NCBI RefSeq assembly: GCF_000024405.1
Contig: NC_013517.1
Coordinates: 930,001-994,000, forward strand
DNA length: 64,000 nt
Direction: 5' to 3'
DNA from: Sebaldella termitidis ATCC 33386
Lineage (GTDB): Bacteria > Fusobacteriota > Fusobacteriia > Fusobacteriales > Leptotrichiaceae
The position numbers and the translations under genes were made by a program. Positions 1-64,000 of the stretch are shown piece by piece (the stretch's first letter is position 1; every line of letters begins with the position of its first letter). Under the pieces are notes generated by a model, which saw nothing but the letters and a program-made list of their open reading frames with translations, was not told the DNA's origin and ran no database searches.

Positions 1-24
1 CACTTCCACCAATAGTATCCCGAA

Positions 25-290
25 CTAAAAATTTATAAATTGGAGTTTCACCTCGACTCTATCCTTATATATGATGACTTTATCCACGAATGTTTCAACA
101 ACATTTCTCTTAAAATCATCATTTTTTTGTTCAAATTTTTCTGCTAAATCTTTCAAGTATGCTTTTATATCTTTCCGAGATATAACATCTGTATTATTTA
201 ATAAATTCAATTCAAGCTGCAGATCATGCAGATTCTTTTCCAGCTCTTGGTTTTTTACATTATATTCTTCTTTTGTTATTATTGAATCTG
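25..290 (-). pseudogene. C-terminal fragment of a large serine recombinase
   Basis: The reading frame gives a coiled-coil stretch starting around DSIITKEEY and ending in FVDKVIIYKDRVEVKLQF. This is the usual C-terminal end of large serine (resolvase-type) recombinases, where a coiled coil is followed by a short beta segment. The N-terminal catalytic domain and the zinc ribbon are absent, because the IS3 element ends immediately upstream and no matching recombinase sequence is found on its far side. It is therefore a relic of the integration module of an older mobile element. The family call rests on the pattern of this tail only. Confidence 0.6.
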
Positions 291-1126
291 GAATGGCAAC
301 AAAAATTTAGACAGTTTTTCAAAAATTCTACAGGGTTTAAATATCCTAATGTAGAATGTATTCTATAATTGTTAAACCAATTAATGTAGTCTGCTAATTT
401 CACTTCTAATTCATTAAATGTATTGAATATACTATTATTGTATTGATAAATTCTGTTAAAAGTAGACTCTGCTACTGCATTATCATATGGATTTCCTTTT
501 CTACTCAAAGACTGTGATATTCCAAAGGAACCAAGGGCTTCATCAATAATGTAATTATTAAATTCACTTCCTCTGTCACTATGAAATATTTTTATCTTTT
601 TCAAATTTACTTTTATTCCTGCCAAGGCTCTGTATACTTATTCTGCACTCTTTTTTCTTCCTACACTGTACCCAACTATCTGTCTATTAAAAATATCAAC
701 AAAAAGACAAATGTAGTTCCATTTGCTATTCACCCTTACATATGTGAGATCACTTACCAATATTTCTAGAGGATTTTTACTTTTAAATTCTCTATTCAAA
801 AGATTACCGGTCTTATTTTCCGATATTTTGATATTAACAGGTTTGTAACTGGCTTTTGTATAGCTTGAAACAAGACCTGATTTTTTCATTATTCTACTGA
901 TTTTTCTTCTTGAAACTATATATTTTAATTTAGAAAGTTCAATTTTTATCTTTCTAGTCTCATAATTATTTCTACTATCTTTGAATATTTTTTTTATTGT
1001 CTGTTCCAAAATATCTGTATCTTCTTTTTTTACTGCTTTATAATAGTAAGTACTTCTAGATATTTTGAGGACACGATATATTGCTGATACTGAATATTTA
1101 TGTATATTTGCTTTTATTATACTTAT
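260..1126 (-). pseudogene. IS3-family transposase OrfB, broken by an in-frame stop
   Basis: Reading from 1126 the frame begins ISIIKANIHKYSVSAIYR, typical for the start of OrfB in the IS150 group, and carries the DDE catalytic residues: D in VSDLTYV, D in HSDRGSEF and E in DNAVAEST. A TAA at 638-640 interrupts the frame between the first and second catalytic aspartate; both halves are in the same frame, so this is a nonsense change rather than an indel. The 3' end reads out of the element into the neighbouring recombinase relic. OrfB would be reached from OrfA by a -1 shift at the A run near 1126-1129. The enzyme should be inactive. Confidence 0.85.
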
Positions 1127-1485
1127 TTTCGTCCTAAGATCAGCCCCGCTTGCTTTAGGATATCATTCTCCATTTCTAAATCTTTATTTCTCTTTTTTGG
1201 TTGAATATTTTCAAGTTCCAGTTCACTTCTGTTTTCTTTTTCTTTAAAGTATCCGCTATTGTCATATTGACTAAGCCATCTCCCTATTACTGATACATGA
1301 ATATCGTATTCTTTTGCTATATCTGCCTTACTTTTCCCATTTTGGTATAACTGGACTATTTGTTTCTTAAAAGTGGATGCGTAATTTCTTCTCTTTCTTT
1401 TTTTAGCTGCTATTTGCTATCTCCTTCTTTTTATCATAATTATTTTATATTAACTTATTTTTTCTGTCCAGTTTAGTGTAACCCA
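294..1485. mobile_element. IS3-family (IS150-like) insertion sequence, degenerate
   Basis: The element is about 1.2 kb, the usual IS3 size, with overlapping orfA and orfB on the minus strand. The tips at 294 and 1485 both begin TGG and end in a shared GACAG block, forming an imperfect inverted repeat of about 21 bp. The 3-bp flanks (gaa on the left, tcc on the right) do not match, so there is no target duplication, which suggests rearrangement after insertion. Tip positions are my alignment and could be off by a few bases. Confidence 0.7.
1123..1413 (-). CDS. IS3-family OrfA (helix-turn-helix), start codon probably lost
   Basis: About 96 residues. The N-terminus, with NYASTFKKQIVQLYQNGKSK and then IAKEYDIHVSVIGRWLSQY, is the DNA-binding helix-turn-helix of IS3 OrfA, followed by a leucine-zipper-like end (DLEMENDILKQA). 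A ribosome site (AAGGAGAT) sits at normal distance from an ATA at 1411-1413 where an ATG is expected, so the start may have mutated. The gene overlaps orfB by four bases, with a short A run that fits -1 frameshifting. With OrfB interrupted, the pair cannot mobilise the element by itself. Confidence 0.7.
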   Translation of the reverse strand: MAAKKRKRRNYASTFKKQIVQLYQNGKSKADIAKEYDIHVSVIGRWLSQYDNSGYFKEKENRSELELENIQPKKRNKDLEMENDILKQAGLILGRK

Positions 1486-1503
1486 TCCAATTTTTCATTA
1501 AGA

Positions 1504-2046
1504 GTGATAGAGAAAATGTTTAGATATTATGGCTTGATAATAAATATTGATAAAATTGATACATTCTATAAAATGAAACATTTGCCACTACATTTTTTAA
1601 GGAAATATGATTTAGAAGAAGGAAATAAAAATGATATCAGACTCATAGAATTGAAAGATACAACTTTTAATATACCAGTTTTAAAAGATAGAAGTAAGGA
1701 AAAATATTATTTCCAATGTGAAGGTTCTTATTCATCGGATGACAGAACTTTTTTTCCCCCAGACTGATCTATTTAAGACTGAGAGAGTAACTAAAATATC
1801 AAAAGTGAGATTTTCTAATATTGTAAATGAAATGGGAGGATCATTTGATATTAATAATCCAGCAAAATTATTTAGGAGAAGAATTGAAATACTGGAACCA
1901 CTACTAGTGGTTATCTAAAAGAATATATTGGAGAAACAGGACTGTTAGATGTAAATTTTGATGGTTTAACAAAATCTGCTCATGAGAAAGATGTAGAAGA
2001 AATAGAGATGTTATTTAATTTCTTTACAGAAGATAAAGACGGTTAA
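1504..2046 (+). pseudogene. Frameshifted hypothetical gene next to the IS3 end
   Basis: Three reading frames must be joined to give one protein. The first runs from GTG 1504 to about 1760, ending SSDDRTFF. The second continues with LFKTERVTKISKVRFSNIV. The third gives GYLKEYIGETGLLDVNFDGL and stops at 2044-2046. One shift lies in the T/C run near 1750-1757 and another near 1880-1905. The product was soluble and about 180 residues in the visible part; its true start may have been removed by the IS3 element 19 bases upstream. I do not recognise the family. Confidence 0.55.
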
Positions 2047-2063
2047 TCTGTCTTTTCTTTTTT
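2035..2063 (+). terminator. Intrinsic terminator after the broken gene
   Basis: Stem AAAGAC (2035-2040) pairs with GTCTTT (2050-2055) and a T-rich tail follows. It overlaps the stop codon of the frameshifted gene, so that gene once had its own terminator. Confidence 0.6.
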
Positions 2064-2193
2064 ACATCACTTTGCTTTAAAACAATATATTATATGAATA
2101 TAATCATTGTATCGCCTTTTGTCAATAAATGTGTTATCATATATTAAAAGAAATAAACAGGCTATTATTTTCATAAAAGGAGATGTGGTTCCG

Positions 2194-2313
2194 TTGAGTG
2201 AAGAACAGGCAGAAAAAGAGAAGAAGGAAGATAAAGAAAATATTGGGAAAATAGATTACAGAATAATTTCATACATTCATAACAGAGAAAAATTTAAATT
2301 TAAAAAGGATTAG
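2194..2313 (+). CDS. Hypothetical 39-residue charged protein
   Basis: A TTG at 2194 has a ribosome site (AAAGGAGA) about ten bases upstream and opens MSEEQAEKEKKEDKENI, followed by DYRIISYIHNREKFKFKKD. The frame also extends upstream, but without a good ribosome site. The protein is very rich in Lys and Glu with no membrane segment. It is followed directly by an intrinsic terminator, so it looks like a monocistronic small gene. Function unknown. Confidence 0.35.
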   Translation: MSEEQAEKEKKEDKENIGKIDYRIISYIHNREKFKFKKD

Positions 2314-2334
2314 TGGGGGATACTTTTCTTAAAG

Positions 2335-2362
2335 AAAGAGCGACAGGAGAGCTCTTTTTTTT
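2335..2362 (+). terminator. Intrinsic terminator
   Basis: AAAGAGC (2335-2341) pairs with GCTCTTT (2351-2357), followed by a run of T. It separates the small charged protein from the secreted-protein pair. Confidence 0.75.
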
Positions 2363-2424
2363 AATACTTGATAAATTACTAAAATCAAGGTAGAATATTA
2401 AAAAACATTTAGGAGGGTTCAAAG
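2363..2424 (+). repeat. Duplicated upstream region, copy 1
   Basis: About 60 bases, containing AAAATCAAGGTAGAATATT and then AAAAAACATTTAGGAGGGTT before a GTG start. Nearly the same sequence precedes the next paralogue at 2999-3060. It contains the ribosome site and probably the promoter, with TAGAATATT as a -10 candidate. Confidence 0.8.
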
Positions 2425-2972
2425 TGAGAAAAATATTAATTTTATTGGTTTTATGTTTAGGAGTATTAAGCTTTTCAGCAAGTAAGACAAGCAGGGAAGT
2501 AGCCAAAAAAGTAGATACGGTTCCTGGGTTTGAAAAGCTTATCTGGGGAATGAGTAAAGATGAAGTTATCAATAAGTTAGGAGAACCTAAGTTTAACTTC
2601 GATAAGATATTGACTTATGAAAATTTGGAATTTATAGGATTAAATGTTGAAGTTGATTTTTATTTTAAAGATGGAGAATTGTATCAATGGAGAGGCGATG
2701 CCGAAACAACTAGTTCAGATAATTTCGAGTTATTACGTATGTATATGAGAAAATATCCCAAAGGAACGAATTGGGGTACAGGTGAGATGTATCATTTTAT
2801 GAATTCTGAAAGAGAGAATGACATGTCAATATATTTTTATATGGATAAGAAACCGGCAAAAGTTGAATTTCGTTATACTTCACCAAAAGAGTTTGATAGG
2901 AAAGAACAGGAACGGAAAGAAGAAAAATTGAAAAAAGAACAGCAGGAGAAACAAACATATGATAAAATATAA
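2424..2972 (+). CDS. Secreted BamE/SmpA-like hypothetical protein, paralogue 1
   Basis: 182 residues, GTG start behind AGGAGGG. Residues 1-19 are a Sec signal peptide (MRKILILLVLCLGVLSFSA). The mature part has IWGMSKDEVINKLGEP, the turn-helix pattern seen in BamE/SmpA-type small envelope domains, then a beta-rich region and a highly charged C-terminal helix (KEQERKEEKLKKEQQEKQ). No lipobox cysteine, so it should be periplasmic or surface exposed. It forms a tandem pair with the next gene, which shares the leader DNA and the WG-S-EEV motif. The BamE comparison is by motif only; there is no evidence for a role in outer-membrane assembly. Confidence 0.7.
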   Translation: MRKILILLVLCLGVLSFSASKTSREVAKKVDTVPGFEKLIWGMSKDEVINKLGEPKFNFDKILTYENLEFIGLNVEVDFYFKDGELYQWRGDAETTSSDNFELLRMYMRKYPKGTNWGTGEMYHFMNSERENDMSIYFYMDKKPAKVEFRYTSPKEFDRKEQERKEEKLKKEQQEKQTYDKI

Positions 2973-2998
2973 GTGACCTTACAGGGTTACTTTTTTTA

Positions 2999-3060
2999 AT
3001 GCTTGATAAAATATTAAAATCAAGGTAAAATATTAAAAAACATTTTAGGAGGGTTCAGAG
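2999..3060 (+). repeat. Duplicated upstream region, copy 2
   Basis: Near-copy of 2363-2424, including the AAAATCAAGGTA and AGGAGGGTTC blocks, leading into the GTG of the second paralogue. The high conservation of the non-coding part against the diverged coding parts suggests recent gene duplication with selection or recombination on the leader. Confidence 0.8.
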
Positions 3061-3578
3061 TGAAAAAAATATTAGTTATATTAGTTTTAAGTTTAAGTTC
3101 ATTGTGTTTTACTGCGGAAGGGTTTAAAGATTTGAAATGGGGAGCTTCTAAAGAAGAAGTTATTCAAAAAATGGGTAAAGGGTATAAGGTCGACAAAAAG
3201 CAAAATGCACTTGTGTATAAAAATGTTGAGTTTTCTGCTTTAGATTTATCAAGTTTGACTTTTATTTTTGATGGGGACGATTTGACTGCTTGGGATTCAA
3301 CAGCATTAACTACTAAAAGACAACTATCAGATTTAATTGAAGCTTATAAAAATAAATATGGAGAGAGATCAATTTACAAAGAGGTAGTGAAAGAATTTAC
3401 TATAACAACAATTGAAGGAAAAACAGGGTTAATAAAAATATGGGAAATGAGATTACCGTTGCCAAATAACCAAGTTTCAATTCAAATTAATTATAGAAAA
3501 TATAAACAAGAAGAACTGAAGAAACAAAAAAATGAATCAGAAGAAGAGTATAACGAAAGATTAACGAAAGATTTATAA
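3060..3578 (+). CDS. Secreted BamE/SmpA-like hypothetical protein, paralogue 2
   Basis: 172 residues from GTG. Signal peptide MKKILVILVLSLSSLCFTA, then FKDLKWGASKEEVIQKMGKG, which matches the IWGMSKDEVINKLGEP motif of the upstream gene. The remainder (TFIFDGDDLTAWDS) is beta-rich, and the C-terminus is charged. The two genes are separated by 87 bases that include the repeated leader. Divergence beyond the N-terminal motif is strong, as in families under diversifying selection. No function assigned. Confidence 0.7.
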   Translation: MKKILVILVLSLSSLCFTAEGFKDLKWGASKEEVIQKMGKGYKVDKKQNALVYKNVEFSALDLSSLTFIFDGDDLTAWDSTALTTKRQLSDLIEAYKNKYGERSIYKEVVKEFTITTIEGKTGLIKIWEMRLPLPNNQVSIQINYRKYKQEELKKQKNESEEEYNERLTKDL

Positions 3579-3624
3579 GAGATAGGTTTTAGTTAAGGCA
3601 GCCAAAGAAGCTATCTTAATGGGA

Positions 3625-5071
3625 GTGCGTGAAATTCTCTGTAAATCAATCTTTCTATAATAAATAATTTAATCCATGTACTGTTTTTTGCTCTGGTATA
3701 ATATACCTCTTAAATAACAGCATGTCAAGGAAACATCCTTATTCAGGATGTTTTTTTGATATTTTTTCTCAGTTTTATGGTAGTCTGTTTCATACATTAT
3801 GCTAAATTCTCCATATACCTGACCCCAGTTTCTCTGGGGCATACTCCATTTTTTTGTCGCTTCAAATGTCGATAAATACAAAGTTTTTAGTAAGGAGTTT
3901 TTATTTGGAAATACACTTCTCAATCTGTTTAATCTTCTGTAAGTACTATTTAAGCTTTCTATTGCATTTGTTGTATATATTAATTTTCTTACTTCCTCTG
4001 AAAATTTAAACAACGGACTTATCACATCCCAGTTTGCCTCCCAGCTTTTCATTGCATGAGGATATTTCTTTGACCATTTCTCACTTATCTCCAATATATT
4101 TTCTTGTACCTGACTTTCTGATGGTGCATGATAGATTGTTTTCAGGTCTTTGGACATTTCTTTCTTATCTTTATTTGATACATATTTTAGTGTGTTTCTT
4201 ACCTGATGGACTATACATCTCTGATATTCTGTATGAGGAAAGGCTACTGATATTGATTCCTTTATCCCACTTAATCCATCTCTGTACATAATATTAATAT
4301 ATCCTTTACTCCACGACCTTTTAAATTATTCAGTACCGACAGCCAGTATTTACTGCTTTTATTTTCTCCTATGTCTATACTCAATACTTCTTTTCTTCCT
4401 GATTCATTTATTCCTAATATTATGTAAGATGCTAATTTCTTAACTATTATTATTCTCTCTTACTGAAAAATGCACCGCATCTATGAATACTATCGGATAT
4501 ACTGTAGATAATGGTCTGTTCTGCCAGCCTTCTATCTTTGGAAGCAGTTTATTTGTTATATCCGATACCATTGTTTCTCCTACACTAAATCCGTAAATAT
4601 CTTCTATCTGTTCTGATATCTGTCTTGTTGATAAACCTCTTGCATACATTGAAATTATTTTTTCTTCTATTTCTGATATGTCTTTTGTCCTTTTAGATAC
4701 TATCTTTGGTTCAAAGCTTGATTCTCTGTCCTGGGGTACTGATATTGGTATTTCTCCATATTTACTGCGGATCATTTTTGTTTTTTTACCATTTCTTGAA
4801 TTTGTCTTTGTACTTTTTACGTATTCATTGTACCCTAAATGTTCTGATAACTCACTGGTAAGCATGTATTCTATTGTTTCTCCTAATAGATCTTTTAGAG
4901 CGTCCTGTATATCTTCTGCTGATTTTATATCATACAGCACTATTAATTCTGTGATTACATTTCTTTTTCTTGATTTCTCCTCATTATTTCTTTTAGACAT
5001 AAAAATCGCCCCCTATGATATTTTAATTTTATCATAGAAAGCTTTTTTTATTTACAGACTTTTTCTCACAG
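3625..5071. mobile_element. IS256-family insertion sequence, inactivated
   Basis: 1.45 kb, the usual IS256 size. The ends align as an imperfect inverted repeat containing TG.G.GAAA...TCTGTAAAT and, further in, CTTTCTAT.ATAAA (3651-3664 against 5029-5043). One mutator-type transposase gene fills it on the minus strand. Flanking bases are similar (both contain a CTTTAAT-like stretch) but I cannot define an exact 8-9 bp target duplication. Confidence 0.75.
3669..5000 (-). pseudogene. IS256 (mutator) family transposase with two frameshifts
   Basis: The N-terminal part (5000 to about 4440) has the mutator-family DNA-binding region and the first catalytic aspartate in VFIDAVHFSVRENN. A shift near 4438-4442 is needed to continue as IVKKLASYIILGINESG, and a second near 4285-4295 to enter DGLSGIKE, which carries the second aspartate. 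The catalytic glutamate is in TTNAIESLNSTYRRLN. The joined protein would be about 440 residues, above the IS256 norm of about 400. Catalytic residues remain but the frame does not, so no active enzyme is expected. Confidence 0.88.
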
Positions 5072-5076
5072 GCTCT

Positions 5077-5478
5077 TTAATAAGGGTATTCTGCATCTTC
5101 TTTAGTTGTTTCAATAATGGAATATGCAGTTTTACCACCAAAAAGTCCAGGTTTCATTTCACTTTTAATAATATAAAATTTACCGGCTTCTAATTCTGTA
5201 TCGAAAGTTTTAGCAGCATCCATAAAGCCACCAAGTAATCTGGTTTTAAAAGTATAATTTCCAGGAGCTATAAAAATTCTAGCTTCATTTACTTTAAATT
5301 TAAGAGAATTAATTTCTGTAACTGTAATATTAGCAGGAACTTTAATAACAGCGTACTCACCTTCAGATAATTCAACAGCACTTGTATGCATGACTACTTT
5401 ATTAGTAGTAACTTTCTTAGCAGAGACTGTAACAAAAATATTTAAAATTATAATTGTAAGTAAGAATAATTTTTTCAT
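5077..5478 (-). CDS. Secreted hypothetical protein
   Basis: 133 residues. Residues 1-20 form a signal peptide (MKKLFLLTIIILNIFVTVSA). The mature part is beta-rich with EGEYAVIKVPANIT, then INSLKFKVNEARIFIAPGNY, ending in YSIIETTKEDAEYPY. The IAPGNYTF and GKFYIIKSEM segments resemble the PEGA/DUF2846 type of small envelope proteins. The upstream gene on the same strand has the matching IEPGIHTIGIYYRSG segment, so the two look like diverged paralogues in an operon. The stop lies only six bases from the IS256 tip. Confidence 0.6.
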   Translation of the reverse strand: MKKLFLLTIIILNIFVTVSAKKVTTNKVVMHTSAVELSEGEYAVIKVPANITVTEINSLKFKVNEARIFIAPGNYTFKTRLLGGFMDAAKTFDTELEAGKFYIIKSEMKPGLFGGKTAYSIIETTKEDAEYPY

Positions 5479-5546
5479 ATAACCTCCATAAAATTTGATA
5501 GTTAATCATTATATTAAATTGATTAAAAAATATAAAGAAAAAGAGA

Positions 5547-5941
5547 CTAGTCTGTTTCTTCAGCATTACGAACTTTAGTATATATTTTTTATAGTCATTA
5601 AAAATGTCAATATAATATGTTTGATTAGGTTTGAAATCATATTTAACAGGTACAGTGGCATATTTCTTCCCAGAACGATAATAAATCCCGATTGTATGGA
5701 TACCTGGTTCGATTTTTATACTGTGAAAGTATGAAGTATGGAAAGTGAGTCCTTTATGAATTGACACATTATCAATGCTTAATATACCAGTATTACTAGA
5801 TTTAACGTTGTTTTCCTTTTGTTTAATAAAATTAAGTTGAACTGTAACTGTTGCATTAGGATTGTCATCATTTAACTTATTATGTTTGGCATTAACACAC
5901 ATAAACATTAAAAGACACAATAAAAGAATAATTTTTTTCAT
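5547..5941 (-). CDS. Secreted hypothetical protein, probable C-terminal frameshift
   Basis: Signal peptide MKKIILLLCLLMFMCVNA, then a beta-rich domain with IEPGIHTIGIYYRSGKKY and FKPNQTYYIDIF, similar to the downstream gene. In the uninterrupted frame the C-terminus becomes hydrophobic nonsense (LFFFIFFNQFNIM) and runs over the start of the next gene. A one-base shift in the A-rich run near 5590-5600 instead gives TKVRNAEETD and a TAG at 5547-5549, before the next gene. I therefore place the original end there. It is either a real frameshift mutation or a sequence error. Confidence 0.5.
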
Positions 5942-6037
5942 ATAACCTCCAATAAAATTTAATATCAGATTATAACATGAATTTTATAGAGAGTAAATTA
6001 AAAAAATTAAAAAATAAAATAATAGGAGGAAATAATT

Positions 6038-6223
6038 ATGAACAATGAAATATTAATAGATAAAGTAGGAACATACGGAGTAAAGAAATGCAGCAAATGT
6101 GGAATAGAATTCCCGAATATTAAAGAATATTTCTATCAGACTACAGGAATAAAAGACGGACTAAGGACAGATTGTAAGAGATGTCAGGATACGCAGAAAT
6201 TAAGAAAAAGATATTTTATCTGA
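6038..6223 (+). CDS. Small zinc-ribbon protein, phage type
   Basis: 61 residues, ATG behind AGGAGG. CSKCGIEFP and CKRCQD form two CxxC knuckles separated by about 26 residues with the TGIKDGLRTDCK linker. This is the layout of small zinc-ribbon proteins common in phages, often next to HNH-type genes. The C-terminus (TQKLRKRYFI) is basic. The next frame overlaps by 43 bases and could be its continuation after a frameshift. Probably nucleic-acid binding; the phage origin is inferred from the type. Confidence 0.65.
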   Translation: MNNEILIDKVGTYGVKKCSKCGIEFPNIKEYFYQTTGIKDGLRTDCKRCQDTQKLRKRYFI

Positions 6224-6414
6224 AAGAGCTGGAGACAGTAGAAGCTGCCAAAGCAAAAGAAGCGGAAATAAAGGAATTAAAACGAATTATAGAAAAAGGA
6301 AATCAGGAAAGAAAGAATCTTGAAAATATAATAGCAATGACAGACGAAAGAAATGAAACTTTATCCGATACTGTAGCTAAATTTTCGGAAAAATACTTAA
6401 GATCTCATAAATAG
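6181..6414 (+). CDS. Small coiled-coil protein or frameshifted tail of the zinc-ribbon gene
   Basis: 77 residues from ATG 6181, which lies inside the preceding gene and has no ribosome site of its own. From about residue 12 it is one continuous predicted coiled coil (LKELETVEAAKAKEAEIKEL onward). Because the start is weak and the previous protein stops just where the helix begins, an alternative is a single gene in which a shift near 6205-6220 split a zinc-ribbon head from a coiled-coil tail. No function assigned. Confidence 0.4.
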   Translation: MSGYAEIKKKIFYLKELETVEAAKAKEAEIKELKRIIEKGNQERKNLENIIAMTDERNETLSDTVAKFSEKYLRSHK

Positions 6415-6489
6415 AATTATGTATTAGGGGTATGTCTTGTATTAATCATAATTGGATCCGGATTAATAATATTTCTATAGGAGGGCCTG

Positions 6490-6717
6490 ATGTTTTATAA
6501 AATATCTGATATAAAAAGAGAATGTGACAGAATTTATAGTGTGGAAAAAATAAACTATATAACCAGAGAAGGCAATGAAATAAAAGTATTTTATAATAGC
6601 TGGTCAAATGAATTAACACTGGGATCAGATGAAGAAGCGGAAGAATTTATCTTGGAGATGCACAAACTTTTGAATAAGAAGGGTTTATTTAGACAGATAT
6701 TAGATTTATTGATATAG
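6490..6717 (+). CDS. Hypothetical 75-residue protein
   Basis: ATG behind a strong AGGAGG. Mixed alpha/beta sequence: FYKISDIKRECDRIYSVEKI, a beta strand pair around GNEIKVFYNSWSNELTLGSD, then a C-terminal helix (EEAEEFILEMHKLLNKKG). No signal peptide or membrane segment. The neighbours suggest phage or plasmid accessory origin. I do not recognise it. Confidence 0.5.
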   Translation: MFYKISDIKRECDRIYSVEKINYITREGNEIKVFYNSWSNELTLGSDEEAEEFILEMHKLLNKKGLFRQILDLLI

Positions 6718-6720
6718 AAA

Positions 6721-6765
6721 ACTAAAAAATGGACAATAACAACTGAATATTGAGGGTTTATCTTG
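6721..6765 (+). repeat. Dispersed spacer repeat, copy 1
   Basis: Contains GGACAATAACAACTGAATAT followed by TGAGGG and, a few bases on, TCTTG. Related sequences lie at 8601, 10219 and 11366, each between cassette genes. Confidence 0.6.
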
Positions 6766-6815
6766 ATTTCTAAAAGTATTTTCTTTATAATAAGAAGAAA
6801 ATATGGGAGGTTTTT

Positions 6816-7808
6816 ATGAAGAAAAATTTATTGGTTTTATTTATAATTATTATATCATTATTTTCATGTTCAAAAGATACAATTAAAGAAAAGACTAATT
6901 TTAAAACTGCAGTTGAATATGAAGAAAAGGAAGATTATGAAAATGCTATAAAGTATTATAAATTAGCAATTGAAAAGGATAAGAATAAAGACGCAATGTA
7001 TAATCTCGCACTTCTATATAAAGAACAAAAAAGGTTCACGGATCTTATCAGCTATTATAAAGTATTAGCTGATAGTGGAGAGGTAGAAGGAGCAAGGCTT
7101 TTAGGAATTATGTATTACGAGCAAGGAGACTACAAAGAAGCGGAGAAATATTATAGAATAGCAGCGGATAAAGGTGAAACAGATTCAATGTGTAATTTGG
7201 GACTTTTATATGATGAAGAAAAAAATGATATTGTAAAAGCTGAAAAATATTATAAAATGTCAGTTGATAAAGGAAATGTAGAATGTACAAGTTATTTGGG
7301 ATATTTTTATTTAAAGAATAAAAATTTTAATGAGGCAGAAAAATACCTGAAAATAGCAGCGGATGAAGGAAATGAAAATTCAATTCATAATCTAGCAATA
7401 TTGTACTTTCAAACAGGAAATTCTAAAGATGCTATTAAATATTTGAAAATAGCAGCAGAAAAGCATAATAGCATAATTGCTATAGAGAGTTTAGGGAATT
7501 TTTATTATGAAGAAAAAAATTATAAAGAAGCTGAAAAATATTATAAAATAGGAGTTGCAAGAAATAGTTTACATTCTATAAATGCTCTGGGAGCGACGTA
7601 TGAAATGCAAAAAAAATATGAAGAAGCCGAAAAATACTATAGAATAGGAGCAGATAAAGAAGATGTCAACTCTATAGGTAATTTGGGAAGGATACAGTAC
7701 TTTTTCCTGAATAATCATAAGGCAGGAGAAAAATATCTAAAGAAAGCGGCAGAAATGGGAAGTAAAGAAGCGCAGGATATATTAGACGGATTAAACATAG
7801 AATATTAA
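6816..7808 (+). CDS. Lipoprotein with Sel1/TPR-like repeats
   Basis: 330 residues, ATG behind GGGAGG. Signal peptide with lipobox: LFIIIISLFSC then SKD, so Cys19-20 should be lipidated. The rest is a chain of about eight repeats of roughly 36 residues with the pattern A.KYYK.AADKG....LG.LY.E..., the Sel1-like branch of the TPR superfamily, used for protein-protein binding. The outer membrane or the periplasmic face is the likely place. An intrinsic terminator follows directly, so the gene is monocistronic. Sel1 lipoproteins often accompany secretion or toxin-immunity loci, but nothing here proves a partner. Confidence 0.8.
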   Translation: MKKNLLVLFIIIISLFSCSKDTIKEKTNFKTAVEYEEKEDYENAIKYYKLAIEKDKNKDAMYNLALLYKEQKRFTDLISYYKVLADSGEVEGARLLGIMYYEQGDYKEAEKYYRIAADKGETDSMCNLGLLYDEEKNDIVKAEKYYKMSVDKGNVECTSYLGYFYLKNKNFNEAEKYLKIAADEGNENSIHNLAILYFQTGNSKDAIKYLKIAAEKHNSIIAIESLGNFYYEEKNYKEAEKYYKIGVARNSLHSINALGATYEMQKKYEEAEKYYRIGADKEDVNSIGNLGRIQYFFLNNHKAGEKYLKKAAEMGSKEAQDILDGLNIEY

Positions 7809-7813
7809 CAACA

Positions 7814-7842
7814 AACCCTCGATATTAAGTTGAGGGTTTTTT
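7814..7842 (+). terminator. Intrinsic terminator after the Sel1 lipoprotein
   Basis: AACCCTC (7814-7820) pairs with GAGGGTT (7832-7838), followed by TTTT. Confidence 0.85.
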
Positions 7843-7861
7843 AGTTCAGAAAGGAAAAGAC

Positions 7862-8593
7862 ATGGCTTTAGCAGAAATAACAAAAAATAAAATACTTTTA
7901 ACTGTACCGGTTCAGGAAGTTACTCCTGGTATTAAAACAGAACTTGAAGAAGTCCTAAATAATTATCCAATTGAAGTAATTCCTAAAAAAATGATGTCAA
8001 TTGAACAGATGAGACTTATTTATGTTCTGTTTCATCAATGGGCCGAAGAAGAAGCAGGAGGAGATTATTTATATATAAAAGATGTTCTGATAGGAGAGTT
8101 TTGTAGTAAATATGAGATCCCGGGATTTTCTACAAGTCCATATAAGGAAAATACCTTGGATATGGAAACCGCAACACAGTTTATTCAGTTTATCATTGAG
8201 CTTGGTATTGAGGAGAACAGAGTATTGTATATAAGGGACAAAAATCAAAACTATAAACATATCAGGACTATAGTTCCGGATATTCAGAAATATGTGATAA
8301 CCTGTCTTAGAAACCGGGTATGTGCAATATGTGGGAAAAGGCATGATGAATATAATACTGTAGAATTACATCACTGGAAGTCGGTTGCTTCAGCTGTAGG
8401 AACTTATGAAAATGACGACGGGCTTAGTACACCTTTTATATCATTGTGTACAGAGCACCATCAGGAATTTCACGGTGTGGGAGTGGAAAGTTTTAAGAAT
8501 AAGTATCATATTGAGGGTGTGTATTTGAATGAGAAATTGGTTATAGAGCTTAAAGAGATTTATACTAATCATTTTAAAGCTTTTAAGGGATAA
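7862..8593 (+). CDS. Putative HNHc nuclease, phage type
   Basis: 243 residues. The C-terminal third has the HNH zinc finger: CAICGKRHDE, then LHHWKSV (the catalytic His region), then LCTEHHQEFH. This arrangement and the ~150-residue N-terminal part with SIEQMRLIYVLFHQWAEE match the phage 'putative HNHc nuclease' family (Pfam HNHc_6) found in replication/recombination modules of Firmicutes phages. It starts only 20 bases after a terminator and has a weak ribosome site (AAAGGAAAA). It stands alone here, without other replication genes, so it is a phage remnant or an independently kept gene. Zinc and catalytic residues look intact. Confidence 0.8.
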   Translation: MALAEITKNKILLTVPVQEVTPGIKTELEEVLNNYPIEVIPKKMMSIEQMRLIYVLFHQWAEEEAGGDYLYIKDVLIGEFCSKYEIPGFSTSPYKENTLDMETATQFIQFIIELGIEENRVLYIRDKNQNYKHIRTIVPDIQKYVITCLRNRVCAICGKRHDEYNTVELHHWKSVASAVGTYENDDGLSTPFISLCTEHHQEFHGVGVESFKNKYHIEGVYLNEKLVIELKEIYTNHFKAFKG

Positions 8594-8600
8594 AAGAATT

Positions 8601-8632
8601 TTGGACAATGGGAATTGAATGTTAGTCTTGTA
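8601..8632 (+). repeat. Dispersed spacer repeat, copy 2
   Basis: TTGGACAATGGGAATTGAAT followed by GTTAGTCTTG, directly after the HNH gene and before the MORN-like lipoprotein. Confidence 0.6.
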
Positions 8633-8686
8633 AATTAAAATAGTTAATGTTATACTTATGAAAAATACTAAATGTGGAGGTTAGTT

Positions 8687-9322
8687 ATGAAGCAAATTTT
8701 ATTGGTAATAGTGCTAATTATTGGAATACTATCTTGCGGAATGCCAAAAGAGGTAGAGTATCCTAATGAGAATTTAAAAATTGAAAATAATATGGTTTTA
8801 TATAAAAATAAGAAATACACAGGTAAAATATCAATAGAAGATGAGGGAAAAAATGTTACAGGAGAAATAAATTTAAAAGATGGTAAGTTAGAAGGAGGTG
8901 GCTTTTATAAAATAGGAGATGTGTATTTATTGGAATATAATATAAAAGAAGGAAAATTAGATGGTAAATTTGCAATTAAAGATACAAATGACAATTTTGA
9001 AATGTTATCTGAATATAAAGACGGAAAAATCAGAAAGTTTTTTACTGAAACTGAACTTATGATAACAGATTTTAGTTTTGACGAAGAAGGAAGAGTAAAT
9101 GGAACAGAAGAAGCAGTGAGTGTAGGAGAAACTATCGCTTTTAAAGATGGTTTTGGAGAGAGACCGGATTGGGGTATGGAATTTAAAAAATACATAAATA
9201 AAGACGGGGAATTAGTTGAAGAAACCTATAAAAATGGTGTGTTGGATGATATGTATATATCAAGAGATAAATTTTATAATAGTGATGAAATAACAAAAAC
9301 GATTTTTGGAGTTTTAAAATAA
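8687..9322 (+). CDS. MORN-repeat-like lipoprotein
   Basis: I choose ATG 8687, because the ribosome site TGGAGG lies just before it and the upstream ATG at 8672 overlaps that site. About 211 residues. Lipobox in LIIGILSCGMP. The mature protein is a series of short beta-hairpin repeats (GEINLKDGKLEGGG, YNIKEGKLDGKF, EYKDGKIRKFF) of the MORN/YwqK type. Proteins of this type are often annotated as YwqK-family antitoxin-like, although the function is not established. Likely at the outer membrane or periplasm. Confidence 0.7.
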   Translation: MKQILLVIVLIIGILSCGMPKEVEYPNENLKIENNMVLYKNKKYTGKISIEDEGKNVTGEINLKDGKLEGGGFYKIGDVYLLEYNIKEGKLDGKFAIKDTNDNFEMLSEYKDGKIRKFFTETELMITDFSFDEEGRVNGTEEAVSVGETIAFKDGFGERPDWGMEFKKYINKDGELVEETYKNGVLDDMYISRDKFYNSDEITKTIFGVLK

Positions 9323-9362
9323 AGAATGTTTATTTTAAATTTTAGAAACAGAAAATGGAACG

Positions 9363-9390
9363 AGACTAAATAAAACAGTCTTGTTTTTTA
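9363..9390 (+). terminator. Intrinsic terminator of the AGACT/AGTCT type
   Basis: AGACT (9363-9367) pairs with AGTCT (9377-9381), followed by TGTTTTTT. Same core as the terminators at 10190, 11329 and 13889. Confidence 0.7.
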
Positions 9391-9425
9391 TAATGATAAA
9401 TGTGAAAAAATACTTAAGGAGAAAG

Positions 9426-10190
9426 ATGAAAAAAGTTGTTTTATTTTTTATGACAATATTTACTATAAATACTTCTATAACTATGGGGTGTTATTATTAC
9501 GATATACGGCAGGATTCAGTGGAGTTTGCTTGTAAAAAAATAGAAGAAGCAGATAGTGAAACATTTCAAACTCTTGACTTCTTTTCAAGTTATGCAAAAG
9601 ATAAAAATTATGTATACTATAATGGAAAAATTATAAAAGAGGCAGATGTTAGAACAATTGAACAAATAGATAAGTTAAGGATGTATGTGAAAGATAAAAA
9701 AGATGTATACTATAATGGAAAACGTCTACCTTTTGCTGATCCCACTACATTTGAATTAATAAACTGGAGTTTTGCGAAAGATAAAAAACATGTTTATTAT
9801 AATGAGAAATTATTAAATAGTGCAAACCCCGAAACTTTTGAAGTTTTAGAATATTCTTTATACTCAAGAGATGGAAAAAATATTTACTTTGAAGATAAAA
9901 GATTGGAAGATGTAGACATAGAAACTTTTGGAGTAATAGAAAATTCACTATCAAAAGATAAAAGATATGTATATTATAAAGGTGATAAAATAAAAGATTT
10001 AGATATAGAAACTTTAGAAATATTAACTCCTTTATTTTTAAAAGATAAAAATGATTTTTATTATGAGGGAAAAAAGTTAAATATGGATATGAAAACTTCA
10101 CACTATACAATAGGAGCATGGTGTTTAAAAGTAGAAGATAAGAATAAAAAACTTGAATATAATTGTAAAGATGGATGGAGTGTCGAGTGA
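9426..10190 (+). CDS. DKNYY-repeat secreted protein, paralogue 1
   Basis: Start at ATG 9426 behind AAGGAGA; the frame also opens upstream without a ribosome site. Signal peptide MKKVVLFFMTIFTINTSITM with a cysteine just after (GCYYY), possibly a lipobox. The body is about six imperfect repeats of roughly 33 residues with the core KDKxxVYYNGKxL..AD..TFE, the DKNYY family. The repeats are probably short beta-hairpins. A second, shorter member follows at 10308. These families occur in arrays of immunity-like or surface genes; the function is unproven. Confidence 0.8.
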   Translation: MKKVVLFFMTIFTINTSITMGCYYYDIRQDSVEFACKKIEEADSETFQTLDFFSSYAKDKNYVYYNGKIIKEADVRTIEQIDKLRMYVKDKKDVYYNGKRLPFADPTTFELINWSFAKDKKHVYYNEKLLNSANPETFEVLEYSLYSRDGKNIYFEDKRLEDVDIETFGVIENSLSKDKRYVYYKGDKIKDLDIETLEILTPLFLKDKNDFYYEGKKLNMDMKTSHYTIGAWCLKVEDKNKKLEYNCKDGWSVE

Positions 10191-10217
10191 ACAAGGATAA
10201 AGCAGTCTTGTTTTTAT
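10190..10217 (+). terminator. Intrinsic terminator of the AACAAG/CTTGTT type
   Basis: AACAAG (10190-10195) pairs with CTTGTT (10207-10212), followed by T-rich sequence. It overlaps the end of the DKNYY gene. Confidence 0.7.
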
Positions 10218-10218
10218 T

Positions 10219-10259
10219 GAAACTAAAACTAGATAATGGCAATTGAGTATTTAGTCTTG
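10219..10259 (+). repeat. Dispersed spacer repeat, copy 3
   Basis: GAAACTAAAACTAGATAATG, then GCAATTGAGTATTTAGTCTT. It lies between two DKNYY genes, just after the terminator. Confidence 0.65.
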
Positions 10260-10307
10260 AATTAAAAATTAAGTTATAATATATAAAATAATTTTAGGAG
10301 GTTATAA

Positions 10308-10697
10308 GTGATAAGAAAGTTAATGATTTTAGCAGGGTTATTTATGATGTTTCAATTTGGGTTTTCACTGAGTTGTTCAATGCCAAGAAGATATGAAATA
10401 AAGGAAAATGATATATTATATTCAGGGATTTCTGTTAAAGGAGTTGATAAAAGTTCTTTTAAGAAATTAGATATTAATTTAGCGAAAGATAAAAATAATA
10501 TTTATTATAGAGGAAAAAATTTGAAAAACCTTGATTTAGAGACTTTTAAGGTAGTATCTTGGTATGAGCCAGTTCCACACCCAGTTTGGGGAATGAGTTG
10601 TAAATTTAGATATATTGAAAGATTTAGAGACAAAAATGGAGAATATGGAATAGAAGATATTAGTGATGGGGAATTAAAATTAGAGGAGAGAGAATGA
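10308..10697 (+). CDS. DKNYY-repeat secreted protein, paralogue 2 (short)
   Basis: 129 residues, GTG start behind AGGAGG. Signal peptide about residues 1-21 (MIRKLMILAGLFMMFQFGFS), followed by SCSMPRR, a possible lipid-attached Cys. A single clear DKNYY unit, KDKNNIYYRGKNLKNLDLET, is followed by a C-terminal segment (VPHPVWGMSCKFRY) that is not part of the repeat. It overlaps the next gene by four bases (ATGA), so the two are translationally coupled. Confidence 0.72.
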   Translation: MIRKLMILAGLFMMFQFGFSLSCSMPRRYEIKENDILYSGISVKGVDKSSFKKLDINLAKDKNNIYYRGKNLKNLDLETFKVVSWYEPVPHPVWGMSCKFRYIERFRDKNGEYGIEDISDGELKLEERE

Positions 10698-11179
10698 AGA
10701 AAATTATATTGGGAATGCTAATAATATTAACAAGTTTAAGCTTTAGTAATAATTTAGATAAGTATGAGTCTAAGAGGGTTTTTGATAAAAATATAGAAGT
10801 ACTTTTAACAGGGAACTATGATAAATATAAAGATGATCCTGAGATGGTAAGAGCTTTAGGAGAAATTGATAAAAAGTCTGAAACTAAGATGTCGGAAGAA
10901 GTTTTACTAAGTTACAAAAATAACCAATACAAAGTTACGGATGTGAAAGAGAATAAATATAAAAGTGAACTAACTGTACTAGTAACTTATTGTTCATTTT
11001 TAGATGTACTTCAAGATGAGCCATTGGAAGAGCTACAGATAGAAATTTTTAATAAGTTTCAGGAAGTTGTAGATGAAAGTGGTAAAACAGAAGAAGAGCT
11101 TGAAGATGAGTATGTGAAAGTATTATTGAATGTTTTATATGAAAAATATAAAGAAAAAGCACAAAAAAGACGAAAATAA
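10694..11179 (+). CDS. Secreted hypothetical protein coupled to the DKNYY gene
   Basis: 161 residues. Signal peptide MKKIILGMLIILTSLSFS. The mature part is mixed alpha/beta: a helix around KRVFDKNIEVLLTGNYDKYK, strands in NNQYKVTDVKENKYKSELTV, and a charged C-terminal helix ending EKYKEKAQKRRK. No cysteine lipobox. Coupling to the upstream gene through ATGA suggests a common role or complex. I do not recognise the family. Confidence 0.6.
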   Translation: MKKIILGMLIILTSLSFSNNLDKYESKRVFDKNIEVLLTGNYDKYKDDPEMVRALGEIDKKSETKMSEEVLLSYKNNQYKVTDVKENKYKSELTVLVTYCSFLDVLQDEPLEELQIEIFNKFQEVVDESGKTEEELEDEYVKVLLNVLYEKYKEKAQKRRK

Positions 11180-11190
11180 TAAAAGTGCAT

Positions 11191-11316
11191 ATGAATAAAA
11201 AGAATGGATTGTGGGATATAATAGGCTTTGAAGAAGAAACTAATAATGAGTTATTTTATACATTTTTTCCAATTCTAGAAATTTCAGAAATTTTTGGAGA
11301 TACTTTAGCAGAATAG
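11191..11316 (+). CDS. Small 41-residue protein or gene remnant
   Basis: ATG 11191 opens MNKKNGLWDIIGFEEETNNE, followed by LFYTFFPILEISEIFGDTLAE and TAG. It lies 11 bases after the previous gene and immediately before an intrinsic terminator, in the same transcript. There is no clear ribosome site, so it may be the tail of a lost gene. Acidic, no membrane segment. Confidence 0.35.
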   Translation: MNKKNGLWDIIGFEEETNNELFYTFFPILEISEIFGDTLAE

Positions 11317-11328
11317 AATAATGTAGTA

Positions 11329-11362
11329 AAACAAGACTAAATATAAACAGTCTTGTTTTTTT
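11329..11362 (+). terminator. Intrinsic terminator, perfect 10-bp stem
   Basis: AAACAAGACT (11329-11338) pairs exactly with AGTCTTGTTT (11349-11358), followed by T. The same stem recurs at 13889. Confidence 0.9.
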
Positions 11363-11365
11363 ATT

Positions 11366-11403
11366 GGAAACAAAACTGGACAATGACAATTGAATATTGA
11401 GGG
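11366..11403 (+). repeat. Dispersed spacer repeat, copy 4
   Basis: GGAAACAAAACTGGACAATG, then ACAATTGAATATTGAGGG; the longest version of the repeat seen at 6721, 8601 and 10219, again right after a terminator. Confidence 0.7.
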
Positions 11404-11505
11404 AAAGCCTTCCTAGAATTTTTGGAGTTTGTAGAGTAGAATAAAAATAATTGGCAATTAGTCACTTATTATGTGAAATATAGGTGACTGATAGAAAAGA
11501 ATAAT

Positions 11506-11676
11506 ATGGAAAAAAGAGATTTAAAAATTTCTTTTTATAAGGCTGGGACTGGAAAAGGTGCAAGGATTATTTTACCGATTCCGTGGCTTCGAAAATTAGA
11601 TATAACAGAAAATGAAAAAGATATAGAGCTAATTTTGGATGAAGAAAATAACCAGCTTATAATAAAAAAGAGATAG
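11506..11676 (+). CDS. AbrB/SpoVT-like small DNA-binding protein
   Basis: 56 residues from ATG 11506. KGARIILPIPWLRKLDITEN followed by ELILDEENNQLIIKKR has the swapped-hairpin AbrB pattern: a beta strand with IPxPW, a short helix, then the D-x-x-x-L-I-I-K-K strand. Such proteins are transcription factors or antitoxins of MazE type. No toxin gene follows; the next 120 bases contain only inverted repeats, then transposase debris. Weak ribosome site. A 6-bp inverted repeat (AGTCAC at 11460, GTGACT at 11484) just upstream could be its own operator. Confidence 0.6.
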   Translation: MEKRDLKISFYKAGTGKGARIILPIPWLRKLDITENEKDIELILDEENNQLIIKKR

Positions 11677-11717
11677 AAAAAACTCCCATAAACTTTTTAC
11701 AGTCTACAGGAGCAATT

Positions 11718-11754
11718 CAGTATAATAATATACCGTTACAAGCATATTATACTG
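11718..11754. repeat. Perfect 10-bp inverted repeat
   Basis: CAGTATAATA (11718-11727) and TATTATACTG (11745-11754) with a 17-base loop, between the AbrB-like gene and the transposase fragment. There is no T tail, so it is more likely an operator or a mobile-element end than a terminator. Confidence 0.55.
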
Positions 11755-11795
11755 TATTAACTCCAAAAATTCAAATTTGGGGACCGATCCACTCT

Positions 11796-12190
11796 TTAAT
11801 TTTTACGGTAAATATTATGGAATTGATATTTAAAGATATCATTAACAGCCAAAGCAAGTTTAGAAAGAAGGGTTCTGTCATAGAAGAAAAATTCTCTGCA
11901 TTGTTTAGGAATAGTAAAAAGGACATGTCTGTGAGGACAGTTGATAATATCTTTTGAAATTCTCTCAGTCCATGTAGCAGAATATTTGAAACCACAAGAA
12001 GGACAAAGTCAGGATTTACATGTAAGAGGGATTTTATGGGAATGACCGCAAGAGAAGCATTTGAGGAGAAGGCATTCTTTATCTAAATCCCTGCAGGCAA
12101 TAAAGTTAGAGATAGATTTTTTGATGAATGAAATATCAGAATAAGAAAAATAAGTCTCCTTGAAAAGAAGATCAATGAATATTATTGTTG
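11796..12190 (-). pseudogene. 5' fragment of an IS91-like transposase (copy 1)
   Basis: Reading 12190 to 11799 gives an N-terminal region nearly identical to that of the larger copy at 12435-13583: the zinc-binding cysteines in SCGHSHKIPLTCKS and LCPSCGF, then TWTERISKDIINCPHRHVLF. The homology stops after YQFHNIYRKN with a TAA at 11796, so the HUH catalytic part is missing. The copy lies in the same orientation as the second one, so the two form a direct repeat of about 380 bp. Confidence 0.8.
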
Positions 12191-12360
12191 AAAATATATT
12201 TTCAGTTTATTCTGTATAGTTATTTTATTAGTCATAAAACAATTATACAAGAAATCAGCCGGATTTTGAATTCAGCTTTTTTTAAATAGTAAGGAAAGTT
12301 AATGTATTGAAATCAAGAAAAATAGATAAAACAAGAAATTTTGATATATATGAGATATGA

Positions 12361-12425
12361 ATAAGGAGCGTAAGCTCCTTATCTATTAAAAAAAAACATC
12401 ACAAAATAATCTAACAGAGTTAGAT
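12361..12425. repeat. Paired hairpins behind the IS91-like transposase
   Basis: ATAAGGAGC (12361-12369) and GCTCCTTAT (12374-12382) form a 9-bp stem with a 4-base loop. ATCTAAC (12409-12415) and GTTAGAT (12419-12425) form a 7-bp stem with a 3-base loop. They lie just past the transposase stop. The inner one is followed on the minus strand by a T-rich run and may be a terminator. The outer one has no T tail in either direction and could be an element end recognised by an HUH enzyme. Confidence 0.55.
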
Positions 12426-12434
12426 TAAAAAAAA

Positions 12435-13583
12435 TCAAATATATATTCTGGTTGGTGGATATAAGTAATGATAAAATTCTGAGACTTTCATTTTAATATT
12501 ACATTTAGGGCAAACAAAAGGATTGATACCAAAGGTATTGAATATTTGTCTTTCATACCATGGAAAATTTGAAGAAACAGCAGAAGTTTTAAATGCTTGA
12601 ATAGCGTTAGTGAGTTTATGTGATTTTCTTCTGGCGTAAAACCCAAATCTGCTGATCATTTTAAAGTTTTTAGGAGGCAGGTGAATAAGGATTTGAGTAA
12701 TAAATTTGGACAAAGGCATGGTAACTAAAGTTTTCTTTTTACCTAGTTTAAGATCATAAAAAAAGAAAGAAACAGAATCATGGGAAATATTAGAGATTTT
12801 GTATTCAGCAATAGGAGCTCTAGCAAGATACCGGCCAAGATATTTAATGATTCCCTTGTTGTTGTTAATATTCCCGTTAGCAACATCAAAGAAGAATCTT
12901 TTATCAATTTTGTACATTAGACTGACAGTATTTTTAGCTTTTAAACGAATATGTTCGTTAGGATATTTACCATTTGAAATAATATCAAGAAGAAGGAATT
13001 TCCATTGTCTAGCGATCGATTCAGCGTGAAAATATCGAAAGTTAACAAAGTGAAAAAATTTATTAAAACCGCCAAGAGAGAGAATAGCATGAATATGAGG
13101 ATTCCACTTGAGGTCCCTGCCAAAGGAATGAATAACAGTAATAAGTCCGTAATGAATGACATCAGAGGGAGTAAAGTATTGATAGGAAGATTTAGGAATT
13201 TTGTTAACTCTTAGATTTTTACGATGAATATTATGAAATTGATATTTAAAGATATGGTTAACAGCCAAAGGAAGTTTAGAAAGAAGAGTTCTGTCATAGA
13301 AGAAAAATTCTCTGCATTGTTTAGGAATAGTAAAAAGGACATGTCTGTGAGGACAGTTGAGAATATCCTTTGAAATTCTCTCAGTCCATGTATCAGAATA
13401 TTTGAAGCCGCATGAGGGGCAGAGTCTGGATTTACATGTAAGAGGAATTTTATGAGAATGCCCGCAAGAGAGACATTTAAAGATAAGGAATGCTTTATCT
13501 AAATCCCTGCATGCGATAAAATTAGAGATAGATTTTTTGATGAATGAAATATGGGAATTAGAAAAATATCTCTTGATTTCATT
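12435..13583 (-). CDS. IS91-like HUH transposase (copy 2), start codon not found
   Basis: An open frame of about 380 codons. It begins after a TAA at 13584-13586 and holds no ATG, GTG or TTG until the TTG at 13268, well inside the conserved N-terminus, so the true start seems lost or replaced. The N-terminus has a four-cysteine zinc domain (SCGHSHKIPLTCKS, LCPSCGF). The centre has the HUH metal site in WNPHIHAILSLGG and the tyrosine region YLGRYLARAPIAEYKI, as in IS91/Y2-type transposases. The C-terminus has a second CPKC knuckle. Rolling-circle transposition is the family mechanism; activity is doubtful without a start. Confidence 0.8.
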   Translation of the reverse strand, partial: NEIKRYFSNSHISFIKKSISNFIACRDLDKAFLIFKCLSCGHSHKIPLTCKSRLCPSCGFKYSDTWTERISKDILNCPHRHVLFTIPKQCREFFFYDRTLLSKLPLAVNHIFKYQFHNIHRKNLRVNKIPKSSYQYFTPSDVIHYGLITVIHSFGRDLKWNPHIHAILSLGGFNKFFHFVNFRYFHAESIARQWKFLLLDIISNGKYPNEHIRLKAKNTVSLMYKIDKRFFFDVANGNINNNKGIIKYLGRYLARAPIAEYKISNISHDSVSFFFYDLKLGKKKTLVTMPLSKFITQILIHLPPKNFKMISRFGFYARRKSHKLTNAIQAFKTSAVSSNFPWYERQIFNTFGINPFVCPKCNIKMKVSEFYHYLYPPTRIYI

Positions 13584-13601
13584 TTATTTGTATGTTAAAA
13601 T
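13573..13601 (+). promoter_or_regulatory. Sigma70-type promoter for the 83-residue protein
   Basis: TTGATT (13573-13578), 17 bases, TAAAAT (13596-13601). It lies within the end of the transposase copy, about 30 bases before the AAGGAGG of the next gene. Confidence 0.55.
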
Positions 13602-13633
13602 ATCGAAGTTGATAACAATTAAGGAGGTAAATT

Positions 13634-13885
13634 ATGAGATATTTTAATTTGAAAATATTGGCGCAAAATCCTGAAAGTTATGAAGAAAAAATTGAAGAAT
13701 TAAAACGGTATCCCAGAAATAAACTTTTTTTGGCTATAGAAAACTGTAAGAGACAAAAATATTCCGAAAGTATGATAATGCAGGAATTGATAGAAAGCGG
13801 ATATGGGGAAGTAGAAGTGGATATAGCGCTGGAAGAATATTATAGATTTATAGAAAAATCTGTAAATTATAAATTGAATATATAA
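13634..13885 (+). CDS. Hypothetical 83-residue protein
   Basis: ATG behind AAGGAGG. Helical protein: SYEEKIEELKRYPRNKLFLA, then a second half ESMIMQELIESGYGEVEVDI that resembles a UBA-like or recombination-associated three-helix fold by pattern (hydrophobic spacing, GYGE turn). No signal or membrane segment. It has its own promoter and a strong terminator, so it is a deliberate single-gene unit. No family recognised. Confidence 0.55.
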   Translation: MRYFNLKILAQNPESYEEKIEELKRYPRNKLFLAIENCKRQKYSESMIMQELIESGYGEVEVDIALEEYYRFIEKSVNYKLNI

Positions 13886-13888
13886 AAA

Positions 13889-13917
13889 AAACAAGACTAA
13901 AAAAGTCTTGTTTTTTT
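13889..13917. terminator. Bidirectional intrinsic terminator
   Basis: AAACAAGACT (13889-13898) pairs exactly with AGTCTTGTTT (13904-13913), flanked by A and T runs on both sides. It serves the converging 83-residue gene and ydcF. Same stem sequence as at 11329. Confidence 0.9.
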
Positions 13918-14719
13918 ATGATTTGAACCTTTCATCAGCTACTCTTACATAAGAACCGTAATACTTTTTCAAATAATCAAATGCTTCTAAAACTTCATTT
14001 GGAATATTTACAGAAGCTATAAAGTTTTTTCCTTTAGGTCCGTAACCATCTTCATTATCGCATAATCTCGGAATCTCACCCATCAAAAGATTAATATATT
14101 TTTCCATATCCCACATTCCGGTTATATCTGAATCTTCGAAAACCAGTCTGTCTCCGCCGGCTTTAACTTTGGCAATATAAGGAGCAAAATTAATTACATT
14201 TATGCTGTTGTCTTTAAAAAGCAGTTTAAATGTAGCATCCATTCTCTGCTGCATTGTGGAATCCTGAATAATTATTATATTTTTCGGGGAAATGAAATTT
14301 TCTTTTAGTGTATTTAAGGCAAAGGTTACATTATTACCGCAGTTTGTAGATTGATTTTCGATCAGAGGATTGTTAATATTGTATTTTTGCATAAGATAGT
14401 CAGCGATAATATCGGCCTCTGAATGGTTTTCAGCTTTTATGGCAGGAAAATTTTCAGAGACAATTTTCCATAATTCACTGGTAGTATGTCCTATTCCCCC
14501 TGAAATAAGAAGTCTGTCAGCAAGATTATCCGTTACTGCCTTTGCAGCAATATCCCAGCCGTAAATTATACTTCCGCCGAAAAGTATCAGAACATCAGCT
14601 TTTTCAATTCCATATTTATTTTTCAATGCTTCTCTTGTTAATGCGGGAACATCCCGCCTTGATAAAAAATCACTAATAATATTTATATTTTTAGCAGATA
14701 CATTTAAGTTTTCCATCAT
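13916..14719 (-). CDS. ydcF: YdcF family protein (DUF218)
   Basis: 267 residues, the same length as E. coli YdcF, and collinear with it: LLISGGIGHTTSELW, ENQSTNCGNNVTFAL, IIIQDSTMQQRMDATF and LMGEIPRLCDNEDGYGPKGK all have close counterparts. The ADVLILFGGSIIYG segment is the DUF218 nucleotide-fold start. E. coli YdcF binds S-adenosylmethionine but its reaction is unknown. No signal peptide, so cytosolic. Codon use and GC are higher than in the island to the left, which marks the return to the chromosome backbone. Confidence 0.9.
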   Translation of the reverse strand: MMENLNVSAKNINIISDFLSRRDVPALTREALKNKYGIEKADVLILFGGSIIYGWDIAAKAVTDNLADRLLISGGIGHTTSELWKIVSENFPAIKAENHSEADIIADYLMQKYNINNPLIENQSTNCGNNVTFALNTLKENFISPKNIIIIQDSTMQQRMDATFKLLFKDNSINVINFAPYIAKVKAGGDRLVFEDSDITGMWDMEKYINLLMGEIPRLCDNEDGYGPKGKNFIASVNIPNEVLEAFDYLKKYYGSYVRVADERFKS

Positions 14720-15136
14720 TATTCTCCTGTCTATATAAAAAAAATAAAGCTTTAGAAAAGTTTAGCATATATAGTGATAAGATTCAAATGCACACGAAGT
14801 CTGAGCTGATTAAAAAGCATTTCCGGCTAAATAAAAAAAACCGGGTGCTTAAAACCCGATTTCTTAAATAAAAAATTATTATTATTTTCTCTAGCACATT
14901 CATCGTATAATTATTAACTTATTTCCCAGTTAGTTTATTCTTTGAATTTTCTTTGGGAGCGAAATAAAATATGAGAATTGTAAAATGAAGAACTCTTTAT
15001 GTAATAAAAGTAATATTTAGCAATGAAATTACAGAAGTCTGATATATGAAAATAAACCCATTCTTTAAAAAATATTTTTTAGAAACAGAGAAAATCGTCC
15101 GACATATTTTAATTTTAAATTTTTTTATGATTAAAA
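14720..15136. other. Intergenic region between divergent genes
   Basis: No supported gene. It holds a minus-strand terminator hairpin at 14838-14862 and otherwise very AT-rich sequence with the divergent promoters. Confidence 0.5.
14838..14862 (-). terminator. Minus-strand intrinsic terminator or attenuator before ydcF
   Basis: CGGGT (14842-14846) pairs with ACCCG (14854-14858), extended by A/T pairs. On the minus strand the stem is followed by eight T. It lies 120 bases upstream of the ydcF start, so it would stop a minus-strand transcript before ydcF: either the end of a small RNA or an attenuator. Confidence 0.6.
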
Positions 15137-15165
15137 TTGACTTTAGAAGAATATTCTAGTAAAAT
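15137..15165 (+). promoter_or_regulatory. Promoter of the autotransporter gene
   Basis: TTGACT (15137-15142), 17-base spacer, TAAAAT (15160-15165). This gives a leader of about 170 bases before the autotransporter ATG. Confidence 0.65.
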
Positions 15166-15282
15166 ATTGGTAGCTATTGTACAAACTTAGAAATATACCA
15201 ATTTAAAAAGCAATTCTATATCATTTATTTAAAATATCTTATGAAAAGTTTTAATGAAAGGAGGGTAAAGAAAAAAACAAAA

Positions 15283-15348
15283 ATGTTGTTCAAATTGAAG
15301 ATCATAAGTAAAAGTATTTTTAAACTAATTATCAAGGAGGGACAATGA
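15283..15348 (+). other. Possible 21-codon leader ORF coupled to the autotransporter
   Basis: ATG 15283 opens MLFKLKIISKSIFKLIIKEG and one more residue, and stops with TGA at 15346-15348, overlapping the autotransporter ATG (ATGA). A strong AAAGGAGGG lies upstream but about 17 bases away, farther than usual. Coupled translation is possible but unproven. Confidence 0.3.
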
Positions 15349-18300
15349 AAAAAAATAAAAAATTATTAATGTCATTTCTAGCACTAAATGCATTAATACC
15401 GACATATTTGAAGGGAGCCGAAACCCCGCTCTCGCTAAAATATGATAAGCTCTATAATAAAATAACTAAAAACATAGAACTCGGGAAATCTAATGATGAC
15501 TCTTACCGTTTATTGGAGAAAGTATTAAATCAAAGAAACAGAGAATTAAAAGATCTGTATTTACAGAGTGATTATATAGTGAAACCTGAATATCTGGAAT
15601 GGCAGGTGTTTTTGAATACTTATTATACCGAGAGAAGGAAGGGAGACAATACACTGGAAAATGCAAAATATTATTCAGTGTCAACTACTTACAGCGGGAA
15701 GAAGAAGTTTAATCAGAATGCCTATAATGAAATGGCAGATGCACTCCGGGCTTCGGGTCTGCTTACTGAAAGCCAGCTGGCTTCTATTATGGCCGGTCAT
15801 TATAATGTGATAAATTCTTTAAATGTAAATGATCAAAAAATAATTAGAAATATTCTTGACGAAAGGCTTTCATCTATTACACAGACAGACGGATTCAGAA
15901 TTTATAAGGCACCCCAGAAACCAAAAGAGATAGACCTTGGAATAAATATAATACCAAAAGTGATTAACAGACAGCCGTTAAATCCGAATCCGACACTGCC
16001 GCAGGAACCCAGTATGAATGTGCCTGTATTCACGCCTTCGACACCGGCAGCTCCGGCAGTACCGTCACTGACAATAAAGACTTTTAATCCTGTCAGTCCT
16101 AATGTGGATCAGCCGACTCTTGGAGAGGCTCCTGATTTTAATATAAAACTGGGATCGTTTTGTAACTATATGAATCCAAACTGTGAAACGCGGGGAACAG
16201 ACGGAGGTCCCTATGCAGGTATGGTAAGTAATGCAGTATCATATGAAAGCGTGGGGATTTATGATATAACTGCAGGTACGCAAAGTAATTTCGGGGCAAC
16301 TACGGTTCTTACTCCGGGAAATCCGGCTATAAGACATGCCTGGCTTACATCAGGACCTTTTAATGCTGCACTGTTAAAAGTTTATTTTGATTATGGAAGT
16401 TCACTTACCCATAATTCAATAGCAACGTTAAAAGAAAATCTGACAATAGATTCTATTTCCAATTCTGTCATACAGGGTGATGCTTCTTTGGCAGCCTTTA
16501 ACCGTCAGCAGTTTCTGGTGGGCGGTTCAAGAATTGCCACAGTTGATAACGTAATGAACGGAGCATTAGTAAATCAGGCTGTTGTAAATCTTGTGGGTCC
16601 TTTAGTTGTTGGCTTTGAAGTGCAGACTGATACGAACTGGTCAAGTCAGGGTTATGGAAATCAGGGGACAAGAAGGCTTTCTAATGAAGGGACTATAACT
16701 GACGAGGCAGAAACTACAAGCGTTGACTTAAATGGTGTGTTAGCTCTGAACAGCAGTACAACAATAAATTTAGCTCCTTTTGCAGGCGGAACACCTATTA
16801 CAGTAAGAAGAGACGGAAGCGGTTATACAGGATACAAGGTAGGAATAATACTTACTTATGAAAATGATGATAGTGTTACAGGGCATAATTATATTTTACG
16901 GAATGAAGCAGCAGGGAAAATAAAATTTAACAGTGAAAAATCAGTAGGAATACAGGTTTATGCTCCTCAGTCTTTGAATACCAATGTAAATGTAGACAAT
17001 GTAAGCGGCGGGGAAATTTCTATGGGCGGAATAGAAAGCTACGGCTTGAAATTATCTTCTAGAATAAGTTCGACATCTACATTCGCAAATAACGGAACAA
17101 TAAATATAAGCGGTTCTACAAGTGACTTGAGCGGATCACGGTCTTCGGGAATAGGGGTAATAGAAGATCCTACATTGACCGGGGGAAGTTCTGTAAGAGG
17201 ATATACCGGAGTAGCGAGAAATTCAACAACAGGAATAATAAATGTTTCGGGCGGGAAGGGAAATACAGGAGTCTTCCTGAAAGTAGCAGCTGCAGATAAT
17301 ATTACAAATGACGGTATAATAAATGTAATCGGAGAGAAAAACTCGGCAATGAGAGTAGATAACGGAGTAGTTGCTACTGATGCTGCCGGAAATCCTCGAA
17401 TAATCAATTCAGGTTCCGGGATAATAAACATAAATTCCGGAGAGAACTTCGGAGCTATAGCTGCTGACGGAAATGCGTCAAACAGGGCGGAAGCAGTGAA
17501 TAACGGAACTATAACTATAGAAAATAAAGGGCTGCCGGGAACATTTATAGAAAATATAGTGGGAATGGTTTCTATAAAAGCAGCAGTTTCAGCCACAAGC
17601 GGTGGTTACATAGAAAATAACGGAACTATCCAGATGCTGAATGATATAAAAACTTCTCAGGGAATGGCAATTCTTGCAAGTTCAGAAGGATTAAACACAG
17701 GAAATATTATAATAAATTCCGGGACTTTAGGTGAAAGTTCAGTTGGTGTTTATAATGAAGGAACATTCAGTATGACAGGCGGTCTTGTAGATGTAGCCTC
17801 GCCAAAGGGAATCGGAATATATGCCAAAAATAATTCGGCAGTTACTGCTGTAACTGGAGGAATAATCAGGGTTTCAAACGGAGCTATAGGACTATATGCC
17901 GATGATAAAGGAAATCTTGGAAACGGGGCAACAATAAATCTCACAGGCGGTGCTAAGCTGGAAGTAAATAGCGGCGGACTTATGCTTTATAACTATTCGG
18001 GAACAAGCGGAAATCCTGTAGGAAAATTTAATGTGACAGGAACAGTAAATACAGATATTAATGCCGGAGGAACAGCATTTTATTTTAAAGGTGTTCCGTC
18101 AGGAATTAATACATTTTTGACAAATATGGTAACAGGAAGCGGAAACCTGAATGTAAAACTGACAAGTTCTGATTCTAGTCTTTTTGTACTTGATAATCCG
18201 GGAAGTACTATAAATCTCAGTGATACTACATCTATCGGAATTATAGGAAGTCTGCCGCTGACAGTAACAATCGATCCTTCGAGTGTTTCTAATTATAAAC

Positions 18301-21300
18301 CGTACTCGGTATTTAAGGGCGGTCTGAATGTAGATCTGGATGTAAATGTGGATGACCCGAATGATGCTTATAACAGATCGGAATTTTTGTCATCTAAGGT
18401 TACAGTGCTTTCAGGTAAAACTATATCCGGTGTGGGAGCAGGAAAATACGGTATCGGGCAGGAAAGCTTCCTCGGAAGTGTAAATAGAAATGATATACTA
18501 ATAACTGTAAATAACGGTGCTGCTATAAATATGACCGGAGCAGGTTCGGCAGGTATTATAGCAAATTTCGGGACAGTTATTAATAACGGACAGATATCGG
18601 CAACCGGGGCAAACTCAATAGGAGTGGTATCATACAACGGAACACTTACACAAAACAATAATATAATAAAAGTTGGTGAAAGCGGAGCAGGTATATATGG
18701 AGAAAATAAAGTAAACAGCTCATACGGCAACGGCTTTATAGAGATTGAAAATAACGGACTGATAACAACAGCAGCATCAGCAGGAGGAACAAGCTACGGT
18801 ATTTATGCCAATAATACAGAAGCTTTTCTGACTAGAGCTGACTCATTAATAAGACTTAATTCAGGGTCGGAGATAAATATGTCACCGCAGGACGGCGGTG
18901 TTGGTGTAAGTGCTGTAAAATCAACATTAACAAGTAACGGTAAAATAACCGTGGGTAAAAATGGTATAGCAGTATATGCAGATAATTCCGAAATAAATAT
19001 AAACAGCGGAGATATAAATCTAAACGGAGATAATGCAATAGGATTTTACCTGATTAACGGCAGTGCATTTAACGGTAATTCAGGGACAATAAATATAAAC
19101 GGACAGAATGTGGTACTTTTTAATATAATAAATTCAACATTTAATAATAATCTGTCAATAAACGCAGCACCGGGATCTACATATGTAGTGGGAAATCTTT
19201 CAAATGCCGCATATACCCACTTAGGAACTAATACTCTTTTTTCCGACAGTGTACTTCTAAATGGGACTAATTCTGCAATACTTGTAGGCAGCAGTTCAAA
19301 TATAAGTTCATCTGGAACAGGAGTAGTGGGAGTATCAGTAGACGGTCAGTATTTATCACCATTTGCTCCTCCTTATACAGTAGAAGGAGAAAATGCAGGA
19401 ACCATAGTCCTTGGAGATAATTCAGCAGCTGTATATGGTAAAAATAGTGCGAGACTGAAAAACAGCGGAATAATCGGACTGGGAGCTAATTCTGTGGGAC
19501 TCTATTCCTTAGGTGCAGGTGCAGAGACTGAAAATACAGGGCTTATAACTTTGGGAAATAGTTCTGTGGGTCTTTATCAAAAAGGCGGAATAAATATAGT
19601 CAATAATAATACAATAAATGGAGCCGGAATCGGTGCTATAGGAATGTATATGGACAGCAATACAGGACTTACAGCTAATAACGGACTGATAGAGCTTTCG
19701 GGAGACAGGGCAATAGGAATTTATGCCGCAGGAAGTCCGCAGAATATAATTAATAACGGAACTATAAAAGTATATGACTCCGCTTCAATGGATGATCCCA
19801 GCATAGGAATTTATACTAAGGGTATCTCAGATACAATAGTAAACAGTACTTCCGGAATGATAGAAGCAGGAAAAAGATCACTGGGAGTTTACAGTCTGGG
19901 GCCACAGGTAGATCATATGGGAACTTTGAAGGTAGGAGACGAAGGAACAGGAATATATAAGGATACAGGTATATTAAACATTCACACCGGTTCTGCTGTA
20001 CAAATAGGAAATAATGAAGCAGTGGGATTATATGGTATAAACGGTTCCAGCATAAATATAGCTCCGGGAGTAAATTTTCAGCTGGGATCGGGCAGCTACG
20101 GCGTAATAGCTGAGTCAGGTTCCAGTTTAAACAACCAATCGGCAATAACACTCAGTGACAGTAATATTTTTGTGTATGGTAACGGAGCCTCTGCTATTAC
20201 AAACAGCGGACAGATTAATATGACCGGCTCTGACAATACGGCATTTTATACAATTAAGGCCGGAAATATTTTTAATACTGGAAATATAACAGGGACAGCA
20301 GGTACAGGGAATATAGCTTTGTATAACAGAGGACATTATGTAACTGAAGTGCAGCAGCCTGACGGGACAATGAAACTGGAAGGACTTATTACAGCGGGTT
20401 ATATAGAAAATGACGCAGATATAACATTGGGAGATTCATTTTTAGTAACAAATGCCCACGGTGTAAAGACCGGATATTCAGTAGGGATTTATGCCGAAGG
20501 GTCAAGTGCGGTTAATAAAGCTACAAGAACAATAACCGTGGGAAAAGACGGTGTAGGAATGTATGCAAGAGATGCTGCAGCACCTTCGTATAATTACGGA
20601 ACGATAACCGGAACCGGCGATAAAATCATCGGAATGTTTGCAGATAATACAAGGGCAGAAAATCATGGACTGATTAAGCTTACAGGCGATGAAGTAGTGG
20701 GAATGGCAGGAAGAAACGGAGCATATATCTATAATGCACCTTCTGGGGTAATAGAAGTTACCGGGAAAAATGTAACAGGTATATATCTCGCAGGAGCTGA
20801 TACCAAGGTAGAGAACAAAGGACAGATTATAATAAAGAATACCGGAGATCCTCTGGAGGATCAGGGAGTCGGACTGAAATATGCAGCAAGCTTTGATGAG
20901 GATAATATAATAGGCGGAGTAGGAAGTATAACAGGAACTGGTTATATAGACCAAGGCTATACGACGACAGTATATAAGCTTCCTGAAATGCCGTCACTGA
21001 TAAATTCCGGAGAGATAACTATAGATCTGGGAAGTAAGTTCTCATATGAAAATATGAAGGTAATAGTGAAGCTGGATCCGACAACAAATGAAGCAACAAC
21101 AAGTTTTTCCGATACGATAGGATTCGGAGGGACAACAATTCCTGAAAAGCTGGAAATATCACCGGACTTTTCACAGGGAACATCAGCAGACAGATATACA
21201 TTTAAGAATATATTCCGGGGAATGGACGGAACTGGGGAGTACATAAGCCAGTCATTAACTTGGGATGCCACAGGTCAGGGTACAGATATAGTAATGACAA

Positions 21301-22421
21301 GAATACCTTATATGGATTTTACAAGCGGTTTTTGGTATGAGGAATTCGGTCAGACATTGAATGACAGATATGCCAATCAGACAGGAAATGCGTTGAAAAT
21401 CTATGATAAAATAGATATGATACAGACAGAACCGCATTTCAGACATGCTGTAGCCAGTCTTGCAGGAAATGTATATGCCAATATAAATCAGCGTGAAGAA
21501 GACATGGCAGGAATGCTTGAAGAATCATTACATACATTGCAAAATTCAGATAATAATACAAAAGAAAATGTGAAAATCAGCATAATCGGCGTGAAAGGTA
21601 AGACAGAAGAGGATACTGACGGCGTAGTACCGTATAAATACAGTGCAACAGGAATTCTTGCATTGAGAGAAGTAGAAAGAACATATAAACATACCTTTGG
21701 TTATTCACTTGGATACCTTCATACAGGCTTTGAGTTTGAAGACCATAATAAAAGTGAGGAATGGGTAGATACAATTCAGCTTGGACTGCATAATAAATAC
21801 AGTGTTCAGGGATGGAGTCTGCGTAATGATCTTACGGGAAGGGTAAGCTTCCATAATATAGACAGAAATATTGACTGGCCTGATCAGTCAAAAGGTGTGG
21901 AAAGATCAGAAATGAATGGTACATATGAAACTTATTCCATTACTTCTGACAATATTCTGGGAAAAGAATTTAGTATAGGCAAAAAATTTAGTGTTACACC
22001 ATATGGAGCATTTAAAGCGATGTATGTGACAAGACCCACATTCAGCGAAAGCGGTCTTGAAGCACTTCAGATAGAAGGAAATGATGCATGGAGTGCTAAG
22101 CCCAGAGCAGGTCTGGAACTAAAAACTACATTGCCGCTGGGTGCTAAGACAGCATGGCAGCTGAAAGGCTCGCTTGATTTTGCATATGAATACGAGCTGG
22201 CTGACTTGAATGAAAGGGAAAAAGCAAGATTGATAGCAGTAGAAGACGGTTATCACAAGCTGTCAAAGCCGGAAGATGAAAAAGGAACATTCAGAACAAG
22301 AGCAGTACTCGGAGTGGAAGTGGCAGACAGATATGGAATATTCCTAACCGGGGAATATAATCTGGGTAATGATGAACAGGACGGCTACAGAGCAGGGATA
22401 ACTTTAAAAGCTGTGTTTTAA
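15345..22421 (+). CDS. Giant type V autotransporter adhesin
   Basis: 2358 residues, ATG behind AAGGAGG. Signal peptide about residues 1-25 (MKKNKKLLMSFLALNALIPT). Residues 26-175 are a helical segment with YDKLYNKITKNIELGK and RNRELKDLYLQSDYI, as in the N-terminal domain of fusobacterial autotransporters. Residues 200-265 are a proline-rich linker. From about 270 to 2060 there is a long passenger of short N-N-G-x-I-x-[IV] repeats (NNGTINISG, NSGQINMTG), a beta-helix. The last ~280 residues form a beta-barrel with the terminal aromatic signature (GITLKAVF). It should export its own passenger to the surface for adhesion or aggregation. Single-gene unit with its own promoter and terminator. Confidence 0.93.
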   Translation: MKKNKKLLMSFLALNALIPTYLKGAETPLSLKYDKLYNKITKNIELGKSNDDSYRLLEKVLNQRNRELKDLYLQSDYIVKPEYLEWQVFLNTYYTERRKGDNTLENAKYYSVSTTYSGKKKFNQNAYNEMADALRASGLLTESQLASIMAGHYNVINSLNVNDQKIIRNILDERLSSITQTDGFRIYKAPQKPKEIDLGINIIPKVINRQPLNPNPTLPQEPSMNVPVFTPSTPAAPAVPSLTIKTFNPVSPNVDQPTLGEAPDFNIKLGSFCNYMNPNCETRGTDGGPYAGMVSNAVSYESVGIYDITAGTQSNFGATTVLTPGNPAIRHAWLTSGPFNAALLKVYFDYGSSLTHNSIATLKENLTIDSISNSVIQGDASLAAFNRQQFLVGGSRIATVDNVMNGALVNQAVVNLVGPLVVGFEVQTDTNWSSQGYGNQGTRRLSNEGTITDEAETTSVDLNGVLALNSSTTINLAPFAGGTPITVRRDGSGYTGYKVGIILTYENDDSVTGHNYILRNEAAGKIKFNSEKSVGIQVYAPQSLNTNVNVDNVSGGEISMGGIESYGLKLSSRISSTSTFANNGTINISGSTSDLSGSRSSGIGVIEDPTLTGGSSVRGYTGVARNSTTGIINVSGGKGNTGVFLKVAAADNITNDGIINVIGEKNSAMRVDNGVVATDAAGNPRIINSGSGIININSGENFGAIAADGNASNRAEAVNNGTITIENKGLPGTFIENIVGMVSIKAAVSATSGGYIENNGTIQMLNDIKTSQGMAILASSEGLNTGNIIINSGTLGESSVGVYNEGTFSMTGGLVDVASPKGIGIYAKNNSAVTAVTGGIIRVSNGAIGLYADDKGNLGNGATINLTGGAKLEVNSGGLMLYNYSGTSGNPVGKFNVTGTVNTDINAGGTAFYFKGVPSGINTFLTNMVTGSGNLNVKLTSSDSSLFVLDNPGSTINLSDTTSIGIIGSLPLTVTIDPSSVSNYKPYSVFKGGLNVDLDVNVDDPNDAYNRSEFLSSKVTVLSGKTISGVGAGKYGIGQESFLGSVNRNDILITVNNGAAINMTGAGSAGIIANFGTVINNGQISATGANSIGVVSYNGTLTQNNNIIKVGESGAGIYGENKVNSSYGNGFIEIENNGLITTAASAGGTSYGIYANNTEAFLTRADSLIRLNSGSEINMSPQDGGVGVSAVKSTLTSNGKITVGKNGIAVYADNSEININSGDINLNGDNAIGFYLINGSAFNGNSGTININGQNVVLFNIINSTFNNNLSINAAPGSTYVVGNLSNAAYTHLGTNTLFSDSVLLNGTNSAILVGSSSNISSSGTGVVGVSVDGQYLSPFAPPYTVEGENAGTIVLGDNSAAVYGKNSARLKNSGIIGLGANSVGLYSLGAGAETENTGLITLGNSSVGLYQKGGINIVNNNTINGAGIGAIGMYMDSNTGLTANNGLIELSGDRAIGIYAAGSPQNIINNGTIKVYDSASMDDPSIGIYTKGISDTIVNSTSGMIEAGKRSLGVYSLGPQVDHMGTLKVGDEGTGIYKDTGILNIHTGSAVQIGNNEAVGLYGINGSSINIAPGVNFQLGSGSYGVIAESGSSLNNQSAITLSDSNIFVYGNGASAITNSGQINMTGSDNTAFYTIKAGNIFNTGNITGTAGTGNIALYNRGHYVTEVQQPDGTMKLEGLITAGYIENDADITLGDSFLVTNAHGVKTGYSVGIYAEGSSAVNKATRTITVGKDGVGMYARDAAAPSYNYGTITGTGDKIIGMFADNTRAENHGLIKLTGDEVVGMAGRNGAYIYNAPSGVIEVTGKNVTGIYLAGADTKVENKGQIIIKNTGDPLEDQGVGLKYAASFDEDNIIGGVGSITGTGYIDQGYTTTVYKLPEMPSLINSGEITIDLGSKFSYENMKVIVKLDPTTNEATTSFSDTIGFGGTTIPEKLEISPDFSQGTSADRYTFKNIFRGMDGTGEYISQSLTWDATGQGTDIVMTRIPYMDFTSGFWYEEFGQTLNDRYANQTGNALKIYDKIDMIQTEPHFRHAVASLAGNVYANINQREEDMAGMLEESLHTLQNSDNNTKENVKISIIGVKGKTEEDTDGVVPYKYSATGILALREVERTYKHTFGYSLGYLHTGFEFEDHNKSEEWVDTIQLGLHNKYSVQGWSLRNDLTGRVSFHNIDRNIDWPDQSKGVERSEMNGTYETYSITSDNILGKEFSIGKKFSVTPYGAFKAMYVTRPTFSESGLEALQIEGNDAWSAKPRAGLELKTTLPLGAKTAWQLKGSLDFAYEYELADLNEREKARLIAVEDGYHKLSKPEDEKGTFRTRAVLGVEVADRYGIFLTGEYNLGNDEQDGYRAGITLKAVF

Positions 22422-22443
22422 TGAGATAGTAAAACTATATGGA

Positions 22444-22470
22444 GAAGATAATTTTATCTTCTTCATTTTT
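22444..22470 (+). terminator. Terminator of the autotransporter
   Basis: GAAGATAA (22444-22451) pairs with TTATCTTC (22454-22461), followed by TTCATTTTT. Confidence 0.7.
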
Positions 22471-22625
22471 ATCTTCTAAAATTCTTCTGTATGCATATTT
22501 TCAGAAATTTGAAGTTTATGTTAACTATACAAGAAATGCTTTTTTTGTTATAATTATTACTGTAATGACCAAAGAAATATAGTAAAAGAATAACGGATTA
22601 AATATATTGAAAGGAAGTCAGCTAT

Positions 22626-23471
22626 ATGAAAATAAATAAAAAGATAATATGGGTTTTCACGGCTTTACAAATAGCAGCTTTTATTCCTATTTCGGCAGCA
22701 TCGGCAGGAAATGGAAAGGATAATACAGGCTCTGTAAAAAGTATATATCAGATGCCAAAGCTTTCGAGCAGTGATCTCAAAGTAATCGGAGACAAGATTT
22801 TTAAAAATGAGGCAGCCGGAAAAAAGGAAAATCTTGTATACTGGAACACAGGAGAGGATTTTCCATCATTGGGAATTGGACATTTTATATGGTATAGAAA
22901 CGGACAGAAGGAAATTTTTGATGAAAGCTTTCCAAAGCTGGTTGATTTTTATAAAGAAAATAATATAAAGCTTCCAAAAATTCTTCAGGATAATAAATAT
23001 GCACCCTGGACAGCAAGAAGTGCTTTTCTTGCGGATAAGGAAGCAGGAAAACTGGATGAACTAAGGGATTTTTTATATGAAACAAGAGATACACAGGTAG
23101 TGTTTATTTATAAAAGACTTGAAGCTTCACTTGATAAAATGCTCTTGCAGGCTGACAACAAAGAGAATGTAAAATATCAGTTTTACAGAGTATCAAATTC
23201 TCCAAACGGGCTGTATGCTTTGATTGATTATGTTAATTTCAAAGGGGAAGGTACATCGGAAACAGAAAGATATAACGGACAGGGCTGGGGATTATTGCAG
23301 ATATTGGAAAATATGAAAGGAAAAGAAACAGGAAAAGCAGCTATGGATGAATTCAGTGCCAGTGCAAAATTTGTTCTTGAAAGAAGAGTTCAGAATTCAG
23401 ATCCGAAAAGAAATGAAAAGCAATGGCTGAAAGGCTGGGAAAACAGAACAGAAACTTATAAGATAAAATAA
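22626..23471 (+). CDS. Secreted lysozyme-like protein
   Basis: 281 residues, ATG behind AAAGGAAG. Signal peptide residues 1-27 ending ISAASA. In the mature part, FKNEAAGKKENLVYWNTGED followed by FPSLGIGHFIWY has the order E...Y...GIGH of phage-type lysozymes (GH24-like: catalytic Glu, then the T/S-x-G-x-GH turn). The rest, with DYVNFKGEGTSETERYNGQGWGLLQI, is unlike T4 lysozyme, so only the fold-level motif supports the call. It may cut peptidoglycan in the periplasm, for example during assembly of the large autotransporter upstream, or act as a secreted muramidase. A strong terminator follows. Confidence 0.55.
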   Translation: MKINKKIIWVFTALQIAAFIPISAASAGNGKDNTGSVKSIYQMPKLSSSDLKVIGDKIFKNEAAGKKENLVYWNTGEDFPSLGIGHFIWYRNGQKEIFDESFPKLVDFYKENNIKLPKILQDNKYAPWTARSAFLADKEAGKLDELRDFLYETRDTQVVFIYKRLEASLDKMLLQADNKENVKYQFYRVSNSPNGLYALIDYVNFKGEGTSETERYNGQGWGLLQILENMKGKETGKAAMDEFSASAKFVLERRVQNSDPKRNEKQWLKGWENRTETYKIK

Positions 23472-23503
23472 TAATTTAAAAATCGGATAAATTATTAGAA
23501 AAT

Positions 23504-23551
23504 AAAAAAGAGATGTTTTCAGGAGTAAAAACCTGTTTCATCTCTTTTTTA
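23504..23551. terminator. Bidirectional intrinsic terminator
   Basis: AAAAAAGAGATG (23504-23515) pairs with CATCTCTTTTTT (23539-23550), with an inner AGG/CCT pair. It lies between converging genes. Confidence 0.9.
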
Positions 23552-23586
23552 TATAGATTTTTTAAAAAATATAAATTTATTTGTTA

Positions 23587-24084
23587 TCAAAATATTTTAT
23601 GATTGATGATATCTATAAATTCTTCATTTTTATCAATAGAATCCAATACCCACTGTTTGTCTTTGGATAATATCATATATACAGAAATAGTTTTTTCCTG
23701 AAATTTCAGATCTTTTTGCTTAAGAGCTTCTTTCATTAGGGCAATTTTACTGTTAACACGTTTTTCAAAATCTATTTCAGGGTCATTGGGCAAACTATCA
23801 TAATAACCCAAATCCGGGCTTTTGATAAGTATAGTTATAACACTGCGGTCTTTATCTTCTTTGGTTTCTATAATTTGAAATTCAATTTTTTTAGCACTGT
23901 CAACAAAATACGGAGCAAATTCAGTTATTTTTCCATCATTTCCTTTATGTCCTAAAAATTGTAAAAATTCCCCTTTTTCCTGTAGAATATTCATATAGGA
24001 TATGAATGCTTTTTCTGATTGCGGAGATTTATTAATGCAGCCTGCTGCTAAAAGTATTAAAATTATAAATAAAATCTTTTTCAT
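23587..24084 (-). CDS. Hypothetical lipoprotein
   Basis: 165 residues. Lipobox LLAAGC at residues 11-16 with basic start MKKILFIILI. The mature part begins INKSPQSEKAFISYMNILQE and has a beta-rich middle (KIEFQIIETKEDKDRSVITI) and the end WVLDSIDKNEEFIDI. The pattern resembles DUF4878-like/NTF2-type small lipoproteins that end in a strand 'W.l...'. Single gene between terminators. No function assigned. Confidence 0.65.
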   Translation of the reverse strand: MKKILFIILILLAAGCINKSPQSEKAFISYMNILQEKGEFLQFLGHKGNDGKITEFAPYFVDSAKKIEFQIIETKEDKDRSVITILIKSPDLGYYDSLPNDPEIDFEKRVNSKIALMKEALKQKDLKFQEKTISVYMILSKDKQWVLDSIDKNEEFIDIINHKIF

Positions 24085-24284
24085 GAAAAATTCCCTCTTT
24101 TATTTTTTCAAAAATTTTAACATTGATTTTGCAGAGAGTCAAGAAAAATAAGAGCAATTATAAATTTAAACATTGATATAATATAATTTTTAGATATATA
24201 AGGAATTGAAAAAGTTATTTTTATTTACTTTTATAATTTTTCTCACTATAATTAATTTATAAACTATTATAGCGGGAGGATGGT

Positions 24285-25076
24285 ATGGGAATTAAATTAA
24301 TTGCAGTTGACATGGATGGAACATTTTTATCAGAAGCAGGTAATTATGATCGTGAAAGATTTAAAAAGCAGTATATAAAGATGAAAGAAAAAGATATAAA
24401 ATTTGTAGTAGCAAGCGGTAATCAGTATTATCAGCTTCATTCGTTTTTCCCGGAATTCGCCGACGAATTGACTTATGTGGCGGAAAACGGAGCTTATATA
24501 GTATCGAAAGGAATAGAGCTCTTTGCAGCAGAGATTCCCAGAAAAGAGACAGAGGCCATAATAGATAAAATATCAGAAATGTCTGCTGTAAATATGGTTG
24601 TATGCGGGAAAAAAAGCGCTTATGTAAAAATGGAAACAAGTGATGAATTTTTTAATTATGCAAACCGTTATTACCATAAACTCTTAAGAACTGCAGATAT
24701 AAAAAGTGCAGATGATCAGATTTTTAAATTTGCACTGAATTGTCCTGTAGAAATGGTAAAGGAGGTTCAGAAAGAGCTGAATAATCTGATAGGACATATT
24801 CTTATCCCTACTGCGAGCGGACATGGAGACATTGACCTGATTCTGCCTGGTATTAATAAAGCACATGGATTGACTGTTCTTCAGGAAAAATGGGGGATTT
24901 CAAAGGATGAAATTCTTGCCTTCGGTGACAGCGGCAATGATATAGAAATGCTGGCTCATGCATATTACAGCTATGCAATGGAAAATGGAAGCGAAGAGGT
25001 AAAGAAAACTGCAAGGTTTACCGCTCCGTCAAATAATGAAAACGGGGTACTGGAAATTATTGATAAATATATCTGA
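24285..25076 (+). CDS. HAD-superfamily (Cof-type) sugar phosphatase
   Basis: 263 residues, ATG behind GGGAGGA. Motif I is AVDMDGTFL (nucleophile Asp10 and acid/base Asp12), motif II is VVASGNQYY, motif IV is FGDSGNDIEML. The cap domain lies between residues 80 and 190, the C2 type of the Cof/YidA/YbiV group. Length is normal for the family. Members hydrolyse sugar phosphates, FMN or similar small phosphoesters; the substrate cannot be told from sequence. Cytosolic. A TATAAT at about 24249 gives a likely -10. It looks monocistronic. Confidence 0.9.
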   Translation: MGIKLIAVDMDGTFLSEAGNYDRERFKKQYIKMKEKDIKFVVASGNQYYQLHSFFPEFADELTYVAENGAYIVSKGIELFAAEIPRKETEAIIDKISEMSAVNMVVCGKKSAYVKMETSDEFFNYANRYYHKLLRTADIKSADDQIFKFALNCPVEMVKEVQKELNNLIGHILIPTASGHGDIDLILPGINKAHGLTVLQEKWGISKDEILAFGDSGNDIEMLAHAYYSYAMENGSEEVKKTARFTAPSNNENGVLEIIDKYI

Positions 25077-25320
25077 GCTTTGTCAGCTAATAAACTAAGT
25101 TATATAGGACAGATAAAATATTTATTCAAATATTTTCATTTATAAATAAGACTTTTATAAAATTACTGAATTAATAAATTTATATTTGAAAAATAGGCAG
25201 CATATAAATTATGATATCCGGGAAAAGTCAGATAATCTGAGTAAAAATAATCTGGTTAAAGATACTGTGATATGTTATAATAGCCTGATAGTTCAAAATT
25301 AATAGTAAGGGAGTTTAGTC

Positions 25321-25833
25321 ATGCAAAAAGCAGCACAGTCAATAGTGGCTTTTATAATAGGGATTTTTGGGGTAAGCGCAGGAAAGATAATAGGAATTAC
25401 ATTTATTTCCATGATACCGATTATTGAATTACGTGGAAGTATTCCGGTAGGATTTGTTATGGGTCTTCCATGGTATGCGAGTCTGGTATGTTCCATAATA
25501 GGAAATATGCTTCCGGTACCCGTTATTCTGTTATTTGTGGTAAAAGTGTTTGAATTTATGAAAAAACATAATATATTAACAAAATTTGTAAATAAAATGG
25601 AACAAAAAGCAATGAACAGAAGTGAAAAAGTTTCCAAAGGAGAATTTTGGGGATTAATGCTTTTTGTAGCAATTCCGCTTCCGGGAACAGGCGCATGGAC
25701 AGGTGCATTAATAGCAGCATTATTGAAAATGAACAGAAGAGATTCATTTCTTTCAATTCTGCTTGGTGTAACAATAGCCGGAACAATTATAACATTAGGG
25801 ACTTATGGAGTATTAGGATTTATATTTAAATAG
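25321..25833 (+). CDS. Small membrane protein, COG2426 / Sm_multidrug_ex family
   Basis: 170 residues with four or five membrane segments. IPIIELRGSIPVG near residue 40 is the signature of the family annotated 'putative small multi-drug export protein'; LPWYASLVCSIIGNMLPVPV and IPLPGTGAWTGALIAALL are further family motifs. The export function is only a name; substrates are unknown. ATG with a GGGAG ribosome site. A strong terminator follows, so it is a separate unit from the ATPase downstream. A TATAAT about 45 bases upstream is the likely -10. Confidence 0.85.
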   Translation: MQKAAQSIVAFIIGIFGVSAGKIIGITFISMIPIIELRGSIPVGFVMGLPWYASLVCSIIGNMLPVPVILLFVVKVFEFMKKHNILTKFVNKMEQKAMNRSEKVSKGEFWGLMLFVAIPLPGTGAWTGALIAALLKMNRRDSFLSILLGVTIAGTIITLGTYGVLGFIFK

Positions 25834-25839
25834 ACTTAC

Positions 25840-25888
25840 AGGCCGTGTATCTTTGAATAATAATTTTTCAAAGATTTCGGCTTTTTTT
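25840..25888 (+). terminator. Intrinsic terminator
   Basis: AGGCCG pairs with CGGCTT (one wobble), and the inner TCTTTGA pairs with TCAAAGA, followed by seven T. Confidence 0.85.
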
Positions 25889-25989
25889 ATTATAAAAAAA
25901 TTTAATAACTCATGTAAATTTATAAAAAATACAATTTTGATATACGTCAAAGCTTTGAAAATCAATTAATTGAATAAACTAATGATCCC

Positions 25990-26018
25990 TTGACTTTGGA
26001 AATGAAAATATGTATAAT
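25990..26018 (+). promoter_or_regulatory. Strong promoter of the P-type ATPase leader
   Basis: TTGACT (25990-25995), 17 bases, TATAAT (26013-26018). Transcription from about 26025 gives a leader of about 160 bases before the ATPase. Confidence 0.85.
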
Positions 26019-26031
26019 TGAGAAACTGTAA

Positions 26032-26160
26032 TTAAAAGGGAGTAATTCTAAGCACATATATCAACATGCTGATATTATAAATATCTGGTAATGTGGCCAT
26101 TTCATATGGTAATGAGACTTTTAGTTTGAATAATTCAAGCTGGGAGTCTTTTTATTTTTA
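26032..26160 (+). promoter_or_regulatory. Candidate yybP-ykoY manganese riboswitch with terminator
   Basis: The leader opens with AAAAGGGAGTA (26034-26044), the first conserved block of the yybP-ykoY motif, continues with TCAACATGCTGATA, and has TGGTAATGAGAC (26107-26118), the second conserved block. The GAGAC arm is the start of an intrinsic terminator: AGACT (26115-26119) pairs with AGTCT (26145-26149) around an inner AGTTTGAA/TTCAAGCT stem, with a TTTTTATTTTT tail. Known yybP-ykoY RNAs bind Mn2+ and switch on exporters (MntP in E. coli, the P-type ATPase YoaB in Lactococcus). Mn2+ binding here would prevent termination. Assigned by eye, without a covariance model. Confidence 0.75.
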
Positions 26161-26184
26161 TAAATTAATTTGGGAGAGAAAGAT

Positions 26185-28881
26185 ATGGAGTTTTATAGTG
26201 GAAACAGAGAAAATGTATTAAAAAAACTGGGAAGCAGTCAGAAAAGCGGGTTAACTAATGAAGAGGCGGAAGAAAATAAACTGAAATACGGTGTAAATCA
26301 GTTTAGCCAGGGGAAAAAAGAAAGTCTTATAGTGCAGATAATGGCTGCACTGAAGGAACCTATGATTTTTATTCTTATATTTGCTTCATTTATTACATTA
26401 TTTGTAAATCTTTATATAATGTATAAAGGAGGGAAACCAGATTTTATTGAGTATGCAGGAATTCTGGCAGCAATAGTGCTTTCCGTTGCTATTACACTGG
26501 TAATGGAGGGACGCTCGCAGAAGGCATTCGAGACATTAAACAAGCTTAAAGAAAATATAGCCGTAAAAGTAAGAAGAAATAATGAGGTTATGCTTATACC
26601 GCAGCAGAAAATAGCCGCAGGAGATATTATTTTACTTGAAACAGGGGATAAGGTCCCTGCTGACTGCCGTCTGCTTGATTCTGTCAGTCTTGCAGCGGAT
26701 GAGTCTTCACTTACAGGGGAAAGCAAACCTGTAAAAAAGGATGCGGCAGTAATATTTGATAAAGAAGATATACCTCTTGCCGAGCGATATAATATGTTAT
26801 ACTGCGGATGTTATATAACCGAGGGTTCATGCGCTGCTGTGGTTACAGCCGTGGGAGATAGTACAGAGCTGGGAAAAATTGCATTTGAGCTTAGGGAAAA
26901 GAAGCATACCAAAACTCCGCTTGAAGAAAAGCTGGACAGACTGGGGAAAATTGTTACAATTTTTGGAGTTTTGGCAGCTCTTGTGATTTTTTCAATACAA
27001 ATAATACAGTATTATGCATTTGGAAATACAGTGCACAGTTCTGTATCGGAAATATTTATTAACAGTATAGTACTTATTGTTGCTGCAGTTCCGGAAGGAC
27101 TTCCTACAATAGTAGCAGTATCACTTGCAGTAAATGTGATAAAGATGGCAAAGGAAAATGCCCTTGTGAAAAAAATAGTAGCCTGTGAAACTATAGGCTC
27201 TGTAAATGTAATATGCTCGGATAAAACAGGGACTCTCACTGAAAACCGTATGACTGTAACCGGTTTTTATGACGGTGAATGGCATGATGATCCGAGAGAG
27301 CTCGATTCGGGATATATGATTCATAATATCTGCCTGAATACCAATTCAAATTTATATATGGAGAACGGGAATTATAAATTTGTGGGGAATCCCACAGAAG
27401 GATCTATTTTAGCAGCTTATGAAAATTCAAATCTGCGTGAAAGTTCGGGAAAGTCATATACAGATGAACGGAGCGATCATGAAATCATACATGTTTTTCC
27501 GTTTTCTTCAGAGCTTAAACATATGACTACTGTTTCTAATGTTGATTCAAAGATAGTATCTTATGTAAAAGGAAGTCCGGAATTAATTTTGAAAATGTGT
27601 GATATATCTGATGAAAAGCTGGAAGAAATCAACAGACTTATATATGATGCTCAGGATCAGGCAATGCGGGTAATAGCCTTTGCACATAAAATTCTTGAAG
27701 AAAAGATAGACTACGGTGCAGAAGAGGAGCATGACAAGCTCGAAGAACATATGAATTTTGACGGCTTTGTTACTATAACAGATCCTATACGTTCTGAGGT
27801 TTTTAAGGCTGTAGAAACATGCAGGGAAGCAGGGATATCATTAAAAATATTAACGGGAGATCATCTGGTAACTGCAAGGGCTATAGCAAAACAGCTGAAT
27901 ATAATAAATGAGAATTCTTTTGTAGTATCAGCACATGAAATAGAAAAAATGCCAGATTCCGAGTTAAATGAAATGCTAGATAAAATATCTGTTATTGCAC
28001 GGAGTACTCCAGCATTAAAACTGCGTATAGTAAAACTGTTAAAAGCCAGAGGCAGTGTAGTGGCAGTTACCGGAGACGGAGTTAATGACGCTCCGGCAAT
28101 AAAATATGCTGATGTGGGAATTGCCATGGGAATATCAGGAACAGAGGTATCCAAGGAAGCTTCGGACATAGTGCTGCTAAATGATTCCTTTGCGGTTATT
28201 ACGAAAGCAATTCAATGGGGAAGAGGAATATATCAAAATTTTCAGCGTTTTATGATCTTTCAGCTTACAGTGAATCTTTCAGCAGTTTTAACTGTGATAC
28301 TTTCCATTTTGTCCGGACTGCCGTCACCTTTTGAGGCCCTTCAGCTTTTGTGGATAAATATTATTATGGACGGTCCTCCTGCGTTGACACTGGGGCTTGA
28401 ACCGCTGAGAGAGGATCTTATGAAAGAAAAGCCTGTGGAAAGAGATGCACAGATAATAACCAAGAGAATGTGGATAAAAATAATTTACGGCGGAATTACA
28501 ATTACTGTTTTATTTATGCTGCAAAATTTATTTAATGTACTTGGAGTATATCCCGAGGAGCAAAGAAGTACTTTATTTACTATGTTTGTGCTGTTTCAGC
28601 TTTTGAACGCTTTTAACTGCAGAGAACTGGGATATGAAAGTATCACGAAAAATTTTAAACAAAATAAAATAATGTTAGGTGTTTTCACACTGACATTTAT
28701 ATTACAGATACTGATAACACAGTATGGAGGAAAAGTATTCGAGACTCACCCGCTGCGGCTTATAATATGGATAAAAATATTTTTATACTGTTTTATTTTG
28801 ATTCTGCTTTCTGAAATTATAAAGGCAGCAGTAAGGGGAAAGGGACATAAGCTGGAAAAAGCAGCAGCTCAAATAAATTAA
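26185..28881 (+). CDS. P2-type cation-transporting ATPase, likely Mn2+/Ca2+ exporter
   Basis: 898 residues. I choose ATG 26185, because the GGGAGAG site precedes it; the upstream TTG 26170 overlaps that site. Family motifs: TGES near residue 178, PEGLP in the fourth membrane helix near 302, the phosphorylated aspartate in SDKTGTLTENRMT near 345, TGDHLVTA, and GDGVNDAPAI near 630. Ten membrane helices are expected. Helix 6 has NIIMDGPPALTLG, close to SERCA/PMCA-type bacterial Ca2+ ATPases. The riboswitch in its leader argues for Mn2+ as physiological substrate. It should move the ion out of the cytosol using ATP. Confidence 0.92.
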   Translation: MEFYSGNRENVLKKLGSSQKSGLTNEEAEENKLKYGVNQFSQGKKESLIVQIMAALKEPMIFILIFASFITLFVNLYIMYKGGKPDFIEYAGILAAIVLSVAITLVMEGRSQKAFETLNKLKENIAVKVRRNNEVMLIPQQKIAAGDIILLETGDKVPADCRLLDSVSLAADESSLTGESKPVKKDAAVIFDKEDIPLAERYNMLYCGCYITEGSCAAVVTAVGDSTELGKIAFELREKKHTKTPLEEKLDRLGKIVTIFGVLAALVIFSIQIIQYYAFGNTVHSSVSEIFINSIVLIVAAVPEGLPTIVAVSLAVNVIKMAKENALVKKIVACETIGSVNVICSDKTGTLTENRMTVTGFYDGEWHDDPRELDSGYMIHNICLNTNSNLYMENGNYKFVGNPTEGSILAAYENSNLRESSGKSYTDERSDHEIIHVFPFSSELKHMTTVSNVDSKIVSYVKGSPELILKMCDISDEKLEEINRLIYDAQDQAMRVIAFAHKILEEKIDYGAEEEHDKLEEHMNFDGFVTITDPIRSEVFKAVETCREAGISLKILTGDHLVTARAIAKQLNIINENSFVVSAHEIEKMPDSELNEMLDKISVIARSTPALKLRIVKLLKARGSVVAVTGDGVNDAPAIKYADVGIAMGISGTEVSKEASDIVLLNDSFAVITKAIQWGRGIYQNFQRFMIFQLTVNLSAVLTVILSILSGLPSPFEALQLLWINIIMDGPPALTLGLEPLREDLMKEKPVERDAQIITKRMWIKIIYGGITITVLFMLQNLFNVLGVYPEEQRSTLFTMFVLFQLLNAFNCRELGYESITKNFKQNKIMLGVFTLTFILQILITQYGGKVFETHPLRLIIWIKIFLYCFILILLSEIIKAAVRGKGHKLEKAAAQIN

Positions 28882-28887
28882 TGAATC

Positions 28888-28927
28888 AGTGCATTTAGGT
28901 TTTTATTACCCTAAGTGCACTTTTTTA
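28888..28927 (+). terminator. Terminator of the ATPase gene
   Basis: AGTGCATTTAGG (28888-28899) pairs with CCTAAGTGCACT (28910-28921, one wobble), followed by T. Confidence 0.9.
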
Positions 28928-29257
28928 TGAATATTAAAATTAATTTTCTGCTGATATTTGCAAAGACGGGAAAAATATAAAGAGAAGAGCCGTAGACTTT
29001 CACTGTACCAAAACAGACACATTTTTTAAATAACATATCATGGTTTCTCTAGAGCAGTAATCTGAATATAAAATATAAATAATAAAATACATAATAAAAA
29101 GAAAAATCTTGTAATGTAGTTCCTAATATATTATAATAACAGGGAGAACCAGGTTTTAAATATGGAGTAGTTTTTAATATTTTTACAATTCTAAGTACAA
29201 TCGTAATCTAAAATATAATTATTATCATAAGACAGAAAATAAAGTATCAAAAAAATA

Positions 29258-29282
29258 TAGATTAAAGTAATCTATTTTTTTT
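29258..29282 (+). terminator. Orphan intrinsic terminator
   Basis: TAGATTA (29258-29264) pairs with TAATCTA (29268-29274), followed by seven T. No gene ends here, so it may close a small RNA or a vanished gene. Confidence 0.6.
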
Positions 29283-29390
29283 GGCAATAGACTGAATGGC
29301 AAGTCAACTTTTGTGAAGCAATACCGGAATTTAATTTTTCCAAAAGCTGACTGTTGGAATATTTCAAAAAGTTATTTTATAGATTAAAGA
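29283..29390 (+). pseudogene. Remnant of a zeta-toxin-like P-loop kinase
   Basis: The frame reads LNGKSTFVKQYRNLIFPKAD, then CWNISKSYFID and a stop. This fits the N-terminus of the zeta-toxin/AAA kinase family, where a NGxGKSTF Walker A loop is followed by a helix and then FPxAxxxNxD. One residue of the loop is missing (NGKST) and the rest of the gene is gone. About 35 residues are recognisable, so the call is tentative. Confidence 0.35.
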
Positions 29391-29550
29391 TTTTCAAAGA
29401 AAAACTGCCTGATAAAACACTATGAATCTGTAGATTTTCATTTCAATAAATGCGGCTGTAATATGTACAAAATCAATTGATTTCAGTCTTATATGGATAT
29501 TACAGAATTATCCAAGGTCTCAAACTTAGAAGAAAATCGAGGTGATAAAG

Positions 29551-31074
29551 TTGAACCAGAAACTCAAGGAAAAGATTCAAGAAGCGTTTGCATCAGTATT
29601 GCCGATTACTGCAATTGTACTGATTCTGAGTACGCTGATGGTGCCGATATCCATAGGTACCATTGTTATGTTTATAGCAGGAGCTTCCCTGCTTATCATC
29701 GGTATGGGATTTTTCTCATTGGGAGCCGATATGGCTATGATTCCTATAGGTGAAGCAACAGGAATCCAGCTTACTAAAACAAAAAAATTATTGTTATCTG
29801 TGATACTCTGTTTTACAATGGGGTTCATTATCACTATTGCCGAGCCGGATTTACAGGTACTGGCAAGACAGGTACCGGCTATTCCGAATAATGTATTAAT
29901 TCTTACAATAGCAGCAGGTGTAGGGGTATTTCTTGTTATTGCCCTTCTTCGTGTATTATTCAGGGTGAATTTGTCTTTGCTGCTGATAATTTTTTATCTG
30001 ATAATGTTTGTATTATCAATATTTGTTCCTAATAATTTTATAGCAGTGGCATTCGATTCGGGCGGAGTAACGACAGGCCCTATAACTGTTCCTTTTATTC
30101 TTGCTATGGGAACCGGTCTTGCATCGATTCGTAGTGATAAGGACTCGCAGGATGACAGTTTCGGTTTTGTGGCATTATGTAGTATAGGGCCTATTCTCGC
30201 AGTTATGCTGCTGGGAATAAGCTATAATCCAAGTGATGCCGAATACGGGCAGGTAGTGATACCTGCAGTAGAAACAATGCAGGATGTAGTAAAGCAGTTT
30301 ACGGTAGAATTACCGGTATATACAAAAGAAGTATCACTGGCAATGCTTCCTATATGTGCTTTTTTTGCAATATTTCAGCTTGTGTCAAGAAAATTCAATA
30401 AACATCAGCTTGGAAGAATTGGAATAGGTGTTGTTTATACACTTATTGGTCTTGTGTTATTTCTTACCGGCGTAAATGTAGGGTTTATTCCTGTGGGAAG
30501 TCTGCTCGGAGGACAGCTTGCCGATTCAGCCTTTAAATGGTTCTTGATTCCGATAGGAATGCTTATAGGATATTTTATAGTTGCTGCCGAGCCGGCTATT
30601 CACGTACTTAATAAACAGGTAGAGGAAGTTTCCGGCGGTGCTATCCCGTCAAAGGCAATGAATCTCTGTCTTTCATTGGGAGTGGCAACATCAGTGGGAA
30701 TAGCTATGATAAGAGTATTAACAAGCATATCGATTTACTGGTTTCTTATACCGGGCTATGTAATAGCCATAGCACTGACATTTTATGTTCCCAAAATTTT
30801 TACAGGAATAGCATTTGACAGTGGAGGCGTAGCAAGCGGACCTATGACAACAACATTTCTGCTTCCATTTGCAATGGGTGCCTGTGAAACACTGAATGGA
30901 AATGTACTTACAGATGCGTTCGGAATTGTAGCCATGGTTGCTATGACTCCGCTTATAGCCATTCAGGTAATGGGACTTATTTATAAAAAGAAAATGGCTG
31001 AAATGGCAACAGAAAGTTCATCTGATGATAATTTTACGGAATTTATTAATTATGACGGGGAGGAGGATCAGTAA
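29551..31074 (+). CDS. DUF1538 integral membrane transporter-like protein
   Basis: I choose TTG 29551, because GAGGTG sits six bases upstream; GTG 29542 is part of that site. About 507 residues with 12 or more membrane helices. It is an internal duplication: AFDSGGVTTGPITVPF near residue 170 returns as AFDSGGVASGPMTTTF near 425, and EPDLQVLARQVP returns as EPAIHVLNKQVE. This is the tandem DUF1538 family, with the pseudo-symmetry of secondary transporters. The stop overlaps the ATG of the PII-like gene, so the regulator and the membrane protein are made together. Substrate unknown. Confidence 0.85.
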   Translation: MNQKLKEKIQEAFASVLPITAIVLILSTLMVPISIGTIVMFIAGASLLIIGMGFFSLGADMAMIPIGEATGIQLTKTKKLLLSVILCFTMGFIITIAEPDLQVLARQVPAIPNNVLILTIAAGVGVFLVIALLRVLFRVNLSLLLIIFYLIMFVLSIFVPNNFIAVAFDSGGVTTGPITVPFILAMGTGLASIRSDKDSQDDSFGFVALCSIGPILAVMLLGISYNPSDAEYGQVVIPAVETMQDVVKQFTVELPVYTKEVSLAMLPICAFFAIFQLVSRKFNKHQLGRIGIGVVYTLIGLVLFLTGVNVGFIPVGSLLGGQLADSAFKWFLIPIGMLIGYFIVAAEPAIHVLNKQVEEVSGGAIPSKAMNLCLSLGVATSVGIAMIRVLTSISIYWFLIPGYVIAIALTFYVPKIFTGIAFDSGGVASGPMTTTFLLPFAMGACETLNGNVLTDAFGIVAMVAMTPLIAIQVMGLIYKKKMAEMATESSSDDNFTEFINYDGEEDQ

Positions 31075-31796
31075 TGGACAAATTTGATGAAAAGAAAAAA
31101 ATGATTCTCGAGAAAATAGGAAAGTTTAAGCTTTATTTATTAGTAACTATAGTAGACAGAGACAGGGCAAAAAAAGTAAACGAGGTGCTTGCGGAGAAAA
31201 GTATAAAATCACAGTTTCTCTGGTTTGCGGAGGGAACAGCAAAGTCGGAAATATTGGATCTATTGGGTCTTGGATCAGTAGATAAAGCAGTAATGCTGAA
31301 TATTTTACCGGACAATATGGTAGGTGAACTGGCATCTTCATTAAGCGATAAGCTGAAGCTGGAAAAGCCGGGAAAAGGAATAGTATTTGCCATTCCGCTG
31401 TCAGGTGCAGGAGCTCCTGAGCTGCAGAAAATAAATGAGGGTAAATGGAAAAAATGGCAGAATGAGATGGAAAAAGAGGTGGAGCAGATGAATATAAATA
31501 TAAGTCATGATTTGATAGTGGCAGTTATAAATCAGGGAGACAGTGAGAAATTAATGACAGCTGCAAGGACAGCAGGTGCAAGAGGAGGGACTATGTTTCA
31601 TGCCTTAAAAATGGGTGTGGGTGAAGCTGAAAAGTTCTTTGGTATTTCAGTCCAGCAAAAAAAGGATATTGTTGCTATAATTACAAAGCGTGAAAATAAA
31701 GAAAGTATAATGAAAGCTATAAACCAGTTTTGTGACGGGGAAAATAAGGCAGTTGTTTTTTCGCTTCCTGTAGATAATGTATTTGGGATAGCTTAG
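31074..31796 (+). CDS. Tandem PII-like regulator coupled to the DUF1538 protein
   Basis: 240 residues, overlapping the upstream stop (TAATG). Two ferredoxin-like halves are visible. Residues 15-110 start with FKLYLLVTIVDRDRAKKVNE. Residues 140-240 start with HDLIVAVINQGDSEKLMTAA and contain the AARTAGARGGTMFHAL stretch, which resembles the PII C-terminal signature (A-x-x-x-G-A-x-G-G-T). Classic PII proteins are about 112 residues and trimeric; here two domains are fused. By analogy with GlnK-AmtB and SbtB-SbtA, it probably senses a nucleotide or metabolite and gates the DUF1538 protein. Confidence 0.8.
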   Translation: MDKFDEKKKMILEKIGKFKLYLLVTIVDRDRAKKVNEVLAEKSIKSQFLWFAEGTAKSEILDLLGLGSVDKAVMLNILPDNMVGELASSLSDKLKLEKPGKGIVFAIPLSGAGAPELQKINEGKWKKWQNEMEKEVEQMNINISHDLIVAVINQGDSEKLMTAARTAGARGGTMFHALKMGVGEAEKFFGISVQQKKDIVAIITKRENKESIMKAINQFCDGENKAVVFSLPVDNVFGIA

Positions 31797-31829
31797 GATA
31801 AATTAATAAAGTACATCAGGAGAAATTTT

Positions 31830-32507
31830 ATGAGATCAATATTGCTTAGTCAGTTTAATTTTGATGAAGAGTGGATATATGACAGTGTAAAGCAGTATAT
31901 TACCGGCAATGAGAAAGTGGCAGTCTGTCCGCTGGCTTTCTCTCCGGCAATTATAAAAAACAGCGGAGACTGGACAGAGTTTTACAGTCACGGCTGCTGG
32001 TATTATGAAGAAATAACAGCACCGCTCAGAAAATTCGGATATATAGGCGATAAGGAATTTTCTGTTATATGGCTGAATTATTTTTCTGACAGCGGAGAGA
32101 CTTTCAGAAGGAAGATAGCAGAAGCAGATATTCTTATACTTCCCGGAGGACTGCCGGATTTTCAGATGGAAAGAATGAAGGAACTGGATATTATTAAGAC
32201 TATACAGGAATATAAAGGGCTTGTTATAGGAAAAAGTTCCGGTGCTCTCACGCAGACGCCTTATTTTTATCTTTCCCCTGATTCGGATTATCCTGAATTG
32301 AAATTCGGGGAAGGAATCGGACGTATTGATGCCGGATGCTATTTTGAAGTGCATTTTGATCCTAAAAATGAAGTACAGATGAAGGCACTAAAAAAAGCAT
32401 TGAAAGAAAAATATAAAAAGGTCATTGCTATGGGAGATAAAGGCGGTCTTATTATTGAAGACAGTAATATAAGGGAATTTGGAGATGTATATACTTACAG
32501 CAAATGA
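31830..32507 (+). CDS. Peptidase S51 / class I glutamine amidotransferase-like protein
   Basis: 225 residues, ATG behind AGGAG. ILILPGGLPDF and GLVIGKSSGALTQTP match the S51 fold, with the serine nucleophile in the strand-turn GKSSGA, as in dipeptidase E and cyanophycinase. No signal peptide, so cytosolic. S51 enzymes cut dipeptides with N-terminal Asp or related substrates; specificity is not readable. It lies 33 bases after the PII-like gene and may belong to the same transcript. Confidence 0.75.
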   Translation: MRSILLSQFNFDEEWIYDSVKQYITGNEKVAVCPLAFSPAIIKNSGDWTEFYSHGCWYYEEITAPLRKFGYIGDKEFSVIWLNYFSDSGETFRRKIAEADILILPGGLPDFQMERMKELDIIKTIQEYKGLVIGKSSGALTQTPYFYLSPDSDYPELKFGEGIGRIDAGCYFEVHFDPKNEVQMKALKKALKEKYKKVIAMGDKGGLIIEDSNIREFGDVYTYSK

Positions 32508-32516
32508 ATATCCAAT

Positions 32517-32546
32517 TTGACAAATTATATATTCTTATGGTATACT
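32517..32546 (+). promoter_or_regulatory. Near-consensus promoter of a non-coding transcript
   Basis: TTGACA (32517-32522), 18 bases, TATACT (32541-32546). No gene starts behind it before the terminator at 32765. Confidence 0.75.
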
Positions 32547-32552
32547 GGCTAA

Positions 32553-32797
32553 AATTATTAAAGAAGGGAATGTTTGGATGTCGGATATTGTGACGGAAAC
32601 TATAAACTGAATATAGTTTGAAGGCATAAAAAAGAAAAGAAGCTGTTTTGTAAAACGGTAATTTTGATTTGCAGTTTTTGATATTTTTTGTCTTCGGCCC
32701 GAGCAGAACAGCCGATATATGACATTTATAATAAATTATAAGTTTATATTTATGATATAGTATAAAGTGTAGCGGATTTTCTACTACACTTTTTTTG
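32553..32797 (+). ncRNA. Candidate small RNA or leader, about 240 nt
   Basis: Bounded by the promoter at 32517 and an intrinsic terminator (AAGTGTAG 32765-32772 with CTACACTT 32784-32791, then T). Inside are a hairpin AAACTATA (32597-32604) with TATAGTTT (32612-32619) and a possible long pairing of GCTGTT near 32641 with AACAGC near 32709. Near the 5' end there is a 10-codon frame (ATG 32578, MSDIVTETIN). Size and isolation fit a 6S-like or regulatory RNA, but I cannot name the family. Confidence 0.5.
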
Positions 32798-32860
32798 TGC
32801 GAAATTATTTTTATAACTATTATAAATACAGTCTTTCTTAGGACATTATTTTTTGGTGTG

Positions 32861-32938
32861 AATATCCACAGGGTTTTTCTGCTTCTGTAAGATAGCTTTT
32901 TTATCTTTGGAAACGGGCGGGAATTTTCTGTGGATATT
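32861..32938 (+). promoter_or_regulatory. Structured leader of the ABC exporter operon
   Basis: AATATCCACAG (32861-32871) pairs exactly with CTGTGGATATT (32928-32938), closing a 56-base internal region that holds another small hairpin (AAGATA with TATCTT). It lies 57 bases before the ATPase gene of the exporter and could be a cis-regulatory RNA. The arms also resemble DnaA boxes in eight of nine positions, probably by chance. Confidence 0.45.
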
Positions 32939-32994
32939 TTGATATACGGCTGTTAGTCGGTATAAAAAAAATGAAGTTTTGAGAGGAGAAACAA

Positions 32995-33984
32995 ATGAAT
33001 ATTATAGAAATAAAACAATTAACAAAAATATATAAGCTTTTTGAAAAAGAAGCAGGTTTCAGAGGCAGCTTGAAATCACTCTTTAATAGAAAATATACAG
33101 AGAAAAAAGCAGTGTCAGAGTTTGATCTGACTGTGGAAAAAGGAGAATTTATAGGGCTGATCGGCCGGAACGGTGCAGGAAAAACTACACTAATAAAAAT
33201 GCTTACAGGGATTATAGCGCCAAGCTCGGGGAATCTTTCAGTATTGGGATATTCGCCTAATAAGCTTGAAAATGAATTTAAGAAAAGATATGCTGTGGTT
33301 ATGGGGCAGAAAAGCCAGCTGTTTTTTGAGCTTACTCCTGCCGATACATTTATTTTATTTAAGGAATTATATGATATTCCTGATGAAGAGTACAGAAAGA
33401 ACATAGAATATTTTACGGAATTATTTGATGCAGCAAAATATATGAATGTTCAGGTAAGGACTCTTTCGCTGGGAGAAAGAATGAAAATGGAGTTAATAAC
33501 TGCTCTTTTGCATAATCCCGAAATTCTGTTTCTTGATGAGCCTACAATAGGGCTTGATGCTGTGGCACAAAAGCAGATACGTTATTTTCTGAAAGAGATA
33601 AACAGAACAAAAGGAACCACAATTATTCTGACATCACATTATATGGAGGATATAAAAAGTCTTTGTAAAAGATGTGTTGTAATAGAAAACAGCAGAAAAA
33701 TTTATGACGGAAAAACAGATATTTTATTTGAAAAATTTCAGCTGTATAAGAAGATAACGGTTTCTTTTGAAGAGGAAACTGATGTAAAGCTGCCGGAAGA
33801 TTTTGAAATTTTGGAAAAAACACCTTATAAAATGTCATTTATAATGCCAAAAGAAAAAGCCCGGGGAATTATAAAAGAATTTTTTGAAAATTATAAGGTA
33901 AAAGATATAGCAATAGAAGAAGAAGACATAGGAAACGTTGTAGAGCGTATTTATAAGGAAGGAAGCGGGAGCTATTATGAATAA
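32995..33984 (+). CDS. ABC-2 type exporter, ATP-binding protein
   Basis: 329 residues, ATG behind GAGGAG. Walker A is GRNGAGKTT near residue 60, the signature is LSLGERMKM near 160, Walker B is ILFLDEP near 180, and the switch His is in LTSHYMED. A C-terminal extension of about 100 residues follows, as in the DrrA/CcmA-like subfamily. The stop overlaps the first permease gene by eight bases. With two different permeases it should form a drug or polymer exporter of the type annotated with DUF990-like membrane proteins. Confidence 0.92.
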   Translation: MNIIEIKQLTKIYKLFEKEAGFRGSLKSLFNRKYTEKKAVSEFDLTVEKGEFIGLIGRNGAGKTTLIKMLTGIIAPSSGNLSVLGYSPNKLENEFKKRYAVVMGQKSQLFFELTPADTFILFKELYDIPDEEYRKNIEYFTELFDAAKYMNVQVRTLSLGERMKMELITALLHNPEILFLDEPTIGLDAVAQKQIRYFLKEINRTKGTTIILTSHYMEDIKSLCKRCVVIENSRKIYDGKTDILFEKFQLYKKITVSFEEETDVKLPEDFEILEKTPYKMSFIMPKEKARGIIKEFFENYKVKDIAIEEEDIGNVVERIYKEGSGSYYE

Positions 33985-34837
33985 TAAAATTACTGAAAAA
34001 AATGAAAATGGATTTTTACTAATTAATAAATTTATATATGAAATAAAAAAATACTGTGAAGTAGCAAAAATTAATTTTAAGGGCTGTATAATATGGAGAT
34101 TTGATATTTTGGCAAATCTTTTACTGACTGTTACAAAGATTACATTTGCATATATTTTATGGAAAGCAGTTTTTGGCGAAAATGATGTGATAGGCGGGTT
34201 TACTTTTTATTCTATGCTTACATATTATGTAACAGGAGCATTTTTATCCGGAGCTGATATGTCAAAGAAAATAAGCACTGAGATATGTACAAGGGTTATA
34301 AGCGGAACTTTTTCAAAATATATTATAATTCCTGTTAATATTCAGATATATTTTATGGCACAGAATTTCGGAAGACTGATTTTTTATCTGCTGCTAAACA
34401 TGATTTCATTATTTACATGGATTTTTATTTTGCAGATAAGCTTTTCTTTTACAAATAATATGTATTATCTTGGGACAGCAGCAGTAATGGCACTGCTGGG
34501 TCTTATATTTATGACGGAGTTTCAGTTTTTTATAGGAATTTTATCATTTAAATTTCTGGAAATATCGATGTTTAGAATAATAGTAGATAATATAATGGTT
34601 TTTATAACTGGTGCGGCAATTCCACTTTCACTGCTGCCGGAAGCAGTAACGGCAGTTATGCGGATCTTTCCGTTTTATTATATTATTTATCTTCCTTCCA
34701 TGCTTGCTATAGGAAGAAACGGTAATGAGGCATTATCAGGGCTTATTATAATTTTTGCATGGGTATTGGTATTTTTTATTATAAATAATCTTTTGTATAA
34801 AAGATTAAGAGTATTATTTGAAGGAGTAGGGATATGA
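33977..34837 (+). CDS. ABC-2 type exporter permease 1
   Basis: 286 residues with six predicted membrane helices. The soluble start ending in KINFKGCIIWRFDILANLLL and the AGASM-like GAFLSGADMSKKISTEICTR loop fit the ABC2_membrane_6 (DUF990) family. It overlaps both neighbours (eight bases upstream, ATGA downstream), so all three subunits are made in fixed order. Substrate unknown. Confidence 0.85.
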   Translation: MNNKITEKNENGFLLINKFIYEIKKYCEVAKINFKGCIIWRFDILANLLLTVTKITFAYILWKAVFGENDVIGGFTFYSMLTYYVTGAFLSGADMSKKISTEICTRVISGTFSKYIIIPVNIQIYFMAQNFGRLIFYLLLNMISLFTWIFILQISFSFTNNMYYLGTAAVMALLGLIFMTEFQFFIGILSFKFLEISMFRIIVDNIMVFITGAAIPLSLLPEAVTAVMRIFPFYYIIYLPSMLAIGRNGNEALSGLIIIFAWVLVFFIINNLLYKRLRVLFEGVGI

Positions 34838-35628
34838 TTATAAAAAATTTACGATTTATATTTACATTATTAAAACTGAAATTTTCAAGAATGATGGTAT
34901 TCAGATTTGATTTTTTCGGGGCATTTTTTGTGGATAGTTCTTTATTTATACTTCAGCTGCTTATGTTTGAGGCAATTTATTCCAGCGTGGATTCTATAGG
35001 AGGCTTTCGGCGAGGCGACATGATTATATTTATAGGGACTTTCTCACTGATAAATGCAATTAATATGACAATATTTTTCTTTGGAACTTATGATATTCCA
35101 AGAAAAATAAGAGAGGGGGAGCTTGATTATTATATTACAAAACCTGTAAATCCATTATTCAGAATGACTTTTGAAAATATAAATCCCGGATCATTTCCTT
35201 TGATTATTGCAAGCGGATTTATAATATTTTACGGGATTTCGGTTCTTGATTTGAAAATCAGTGCAGTCGGTATGGCTGTTTATATGATATGGGTATTGAT
35301 GATGACACTTCTTTGGTATGATATATCAATTATATTAAGAACAGTTTCATTTTTTACATTTTCAAGTGCTGCTATGGAACAGCTGGAAGAAAATCTGCTG
35401 CCGCTTAATATGAAGCTTCCGGGTGTGGCATATAAAGGAATATTCAGATTTTTATTTTATTTTGTATTTCCGTACGGGATAATGGCGACATTTCCTACGC
35501 AGTATCTTACGGGAACTTTATCATGGCTTGGAATGGTTTATGGTGCAGTGCTGACCTGCTGTTTTACTTTATTTATGCTGTGGTTCTGGAAAACCGGACT
35601 TAGGAATTACAAGAGTGCGAGCAGTTAG
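34834..35628 (+). CDS. ABC-2 type exporter permease 2
   Basis: 264 residues with six predicted membrane helices. KLKFSRMMVFRFDFFGAFF near the start and REGELDYYITKPVNPLFRMT are typical of the second ABC2_membrane_6 partner, where 'Rxg.lD.yLlkPvn.l' recurs. It is the last gene of the operon. The first permease has a similar fold but is clearly different, so a heterodimer is expected. Confidence 0.87.
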   Translation: MIIKNLRFIFTLLKLKFSRMMVFRFDFFGAFFVDSSLFILQLLMFEAIYSSVDSIGGFRRGDMIIFIGTFSLINAINMTIFFFGTYDIPRKIREGELDYYITKPVNPLFRMTFENINPGSFPLIIASGFIIFYGISVLDLKISAVGMAVYMIWVLMMTLLWYDISIILRTVSFFTFSSAAMEQLEENLLPLNMKLPGVAYKGIFRFLFYFVFPYGIMATFPTQYLTGTLSWLGMVYGAVLTCCFTLFMLWFWKTGLRNYKSASS

Positions 35629-35821
35629 TATGGGAAAAGCTGTATTTTACAGGATATTTTTGAATATTAGTTAGGTATAATAAGTAATGGTATATTTGGA
35701 GGATTACTTTAACAAAAAAGGCTTTATAAGAATTTCAGGAGGGACTGCCAGACAGACAGAGAAATTTTCGAAGAGGAAAAACGGGCTGAATAAAACCATC
35801 CTGTGATTTATAGTTTTAATT
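35629..35821. other. Intergenic region before the hydrolase gene
   Basis: About 190 bases to the promoter at 35822. AT-rich with two purine-rich AGGAGG-like stretches (near 35700 and 35738) that are not followed by an open frame of any length. No gene supported. Confidence 0.4.
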
Positions 35822-35851
35822 TTGACAAAGAATGTACAAAAATGTTAAAAT
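35822..35851 (+). promoter_or_regulatory. Promoter of the secreted hydrolase
   Basis: TTGACA (35822-35827), 18 bases, TAAAAT (35846-35851), about 100 bases before the ATG. Confidence 0.65.
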
Positions 35852-35949
35852 TTTTAATAGAAAGGCATAAAATATCTAAGGAAAAATGAAACAGTAAAAT
35901 GAAAGTGTAGAAATGTAATTTAAAAATCATATTTTTATAAGGAGGAATA

Positions 35950-36885
35950 ATGAAAAAAATCATATTATTATTGAGTATTTTGTTTATTTCTGTTTTACAT
36001 GCTGACACTGTAAAAATACAGAAAACACAGGTTCCGGGATATTACAGGTTTATGGTGGGGAGTTATGAAGTAACATCGATTTATGACGGGTACTCAAATC
36101 TGCCGTTAGATACATATAAGGGAATAGATGCGGCAAATGCCGAGGCAATTATAAAAAAAGAATATTCTCATATTTCAGGCAGCGGAAAAAACTTTAGTTT
36201 TAAGGTATCTGTAAATACGTTTCTTATTAATACAGGAAAGGAACTGATATTAGTAGATACAGGTTCCGGAAATTCTATGGGTCCTGCAACAGGAGCAGTT
36301 AAGAAAAATATAGAAATGGCGGGATATAAACCGGAGGATATTACCAAAATCATATTTACACATCTTCATCCTGACCATGTAGGAGGACTGTCGGAAGGCG
36401 GAAAACAGGTCTACCCCAATGCAGTTATCTATGCAAATGAGAAAGAAATGGATTTTTGGATGAATAATTCCGATTTTAACAAGGAATTTAAAGATATTCT
36501 GAATACTTATAAAAATAATAAAAAATATAAGGCTTTGAAAGATGGTGCAGAAATTGCAGCCGGAATAAAGGGAGTTTTATTACCCGGGCATACAATAGGT
36601 CATATGGGATATGAGATAACTTCAGGCGGGCAAAAACTCCTTATCTGGGGAGATATTACACATGGTTATGAAGTCCAGTTTGCAAATCCTGATGTAACAA
36701 CAGCTTATGACTATGATCAGAATCAGGCAAAAGAAACAAGAAAGGCCCTTATGAAAAAGGTTTCGGATGAGGGAACAATGACAGCAGGTTCTCATCTTCC
36801 TTTTCCGGGACTGGGACATGTAGCTCCAAATGCTGACGGCAAAGGATATCGTTGGATTCCTGTGCAGTATGTCCCTTTGGATTAA
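35950..36885 (+). CDS. Secreted metallo-beta-lactamase-fold hydrolase
   Basis: 311 residues, ATG behind AAGGAGGA. Signal peptide MKKIILLLSILFISVLHA. Metal site: THLHPDHVGGL near residue 138 (HxHxDH), then PGHTIGHMGY (third His) and WGDITHGYE (bridging Asp). The order and the VGSYEVTSIYDG start match periplasmic MBL-fold proteins related to methyl parathion hydrolase and AHL lactonases. It should hydrolyse a lactone or ester in the periplasm; the substrate is open. Own promoter and a 12-bp terminator make it a single-gene unit. Confidence 0.87.
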   Translation: MKKIILLLSILFISVLHADTVKIQKTQVPGYYRFMVGSYEVTSIYDGYSNLPLDTYKGIDAANAEAIIKKEYSHISGSGKNFSFKVSVNTFLINTGKELILVDTGSGNSMGPATGAVKKNIEMAGYKPEDITKIIFTHLHPDHVGGLSEGGKQVYPNAVIYANEKEMDFWMNNSDFNKEFKDILNTYKNNKKYKALKDGAEIAAGIKGVLLPGHTIGHMGYEITSGGQKLLIWGDITHGYEVQFANPDVTTAYDYDQNQAKETRKALMKKVSDEGTMTAGSHLPFPGLGHVAPNADGKGYRWIPVQYVPLD

Positions 36886-36904
36886 CGGGAAAATATATTT
36901 ATAT

Positions 36905-36946
36905 AATAAGGAATCCTTGAGATATAGGATTCCTTATTATTTTTTA
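36905..36946 (+). terminator. Terminator of the hydrolase gene, perfect 12-bp stem
   Basis: AATAAGGAATCC (36905-36916) pairs exactly with GGATTCCTTATT (36927-36938), then ATTTTTT. Confidence 0.92.
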
Positions 36947-36978
36947 CCGCAAATTTATTTTAACATGAAAGGAGAACT

Positions 36979-37234
36979 GTGAATATTATAAAAAAATACA
37001 GAATAAAAAGTATAGATTATATAAGAAAATGTAACAGATGTTTTACAGAAATTGAGACTCCAAGATGGCAGATTCAGAGAATCAGGAGAAAAATATACAC
37101 TTCATGCATCTATACGAATAACAGAACCGCACTTAAAGGTTATTTTGGATGAAGAAATGACTATAAATGAAAAAGAGTACTTTATGAAAAACTCCGATAA
37201 GATCATAATTACGACAGAGCTTGAAAAAATATAA
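36979..37234 (+). pseudogene. Small frameshifted hypothetical gene
   Basis: GTG 36979 has a strong AAAGGAGAA site and opens MNIIKKYRIKSIDYIRKCNR with CNRCFTEIE, a CxxC knuckle. That frame soon runs into nonsense. A shift near 37050-37065 leads into DGRFRESGEKYTLHASIRIT and then ILDEEMTINEKEYFMKNSDK, which reads like a real protein and ends at 37234. The simplest view is one 85-residue gene with a frameshift. The alternative is a small gene from TTG 37052 without a ribosome site. Confidence 0.45.
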
Positions 37235-37448
37235 AAGTACAGTATTTTATCTGTCTGTTCATTTAATTTTATTTTTATAATTTTTGATTATAATATGATA
37301 TATATAAATAGAAATATATGTATAAATAAGCAACAAATACTAAAGGTTTTAAACAGTCAGAGAAATATTATAAATAATAATATTGAATAAAATTTATTGA
37401 TTTTAAAATAATAAAATGATATTATTATATTAAAAAAATGGTGGTTTT

Positions 37449-38180
37449 ATGAAGTTTAGGATTACGATAATGCAGTCACAGGGGAGTACTGATGTAAGCA
37501 GTGATATAAAATCTGTTAAGAATGCATTTTCAAGTACAAATAATTTTTTTGGCAATTCTGTAAAAACTGATAAATTATTCAAAAATTACAGCGGTGACGG
37601 AATTATTATTGCTCCTGAAGAAATTACAATGGTTGACTTTAATATTTCAGATTTTGGAGATAGTGTTGTTTCTAATACTGAATCAGACGTGACTGTAAGA
37701 GTATGCGGACTTATGCTGGCGCATCTTGAAGAATCAGGCAATTCAGTATTGGGAATAGAGAGCCTTCTTTCTTCTTATGCAGGTAAAAAACTTAACGGAG
37801 TAACACAAGGACTAAGCCAGGGGATAGATTATTTAGGGAATACTTTTGGGTCGAGCTTAAGTTCTACTTTAACTGGAATGCTTGGAAGCCTTTCACAGGG
37901 GAGCTTTAATTTAAACAGCCTTTATAATAATAATTTAAAAAATACAATAGAGTTAGCTAAATGGGCCTTAGAATATGGAGAAAGTACAGATTACAGGGAT
38001 GTAGTAATAGAAACAATTATTAATGAATCTGTTTCCAAAACATATATACTGCCGGATATGTTTGCAGTGAAATATCATGAAAGCGTGAATGTTTCAAGCG
38101 GAAGCGGATTTTATGAATTTCTTCTGAAACAGAAAAGATACAGTAATAGAAAAATTCAGATAACAGGAGGAAATATTTGA
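37449..38180 (+). CDS. Protein A of the duplicated-cassette locus; possible tube/Hcp-like carrier
   Basis: 243 residues, ATG behind GGTGG. No signal peptide. The N-terminal half is beta-rich (GDGIIIAPEEITMVDFNISD, then VTVRVCGLMLAHLEE). The middle (residues 110-160) is rich in Ser, Gly, Leu and Asn. The C-terminal part (DVVIETIINESVSKTYILPD, then GSGFYEFLLKQK) has the strand pattern 'VxVE...YxLPxxFVxxYxE....GxxxFxLxxxQK' that I associate with small secreted or tube-like proteins sometimes annotated 'membrane-associated protease 1'. It overlaps gene B by four bases. Function not established; the carrier idea is inference. Confidence 0.5.
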   Translation: MKFRITIMQSQGSTDVSSDIKSVKNAFSSTNNFFGNSVKTDKLFKNYSGDGIIIAPEEITMVDFNISDFGDSVVSNTESDVTVRVCGLMLAHLEESGNSVLGIESLLSSYAGKKLNGVTQGLSQGIDYLGNTFGSSLSSTLTGMLGSLSQGSFNLNSLYNNNLKNTIELAKWALEYGESTDYRDVVIETIINESVSKTYILPDMFAVKYHESVNVSSGSGFYEFLLKQKRYSNRKIQITGGNI

Positions 38181-38809
38181 AAAAGACTGATGTTACAGTG
38201 AATATTTTTGTTAAGTTAGTCATTTTGACTTTGTTTATTTTGTTTAGTTATTATAAAATGAGAATAAATATTTTTTATATAACAGCTGAGTTATTATTAT
38301 TTTCTTTTATTAATTCCTTTTTTATTAAAGATAAAAAATTTCTTTTTAATATGGAAGTTTTTTCTTTTCAGGCTGCTACAGTTTTTTATTTTGAAAGGAG
38401 AGCTAATTTTTATTGGAGAGAAGTTCCTGAAAAAATATATGATAATTTTGATTATGTTAAATTATTATTTTTGTTATTTTTAGTAATCATTTCAATATTT
38501 TTATATTTTAAAAGTGAGAATAAATATTTAAAAAAATATATTTATTTTATATTTTTTCTTTTATTAATTATGGGAGATATTTTTAAAGTAAATATTTTTT
38601 CTTTGATTCCACTTGGCGGGGAATTATGGCTTGGTTTTTCAATAGGAAATATTGCTTTAACTCATTTGAAAATTGATATTATTTTAGTTGGCATATTTCT
38701 TTTTTTTCTGGGTAGGAAAGATAATGTTTTTTTCTTTATTTATAATTTTATAATTTTATGCTTATTTGTGAGATATATGACTGTTAATTTAGTGTGGGGG
38801 ATCTTATGA
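38177..38809 (+). CDS. Protein B1: multi-span membrane protein, possible immunity protein
   Basis: 210 residues with about six hydrophobic segments, very rich in Phe, Ile and Leu. The only long polar loop is ERRANFYWREVPEKIYDNFD (residues 75-95), which is also the part best kept in the copy at 39675. Overlaps gene A (stop) and gene C (ATGA), so the three are translationally coupled. A small membrane protein tied to a soluble partner that is duplicated with it is the usual layout of an immunity protein acting in the inner membrane. This is inference; no family recognised. Confidence 0.55.
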   Translation: MKKTDVTVNIFVKLVILTLFILFSYYKMRINIFYITAELLLFSFINSFFIKDKKFLFNMEVFSFQAATVFYFERRANFYWREVPEKIYDNFDYVKLLFLLFLVIISIFLYFKSENKYLKKYIYFIFFLLLIMGDIFKVNIFSLIPLGGELWLGFSIGNIALTHLKIDIILVGIFLFFLGRKDNVFFFIYNFIILCLFVRYMTVNLVWGIL

Positions 38810-39579
38810 GTAATAATTTTATTAAAAGAAGCGGAAAACTATCTGATAACAGTGATTTAAAGCTTTCTGATACAATTAAAATTAAAATACTGGCTTCTGA
38901 CAGCGAATTTTCTATTTTGGCAAAATTAAATACATTTTTAAACCTTGGAATAATATTTCAATCAACTTCTTCAGTTTGTATGAGTTATTACATTGATGCT
39001 AAAACTCGTGCATCACCTCTTAATATGTTTAGCTTAACTGAATTTTTGAATTTACCCTATAAAAGATTAGTGGATATTGCCAGAGGGAGTATAGCAAACA
39101 TTAATACTAATCAGGATTTTTTATGTTTTTATGGTTATGATGCAATAGGAAGAGGTGATTTATATACATACGCAAGTAAGATCAAGAATTATCTAATAAG
39201 TAACGTTCAATATGCTATTAAAAATAATGTTCCCAAAAAAGATATTCTAAAGTTTTATAATTATCAAAAAATTCCTGAAATTATCAGAAATAAAAAATCT
39301 CCTGCAGATAATGATTTTTATTTTGCTGTTGGAGACGGAAATTATCTTTATGGACAGGTTCATACATTAAATGAGAGAAAAAGAGAATTTCAGATTTTGT
39401 ATGTTTTATATGATGAGTACAATTGGGATGACAATGTTACTTATTTTATAAAGGTTGAGCCAAAAGAAGGTCCATATTATTTAGTTCTTGAAACTGCAGC
39501 TTTCAAAAAATTGGAGAAATCAGGTTTGGCAAAACCGTTTTTACAATTTTTTATTGATACTTACACAGTTAGTTATTAA
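38806..39579 (+). CDS. Protein C1: possible effector of the duplicated cassette
   Basis: 257 residues from ATG 38806, overlapping the B stop (ATGA) with a GGGGG site. No signal peptide or membrane segment. Common start MSNNFIKRSGKLSDNSDLKL. The conserved C-terminal half has DNDFYFAVGDGNYLYGQVHT, then an acidic aromatic motif YVLYDEYNWDDNVTYF and the end FFIDTYTVSY. A beta-hairpin followed by D-x-[YF]-x-[WLF]-[DN] recalls DUF3289 and colicin M-like toxins, but the His-Arg of the colicin M active site is not seen. Toxin role is inferred from context only. Confidence 0.5.
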   Translation: MSNNFIKRSGKLSDNSDLKLSDTIKIKILASDSEFSILAKLNTFLNLGIIFQSTSSVCMSYYIDAKTRASPLNMFSLTEFLNLPYKRLVDIARGSIANINTNQDFLCFYGYDAIGRGDLYTYASKIKNYLISNVQYAIKNNVPKKDILKFYNYQKIPEIIRNKKSPADNDFYFAVGDGNYLYGQVHTLNERKREFQILYVLYDEYNWDDNVTYFIKVEPKEGPYYLVLETAAFKKLEKSGLAKPFLQFFIDTYTVSY

Positions 39580-39674
39580 GATAAATAAGGTCATACAATG
39601 ATTTTGTTTCGGATATTCATTATTTTGTTTATTTCCAAAATAGAAAGGCACAGTAATAGAAAAGGAGGTAAGGG

Positions 39675-40226
39675 TTGAAAAAAATAGATTTGATATTAAA
39701 TATTTTGATAAAGCTGATTCTTTTGGCAATCTTTGTTTTATTTAGCTTTTACAAGCTGAAAATAAATATTTTAGTTATTACAATGACCTTATTGGTATTC
39801 TCATTTATTAATTCGTTTATTATAAAAAATAAAAAAATCAGTATTGATGTAGAAATTTTTATTTTTCAGGCAGCTTCAGTTTTTTATCTTGAGCGCAGAG
39901 CAAATTTTAAATGGAGAGAGGTGCCGGAAAGGATATTTGATAACTATGGATATGTGAAAGTATTGTTTATATTAGTATTTATACTTACTTTTATATATTT
40001 ATGTATTAGAAATGAAAATAAATTATTAAAAAAATATGTTTATAGTATATTTTTTATTTTAGTAATTATTGAAAATATTTTTGAAATTGGTATCATATAT
40101 ACAATTTCTCTTTTATTTTCAATACCAAGCACTGTTTTGTCTTATACAAGAATAGATATTGCTGTTATGGGAATAGTAATTTTTTTGTTTATTAAAAAAA
40201 GAAAAAAAATTCTTTTTAATTTATAA
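39675..40226 (+). CDS. Protein B2: membrane protein paralogue with a shifted C-terminus
   Basis: 183 residues, TTG start behind AGGAGG. Aligns with B1 through most of its length, including ERRANFKWREVPERIFDNYG. It stops early (RKKILFNL), but in another frame the downstream DNA still encodes VILCLFVRYMTANLVWGIL, the counterpart of the B1 C-terminus, ending in an ATGA overlap with C2. So an indel near 40200-40230 removed about 20 residues, the last membrane segment. It may still fold partly. Confidence 0.6.
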   Translation: MKKIDLILNILIKLILLAIFVLFSFYKLKINILVITMTLLVFSFINSFIIKNKKISIDVEIFIFQAASVFYLERRANFKWREVPERIFDNYGYVKVLFILVFILTFIYLCIRNENKLLKKYVYSIFFILVIIENIFEIGIIYTISLLFSIPSTVLSYTRIDIAVMGIVIFLFIKKRKKILFNL

Positions 40227-40286
40227 TTTTGTAATTTTATGCTTATTTGTGAGATATATGACAGCTAATCTAGTATGGGGGATTTT

Positions 40287-41054
40287 ATGAGTAATAATTT
40301 TGTAAAAAGACAGGGAAGGTTGTCAGATAATTTAGATTTACAAACATCAAACTGGGTTATAAAAACGAAAATTTTGGCTTCTGACAGTACTAATATCATA
40401 TTGTATAATTTGAAAAAAGGCTTGGTACCCTCGATTTATTTTCAATTTACTTCTTCAAGATGTCTGGATTATTACATCAGAGCCGAAAATAGATCGCATT
40501 CAGAAAAATTTTTCTCTTTGATATAGTTATTTGGTTTACCTGATAAAAAATTACAGGATATAGCACGAAAAAATACTAATATAAATCAGGATTTTTTGTC
40601 TTTTTACGGTTGTGATGCAATGAGCAGAGGCAGCTTGTATGTTTACACAAACAAAATAAAAAATTATTTAATAAATAATGTCAGGTATGCAATTAGGAAT
40701 AATGTACCAAAGGAACAAATTTTAAAGTTTTATACATATCAGGATATTCCGGAAATTATCAGGGATAAAAATTCAGTACCAGATAATGATTTTTACTTTG
40801 CAGTAGGTGACGGAAATTGTCTCTATGGTCAAGTACATACCTTAAATGAAAGAAAGAGAGAATTTCAGATTTTATATGTTTTATATGATGAATATAATTG
40901 GGATGACAATATTACTTATTTTTTAAAAGAAGATACTGGAAAGGGAGCATACAGACTTGTAGTAGAAACAGCAGCATTCAAAAAATTAGAAAAGGCAGGA
41001 ATAGCAAAACCGTTTTTGCAATTTTTTATTGATACTTATACAGTTAGTTATTAA
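40287..41054 (+). pseudogene. Protein C2, interrupted by an in-frame amber stop
   Basis: ATG 40287 opens MSNNFVKRQGRLSDNLDLQT; the frame stops with TAG at 40524-40526 after EKFFSLI and continues in the same frame as LFGLPDKKLQDIARKNTNIN through DNDFYFAVGDGNCLYGQVHT to the end TYTVSY at 41054. C1 reads FSLTEFLNLP at this point. A single substitution therefore split the gene. The downstream part is otherwise intact and highly similar to C1, so the mutation is recent. Unless the stop is suppressed, C2 is not made. Confidence 0.8.
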
Positions 41055-41368
41055 GATGAAGAATAGAAGCATACCAAAGTTTTGTTTTTAATATGATCCG
41101 ATTTTTACTTTTAAAATGGAAGTAAGCCTGATTTTGGAGAATAATTTTTGATTTAGAAAATAATATATAAGAAATTGGTATGTCAAAATTTTCTCCTGTG
41201 TTTTGAATAAATTTGTAATGGAAAAATTATCATCATATAAAACATTATATTTGTTTAAATTACTGTTCTTTCAATTAATTTGTTTGGGTTTTACTGTGCG
41301 TTATTTGATTAATAGATATAAAGATAAGTATTGGAATATTATTGAAATAAATAATAATATAATTAACG
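41055..41368. other. AT-rich spacer with a doubtful small frame
   Basis: A 62-codon frame (41203-41391) with a hydrophobic segment lacks a ribosome site and runs over the promoter of the next gene, so I do not call it. Nothing else seen. Confidence 0.4.
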
Positions 41369-41397
41369 TTGACATTAAAAAACAGGTGTGATATAAT
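41369..41397 (+). promoter_or_regulatory. Consensus promoter of the outer-membrane barrel gene
   Basis: TTGACA (41369-41374), 17 bases, TATAAT (41392-41397): both hexamers perfect. The leader is about 25 bases. Confidence 0.9.
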
Positions 41398-41427
41398 TTT
41401 TGAACAAATTATACGGAGGTAAAATTC

Positions 41428-42099
41428 ATGAAAAAATTATTATTAGCTTTTAGCATTTTAGCATTAGGCAGTTTTTCTTTTGCAAATGAAAGAAGCGGGC
41501 CGCAGATTGAAGGAAGGGTAGGCTGGAGCTTTAACAAAAATTATGACAATGATTACGATACTGATTCAAAAGGAATGGAATTTGCAGAAGGCGGGGTAGA
41601 GTTTAGAAAAGCCGGAATAGGAAGTCTTGAAAATTTAGAATTAGGTGTCGGAGGTTCATTTATGTATGATAACGGAACAAGACATACAGTAAATGATTAT
41701 TCGTCTATACCGCTTTACGGTGTGGTAAGATATAACATAATAAATATTAATGACAGTATTATGCCGTATGTAAAAGGTCATCTGGGTTATTCGATAAATT
41801 CTCTTTCAGATAATGTCTATAATTCACAGGGAGGACGTGTAGACGGGGATATGAAAGGCGGACTTTATTATGGTGTTGGTATAGGAGTAGAACTGTACGG
41901 ATTTACTGTTGAATTGATGTATAGAGGAATTAATGCAGAGTTTAAACAGGATGATAAATATGATTACTATGATGGTGAAACAAAAGCTAATAAAACATCA
42001 TTGGGACTAAGTATAGGGTATAATGTATCCTGTCTTATTAATCCTGCTGCATGCTACGAAAGTGCATTTAAGCAGCCTGATTATATTCTGGTAAAATAG
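41428..42099 (+). CDS. Outer-membrane beta-barrel protein
   Basis: 223 residues, ATG behind CGGAGG. Signal peptide MKKLLLAFSILALGSFSFA. The mature part is made of alternating strands with Gly/aromatic pattern (GPQIEGRVGWSFNKN, LENLELGVGGSFMY, YVKGHLGYSINSL, GLYYGVGIGVELYGFTVELM), an eight-stranded small barrel of the OmpW/opacity type. The last strand (SLGLSIGYNV) is followed by an unusual extension with two cysteines (CLINPAACYESAFKQPDYIL). The perfect promoter predicts high expression. Function could be adhesion or a small pore. Confidence 0.8.
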   Translation: MKKLLLAFSILALGSFSFANERSGPQIEGRVGWSFNKNYDNDYDTDSKGMEFAEGGVEFRKAGIGSLENLELGVGGSFMYDNGTRHTVNDYSSIPLYGVVRYNIININDSIMPYVKGHLGYSINSLSDNVYNSQGGRVDGDMKGGLYYGVGIGVELYGFTVELMYRGINAEFKQDDKYDYYDGETKANKTSLGLSIGYNVSCLINPAACYESAFKQPDYILVK

Positions 42100-42128
42100 A
42101 AAAAGTATATAAAAATAATAGAAAATAG

Positions 42129-42168
42129 CGGGCTGTATTAAAATTTAATTTTGGTACAGCTCGTTTTA
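42129..42168 (+). terminator. Terminator of the barrel gene
   Basis: CGGGCTGTA pairs with TACAGCTCG (one mismatch), followed by TTTT. Confidence 0.8.
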
Positions 42169-42385
42169 ATTATATAAAATGAGGTAATGGTCATTATTTA
42201 GGAAATTTATATAAAAGAAAAGCTTGAGAAAATTACTTGAGAAGAAGCTCAGGCAGGATTAACACTGGAAGAATTTATAATTTTGAATTCTAATTTGGAT
42301 TTGTGAAGTAATATTTATCTGATAAAATTTTTAAAAGAGAAAAAAGTATGGAGAATTTACATAAAAAATTTTTTCAAAAAAAATC
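42169..42385. other. Intergenic stretch with a small coding remnant
   Basis: Near 42210-42307 one frame reads IKEKLEKIT, a TGA, then EEAQAGLTLEEFIILNSNLD, which looks like the end of a decayed gene. No other feature supported. Confidence 0.3.
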
Positions 42386-42414
42386 TTGACAAAAAGCAAT
42401 GAATGTTGTATAAT
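42386..42414 (+). promoter_or_regulatory. Consensus promoter of a structured small RNA
   Basis: TTGACA (42386-42391), 17 bases, TATAAT (42409-42414): both hexamers perfect. No open frame follows within the transcript. Confidence 0.9.
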
Positions 42415-42420
42415 TAATCA

Positions 42421-42700
42421 TAACAATAAATGAAGTACATAATTAAAGAAAAAAAGGTGTAAAAGAAAATTAATCAAAATATTTTGAAGTTAAGAGTTTT
42501 TAAAAAAGAAATGACAATAGGAATAAAAATATTTTTTTGATCCATATATTGCAATAAGGCAATGAAGTGAAAAACCTTACTCATTATAAATGACAATTAA
42601 ACAGCCGGACGAATAGTTGGATTTACTATATGTAAATTCTTAACCGGCATGCGGCTCAAGCAGCCCTGGTATATAGAGATATATGCCGGGGTTTTTTTGT
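42421..42700 (+). ncRNA. Candidate structured small RNA before the tail cluster
   Basis: A transcript of about 280 nt from the perfect promoter to a terminator (CCCTGGTATAT 42664-42674 with ATATATGCCGGGG, then T). Inside: GCCGG (42604-42608) pairs with CCGGC (42644-42648), enclosing GGATTTAC (42619-42626) with GTAAATTC (42632-42639). A GGCT/AGCC hairpin follows at 42653-42665. Upstream, AATGA near 42562 pairs with TCATT near 42582. The nested stems and the unpaired ACGAATAGTT look like a folded domain. No known RNA family recognised. Confidence 0.6.
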
Positions 42701-43029
42701 TTTAAAAATTCAGATATTTAGAAAAATTGAATTTAGTGCTTTGAAAGTTTTGTATATTTCAAAATTCATTATTTGAAAAAATATGCATAAAACCATATTC
42801 AGTAAGGATTAATACAAGACAGACAGCATTGTTTTGAAACTCAGGTTAAAATTTGTGGAAATAATAAATATATCAATCAGGGTACAAAAATCAGTTGTTT
42901 TTTAACTTATTCTCCGTAAAAACCAGGTACGGCATTGATATATTTATGTTTTCATAAATAAACGGAAAGGGGCTGATTTCATAATGAAGTAAATAATTTT
43001 CGCAATAATTTACAGAAAGGGTAAAAAAT
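42701..43029. other. Region upstream of the tail operon
   Basis: No gene. TATTTATG and CATAAATA form a hairpin near 42946-42965. The ribosome site of the first tail gene is AGAAAGGG. I see no clear promoter for the tail operon here; read-through from the RNA promoter is possible. Confidence 0.4.
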
Positions 43030-43503
43030 ATGATTTTAGAAGTAGAGAATACTCTGTTTGACGCTTTACGGAATTTATTTAAGGAAAACGTTTTTGAAAC
43101 AGAAAACGGAAGTAAAACTCCTGTTATTGCAAGAGCATATTCATCACTTGAGAATATAGACAAGGACAGTATAAGTTATCCCTGTATTCTGGTAAAGCTT
43201 GATGAAGATACACATCTTGTGACAAAGGAAAAAGAAGATAAAAGCCTGAAATATCATTTTTTTATCGCAACAGATATTTCCAATAAGGAAAAGTCCTATG
43301 AAGAAACAGTAAAAATGTACGAAATCATTAAAAGCACTGTTGTAAATAACGGACGAATAGGCAATGTCATTGCGGACAGAAGAAATATGAAAGGAACTTT
43401 ATCGGAAAACGGTCAGAATCCGTTTATATGGATGGATATGAGTGTGCAAATCACTGATGCCGTTCTTACCACAAATTTAGAGGAGGAAAATTTTTATGAT
43501 TGA
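43030..43503 (+). CDS. Phage-tail terminator-like protein
   Basis: 157 residues. First gene of the tail operon. ENTLFDALRNLFKENVFETE, then ISYPCILVKLDEDTHL and KYHFFIATDISNKEKSYEET have the alpha/beta layout of small tail-terminator or tail-completion proteins that precede the sheath gene in Mu- and P2-like tails. The end overlaps the next gene by eight bases. The call rests mainly on position and length. Confidence 0.55.
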   Translation: MILEVENTLFDALRNLFKENVFETENGSKTPVIARAYSSLENIDKDSISYPCILVKLDEDTHLVTKEKEDKSLKYHFFIATDISNKEKSYEETVKMYEIIKSTVVNNGRIGNVIADRRNMKGTLSENGQNPFIWMDMSVQITDAVLTTNLEEENFYD

Positions 43504-43771
43504 AAATTTGCAGGAAACAGAAATCAAAATCGGCAGAGCCGGTAAAATGGTTTATATAGGCCCTAATATTGAGGGACTGTTAAGCGGTACAGTATTTGAC
43601 TATATGCCTGAATTGGAAAATTACAAAGAATATGAAAGTATTGAAAAATTATTTATTCCATTGGAGTCTCTGAAGGAAGAAACTTTGAAGCTGAGAGAAA
43701 AATCAAATTATCTGCATTTTATCTATGATGAAATAGCAGAATCAAAAAAGAGAAAAGGGAGTGTTGATTAA
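43496..43771 (+). CDS. Small tail-cluster protein of unknown role
   Basis: 91 residues, ATG behind GAGGAGG. IKIGRAGKMVYIGPNIEGLL, then a helical C-terminus (LEELK-type KEETLKLREKSNYLHFIYDE). It sits between the terminator-like gene and the sheath, overlapping both by a few bases, so it is part of the same assembly. Possibly a connector or chaperone; no family recognised. Confidence 0.5.
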   Translation: MIENLQETEIKIGRAGKMVYIGPNIEGLLSGTVFDYMPELENYKEYESIEKLFIPLESLKEETLKLREKSNYLHFIYDEIAESKKRKGSVD

Positions 43772-45201
43772 TGGCGTTAGAACATGGAATTTATACGAGA
43801 GAGATAGATACGGCAGGCTTTTCAATGGTTTCTGTTGATACAGCCATTCCGTTTATAGTGGGGACTGCCCCTATTAATATGAAAGATACAAAGAATGTAA
43901 ATAATGTAGTATTCTGCAATAACCTTGCAGAATTTACAGAAGCATTCGGGTCATCGAATAATCTTATGGATTACACACTAGTACAGGCTGCGAAGGTATA
44001 TTTTACACTTTATGGTGTAGGGCCGGTATTTATGGTAAATGTACTTGACCCGAAAAAGCATGCTTCTGCTGTAATAACTGAGGAAGTGGCAGTTACTGAC
44101 AAGAAAGCTGTAATTGAAACAGAAGGGATACTGCAGAATACATTAAAAGTAACAAATAAAGCGAGTTCTGCAGAGCTTGTAAAAGGAACTGACTATTATG
44201 TTTCTTATGATGAAGACGGATATGTAGAAATTTATCTTGTAAATGAAGCAGATATAAAAGTGGAATACAAAAAGCTTGATCCTTCAAAGGTAACAAAAGA
44301 GGATATAATCGGCGGGGTTGATCCTGTGACTTATGACAGAAAAGGTCTGGAATTAATTCATGAGGCATTTGTAAAATACAGAAAAACTGTAGGTGTAGTA
44401 ATGGCTCCGGGATATTCGCATCTTTCTGATGTAATTGCAGTAATGGAAACAAAGACAAAGAATATAAGCGGTGCTTTTCAGGCTCATGCGATTATTGATT
44501 GTCCTGCTGATAAAAAATACAAAGAAATTCCTGAGTGGAAAAACAGCCTGAACATCGTAGATGAAGATATAATAGGGACTTACGGACTTGTAAGACTTGG
44601 TGACGAGTATTATTACCAGTCGCTTCACTTAGGTGCCCTGATGGCTTCTGTGGATAATAAAGCAGGCGGAGTTCCTTCTGAATCACCGTCAAATAAAAAC
44701 TATAAAATGGATGGATTATTTATAAAAACAGCTGATGGTTTTGAAAAAATAAATCTTGACCTTACACAGGCAAATTATCTGAATGAAAACGGTATTGTAA
44801 CTGCATTAAACTTCGTAAACGGATGGACTTCATGGGGGAACTACAATACATGCTATCCTTCAAGAACAGATATAAAGGATTCTTATGTTCCTGTAAAAAG
44901 AATGTTCAAATGGGCTGCAAATACATTGATATTAAGTACATGGCAGTTTATAGACAGAAAATTTACAAATGTATTAAGAGATTCTATTAATATGACAGTG
45001 GAAGACTGGCTGAAAACATTAACAGGAAATCACCTGTATGATGCAAAGATAGAATTAAGAGAGGAAAGCAATTCTCTTACTGATATGCAGAAAGGTAAAT
45101 TTACATGGCATATAGATTTTAGTCCGATTCTGCCGTTCCAGGCCGGAGTTTATGAATTGGAATATAACTTGAACGATATTACAAATTATTATTTTAAATA
45201 G
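43771..45201 (+). CDS. Contractile tail sheath protein
   Basis: 476 residues. MALEHGIYTREIDTAGFSMV, then IPFIVGTAPINMKD and LVQAAKVYFTLYGVGPVFMV are the N-terminal signatures of the P2 FI-type sheath. The C-terminal part (DWLKTLTGNHLYDAKIELRE, IDFSPILPFQAGVYELEYNL) is the conserved core that packs on the tube. An insertion around residues 105-175 is an outer domain. Length fits P2-like sheaths. It contracts to drive the tube through the target envelope. Tube and tail genes follow in order. Confidence 0.92.
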   Translation: MALEHGIYTREIDTAGFSMVSVDTAIPFIVGTAPINMKDTKNVNNVVFCNNLAEFTEAFGSSNNLMDYTLVQAAKVYFTLYGVGPVFMVNVLDPKKHASAVITEEVAVTDKKAVIETEGILQNTLKVTNKASSAELVKGTDYYVSYDEDGYVEIYLVNEADIKVEYKKLDPSKVTKEDIIGGVDPVTYDRKGLELIHEAFVKYRKTVGVVMAPGYSHLSDVIAVMETKTKNISGAFQAHAIIDCPADKKYKEIPEWKNSLNIVDEDIIGTYGLVRLGDEYYYQSLHLGALMASVDNKAGGVPSESPSNKNYKMDGLFIKTADGFEKINLDLTQANYLNENGIVTALNFVNGWTSWGNYNTCYPSRTDIKDSYVPVKRMFKWAANTLILSTWQFIDRKFTNVLRDSINMTVEDWLKTLTGNHLYDAKIELREESNSLTDMQKGKFTWHIDFSPILPFQAGVYELEYNLNDITNYYFK

Positions 45202-45213
45202 GAGGAATAAAAT

Positions 45214-45735
45214 ATGAGTACAAATGTACCTGCAGCGATTAATGCTGCAAAAGTATACGTAGACGGAAGCAACGAAGTAACAGGAATAGCAGAGGTTACA
45301 CTTCCTGAATTAAAATTTATGGTGGCTGAAATAGAGGGCTTTGATATAGCCGGTAAAATAGAAGAGCCTATAATAGGGTCTACAGATGTAATGGATCTTG
45401 TAATGAAATTTTCAGCTATAAACGGGGATATTTCAAATATAAATGATCAGCAGGCACATACATTTCATTTGAGAGCAGCTCAGCAGCATATTGATTCTGC
45501 TACGGGAAATGCCGTTTTAAAAGGTCTTAAAGTAGATATAAAAGGAAAAGTAAAGGAATTCAAAGGCGGAACCGTAAAAGCCGGAGAAAAAACTGAAACT
45601 GAAATAGTTATTTCTTGTCTTGCATATAAAGTAACTTTGGACGGAAAAGAGATCATAAATATAGATAAATTAGGATTTAAGAGCAGTATAAACGGTGTGG
45701 ATCAGGCTAAGAGATTCCAGAGTCTGTTAAGCTAG
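45214..45735 (+). CDS. Tail tube protein
   Basis: 173 residues, ATG behind AGGAGG. VPAAINAAKVYVDGSNEVTG, then VTLPELKFMVAEIEGFDIAG match the P2 FII-type major tail tube, with the typical GxxKVKEFKGGTVKAG loop near residue 115. Follows the sheath by 12 bases as in P2. It forms the inner tube ejected by contraction. Confidence 0.92.
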   Translation: MSTNVPAAINAAKVYVDGSNEVTGIAEVTLPELKFMVAEIEGFDIAGKIEEPIIGSTDVMDLVMKFSAINGDISNINDQQAHTFHLRAAQQHIDSATGNAVLKGLKVDIKGKVKEFKGGTVKAGEKTETEIVISCLAYKVTLDGKEIINIDKLGFKSSINGVDQAKRFQSLLS

Positions 45736-45801
45736 AGTTGCCTTATTTATATTTAAAATTTAGTCAGATAAAACATAATTAAAATCAGGAGGATAATATA
45801 T

Positions 45802-46077
45802 ATGGAAATTAAATTGGAAAAAGCATATGACATTAACGGGGAAATGACAGATACTATCGAGCTGGATTTTGATAAGCTCACAGGAAGACAGCTTATACAG
45901 CTGGAAAAAGAATTTAAGAAGGAAAACAAAGGGGAGTTAATATTAGTGGCGAATAATGCTTTTGCAGCTAAGGTAGCAGCTTTTTGTGCGGGAGTGAAGG
46001 AAGATGATATTCTTGATTTTTCCGGGAAAGACTTTACTACAGTAACAACAGAGGTAACCGTTTTTTTGAATTCATAA
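45802..46077 (+). CDS. Tail assembly chaperone gpE-like
   Basis: 91 residues, ATG behind AGGAGG. IELDFDKLTGRQLIQLEKEF is the gpE/Phage_TAC_7 signature of P2-like tail assembly chaperones, which bind the tape measure before tail polymerisation. The last codons carry a seven-T run (46061-46067) where -1 frameshifting would add the E' extension. Confidence 0.85.
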   Translation: MEIKLEKAYDINGEMTDTIELDFDKLTGRQLIQLEKEFKKENKGELILVANNAFAAKVAAFCAGVKEDDILDFSGKDFTTVTTEVTVFLNS

Positions 46078-46268
46078 AGCCGTTTGATCCGTTAAATTAC
46101 ACCTATTCAGATATATTATCCAAACAAATAGCAAGAATTGTAGTCAGGGGAAATAATAATCTTCAAATGAATCTGAATTACGAGGACTTAAACAATTCCA
46201 GCGTATTTGATCTGATTAAATATGTGGACTTAATATCTGAATTGGAAAAGGAGGTGAAGAATGGCTGA
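46061..46268 (+). CDS. gpE' extension made by -1 frameshifting
   Basis: In the -1 frame after the T run, the sequence reads EFIKPFDPLNYTYSDILSKQ, then RGNNNLQMNLNYEDLNNSSV and ends ELEKEVKNG with TGA at 46266-46268. It has no start codon or ribosome site of its own and overlaps the tape-measure ATG, as E' does in P2 and as gpGT does in lambda. The fusion E-E' would be about 155 residues. Confidence 0.8.
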
Positions 46269-48144
46269 AAAAATCACAGGGAATGATGAATTAAAACGGC
46301 AAAGGGAAGAATATGAAAAAATAATTTCTAAGTTGAATTCTGAAAAAAAAGCTTATGAACAAGTGTATAAAAAGTTGGAAAATATAGAAAAAAATATAAA
46401 ACTAATAGAAAATATTCCTAAATCAATTTTTATTAAGGCTGAAGCAGAACTAGCTATACAAGATAAAAAGAGTGCTAAAAAGTCTAATCAAGGTAAAGAA
46501 GATAAAACGCCTATGTCGTATATTATTCAGGAAGTGACTATGAAATTTGCAGAAACTATACCGCAAATGGGGGCTGTACAGGCAACATCAATGAATTTAG
46601 AAATATATTTAGCTACAATTTGTAGTTTATTACAAATGAATAATGCTAATAATGTTGCTTGGAATTCACTTAATAATGTTATGTTAAGTAGTATTCACAG
46701 TGCTCTATTGGTGAATAATTCTGAACTGGTTTCTTTACGTGATGAGCTTAGTAAATGCAATGAAAACTCTGGAAAAATGCTTGTAGAGAATAAAACAAGA
46801 TCTGAAGAAGCAGAACAAAAATCAACTGTAGATGTACTGGGAAATTTTTTGGATGTATTTGCTACAACATCAAGATATTTTGTTACACTAGATAAGAGCA
46901 AAAATCCATTTTTAATAAAAGTAGCTGTAGTAGCAACGGTCGCAGATGCAGGCTTTAAAACTGGAAAAATAGTAACTGAAACTTCTCTTTTTAAGAAAAT
47001 ATTTAAAACAACAGCAGTACAATATAACCCAGAATTAGGAGATAACTTTAGAAATAAACTTGTTCCTCTAGGAGAAATAAAAAATCCTAATACAGCAATA
47101 ACTGTTTCGTCACCATCAGGTTTTGAACTATATAATTCTAACGTGGAGAAGGGAACAACAAATAATCAGTCAGCTAAAAGTCTAGAAAAATTAAAAAAAC
47201 TTGAAGAAGGCATAGCAAAATCAAATATGGATAACAGGTTAAATGAAACAACAGTAAATATGCAACCAAACGCAGCTTTTAATCCCTCAACTAACACACC
47301 TGATCCCTCCCAAGGTACAGGAATCGAAGAAAAACTAGCTTTAATGCAGGCATCATCAACAGAAAACATGAATGCCTTAGCATTACTCTGGGATACTTAT
47401 CTGCAGAAAGTAAGCCAAGTCTACGATATGATTCTGCTGACAATAAGCATGAAACATATGTTAATGACAATGAACACATTGTTAACAATACTAAATCTAT
47501 ACCTGACATGGATGACTTTACCGCCGATGCTCGAAGGAGTATGGCAGCAGATATTATCTGGTGCAGATATATTTTTATCAAACCTGAAATCAAAATTTAC
47601 TGCGGCAATATCTGAAATAAAGCAGAAAATGTTGGAATTGTCTTCAGTTAGCATAAATCCGCCGTCTTCTGGAGGCGGAGCACCCGGACACAAATATACA
47701 GGTACAGGTTTCTGGAAAGGTGGATTAACATATGTAGGAGAAAGAGGGCGTGAATTAATCCAGTATCCTACAGGAGAACGTTTTATGGCAGAAGCAAAGA
47801 TGCTTATGAATCTGCCGAAAGGTACCAAAATATTCAGAAATTCCATGACAGAAAGAATAATGAATAATGGATTTTCCGGAAATAATATGATGACAGCAGA
47901 TGAAAACAATCAGTTAAAGAAATTAGGTGGATTTAATGGTTTATCAGATTATACCGATTCTAAATTTGGCGGAGGCATTAATTATTCAAGTGTTAAAGCC
48001 GATAATATCACAGTTAATATAACAAATACATATGGAAATCAGTCACCGGCACAAATAAAAGATACAAACAATGATTTGGTCAGAAAAATAAATGAAGTAT
48101 TATTTCAGAAGGAAGACAGGAAAAGGAGGGTAAGTATTGGATAA
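46261..48144 (+). CDS. Tail tape measure protein
   Basis: 627 residues, ATG behind AGGAGG. Starts with a charged coiled coil (NDELKRQREEYEKIISKLNS), then a long helical and partly hydrophobic middle (IKVAVVATVADAGFKTG; ILNLYLTWMTLPPMLEG). The C-terminal signature GTGFWKGGLTYVGERGRELI is common to tape measure proteins. At about 0.15 nm per residue, known for tape measures, it predicts a tube of about 90 nm, short like R-type pyocins. It follows the E/E' pair as in P2. Confidence 0.88.
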   Translation: MAEKITGNDELKRQREEYEKIISKLNSEKKAYEQVYKKLENIEKNIKLIENIPKSIFIKAEAELAIQDKKSAKKSNQGKEDKTPMSYIIQEVTMKFAETIPQMGAVQATSMNLEIYLATICSLLQMNNANNVAWNSLNNVMLSSIHSALLVNNSELVSLRDELSKCNENSGKMLVENKTRSEEAEQKSTVDVLGNFLDVFATTSRYFVTLDKSKNPFLIKVAVVATVADAGFKTGKIVTETSLFKKIFKTTAVQYNPELGDNFRNKLVPLGEIKNPNTAITVSSPSGFELYNSNVEKGTTNNQSAKSLEKLKKLEEGIAKSNMDNRLNETTVNMQPNAAFNPSTNTPDPSQGTGIEEKLALMQASSTENMNALALLWDTYLQKVSQVYDMILLTISMKHMLMTMNTLLTILNLYLTWMTLPPMLEGVWQQILSGADIFLSNLKSKFTAAISEIKQKMLELSSVSINPPSSGGGAPGHKYTGTGFWKGGLTYVGERGRELIQYPTGERFMAEAKMLMNLPKGTKIFRNSMTERIMNNGFSGNNMMTADENNQLKKLGGFNGLSDYTDSKFGGGINYSSVKADNITVNITNTYGNQSPAQIKDTNNDLVRKINEVLFQKEDRKRRVSIG

Positions 48145-48349
48145 GAAACTGGATGTGTATTATACGAAAGAAGGAGATACATGGGATAAAATTGCTTATA
48201 ACGTTTATAATGACGAACTTCTGTATATCGATCTTATGCTGGCAAATGTTCTGCTTATTGATATAGCAGTATTTGATGCAAATATTCCCGTGATATGCCC
48301 TGACATAAAACCGACAAACAATGCAAACCTGCCGCCTTGGAAGCAATAG
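48137..48349 (+). CDS. Tail protein X (LysM-like)
   Basis: 70 residues, TTG start behind GGAGGG, overlapping the tape measure gene by eight bases. DVYYTKEGDTWDKIAYNVYN is the gpX LysM-like start, followed by ELLYIDLMLANVLL. In P2-like tails gpX is needed near the baseplate hub. Position between tape measure and hub gene agrees. Confidence 0.85.
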   Translation: MDKKLDVYYTKEGDTWDKIAYNVYNDELLYIDLMLANVLLIDIAVFDANIPVICPDIKPTNNANLPPWKQ

Positions 48350-48358
48350 GAGGAGTAT

Positions 48359-49447
48359 ATGGAATCAAGGGAAACACTGCTTGTTATTACTTATAACGGC
48401 AAGGATATAAGTACAGATATTCAGCCGTATATTCAGTCATTCAGCTATCATGACAATTCCAAGCTTGAAATCGATGATATAGATTTATCTCTGGAAAATA
48501 TTGATAAAAGATGGTTTGGAGAAGAATGGTTTCCTGAAGACGGTGACAGTATAACAGCATCTATTGTAAAAAGAAGATGGGATGACGAGCTCATAGAAGA
48601 GACGCTTCCCTGTGGAAAATTTTATGTAGACCAGATTGATTTTTATCCGGGCTCTGTGAGCATAAAAGCTCTTGCCATACCTTCTGCGGGAAATCTGACT
48701 AAACAGGAAAACAGCAAAGGCTGGGAAAAAATTTCTCTTAAGAATATAGCAATGGATATTTGTAATAAACATAGCATGAAGCTTGAATTTTATTCTGAAA
48801 AAGATGAGACTTTTGAAAGGATAGATCAGGATAAAGAAACAGATCTGGCATTTTTGACTCGGATATGCACAGATCAGGGGCTAAATCTAAAAGCTACGGA
48901 AAACAAAGTTGTTGTATTTGATAAAGAAGAATTTTATGAAAAGGAAGCAGTCATATCAGTATCTAGTTTAGATACTGATATGATAATAGATTATAAATTT
49001 TCTCATACTACTAAAGAAATTTATGACAAAGTAGAAGTCAGTTATTATGATCCTGAGAAGAAAAAGCTGGTGAGGGAAACTTATACCAAAGACGAGCTTG
49101 AAGAAAAGAGAAATAAAGAAAGAGAAGCTGAGAAAAAAAAGGAAAGTTCAAAAGCTTCGCAAAGAGGTCAGAGTAAAAATCAGAAAAGCAGCAAAGGTTC
49201 AGGTCCTACAAAAAAGATAAACGGAACCGGCGGAAGCAAAAAAGCCAAAGCCGCAATGGACGAAAAAAATAAAGAAAAAGAAACGGCAAGTATGACACTC
49301 CGCGGGAATTTCAGTCTTTTGGCAGGACAAAATGTAGAACTTACAGATTTCGGGAAATTCAGCGGAAAATATGCCATAGAAAAATCAACTCACAGTTTGA
49401 GCGGAGCTTATACGACAGATATTGAATTAAAGAGGATAAAAGAATGA
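48359..49447 (+). CDS. Baseplate hub protein gpD-like
   Basis: 362 residues, ATG behind AGGAGG. TYNGKDISTDIQPYIQSFSY and DIDLSLENIDKRWFGEEWFP match the late-control D / hub family. An insertion at about residues 235-305 is strongly basic and low in complexity (KKKESSKASQRGQSKNQKSS and following), probably an exposed linker. The C-terminal strands (LLAGQNVELTDFGKFSGKYA) belong to the gp27-like fold. It forms the collar on which the spike trimer sits. Confidence 0.87.
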   Translation: MESRETLLVITYNGKDISTDIQPYIQSFSYHDNSKLEIDDIDLSLENIDKRWFGEEWFPEDGDSITASIVKRRWDDELIEETLPCGKFYVDQIDFYPGSVSIKALAIPSAGNLTKQENSKGWEKISLKNIAMDICNKHSMKLEFYSEKDETFERIDQDKETDLAFLTRICTDQGLNLKATENKVVVFDKEEFYEKEAVISVSSLDTDMIIDYKFSHTTKEIYDKVEVSYYDPEKKKLVRETYTKDELEEKRNKEREAEKKKESSKASQRGQSKNQKSSKGSGPTKKINGTGGSKKAKAAMDEKNKEKETASMTLRGNFSLLAGQNVELTDFGKFSGKYAIEKSTHSLSGAYTTDIELKRIKE

Positions 49448-49977
49448 ATATAGAAGATATTATCAGAGTGGGAAATGTAGACAGCATAAATGCCCAGAAC
49501 GGCACTGTAAGAGTAAGATTTCCCGACAGAGACGATAAGGTGTCAAAGGAGCTTAAGGTAATTTATCATAAGACACATCAGGATAAATCATATTTTATAC
49601 CTGAAATCAATGAGATAGTATTATGTGTATTTCTGCCCGGCACTCAGGAGGAAGGCTTTGTTTTGGGAGCTTTTTATAATCAGGAGGATACTGTGCCTGT
49701 TTCTGACCCGAATAAAGCTGCCTGGTATTTTTCAGACGGAGGAATAATAGAATATGACAGGGCAGCAGGAAATCTGCTTATAAATGCCATAAGCAAAGTA
49801 GAAATAAAAGCGCCTGAAGTGGAAATAACAGCGGGAAATATTACTCTGAACGGAAATGTAAAAGTTTCTGAAAATCTGGAAGTTTCAGGCTCTTCAAAAT
49901 TAAAAGACGTAAAAGCAGAAAGTGTGGATGCATCAGGCGGTGTAAAGAAAGGCGGGGCACTGTATATTCATCCGTAA
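49444..49977 (+). CDS. Baseplate spike protein gpV-like
   Basis: 177 residues, overlapping the hub gene (ATGA). DIIRVGNVDSINAQNGTVRV is the OB-fold of gpV, then IVLCVFLPGTQEEGFVLGAF. The C-terminal part (VEIKAPEVEITAGNITLNG and the repeats after it) is a short beta-helix that pierces the envelope. No cysteine/histidine tip motif like that of P2 gpV is obvious, and no separate PAAR gene is visible. Confidence 0.88.
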   Translation: MNIEDIIRVGNVDSINAQNGTVRVRFPDRDDKVSKELKVIYHKTHQDKSYFIPEINEIVLCVFLPGTQEEGFVLGAFYNQEDTVPVSDPNKAAWYFSDGGIIEYDRAAGNLLINAISKVEIKAPEVEITAGNITLNGNVKVSENLEVSGSSKLKDVKAESVDASGGVKKGGALYIHP

Positions 49978-49997
49978 TAAGCGAAAGGAGGTAACAT

Positions 49998-50498
49998 ATG
50001 CAGATTGGATCTTTTGGAGATGTTATATTTCGTGTAGAAGAAGAAAATATACTGACAATAAAGGCAATGAGCAGGGAGAAAAAATCCAGATGGGAAGAAG
50101 CCCAGATACTAAACGATTTGTCATTTTTGGAATTCCGCGGAAGGGATCTGACGACAGTCAGTCTGGATATACAGCTAATAGAAACTTCCAAAATGAAAAT
50201 AGTAGATACGCTTAATACATTAAATAATATGCTGGAAAACGGCGAGAATCACGAACTGATTCTCGGAAATACACTGATAGGGGAATTTCCGTTTGTACTG
50301 GAGAGCATGTCGGAAAAATTTGAAAAACATCAGGAGCAGTTTCAGCATGTAGAGTTATCAATAACCTTGAAAGAATATAGGGACAATCAGAAAAGCTTGA
50401 AACAGATAAGGGAAGAAAGAAATAAAAAACAGAATACCGAACAGGTTTCTGAAGGAACAATAATGGCTGAACAGACTGAGGTGAGCAGAAATGTATGA
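49998..50498 (+). CDS. Tail protein gpU-like
   Basis: 166 residues, ATG behind AAAGGAGG. QIGSFGDVIFRVEEENILTI, then WEEAQILNDLSFLEFRGRDL and FVLESMSEKFEKHQEQFQHV match the Phage_P2_GpU family. In P2, gpU terminates the tail, but the gene sits at the end of the tail operon; here it is between V and W. The C-terminus is a charged extension. Overlaps the next gene by eight bases. Confidence 0.82.
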   Translation: MQIGSFGDVIFRVEEENILTIKAMSREKKSRWEEAQILNDLSFLEFRGRDLTTVSLDIQLIETSKMKIVDTLNTLNNMLENGENHELILGNTLIGEFPFVLESMSEKFEKHQEQFQHVELSITLKEYRDNQKSLKQIREERNKKQNTEQVSEGTIMAEQTEVSRNV

Positions 50499-50808
50499 GT
50501 TAAGCAACGAAGATTTCAAAGTAAACTATATGCCTGACACGATCATTGAAGAAATTCTTCAGAACGGAAGAACAATTCTCGGTACTTTTTCAGGAACAGT
50601 TCCTTTGATGCGTGAATTTGCACAGGATTTTTCACTAATAGATCAGAATTCAATAGCAGTTTCCAATATTCTGTTATCCAGATTAATACCTTTATTTAAG
50701 AAATATGAGCCAAGAATAAGACTTAAGAGTCTTGATATAGATATGAACAGAAAAACAGGAATAACAGGAACATTTTATATAAAGTGTTATGTGGAGGTGA
50801 TTGCGTGA
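50491..50808 (+). CDS. Baseplate wedge protein gpW / gp25-like
   Basis: 105 residues. EEILQNGRTILGTFSGTVPL and RLIPLFKKYEPRIRLKSLDI have the GPW_gp25 layout, where the EPR motif ('YEPRI') is conserved in contractile baseplates and type VI secretion. It joins the sheath to the wedge. Overlaps gene J by four bases. Confidence 0.87.
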   Translation: MYELSNEDFKVNYMPDTIIEEILQNGRTILGTFSGTVPLMREFAQDFSLIDQNSIAVSNILLSRLIPLFKKYEPRIRLKSLDIDMNRKTGITGTFYIKCYVEVIA

Positions 50809-51914
50809 ATAATGAAGATTTTGACTTTATTGATACTACGGCAAAAGATAATGAAACGGCAGCAGTAAATAAATATGCGGAGTTAACAGGCGTTCAGCTG
50901 ACAGAAGCTGATCCGAGAAGAATTATATTTAAATCCGTGTCATATATGCTGGCACTGGCTCAGGAAGTAATGAATGATACTGCAAAACAGAATTTTCTAA
51001 GATTTGCAAGAGACAACAGGCTTGATGCAAAAGGGGAGCTGTATGGAACCCGCGGGAAAAGACTGGATTCCGAGCCTGCAAGAACAACACTGCAGTTTGA
51101 GATAAGTGCTCCCCAGCAGAGTGATGTGGTTATACCTCTTGGAACAAAGACTACAGTTAATAAGCTGATATTCAAAACTGAGGAAGAGGGGCGTATAAAA
51201 AAAGGCGAAACTACAGTAGATGTTCAGGCTGTATGTACTGAAAACGGCGAGACAGGAAACGGGTTTCTGCCGGGGCAGATAGATAAAATAGTTGATGTTT
51301 TTCCGTATTATAAATCTGTAAAGAACATTACCGAAAGTAAAGGCGGAACAACTGTGGAAGCTGATGATCAGTACAGGGAAAGACTTATGGCCGTACCTGA
51401 AAGCTTTTCGGTGGCCGGTCCGTCAGGGGCTTATGAATTCTGGGCGAAATCAACAAGCCCTCTAATAACTAATGTAAGGGCAATATCTCCGACACCGGGC
51501 TGTGTGGATATTTATATCTGGACAAAATATGGAGAGCCTACGGTAGAGCTCATACATCAGGTTCAGGAGAAGGTCAGCGATGCAGAAGTAAGACCGCTTA
51601 CAGATCTGGTAACTGTAAAGGTTCCTGAAAAGGTTTATTATTCTGTTGATCTTGAGTATTATATTGATAAAGAAAATGAACTTTATGCAGATGAAATAGA
51701 AAAAAATGTAAGAAGTATGGTTGCCGAGTGGGTAAGCTGGCAGCAGGAAAAGCTGGGAAGAGATATAAATACTGATGAACTGATTTATCGTCTGAAAAAA
51801 ATAGGAGTAAAAAGAGTAAAAATCTTAAGTCCGGTATTTACAAAAATAGACGAGCATGAAGTTGCTATCATAGAAAGTGATGCAAATATTGTAAATAAAG
51901 GAACAGAAATATGA
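50805..51914 (+). CDS. Baseplate wedge protein gpJ-like
   Basis: 369 residues from GTG 50805 (GGAGGTG site; overlaps the previous stop). ADPRRIIFKSVSYMLALAQE and the repeat GTKTTVNKLIFKTEEEG are family features, and the C-terminal half GGTTVEADDQYRERLMAVPE to SVAGPSGAYEFWAKS is the core signature of Baseplate_J. It forms the wedge with gpI. Four-base overlap with gpI. Confidence 0.92.
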   Translation: MNNEDFDFIDTTAKDNETAAVNKYAELTGVQLTEADPRRIIFKSVSYMLALAQEVMNDTAKQNFLRFARDNRLDAKGELYGTRGKRLDSEPARTTLQFEISAPQQSDVVIPLGTKTTVNKLIFKTEEEGRIKKGETTVDVQAVCTENGETGNGFLPGQIDKIVDVFPYYKSVKNITESKGGTTVEADDQYRERLMAVPESFSVAGPSGAYEFWAKSTSPLITNVRAISPTPGCVDIYIWTKYGEPTVELIHQVQEKVSDAEVRPLTDLVTVKVPEKVYYSVDLEYYIDKENELYADEIEKNVRSMVAEWVSWQQEKLGRDINTDELIYRLKKIGVKRVKILSPVFTKIDEHEVAIIESDANIVNKGTEI

Positions 51915-52552
51915 AGCGGATATATGATGTAAGTTTATTTGATTTTATACCGTTTAATTTTAAAGGTGATAAGGAAACAGAATATATAATAGAAACAATC
52001 GATTATCTGCTGAGAGAAAGATTTATAAAGCAGATACCCGAGGTTATACTGCTGGACAGGGTAGAACAGCTGGAGGACTGGAAGGTAAACGAGCTTTTTG
52101 CAGAATTTCATGTGGACTATTATAACAAAAATGTTTCTATAGAACAGAAAAGAGAACTTATCAAAACTTCCCTTCTTACTCACAGAACAAAAGGGACTCC
52201 GTTTGCTCTTAAGATCATTACGGATATTCTTTTCAAGAACGGAAAGGTCATGGAATGGTTTGATTATGACGGAGACCCCTATAAATTCAAAATAAGCACA
52301 CAAAGCGACCTGAAAAATCAGGATGATTATGATCAGACAATTCAGGCAATAGAGATTTATAAAAATGCCCGTTCATGGCTGGAAAGTATTATTTTTAACA
52401 GGACAGACGATATGGAGCTTTTTGAGGCACATTTATCGCAGAAGAAAGTAAAGACTGTTCTGAATATGATAGAGCTTGAATTTCCTGTGGAAAATACAAA
52501 AAATCATACAGGGATTGCAACATTTGAGCACAGGAAAATGGAGATAAGGTAA
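51911..52552 (+). CDS. Tail protein gpI-like
   Basis: 213 residues. VEQLEDWKVNELFAEFHVDY, then KRELIKTSLLTHRTKGTPFA match Tail_P2_I, the wedge partner of gpJ that anchors the fibres. Start ATG overlaps the J stop (ATGA). Length fits the family. Confidence 0.9.
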   Translation: MKRIYDVSLFDFIPFNFKGDKETEYIIETIDYLLRERFIKQIPEVILLDRVEQLEDWKVNELFAEFHVDYYNKNVSIEQKRELIKTSLLTHRTKGTPFALKIITDILFKNGKVMEWFDYDGDPYKFKISTQSDLKNQDDYDQTIQAIEIYKNARSWLESIIFNRTDDMELFEAHLSQKKVKTVLNMIELEFPVENTKNHTGIATFEHRKMEIR

Positions 52553-52597
52553 TTAATTTATAAATCTGAAAATAAATTTTTGGAAAAAGGAGGAAAA

Positions 52598-53734
52598 ATG
52601 GCAGAATTCAGCGGATTTATCCTTACCAATAAGGGAAGGGAATTACTGGCAAAAGCAGTGGCAGGAGAAACTCTGACATTTACAAAAATCAGTTTTGGAG
52701 ACGGACTCTATGAAGGGGATAAAAAAGAGATACAGGAATTGGCAGGTCTGAGAAATGTATTTTTTATTAATCAGATAAAGAAAACAGGTGTCGGGCAGGT
52801 TTCTTTGAGAGCTGTTATTACCAACAGGGCAGTGGAAACGGGTTATCATATAAAGGAAATAGGAATATATGCTGTCTGCGGGAATGAGGAGGAGGTTCTT
52901 TATGCTTATAATACAGCTGTGGAAGCAGATTATCTTCCGCCGTTTAACGGGAATAACCTTATAGAGCTTGAGTATCAGAATTATATTGTAATTGATCAGG
53001 CTGAAAAGGTGACGGCTATTATAGATCCTAGTGCTACTTATTTGACTAAGGAGGAGGCAGAGGAGATTTATGTTCCGCAGACGCAGGTGGCAGATGAAAA
53101 AAAATCTGGGATAGTTAACTTGGCTAAAATCAGAAAAGAGATTGGATATTTAGCACATGCACAATATGATGGTATATTTGGATCGGATTTGAAAAAAATA
53201 GTAAACGGAAAAAGTTATTTATATATAGATGATAATGGAGACGGCTACATTTATAAAGCTAAACAGAATAACGCAAATACAGCAGGGTTTTTAACTCCCA
53301 CAGATGAAAATTTTGTAAACATAAGTAATAACATCTTAAATGAGAGAGTTAATAATATTGAATACAGAATTTCAAAATATGGACAGATAGCAAACTGGAG
53401 TCAGGGCGGACGTTATATAGATTCAAATTATGAGGTTATAAAAGCAGATTCAAAAGATGAATTTCATATCAGAGTAAAAGAGTGGGGCATATATATGTTT
53501 AGTGCGAAGGCTTTCGTTTATATGAATGCAAATTCAAGAGCAAATATAGCTGTTTATAATGATAATGCATTAGCAGGAGATACAAGAAATGGAATTATGA
53601 CTGCTGGAACAGAGATGTTGACATTGCCAGTAGTAACAAATGCAGTAGCAGCAGGGAAAACAATAAGATTCTTAACTACAGGGCAAACAAGCATAGGCTC
53701 TGAATGGGGTTATTATATAACACGATTAGTGTAA
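52598..53734 (+). CDS. Tail fibre protein 1
   Basis: 378 residues; I choose ATG 52598 behind AAAGGAGG. The N-terminal ~180 residues (FSGFILTNKGRELLAKAVAG, then IKEIGIYAVCGNEEEVLYAY) are the phage tail-collar domain that attaches to the baseplate. The C-terminal part from about residue 260 (ANWSQGGRYIDSNYE, WGIYMFSAKAFVYMNANSRA) looks like a jelly-roll receptor-binding tip. The collar domain is shared with the next gene but the tip is not. Confidence 0.85.
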   Translation: MAEFSGFILTNKGRELLAKAVAGETLTFTKISFGDGLYEGDKKEIQELAGLRNVFFINQIKKTGVGQVSLRAVITNRAVETGYHIKEIGIYAVCGNEEEVLYAYNTAVEADYLPPFNGNNLIELEYQNYIVIDQAEKVTAIIDPSATYLTKEEAEEIYVPQTQVADEKKSGIVNLAKIRKEIGYLAHAQYDGIFGSDLKKIVNGKSYLYIDDNGDGYIYKAKQNNANTAGFLTPTDENFVNISNNILNERVNNIEYRISKYGQIANWSQGGRYIDSNYEVIKADSKDEFHIRVKEWGIYMFSAKAFVYMNANSRANIAVYNDNALAGDTRNGIMTAGTEMLTLPVVTNAVAAGKTIRFLTTGQTSIGSEWGYYITRLV

Positions 53735-53745
53735 GAGGAGGTAAA

Positions 53746-54927
53746 ATGGGAAGTTTTAATGGTTTTATTTTAACAAATAATGGAAAGAAACTATTGGAAG
53801 AAGCATTAACGGGGAAAAGACTTGTGTTTACTAAATTTCAGTTTGGTGATGGGGAAACAACAGAGGATCCTAAGGAAGTAACAGAATTAGTTAATATGAG
53901 TAAGGAAACGACTATTAATCAGATAGAAAACAATGGAAACGGTCAGGTAATGTTAAGAGTTATCATAGATAACAAAGATATTGATACAGGCTATTATATA
54001 AAAGAAATAGGTGTTTTTGCCAAATGTGATGACGGTAAGGAAGTTTTATATGCTTATAATAAAGCTATGAAGCCGGATTATTTACCTGTTTATAATGGAA
54101 TAAATCTTGTGGAACTGGAATATCAAAATTATATAACAATTGCTCAGATTGAGGATGTAACAGCTATTATTGATGAAAATTTTACTTATCTTACAAAAGA
54201 AGAGGCTAATGAGAAGTTTGTTAAACAGACTCAGCTGGCATTGGAGGAAAAACCTGGAATCATTACTTTGAATGAGGTTTATGAAGCTGGAATGCCTTTT
54301 AGAGGTATTCTTCCCTATGAAAATAAAATCTTGACGTATAGAGAAGTTATGGCTTTAAGAGATGGAGTTTATTCTGTAGAAGGAGCTAAATATTTTAAGT
54401 GCTTGAATATTCCAAAGAGTGACAGGGGAATGCATGATTGGGGAATATTAAGGAAAAAAACATTTGAAATATTAGAGGATCAAATAGCAACGAAACAGAC
54501 TACCTTGGAGTATATACCACATAATTATAGGGCTGGAGTAAGTTCAACTATGTTACATTTCTGGAATAGGGAAGCTTCTATGGATTTAGAATTAAATACA
54601 AGTTATGAAATAGCAGGATTTTGGGTAACAAATGTTGGGTGGGATAAATTTAGCATGGCTAATCCTGGATATGCTAAATTAGCAAATGGTCTAACAATGC
54701 AATGGGGACAAATAACTTCTTCTGTTAGTAGTACAGATTATAAATATTTTCCTGTAGCATTTGACAATGAAGTATTTGTTGGGCTTTCGTCATATAGTAC
54801 TTTGGAGTCTTTAGGAATGGGAACAGCTTTTCAAAAAGTTGATAGATCAAGATTTCTTTTGAGCTGTCGTTTATCAAACGGGAATTTGGTACAGGGTCAT
54901 GTTCCATGGATAGCAATAGGATTTTAA
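53746..54927 (+). CDS. Tail fibre protein 2
   Basis: 393 residues from ATG 53746 behind AGAGGAGG. The collar domain (FNGFILTNNGKKLLEEALTG, IKEIGVFAKCDDGKEVLYAY) aligns with fibre 1 over about 180 residues. The rest differs and ends in LANGLTMQWGQITSS ... WIAIGF, the gp53-like tip found in many tail fibres. Base composition of the tip is more AT-rich than the collar, suggesting a separate origin. With fibre 1, it gives the particle two receptor specificities, or one is a silent alternative. Confidence 0.85.
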   Translation: MGSFNGFILTNNGKKLLEEALTGKRLVFTKFQFGDGETTEDPKEVTELVNMSKETTINQIENNGNGQVMLRVIIDNKDIDTGYYIKEIGVFAKCDDGKEVLYAYNKAMKPDYLPVYNGINLVELEYQNYITIAQIEDVTAIIDENFTYLTKEEANEKFVKQTQLALEEKPGIITLNEVYEAGMPFRGILPYENKILTYREVMALRDGVYSVEGAKYFKCLNIPKSDRGMHDWGILRKKTFEILEDQIATKQTTLEYIPHNYRAGVSSTMLHFWNREASMDLELNTSYEIAGFWVTNVGWDKFSMANPGYAKLANGLTMQWGQITSSVSSTDYKYFPVAFDNEVFVGLSSYSTLESLGMGTAFQKVDRSRFLLSCRLSNGNLVQGHVPWIAIGF

Positions 54928-54936
54928 GGAGGTTTA

Positions 54937-55344
54937 ATGAATATATTATTAGATAAAGAAACTAAAACTTTAATGGGTTTTAGTTTAAAAGAAAAAGAGG
55001 AATATGAGAATCAAGAAATATCTGATGAAGAGCACAAAAAGTTTATAGAATTACAATCAAATGGCTATAGCTTGCTATGGAATAAAGTAAAAAATCAGGT
55101 GGAGTCAGTTAAACTTAATCAATTCGAATTCATAAATGAAAACGGCAAAATAGAGAAAAATATAGAAGCAGAAAAACAATATAACAATGACACACTTCTA
55201 AAGCTAAAGAGAGAGAAAATACAGTTGAAAAAAGACATAGCAGATTTTGAAGAGTTTGAAGAAGACACAGCATATCTGAAAGAACAGCTAAAAGAAAAAG
55301 AGACAGAAATAAAAGAACTGGAAGAGCAGTTAAAAAAATTGTAA
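54937..55344 (+). CDS. Coiled-coil protein at the fibre locus, possible fibre assembly protein
   Basis: 135 residues, ATG behind AAGGAGG, nine bases after fibre 2. The N-terminal half (LLDKETKTLMGFSLKEKEEY, then FIELQSNGYSLLW) resembles short fibre-assembly or XkdX-like proteins; the C-terminal half is one coiled coil (LKRKEIQL-type heptads to LEEQLKKL). Location after the fibres supports a chaperone role, which is not proven. Confidence 0.5.
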   Translation: MNILLDKETKTLMGFSLKEKEEYENQEISDEEHKKFIELQSNGYSLLWNKVKNQVESVKLNQFEFINENGKIEKNIEAEKQYNNDTLLKLKREKIQLKKDIADFEEFEEDTAYLKEQLKEKETEIKELEEQLKKL

Positions 55345-55363
55345 AGATAAAAAAGGAGGAATT

Positions 55364-55681
55364 ATGAATTTCATAAAAAACCTAATATCATTCTACACAC
55401 AAAACACACTGCTAAATACAGTAATATTAATAGCAGCAGCAATTCTGTGCTGGTTTTTGTGGACATACAGAAAGCTGAAAGTAATGGCTTTAGCAGCAAG
55501 TATAAAAGCAGAATTAAAAGCTTATCTAAAAGGAGAGCAGAAACTGAATTTTGCTTTGGAATGGCTTATGAAACAAGACTTTTTTAAAAACACTATATTA
55601 AAATTTATACCTGCAAAAATAGTAAAATGGGTTATAAATACAATATTTAATGCAAACAAAGAAACTATAGAAGCAAAATAA
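55364..55681 (+). CDS. Holin-like small membrane protein
   Basis: 105 residues, ATG behind AAGGAGG. One strong membrane segment near residues 18-36 (TVILIAAAILCWFLWTYRKL), then an amphipathic, basic C-terminal half. Location at the end of the tail operon, next to another small one-span protein, suggests a role in release. No endolysin gene is in the operon. Confidence 0.5.
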   Translation: MNFIKNLISFYTQNTLLNTVILIAAAILCWFLWTYRKLKVMALAASIKAELKAYLKGEQKLNFALEWLMKQDFFKNTILKFIPAKIVKWVINTIFNANKETIEAK

Positions 55682-55706
55682 CCATAAAAATTTATAAGGT
55701 GGTATA

Positions 55707-55886
55707 ATGGATCTTACTAAATTGGCAGATTACGGTATAATGGGAATAGTTCTGACCTATTTTATCTGGAAAGATATAAAAACCTTTGAAACATTTAAGG
55801 AATCTATGAGAGAAATAGTGGATGAACTAAAGGAACTGAATATAAGAATCGATAAGCTTGAACAAAATGATAAAGGGCCTGAATAA
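55707..55886 (+). CDS. BhlA/UviB-like holin
   Basis: 59 residues from ATG 55707 behind AAGGTGG. MDLTKLADYGIMGIVLTYFI, then WKDIKTFETFKESMREIVDE and a charged coiled end. One N-terminal membrane helix followed by a coiled coil is the BhlA/UviB layout of bacteriocin-associated holins. It closes the tail operon and is followed directly by a terminator. Confidence 0.7.
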   Translation: MDLTKLADYGIMGIVLTYFIWKDIKTFETFKESMREIVDELKELNIRIDKLEQNDKGPE

Positions 55887-55902
55887 TTCAGGTTCCTTTT
55901 AA
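55872..55902 (+). terminator. Terminator of the tail operon
   Basis: AAAGG and CCTGAA (55872-55883) pair with TTCAGG and CCTTT (55887-55899), followed by T-rich sequence. Confidence 0.8.
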
Positions 55903-55968
55903 TTTTAAAAATTATTTGGCTGTTATTGTACAATTCATAATTTTATTATAATATAAAAAAATATAAAA

Positions 55969-55997
55969 TTGACAAAATAAGAACTCTATATTAGAAT
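55969..55997 (+). promoter_or_regulatory. Promoter of the methyltransferase gene
   Basis: TTGACA (55969-55974), 17 bases, TAGAAT (55992-55997), 21 bases before the ATG. Confidence 0.75.
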
Positions 55998-56018
55998 GTT
56001 AAGACGAGGAGGTTTAAA

Positions 56019-56717
56019 ATGTCAAAAGAGTATGTATATTCAGATTATACTTACAATAGTAGAAATCCATTAGTAAGATTTTCACATAGAAAAAGATTTT
56101 TAACTGCATTGAATTTTATTTTAAAAGAAAATTTTAAAAATCTTTTAGATTATGGAGCAGGGGACGGGCATTTTTTAAAAGAAGTATCAAAAATAAAAAC
56201 AGATATAGAGCTGGTTGGTTTTGAACCGATTATGGACAATACTGATTCAGAGAAAATAAAGTATTATTCAGATGTGTCAGATATCAAGGATCAGAAATAT
56301 GATGTAATTACATGTTTTGAAGTTTTGGAACATTTCAATTCAAACGCTCAGAATGAAATACTGGAAAATATATATAATCTTTTAAGTGATGATGGAGTGG
56401 TAATTATTTCTGTTCCAATAGAAATTTACTTTCCAAGTTTTATAAAGAACATCATAAGGATAAAATATACTAAATTGGATTTTCAATATATAAAAAATAT
56501 ATTGAAAGCATTGTTCGCTATGAACATTCCTGAAATACGAAATGAGGAAGGATATATAGGAACTCACTTAGGTTTTAATTATAAAAAACTAGAACTTTTA
56601 TTTAAGAAATATTTTAAAATAATGCAAAAGAAAAACTCTCCTATGGAGTATTTACCTGTAATAGTAAATTCACAAGTTTTTTATAAACTCAAAAAAAATA
56701 GCAGTAACTGTTCTTAA
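56019..56717 (+). CDS. Class I SAM-dependent methyltransferase
   Basis: 232 residues, ATG behind GAGGAGG. Motif I is LLDYGAGDGHFLKEV near residue 42, followed by the acidic residue of motif II (VGFEPI), then DVITCFEVLEHF (motif IV region) and LSDDGVVIISVP. This is a complete Methyltransf_11/23-type core. The C-terminal part is rich in Lys and aromatic residues. It may modify a sugar, lipid or quinone-like acceptor; the neighbours do not tell. A GNAT gene follows 26 bases after it. Confidence 0.87.
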   Translation: MSKEYVYSDYTYNSRNPLVRFSHRKRFLTALNFILKENFKNLLDYGAGDGHFLKEVSKIKTDIELVGFEPIMDNTDSEKIKYYSDVSDIKDQKYDVITCFEVLEHFNSNAQNEILENIYNLLSDDGVVIISVPIEIYFPSFIKNIIRIKYTKLDFQYIKNILKALFAMNIPEIRNEEGYIGTHLGFNYKKLELLFKKYFKIMQKKNSPMEYLPVIVNSQVFYKLKKNSSNCS

Positions 56718-56743
56718 TATTGAATTTGAAAGGAGAAATATAG

Positions 56744-57229
56744 ATGATATCTTACAGAAAAGCAGGGAAATCTGACATAGATGAATTAGTAAGAATAAGA
56801 AGTATTTTTCTTGAGGAATATGACAGGGAAAATCATTTGAATAATAAGGAAAATGTAGATAAAGAAGTGGAAAAATATCTGCAGAAATTTATGGATACAG
56901 AAATATTTACAGGCTTTGTAGCAGAAAAAGATGATAAAATAGTGGGGACAAGTGCGATAGCTTTTTATGATATTCTTCCGGCGGCACTTTATATGAACGG
57001 AAAACTAGGATATATTTCTAACGTCTTTGTTTTTCCCGAATACAGAAAACAGGGAATAGCAAAAAAACTTTTTGAACTGGCAGTAAATGAGGGACTTGAC
57101 AGAAACTGTTCCAAGCTGACACTTCATGCGAGTAAGGACGGAGAGCCTGTATATAAAAAATTCGGATTTGTAAAAACTGCAACTGAAATGGAATATGTAA
57201 ATGAGAAGTTTTATAACACAAAAAAATAA
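56744..57229 (+). CDS. GNAT-family N-acetyltransferase
   Basis: 161 residues, ATG behind AAAGGAG. Acetyl-CoA loop VFPEYRKQGIAKKLF near residues 99-113 (R/Q-x-x-G-x-A), preceded by the strand GYISNVFV; the end VYKKFGFVKTATEMEYV is typical. Probably in one operon with the methyltransferase. Acceptor unknown. Confidence 0.9.
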   Translation: MISYRKAGKSDIDELVRIRSIFLEEYDRENHLNNKENVDKEVEKYLQKFMDTEIFTGFVAEKDDKIVGTSAIAFYDILPAALYMNGKLGYISNVFVFPEYRKQGIAKKLFELAVNEGLDRNCSKLTLHASKDGEPVYKKFGFVKTATEMEYVNEKFYNTKK

Positions 57230-57239
57230 TATTGAAAAT

Positions 57240-57282
57240 AAAAATATCTGTATAAAAGTTCTTAAACAGATATTTTTATTTA
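57240..57282 (+). terminator. Terminator after the acetyltransferase
   Basis: AAAATATCTGT (57241-57251) pairs with ACAGATATTTTT (57266-57277), followed by T. Confidence 0.85.
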
Positions 57283-57383
57283 TAACGGGATGTTTCCTTG
57301 AAATTTTGTAATTTGAGAAATACATTATGTCAAGGTAAAAAATGATACAAATATTTGAAGATACTGAATAAGAGACCGGAGGA

Positions 57384-58181
57384 TTATTTTCCGCCGAGCT
57401 TCTGCCCCAGCTCTACGAAGCTCATATCCCCGACTTCTTTAATTTCGTATTTTCCGTTCTTGTAAATAACTTTGGTAACACTGGCATTTTTAAGCCCGGC
57501 AGGCACATTAAGCTCAGGATCAAGAGTATTCACAAGAGCCGTTATGCTCAAACCGTGTGAAACAATTAAAACATTGCCTCCGCCTTTTCTGGCAGATTCC
57601 TTTGCAATTTCATCAATCCCGGCTTTGAGCCTTTTTGTGATAGTTTCATAATCCTCGGCAGGCCAGTTAAGACCCTCAGGATCACGTCCCTTATCCAGTG
57701 CTGCTACACTGTTTGCAAAGTCTTTCGGCGAAATTCCAGCTGCCTGCCATTCTTCCAGTGTCTTCCCCTGACTTTTAGCTATATCAGTCCACATTGTATG
57801 ATTAAGATCTCCTTCATAAGTCCCGAAATTGAATTCTCTCAAACGCCAGTCGGTTTTTAGAGGAACAGCCTTTTGTCCGGTTTTTTCCAGAACAATATCG
57901 GCTGTTTGTATGCTCCGCCCGCTGTCACTGCTGTAAGCGGCACTAAATTTAATCTTTTTTTCCTTTAATCCGGCTCCGAGATATTCTGCCACTTCTATTC
58001 CGGCAGGAGTCAGAACTGCATCAGACCATCCCTGCACTCTGTCAGTAGTATTAAGCATAGTTTTCCCGTGTCTTACAATATACAAAACAACTTCATTGTC
58101 CTTGGCAGCAGAATACGAAGTAATACTAACAGCCAGAAACAAAAAGAAAACCCCAAAAATTCCAAAAAATCTTTTTTTCAT
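57384..58181 (-). CDS. Secreted histidine phosphatase
   Basis: 265 residues. Signal peptide MKKRFFGIFGVFFLFLAVSI ending near SYSAA. The RHG motif is IVRHGKTMLN near residue 36 (phospho-accepting His), with R in SDSGRSIQTA, E in LREFNFGTYEGD and the second His in IVSHGLSIT. Complete histidine phosphatase (phosphoglycerate mutase-like) core, located in the periplasm, so it is more likely a phosphomonoesterase or phytase-like enzyme than a glycolytic mutase. Single gene, higher GC than neighbours. Confidence 0.88.
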   Translation of the reverse strand: MKKRFFGIFGVFFLFLAVSITSYSAAKDNEVVLYIVRHGKTMLNTTDRVQGWSDAVLTPAGIEVAEYLGAGLKEKKIKFSAAYSSDSGRSIQTADIVLEKTGQKAVPLKTDWRLREFNFGTYEGDLNHTMWTDIAKSQGKTLEEWQAAGISPKDFANSVAALDKGRDPEGLNWPAEDYETITKRLKAGIDEIAKESARKGGGNVLIVSHGLSITALVNTLDPELNVPAGLKNASVTKVIYKNGKYEIKEVGDMSFVELGQKLGGK

Positions 58182-58398
58182 TCTAAAATCTCATCCTTTC
58201 TAAAATAATAAATTTTTTAAGTGTTGGTACTATGGTAGTTTACAGATTATCTTTACACTAAAAAAGACAAAATCAAAAAATATCAAAGAAACTTGATAAA
58301 TTTTAGATTTTGCCTCTAAAAAGAGTAACAACTCCAAACTATTTATATAAGGATACCTTGAAAATTTATAAAAGTCAATGAAAAACAAATAGTGAAAA
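58182..58398. other. Divergent intergenic region
   Basis: Upstream of both the histidine phosphatase (minus) and the GntR gene (plus). AT-rich; apart from the promoter at 58399 I see no defined element. Confidence 0.4.
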
Positions 58399-58427
58399 TT
58401 GAAAAAGCGTATTTAATATAGTATAAT
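58399..58427 (+). promoter_or_regulatory. Promoter of the GntR gene
   Basis: TTGAAA (58399-58404), 17 bases, TATAAT (58422-58427). Confidence 0.75.
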
Positions 58428-58498
58428 AAGCTGAATAAAAAAATCTGGGACATAAATAGAATTTTACTTTTAAAAAATAATAGTGAGGAAGGATTTTT

Positions 58499-59245
58499 AT
58501 GAAAAAAATAAAAATAAAATCTTTAAGCAGTGAAGTAAAAACAGAGATATATAATTATATAAAGAAAAATTTTGACGGAACAAATATAAAACTGCCCACA
58601 GAGGATGAATTTGCAGATATTCTGGGTGTCAGCAGGGTAACAATAAGAACCGCGCTAAACGAACTTGCTTCTGACGGCATTATTTTCAGGAAGCAGGGCA
58701 GGGGAACATTTATAAACCCACAGGCTGTAACTATGAAAGTACAGTTTAATCCGGTAGTTCTTTTTAAGGAAATGATAATGCAGTCTGGTTATACACCGTC
58801 AGTGGATATTCTGGGGTATGAAGAGATAAAGCCTGACAAGGAAACTGCCGGAAAGCTTGGAATAAATGAAAATGATAATATTATCATGGCAAAAAAAGTT
58901 TTTTATGCAGATAAGAAGCCCTGTGTTTACTGTGAAGATTATTTTTCGAAAGAAATTTTCAGAAAAGACAGTGATCTTGTATATCTGAAAGATTATAAGG
59001 AATCTATTTTTGATTTTATCTATACTTACAGCGGAAGAAAAATATCGTGGGACAGAGTGGAAATTCTTACAGTGACTAATCATGACAAAAAAGATTTAAA
59101 TACTTATTTTCATTGTGAAGATAAATTAAAGTCTTTTCTTTTGCTGGAAGGAATAAATTTTGACCAGGAGGACAGACCTGTTATTTTTGCAAAGGAATAT
59201 ATTGATACTAATTATATATGTTTTAACAGTATCAGAAAAAAATAA
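58499..59245 (+). CDS. GntR-family (HutC type) transcription regulator
   Basis: 248 residues, ATG behind GAGGAAGG. Winged helix in residues 10-75: LPTEDEFADILGVSRVTIRT and LNELASDGIIFRKQGRGTFI, the GntR signature. The rest (residues 85-245) is a UTRA ligand-binding domain of HutC type (PCVYCEDYFSKEIF). It probably controls the converging purine permease-deaminase operon, whose promoter carries a palindromic site. The effector may be a purine or related compound; this is inferred from position. Confidence 0.88.
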   Translation: MKKIKIKSLSSEVKTEIYNYIKKNFDGTNIKLPTEDEFADILGVSRVTIRTALNELASDGIIFRKQGRGTFINPQAVTMKVQFNPVVLFKEMIMQSGYTPSVDILGYEEIKPDKETAGKLGINENDNIIMAKKVFYADKKPCVYCEDYFSKEIFRKDSDLVYLKDYKESIFDFIYTYSGRKISWDRVEILTVTNHDKKDLNTYFHCEDKLKSFLLLEGINFDQEDRPVIFAKEYIDTNYICFNSIRKK

Positions 59246-59263
59246 TATAATAAACAACAAGAA

Positions 59264-59302
59264 TAAAAAAGACGAAATCTGCCAAAAATTCCGTCTTTTT
59301 TA
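59264..59302. terminator. Bidirectional terminator between converging genes
   Basis: AAAAAAGACG pairs with CGTCTTTTTT (59292-59301), with A and T runs on the outside. Confidence 0.85.
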
Positions 59303-59331
59303 TTTATATGATTTAAATATTACTTACTTAT

Positions 59332-60642
59332 TTATTTTTTTACTTTCACATGATTTAACAGAAGATTCAGGGTTATGGTGACTAAACCTACCACAAATAA
59401 ACCGTTGCTGAATAACATAGAAAGTATAAGCGGAAATTTATCAAAAACATTCGGAGTAAATGTAACGCTTACTCCTAAAGCCAGTCCGGTTCCCAAAACA
59501 AGGGAATTATTATTATTTGAATAATCAACTGAAGACAATATTGATATTCCGGCAGCGGTAATAGTCCCGAACAGGGCAAGAGTAGCTCCGCCTATAACCG
59601 GTTTTGGAATGCATGTGATAAATACAGAGAGTTTCGGTATCATGCTTATTATCAGAAGCATTACTGCAGAAGCCCCCACTGTTGAACGTTCTTTTATTCC
59701 GCTTAATTTAATGACTCCGACATTTTCATTAAACATAGTGGAAGGAACTGAGTTGAAGATTCCGCTGAAAATCTGTGCGAAAGCCTGACCCCTCATACCG
59801 TTTATTTTAGTTCCCGTATCAGTTTCTGTATTGCATACATCATCCAGAAAGGCATAAACACCAATACACTGAATCATGTTTATTACACAGAAAAGGACCA
59901 TAATAAATACTGCATCTGCCCTAAATTCAGGAATGCCGAATTTAAAAGGGGTAATAAGTTCAAAGTAGCCGGCACTTTTTACAGGAGAGAGATCCAGCAT
60001 ATTTAAGGGAACAGAGATAACAGTCCCGATTGCCAGTCCGAGCAAAAGAGAAACAGACTGGATAACACCTTTTCCAAATCTGTTAAGAAGCACAATAATC
60101 ATTAGGACAGTCAGACCAAGCAGAATATTGCTTATGCTTCCGAAGGTTTCGCTTCCGTATCCCCCTGCCAGATCATTAAAAGCTGTGGGAGCGAGGCTGA
60201 CACCTATGAGGGTGACAAATGATCCTACCACTACAGCAGGGAAGAATTTTATTATTTTATTTATATAAAAGCAGATAATAAACATAACAATTCCTGAAAC
60301 TATTACAGAACCGAAAAGTGTAGGGAGCCCGTACTGATTGCCGATAAGTATCATGGGTCCTAATGGGGCGAAAGCTGATCCCAGAACTATGGGAAGTCTG
60401 GAACCTATAAATTTTCCAAGTCCGTAGACCTGAATAAGAATTGCCACTGCACTTGTAAAAAGATTGGCAGCAACTAAAAATGAGGTTGTAGCGGCATCCA
60501 GCCCCATTGCATTTCCCAGAATAAGCGGAACTGCAATGGAACCAGGAACCATTGTAAGCAGATGTTGTATACCCATTGTAATATTTGTGGATAGTGAAGC
60601 CTTATTTTTTGAAGAATAAGTACCTGCTTCATTATTAGTCAT
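59332..60642 (-). CDS. Purine/uracil permease (NCS2 family)
   Basis: 436 residues with about 12-14 membrane helices, ATG behind GGAGG. QHLLTMVPGSIAVPLILGNA at the start and FFPAVVVGSFVTLIGVSLAP (helix 5 region) are family features, as is the region SVPSTMFNENVGVIKLSGIK near residue 310 (equivalent of the NCS2 'NxGxxxxT' motif). It belongs to the xanthine/uracil proton symporters. The deaminase gene lies upstream in the same operon (50-base gap), so the likely cargo is guanine, adenine or xanthine. Confidence 0.88.
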   Translation of the reverse strand: MTNNEAGTYSSKNKASLSTNITMGIQHLLTMVPGSIAVPLILGNAMGLDAATTSFLVAANLFTSAVAILIQVYGLGKFIGSRLPIVLGSAFAPLGPMILIGNQYGLPTLFGSVIVSGIVMFIICFYINKIIKFFPAVVVGSFVTLIGVSLAPTAFNDLAGGYGSETFGSISNILLGLTVLMIIVLLNRFGKGVIQSVSLLLGLAIGTVISVPLNMLDLSPVKSAGYFELITPFKFGIPEFRADAVFIMVLFCVINMIQCIGVYAFLDDVCNTETDTGTKINGMRGQAFAQIFSGIFNSVPSTMFNENVGVIKLSGIKERSTVGASAVMLLIISMIPKLSVFITCIPKPVIGGATLALFGTITAAGISILSSVDYSNNNNSLVLGTGLALGVSVTFTPNVFDKFPLILSMLFSNGLFVVGLVTITLNLLLNHVKVKK

Positions 60643-60692
60643 ATTTACCTCCTGATTATAAAACGGATAATGTATCCGGACAGATAATTTTT

Positions 60693-61175
60693 TTATTTCC
60701 AGTAACCTTCATGTACTTTTGCCGCTTTAGCTTCCAGTTCGGGAAATGGGCCTATTACTGTAATATCTTTCTGTCCTTTGCTGAATACATCTCTGCACGG
60801 AAGATCAAAGGTAGGGTTTTGCTCATCGCTTCCTGTTAATTCCAGAAGTCTTTTTTCTGTCATAGCATACGCCACAGTACCGATGTTTGCCCAGTAAATA
60901 GCACCGGCACACATACAGCACGGTTCAGCTGTGGTATATAAAGTACAGTCCCACAAAAATTCTTTTGAATATTCGTGAGAAGCTCTTTCGGCGAGAGACG
61001 CCTCAGCATGCCCGGTACATTTTTTTGCAGTAATTTCAATATTTCCCTGTTCCATAATAATATTTCCTTCTTTATCTACCAGTATTGCTCCGAAAGGAGT
61101 ATTTCCCGATTCTCTTGCCTCTTTTGAAACCTCAATGGCTCTTTCCAAATAAAATTCATGACTTTTCTTACTCAT
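60693..61175 (-). CDS. Nucleoside/guanine deaminase
   Basis: About 160 residues. I choose the second Met (MSKKSHEFYL), because GGAGG lies just before it. Zinc site and catalytic Glu: GHAEASL near residue 58 and EPCCMCAGAIYW near 88. Substrate-binding NTPFGAILVD near the start and the C-terminus ending EGYWK fit the guanine deaminase / purine deaminase branch of the cytidine deaminase superfamily (GuaD-type, 155-160 residues). With the permease it forms a purine salvage pair: import, then deamination to xanthine or a related base. Confidence 0.85.
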   Translation of the reverse strand: MSKKSHEFYLERAIEVSKEARESGNTPFGAILVDKEGNIIMEQGNIEITAKKCTGHAEASLAERASHEYSKEFLWDCTLYTTAEPCCMCAGAIYWANIGTVAYAMTEKRLLELTGSDEQNPTFDLPCRDVFSKGQKDITVIGPFPELEAKAAKVHEGYWK

Positions 61176-61207
61176 AGTAACCTCCATAATCTAATTTTAA
61201 AAAATAG

Positions 61208-61221
61208 GTAATACGTATTAC
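61208..61221. promoter_or_regulatory. 14-bp palindromic operator at the purine operon promoter
   Basis: GTAATACGTATTAC is a perfect palindrome. On the minus strand it directly follows a TATAAT (-10, about 61224-61229) with TTGCAT as -35 sixteen bases further up, so a bound repressor would cover the start of transcription. The likely binder is the GntR protein encoded at 58499. Confidence 0.7.
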
Positions 61222-61296
61222 TTTATTATAACCGGATTTTTAAAAAATGCAATAGCAGGAAAAAAAATTTATGAAATAATTTTTTTATGAATAATA

Positions 61297-61345
61297 AAAA
61301 AGCATATATTCACATGCTGAAAACATGCGGATATATATGCTTTTG
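61297..61345. terminator. Strong hairpin terminator
   Basis: AAAAGCATATAT pairs with ATATATGCTTTT, with an inner CATG/CATG pair. It lies between the dehydrogenase stop and the purine operon promoter and mainly ends the minus-strand dehydrogenase transcript, T-rich on that strand. Confidence 0.75.
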
Positions 61346-61375
61346 AGAGATGACTGCTTATCTTATATTAGAATA

Positions 61376-62356
61376 TTATTTATATAAACGGTTTGTAGGT
61401 TCTTTACCGGCAAGAACATTTTTTATATCGCTGACTACACTTGAACACATCATATGATTGCATTCACGGTTATAAGCACCTATATGCGGTGTTGCAATGA
61501 TTTTTTCATGATGTAAAAACGGATGATCTGCTTTCGGAGGCTCGAATTCCAGTACATCTGTAGCATATCCGCCAATTTGCCCGGCATCAAGAGCTTTTAT
61601 TATATCATCTTCGATAACAAGCCCTCCTCTTGCACTGTTGATTAAAACAGCACTGTTTTTCATCTGAGAAAAACTTTTCTCATTAAAAATTCCTTTATTT
61701 TCAGCACTTACATTCATGTGAAGCGAAATGATATCAGAATCAGCAAGCAGCTGTTCAAATGTTACCTTTTTTCCACCTCTGTTTTTTACTTCTTCTTCGC
61801 TCAAATAAGGATCATAGCAGATAATTTCACAATTAAATGCACTTTTCATTATTTCACCGTAACGTACCCCTATATTTCCAAAACCGCATATTCCTACAGT
61901 TTTTCCGTTTACTCTCTGACCAAGGTAACGTTCACGGTTAACTGCCCATTCACCATTTTTGACAGCTGTGCTGGAAAAAACAAGAAGCTTTGCCATAGAA
62001 AGTGTAAGAGCTGCTGCATGCTCTGCGACATCATCCTTTTCCATAAAAGCAGGAATATTGGAAACCATAACTCCGTTTTCATTAGCAGCTATTACATCAA
62101 CATTGTTATAGCCTATTCCAAAACGTGCTACAAGCTTCAGACTGTCGGCTTCCTGAAAAAAATCCTTTGTAAGCTGCGGTTCTGTTCCGATTACTATAAA
62201 CGAAAAACCGCTTAGTTCTTTTGCCAGTTGTTTTTGATCTATATCTGCAGGAAATTTAAATCGTTCCACCTCACCTACATTTTTTGACAGATCATCAAGA
62301 AATTCCGGGAAATATCTGCCGAAACTGTTTGCATTTACTATTGCTGTTTTTTTCAT
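61376..62356 (-). CDS. D-isomer-specific 2-hydroxyacid dehydrogenase
   Basis: 326 residues from the second Met (MKKTAIVNAN), preceded by GGAGAGAA. NAD-binding GFGNIGVRYGE near residue 150 (GxGxxG), catalytic Arg in NSARGGLV near 235, Glu in DVLEFEPPKA near 265 and His in TPHIGAYNRE near 290. Arrangement as in SerA-like and phosphoglycerate dehydrogenase-related enzymes, without an ACT domain, so a catabolic hydroxyacid or sugar-acid substrate is likely. The neighbouring KDPG-aldolase-like gene on the same strand supports sugar-acid breakdown. Confidence 0.9.
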   Translation of the reverse strand: MKKTAIVNANSFGRYFPEFLDDLSKNVGEVERFKFPADIDQKQLAKELSGFSFIVIGTEPQLTKDFFQEADSLKLVARFGIGYNNVDVIAANENGVMVSNIPAFMEKDDVAEHAAALTLSMAKLLVFSSTAVKNGEWAVNRERYLGQRVNGKTVGICGFGNIGVRYGEIMKSAFNCEIICYDPYLSEEEVKNRGGKKVTFEQLLADSDIISLHMNVSAENKGIFNEKSFSQMKNSAVLINSARGGLVIEDDIIKALDAGQIGGYATDVLEFEPPKADHPFLHHEKIIATPHIGAYNRECNHMMCSSVVSDIKNVLAGKEPTNRLYK

Positions 62357-62371
62357 TTTCTCTCCTTCCAT

Positions 62372-62548
62372 TTTTTCTATAATGTCAAAATAATTGTATT
62401 TACGCCATGTTTCACTCGCAATTAGTCAAACAGTACCTGATATTTTATCATCTGAAACGCTGTAAGAAGCATAGTCACTGTTATGCTTTTTTGCAGACTG
62501 ATAACCATTTAGCACCATTTGACCAAGAGCGGGTGATAATTTATAATA
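62372..62548 (-). other. Intergenic stretch with a possible gene remnant
   Basis: On the minus strand, directly after the aldolase stop and in the same frame, 43 codons are open: YYKLSPALGQMVLNGYQSAK and onward to a TGA near 62425. QMVLNGYQSAKKH resembles the C-terminal helix of GFO/IDH-type dehydrogenases. It has no start of its own and is most likely the debris of a deleted gene. Confidence 0.3.
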
Positions 62549-63181
62549 TCAGCTGTTTCTTGTTTTGTCGGCTATTTCTCTCAGACGCTTTGCATTCTGA
62601 GCTATTTCTTCGCTTGTTCCTTTTGTCAGAAGTCCGCCTATACCAACACAGTCAATACCATTTTCAAACCATGTATGAAGATTATCAAATGTAGCACCGC
62701 CTGAAGCCAGCAGCGGAGTGTGAGGGACAGGGACCTTGATTACTTTTGCAAGATCCGGACCATAATAATTAGAGATAGGAAATGCTTTGATAAATGATGC
62801 CCCTGCTTTCAGAGCATCCATCATTTCACTGTATGAAGTACATCCCGGAGCGTAAGGAACCTGATATAAATTACATATTTCCTGTACTCCCTGATCATAT
62901 GTAGGAGCTATAACAAATTGTGCTCCGTCTAATATTGACAGTCTTGCAGTTACAGGATCCAGTACTGTTCCTGCTCCGACAAGGATTTTGCTTCCGAATT
63001 TTTGTTTGATTGCTTTAATGACATCGCCTGCATTATTGTTAGTGTAGCTGATTTCCAGCACATCGACACCGCCGTCAAGACATCCCTGAGCGATTTCAAT
63101 TCCACGTTCTATTGTTTCCACACGTACAATTGCCATAATTCCTGTTTTGCTGATTCTAAGAGCTGTTTCTGATTTCACCAT
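62549..63181 (-). CDS. KDPG/KHG aldolase-like enzyme
   Basis: 210 residues from MVKSETALRI, ATG behind GGAGGAA. Schiff-base lysine in ASFIKAFPIS near residue 130; GAGTVLDP and FVIAPTYDQ are family motifs, and LLASGGATFDN the phosphate-binding loop. In place of the usual E-x-T-x-R it has DVLEISYTNNNAG, so the catalytic Glu is present but the Arg that binds the carboxylate is replaced. This suggests a related 2-keto acid sugar substrate rather than KDPG itself. Same strand as the dehydrogenase. Confidence 0.85.
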   Translation of the reverse strand: MVKSETALRISKTGIMAIVRVETIERGIEIAQGCLDGGVDVLEISYTNNNAGDVIKAIKQKFGSKILVGAGTVLDPVTARLSILDGAQFVIAPTYDQGVQEICNLYQVPYAPGCTSYSEMMDALKAGASFIKAFPISNYYGPDLAKVIKVPVPHTPLLASGGATFDNLHTWFENGIDCVGIGGLLTKGTSEEIAQNAKRLREIADKTRNS

Positions 63182-63509
63182 AATGTTTTCCTCCTGATTT
63201 TTTGGTGTCATGTCTCATTTGTAAAAAATGATAAAATTTTAACTAAAGGTAAGAGAGACATAACACTGGTATTATTTTTTATTTTATAAAAATATAAATC
63301 TTTTAAGTCAGATGATTTTGTAATCAAATAAAATATGTCGGACACTTTTGGAAATGTTATCTATTTTGACTGCTAAAGATTATATTTCTGCTAAATTGTA
63401 CAATCCGGTGCAGGGTTCTGCTCATAATTAACCAAAAACTATTATTTGTTTTCTGTATCATTTGATTAATTACAAGCAGAGTATTACACTGGTATTTATT
63501 ATTTGATTC

Positions 63510-64000
63510 TCATAACCGCCCGTTTGCTAAGCTGTTTAAAACCTGTTTTGTTCCCAGAAATACTGCAATAACAATTACAGCATATACCATGATTTTCATT
63601 GAAGGATCTCCGGCCTGATTAGTCAGAACACAATATACCAGCCCGGCTGCAATTATAATAAATCCGATACCCTGTACAAGGGGTGCAGTAGAATTTGATG
63701 TGGGCTTCTTTTTTATTTTGATATTTTTAGCTGCTGCTTGATCAAATGACGGCAGTAATTTAGTATTAAACAAAAATAAATAAACACTGTAAATTATAAG
63801 TGCAGCTATAATGCAGAAATAGTATTCAAGATTAAAAAACAATCTGAGAATCATACCTGCTGTCAGTGCATTCAGAATATTATTCTGCAGCAGCTTGATC
63901 TGCGCTTCCTGTTTACTGGAAGAAATCTGATAATATTCATTCTTTCCCCTGATAAATAAAAATCTGTTATTTTTTGTATTTTCAACTATTCTGGTCTGAA
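63510..64000 (-). CDS. Membrane protein, partial (5' end outside the window)
   Basis: About 163 residues are visible; the frame is open to the window edge (TRIVENTKNNRFLFIRGKNE at the boundary), so the start is missing. Three membrane segments: AGMILRLFFNLEYYFCIIAA, GIGFIIIAAGLVYCVL and KIMVYAVIVIAVFLGT, with a basic loop (KNIKIKKKPTSNS) between the first and second. No family recognised. It ends 300 bases before the aldolase promoter region. Confidence 0.6.
   Translation of the reverse strand, partial: QTRIVENTKNNRFLFIRGKNEYYQISSSKQEAQIKLLQNNILNALTAGMILRLFFNLEYYFCIIAALIIYSVYLFLFNTKLLPSFDQAAAKNIKIKKKPTSNSTAPLVQGIGFIIIAAGLVYCVLTNQAGDPSMKIMVYAVIVIAVFLGTKQVLNSLANGRL

Follow-up and report, generated by a model that had tools for sequence, protein, structure and literature searches.

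The chromosome of Sebaldella termitidis ATCC 33386, a member of a genus of the Leptotrichiaceae (NC_013517.1; the genome, G000, comprises 4.49 Mb in three contigs) contains, within the 64,000 nucleotides that were analysed (positions 930,001 to 994,000; this stretch is called the window, and coordinates are those of the window unless stated otherwise), a complete set of contractile tail genes with intact reading frames. We regard this locus with considerable confidence as a domesticated R-type (contractile) tailocin, the product of which is most likely a bacteriocin particle that would kill related bacteria. For comparison served a metagenome-assembled genome (MAG) of a sister species (G026, 86% complete) and the genome of a third species (G025, 99% complete).

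The tail genes (43030–55886) are open and run in a single direction, all substantial genes lying on the + strand in the order of a P2-type contractile tail (Table 1; gene names are from Pfam and PHROGs family models), and they form one operon behind a strong promoter. An initial annotation, made from the letters alone, had placed all of them at these positions; the order of tail parts that it read is confirmed by the family models and by the fold match of the terminator, and position 42386, at which it let the cluster start, proved to be the beginning of a 12/12 sigma-70 promoter. It had also called an E/E′ pair, and indeed the slippery site at 46061 is identical in all three species and the product has 155 amino acids in each. 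In phage P2 the E/E′ pair is likewise made by a −1 frameshift.

Table 1. Features of the tail locus of S. termitidis (window coordinates).
Feature	Position	Strand	Evidence
Left edge of conserved unit, upstream of promoter	42310..42385	+	alignment resumes at 42310 (G026), ~42280 (G025)
Sigma-70-type promoter, TTGACA-17-TATAAT	42386..42414	+	12/12 match; hexamers identical in three species
Structured RNA leader and intrinsic terminator, candidate attenuator	42555..42693 (terminator stem 42662-42693)	+	fold z −3.4
Predicted tail terminator (gpR-like), caps tail at head-joining end	43030..43503	+	predicted structure; homologue before sheath in headed prophages
Small conserved tail gene preceding sheath	43496..43771	+	PHROG 4089 E 3e-9; positional match in prophages
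Tail sheath FI	43771..45201	+	PHROG 23 E 2e-70
Tail tube FII	45214..45735	+	PF04985 E 9e-41
Tail assembly chaperone E	45802..46077	+	PF10109 E 2e-5, PHROG 3140
E′ extension via −1 frameshift at TTTTTTTG (46061-46068)	45802..46268	+	site and 155-aa fusion kept in three species
Tape measure, 627 aa, N-terminal part swapped between species	46261..48144	+	position; alignment with G026 (692 aa) and G025
Tail protein X	48137..48349	+	PF05489
Baseplate hub D	48359..49447	+	PF05954, PHROG 52 E 1e-77
Baseplate spike V	49444..49977	+	PF04717
Tail protein U	49998..50498	+	PF06995 E 5e-22
Baseplate wedge W	50491..50808	+	PHROG 43 E 3e-10
Baseplate J	50784..51914	+	PF04865 E 3e-45
Tail protein I	51911..52552	+	PF09684 E 3e-17
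Fibre H1, 93% over whole length in G026	52580..53734	+	PF12571
Fibre H2, C-terminus (Gp53-like) replaced in G026	53704..54927	+	PF12571 and PF21882; G026 copy without PF21882
Gene in fibre-assembly position; G026 has a tail-fibre-assembly (PHROG 136) protein instead	54937..55344	+	position; no family match here
Holin-like membrane protein	55364..55681	+	26% identity, E 8e-6 to prophage (891–930 kb) protein; 93-94% in sisters
Second small holin-like membrane protein	55707..55886	+	PHROG 4898 holin at E 0.027 only; conserved in G025

The product of the first tail gene (43030–43503) had no family match in Pfam or PHROGs. Its AF2 model (pLDDT 75) matches best the tail terminator of phage Mu (Z 13.0) and also the collar or cap proteins of pyocin R2 (Z 11.4) and diffocin (Z 10.4); judged by this predicted structure, it is the tail terminator. 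The product of 54937–55344 matches at 40% that of the gene after the fibre in a G025 prophage.

The head genes of the nearest headed relatives end exactly where the tail locus begins. The relatives of the sheath in the Leptotrichiaceae are complete, separate prophages that have, directly before terminator and sheath, the genes of a GpA-type terminase, portal, S49 protease, decoration protein, capsid and minor tail protein Z; this order is also annotated in the phages Funu1 and JD-Fnp3 and, without a Z annotation, in 473R2. The Fusobacterium phages Funu1 and JD-Fnp3 and the Leptotrichiaceae prophages share the tail gene order of the locus (sheath 37–40% identical) but, unlike the locus, have terminase, portal, protease, capsid and Z directly upstream, and the two phages have in addition an integrase and a longer tape measure (841–915 aa vs 627 aa). 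A scan of viral contigs with the sheath found relatives at 38% only. With the head proteins of three related phages zero matches were obtained in the 64 kb window, the 20 kb to its right and the G026 locus, in a search of which the positive controls worked (the expected genes were recovered in control prophages). Head, packaging, integrase and endolysin genes of related phages were all missing from the window and from the 20 kb to the right, as the initial annotation had maintained for the immediate surroundings; the Z gene, which precedes the terminator in the headed relatives, is absent from the locus, and the terminase, portal, capsid and integrase of a complete prophage were not found there. 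Since head genes adjoin the terminator in the relatives and no head match occurs here, synteny breaks exactly at the tail terminator. In a tree of J the locus groups, as its sister, with the tail of a Sebaldella prophage that lies in G025 (67% identity, support 0.98); an amidase endolysin follows this prophage tail.

Elsewhere on the S. termitidis chromosome, a complete-looking prophage lies at 891000–929900, outside the window and 42 kb upstream of the tail locus; it has a terminase, portal, capsid, 981-aa tape measure, amidase and holin-like genes, and a sheath unrelated to that of the tailocin locus. At chromosome positions 2682571–2685720 there is a dead relative, in which a deletion has fused the first half of the portal gene to the last third of gpJ and of which the GpA-type terminase is 83% identical to that of a headed prophage in G025; a few kb away (2677243–2678742) a 499-aa protein with an N-terminal DUF4280 is encoded.

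In the sister species G026 the headless locus is complete and contiguous on one contig, with the same neighbors as in the window (to the left an ABC permease, to the right a methyltransferase and a GNAT), so that the conserved site without head genes for which the initial annotation advised to look in related genomes does exist. A single G026 contig corresponds to window 29922–35637 followed by 42310–57247, with a nucleotide identity of about 93% along most of the contig; the 6.7 kb in between (35637–42310) are absent in G026 and therefore lie outside the unit. All frames are open in S. termitidis, and in G026 all except a frameshifted 59-aa gene. An intact copy is found in two species only, one of them a MAG. 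The third species, G025, has the flanking genes and the two ends of the operon, spread over separate contigs; D is missing from this 99% complete assembly, the sole J of which belongs to a prophage. There the frame of the tape measure continues into an IS-like end with GTGGACAC or its complement, and so does the chaperone gene. Apparently, the middle of the locus was lost in G025 through IS elements; alternatively, two insertions and a missing contig would possibly give the same picture. A further member of the genus (G024, 87% complete) is uninformative, because the tail and both flanks are all missing there. In the lineage, then, the locus occupies a fixed chromosomal site under purifying selection and is broken in G025. 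G026 contains a second tail cluster (C182, 40–4041) with a sheath 70% identical, on a contig too short to show whether a head is encoded.

Leaving aside the tape measure, the genes R to I have a dN/dS of 0.00–0.17 between S. termitidis and G026, like that of neighboring genes, and their dS of 0.09–0.43 spans the 0.22–0.25 of the flanking genes. The low dN/dS argues strongly against a decaying remnant and supports the candidate tailocin of the initial annotation; dN/dS and dS together fit vertical inheritance under constraint. (For the GNAT gene the dN/dS value in G026 seems to be an artefact, due to a frameshift in the G026 assembly.) There are three exceptions: the N-terminal part of the tape measure (627 aa in S. 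termitidis vs 692 aa in G026), which is swapped between the species, the C-terminus of fibre H2, and the gene after H2, the latter two, the putative receptor-binding fibre and the gene in chaperone position, being replaced between S. termitidis and G026. Against G025 the synonymous divergence of sheath, tube and E (43771–46077) is 0.23–0.45, lower than the 0.65–0.91 of the flanking genes, hinting at a past exchange of tail genes.

The promoter at 42386–42414 is the sole 12/12 sigma-70 match within 41400–56800. About 140 bases downstream of it begins an RNA leader that folds better than its shuffles (z −3.4) and that ends, about 340 bases short of the first tail gene, in a terminator stem invariant across the three species. 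Elsewhere in the leader three compensatory pair changes were counted, which among three near-identical sequences is not above shuffled controls; because covariation does not exceed the shuffles, the structure rests mainly on folding and conservation. A refolded antiterminator form is possible, the terminator form being the more stable of the two by 9 kcal/mol. The leader matched zero families of Rfam 15 at gathering and permissive thresholds, and BLAST against 33 genomes of the family returned the three tail loci and two weak Leptotrichia matches (E 2e-4 and 1e-3), which were rejected, as they have no Rfam match and lie in or around unrelated lipoprotein genes; an exact 19-base match in a viral contig was dismissed as chance, being located inside a microvirus capsid gene. 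The simplest reading is that of an attenuator or antitermination leader. More tentatively, and in our estimate rather doubtful, 42555–42693 could be a new, Sebaldella-specific class of cis-acting RNA that controls the tailocin operon, the terminator blocking tail transcription until a ligand, a protein or an antitermination factor switches it, and the particles would be produced with no endolysin dedicated to them. A leader that carries a terminator makes it possible to study how an operon of this type stays silent when no repressor gene is adjacent.

The initial annotation had ended the operon with two holin-like proteins. Small membrane proteins are indeed encoded there, and their label is weak: Pfam gave zero support for either, the shorter has a PHROGs holin match only at E 0.027, and the longer resembles at 26% identity (E 8e-6) the protein next to, and after, the endolysin of the 891–930 kb prophage. 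An endolysin was found neither in the locus nor in that of G026, the endolysin of the G025 prophage had no match in the window or the G026 locus, and lytic-enzyme families were lacking among the tail-locus proteins in the regions examined. The locus is thus devoid of an endolysin-bearing lysis cassette, which is usual in R-type tailocins and which we do not take as defining them. Well-studied tailocins carry an endolysin in the locus. In Sebaldella the endolysin would come from another element, or release would follow another route. The missing endolysin and the leader are the unusual features of the locus, and lysis is the least secure step of the mechanism proposed below.

From these data the following scheme can be drawn. 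The source would have been a temperate phage that combined a P2-like tail with a lambda-like head module and that in a Sebaldella ancestor lost its head, packaging, integration and endolysin genes, whereas the tail operon stayed and was probably inherited vertically at one chromosomal site. Leader and terminator would hold transcription until some signal relieves the block. Tails would then assemble to a length of about 95 nm, as estimated from the 627 residues of the tape measure at about 0.15 nm each, and leave the cell by lysis with the two holin-like proteins and a wall-degrading enzyme supplied from elsewhere. Once the fibres had bound to a receptor on the surface of related bacteria, the sheath would contract and the tube pierce the envelope, upon which the cell would die.

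Several observations speak against a tailocin: the locus has no endolysin, no regulator gene is nearby, the copy is intact in only two species, one of them a MAG with the frameshifted 59-aa gene, and in G025 the middle is missing beside IS ends. One rival reading is a cryptic prophage remnant that has simply not yet decayed. The prophage ancestry of the locus is clear, the 2.68 Mb element, where half a portal borders on the last third of gpJ, demonstrates decay in the same genome, and G025 apparently lacks the middle; but the frames are open in S. termitidis and, apart from the 59-aa gene, in G026, dN/dS is 0.00–0.17 from R to I at a synonymous divergence of about 0.2, leader and frameshift site are conserved, and what is missing is confined to head, mobility and endolysin genes. 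We consider a remnant unlikely.

A satellite or split prophage, in which the locus would provide the tails for a head encoded at another place in the genome, appears very unlikely. A complete prophage does lie 42 kb upstream, and a GpA-type terminase with half a portal persists at 2.68 Mb; however, the upstream prophage comes with a different tail of its own, the 2.68 Mb element has lost its capsid and most of its portal, G026 (86% complete) has no match to the portal of the headed relatives, and the gene for Z is also absent. For an extracellular contractile injection system or a type VI secretion system delivering effectors one can cite that gpD is distantly VgrG-like and that the cap protein fold is common to eCIS caps; yet an AAA+ ATPase, a T6SS membrane complex, an effector and a PAAR gene were not seen among the open reading frames and family matches of the locus, and gene order and families are of the P2-phage type, which makes such a system extremely improbable. 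The domesticated tailocin thus remains the best explanation.

Carotovoricin, the R-type tailocin of Pectobacterium, occupies a fixed site throughout the genus and has conserved structural genes and a variable tail-fibre locus and tape measure (PMC13195805), and fixed site, conserved structural genes, variable fibre and variable tape measure recur in Sebaldella. Carotovoricin differs in that its locus includes a holin, a lytic transglycosylase and, in many cases, an invertase of the fibre; in the Sebaldella locus neither a lytic enzyme nor an invertase was seen. In BceTMilo, a Burkholderia tailocin with a P2-type tail, synteny is broken at the tail-head boundary, and the differences from the R-pyocin locus lie in tape measure, fibre and chaperone (PMC5411513). 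Both the break and the three variable genes are shared by the Sebaldella locus. BceTMilo differs in that it has retained holin, endolysin and spanins and in that it lacks the S gene. The variation of tape measure and fibre in the unrelated tailocins carotovoricin, BceTMilo and that of Sebaldella suggests diversifying pressure on the tape measure. Pyocin R2 and diffocin are headless contractile particles, such as the locus would produce, and share with it the predicted cap fold (see above for Z); they belong to other phyla and have low sequence identity, and pyocin-type regulator genes are absent from the Sebaldella locus. In the open-access literature searched, no report of a tailocin or phage-tail-like bacteriocin from Fusobacteria or Leptotrichia was found; the kind of weapon is known, but apparently had not been described in the phylum Fusobacteriota. 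Provided that particles form, fusobacteria of the termite gut and their relatives would use phage tails against rivals.

To the left of the unit, window 37449–41391 encodes a repeated protein family with paired membrane proteins, two copies of which end in FFIDTYTVSY; it is absent from the G026 locus and gave no clear Pfam family among those scanned. Window 15345–22421 encodes a 2358-aa autotransporter with a BigA-type beta domain (Pfam autotransporter, E 1e-37).
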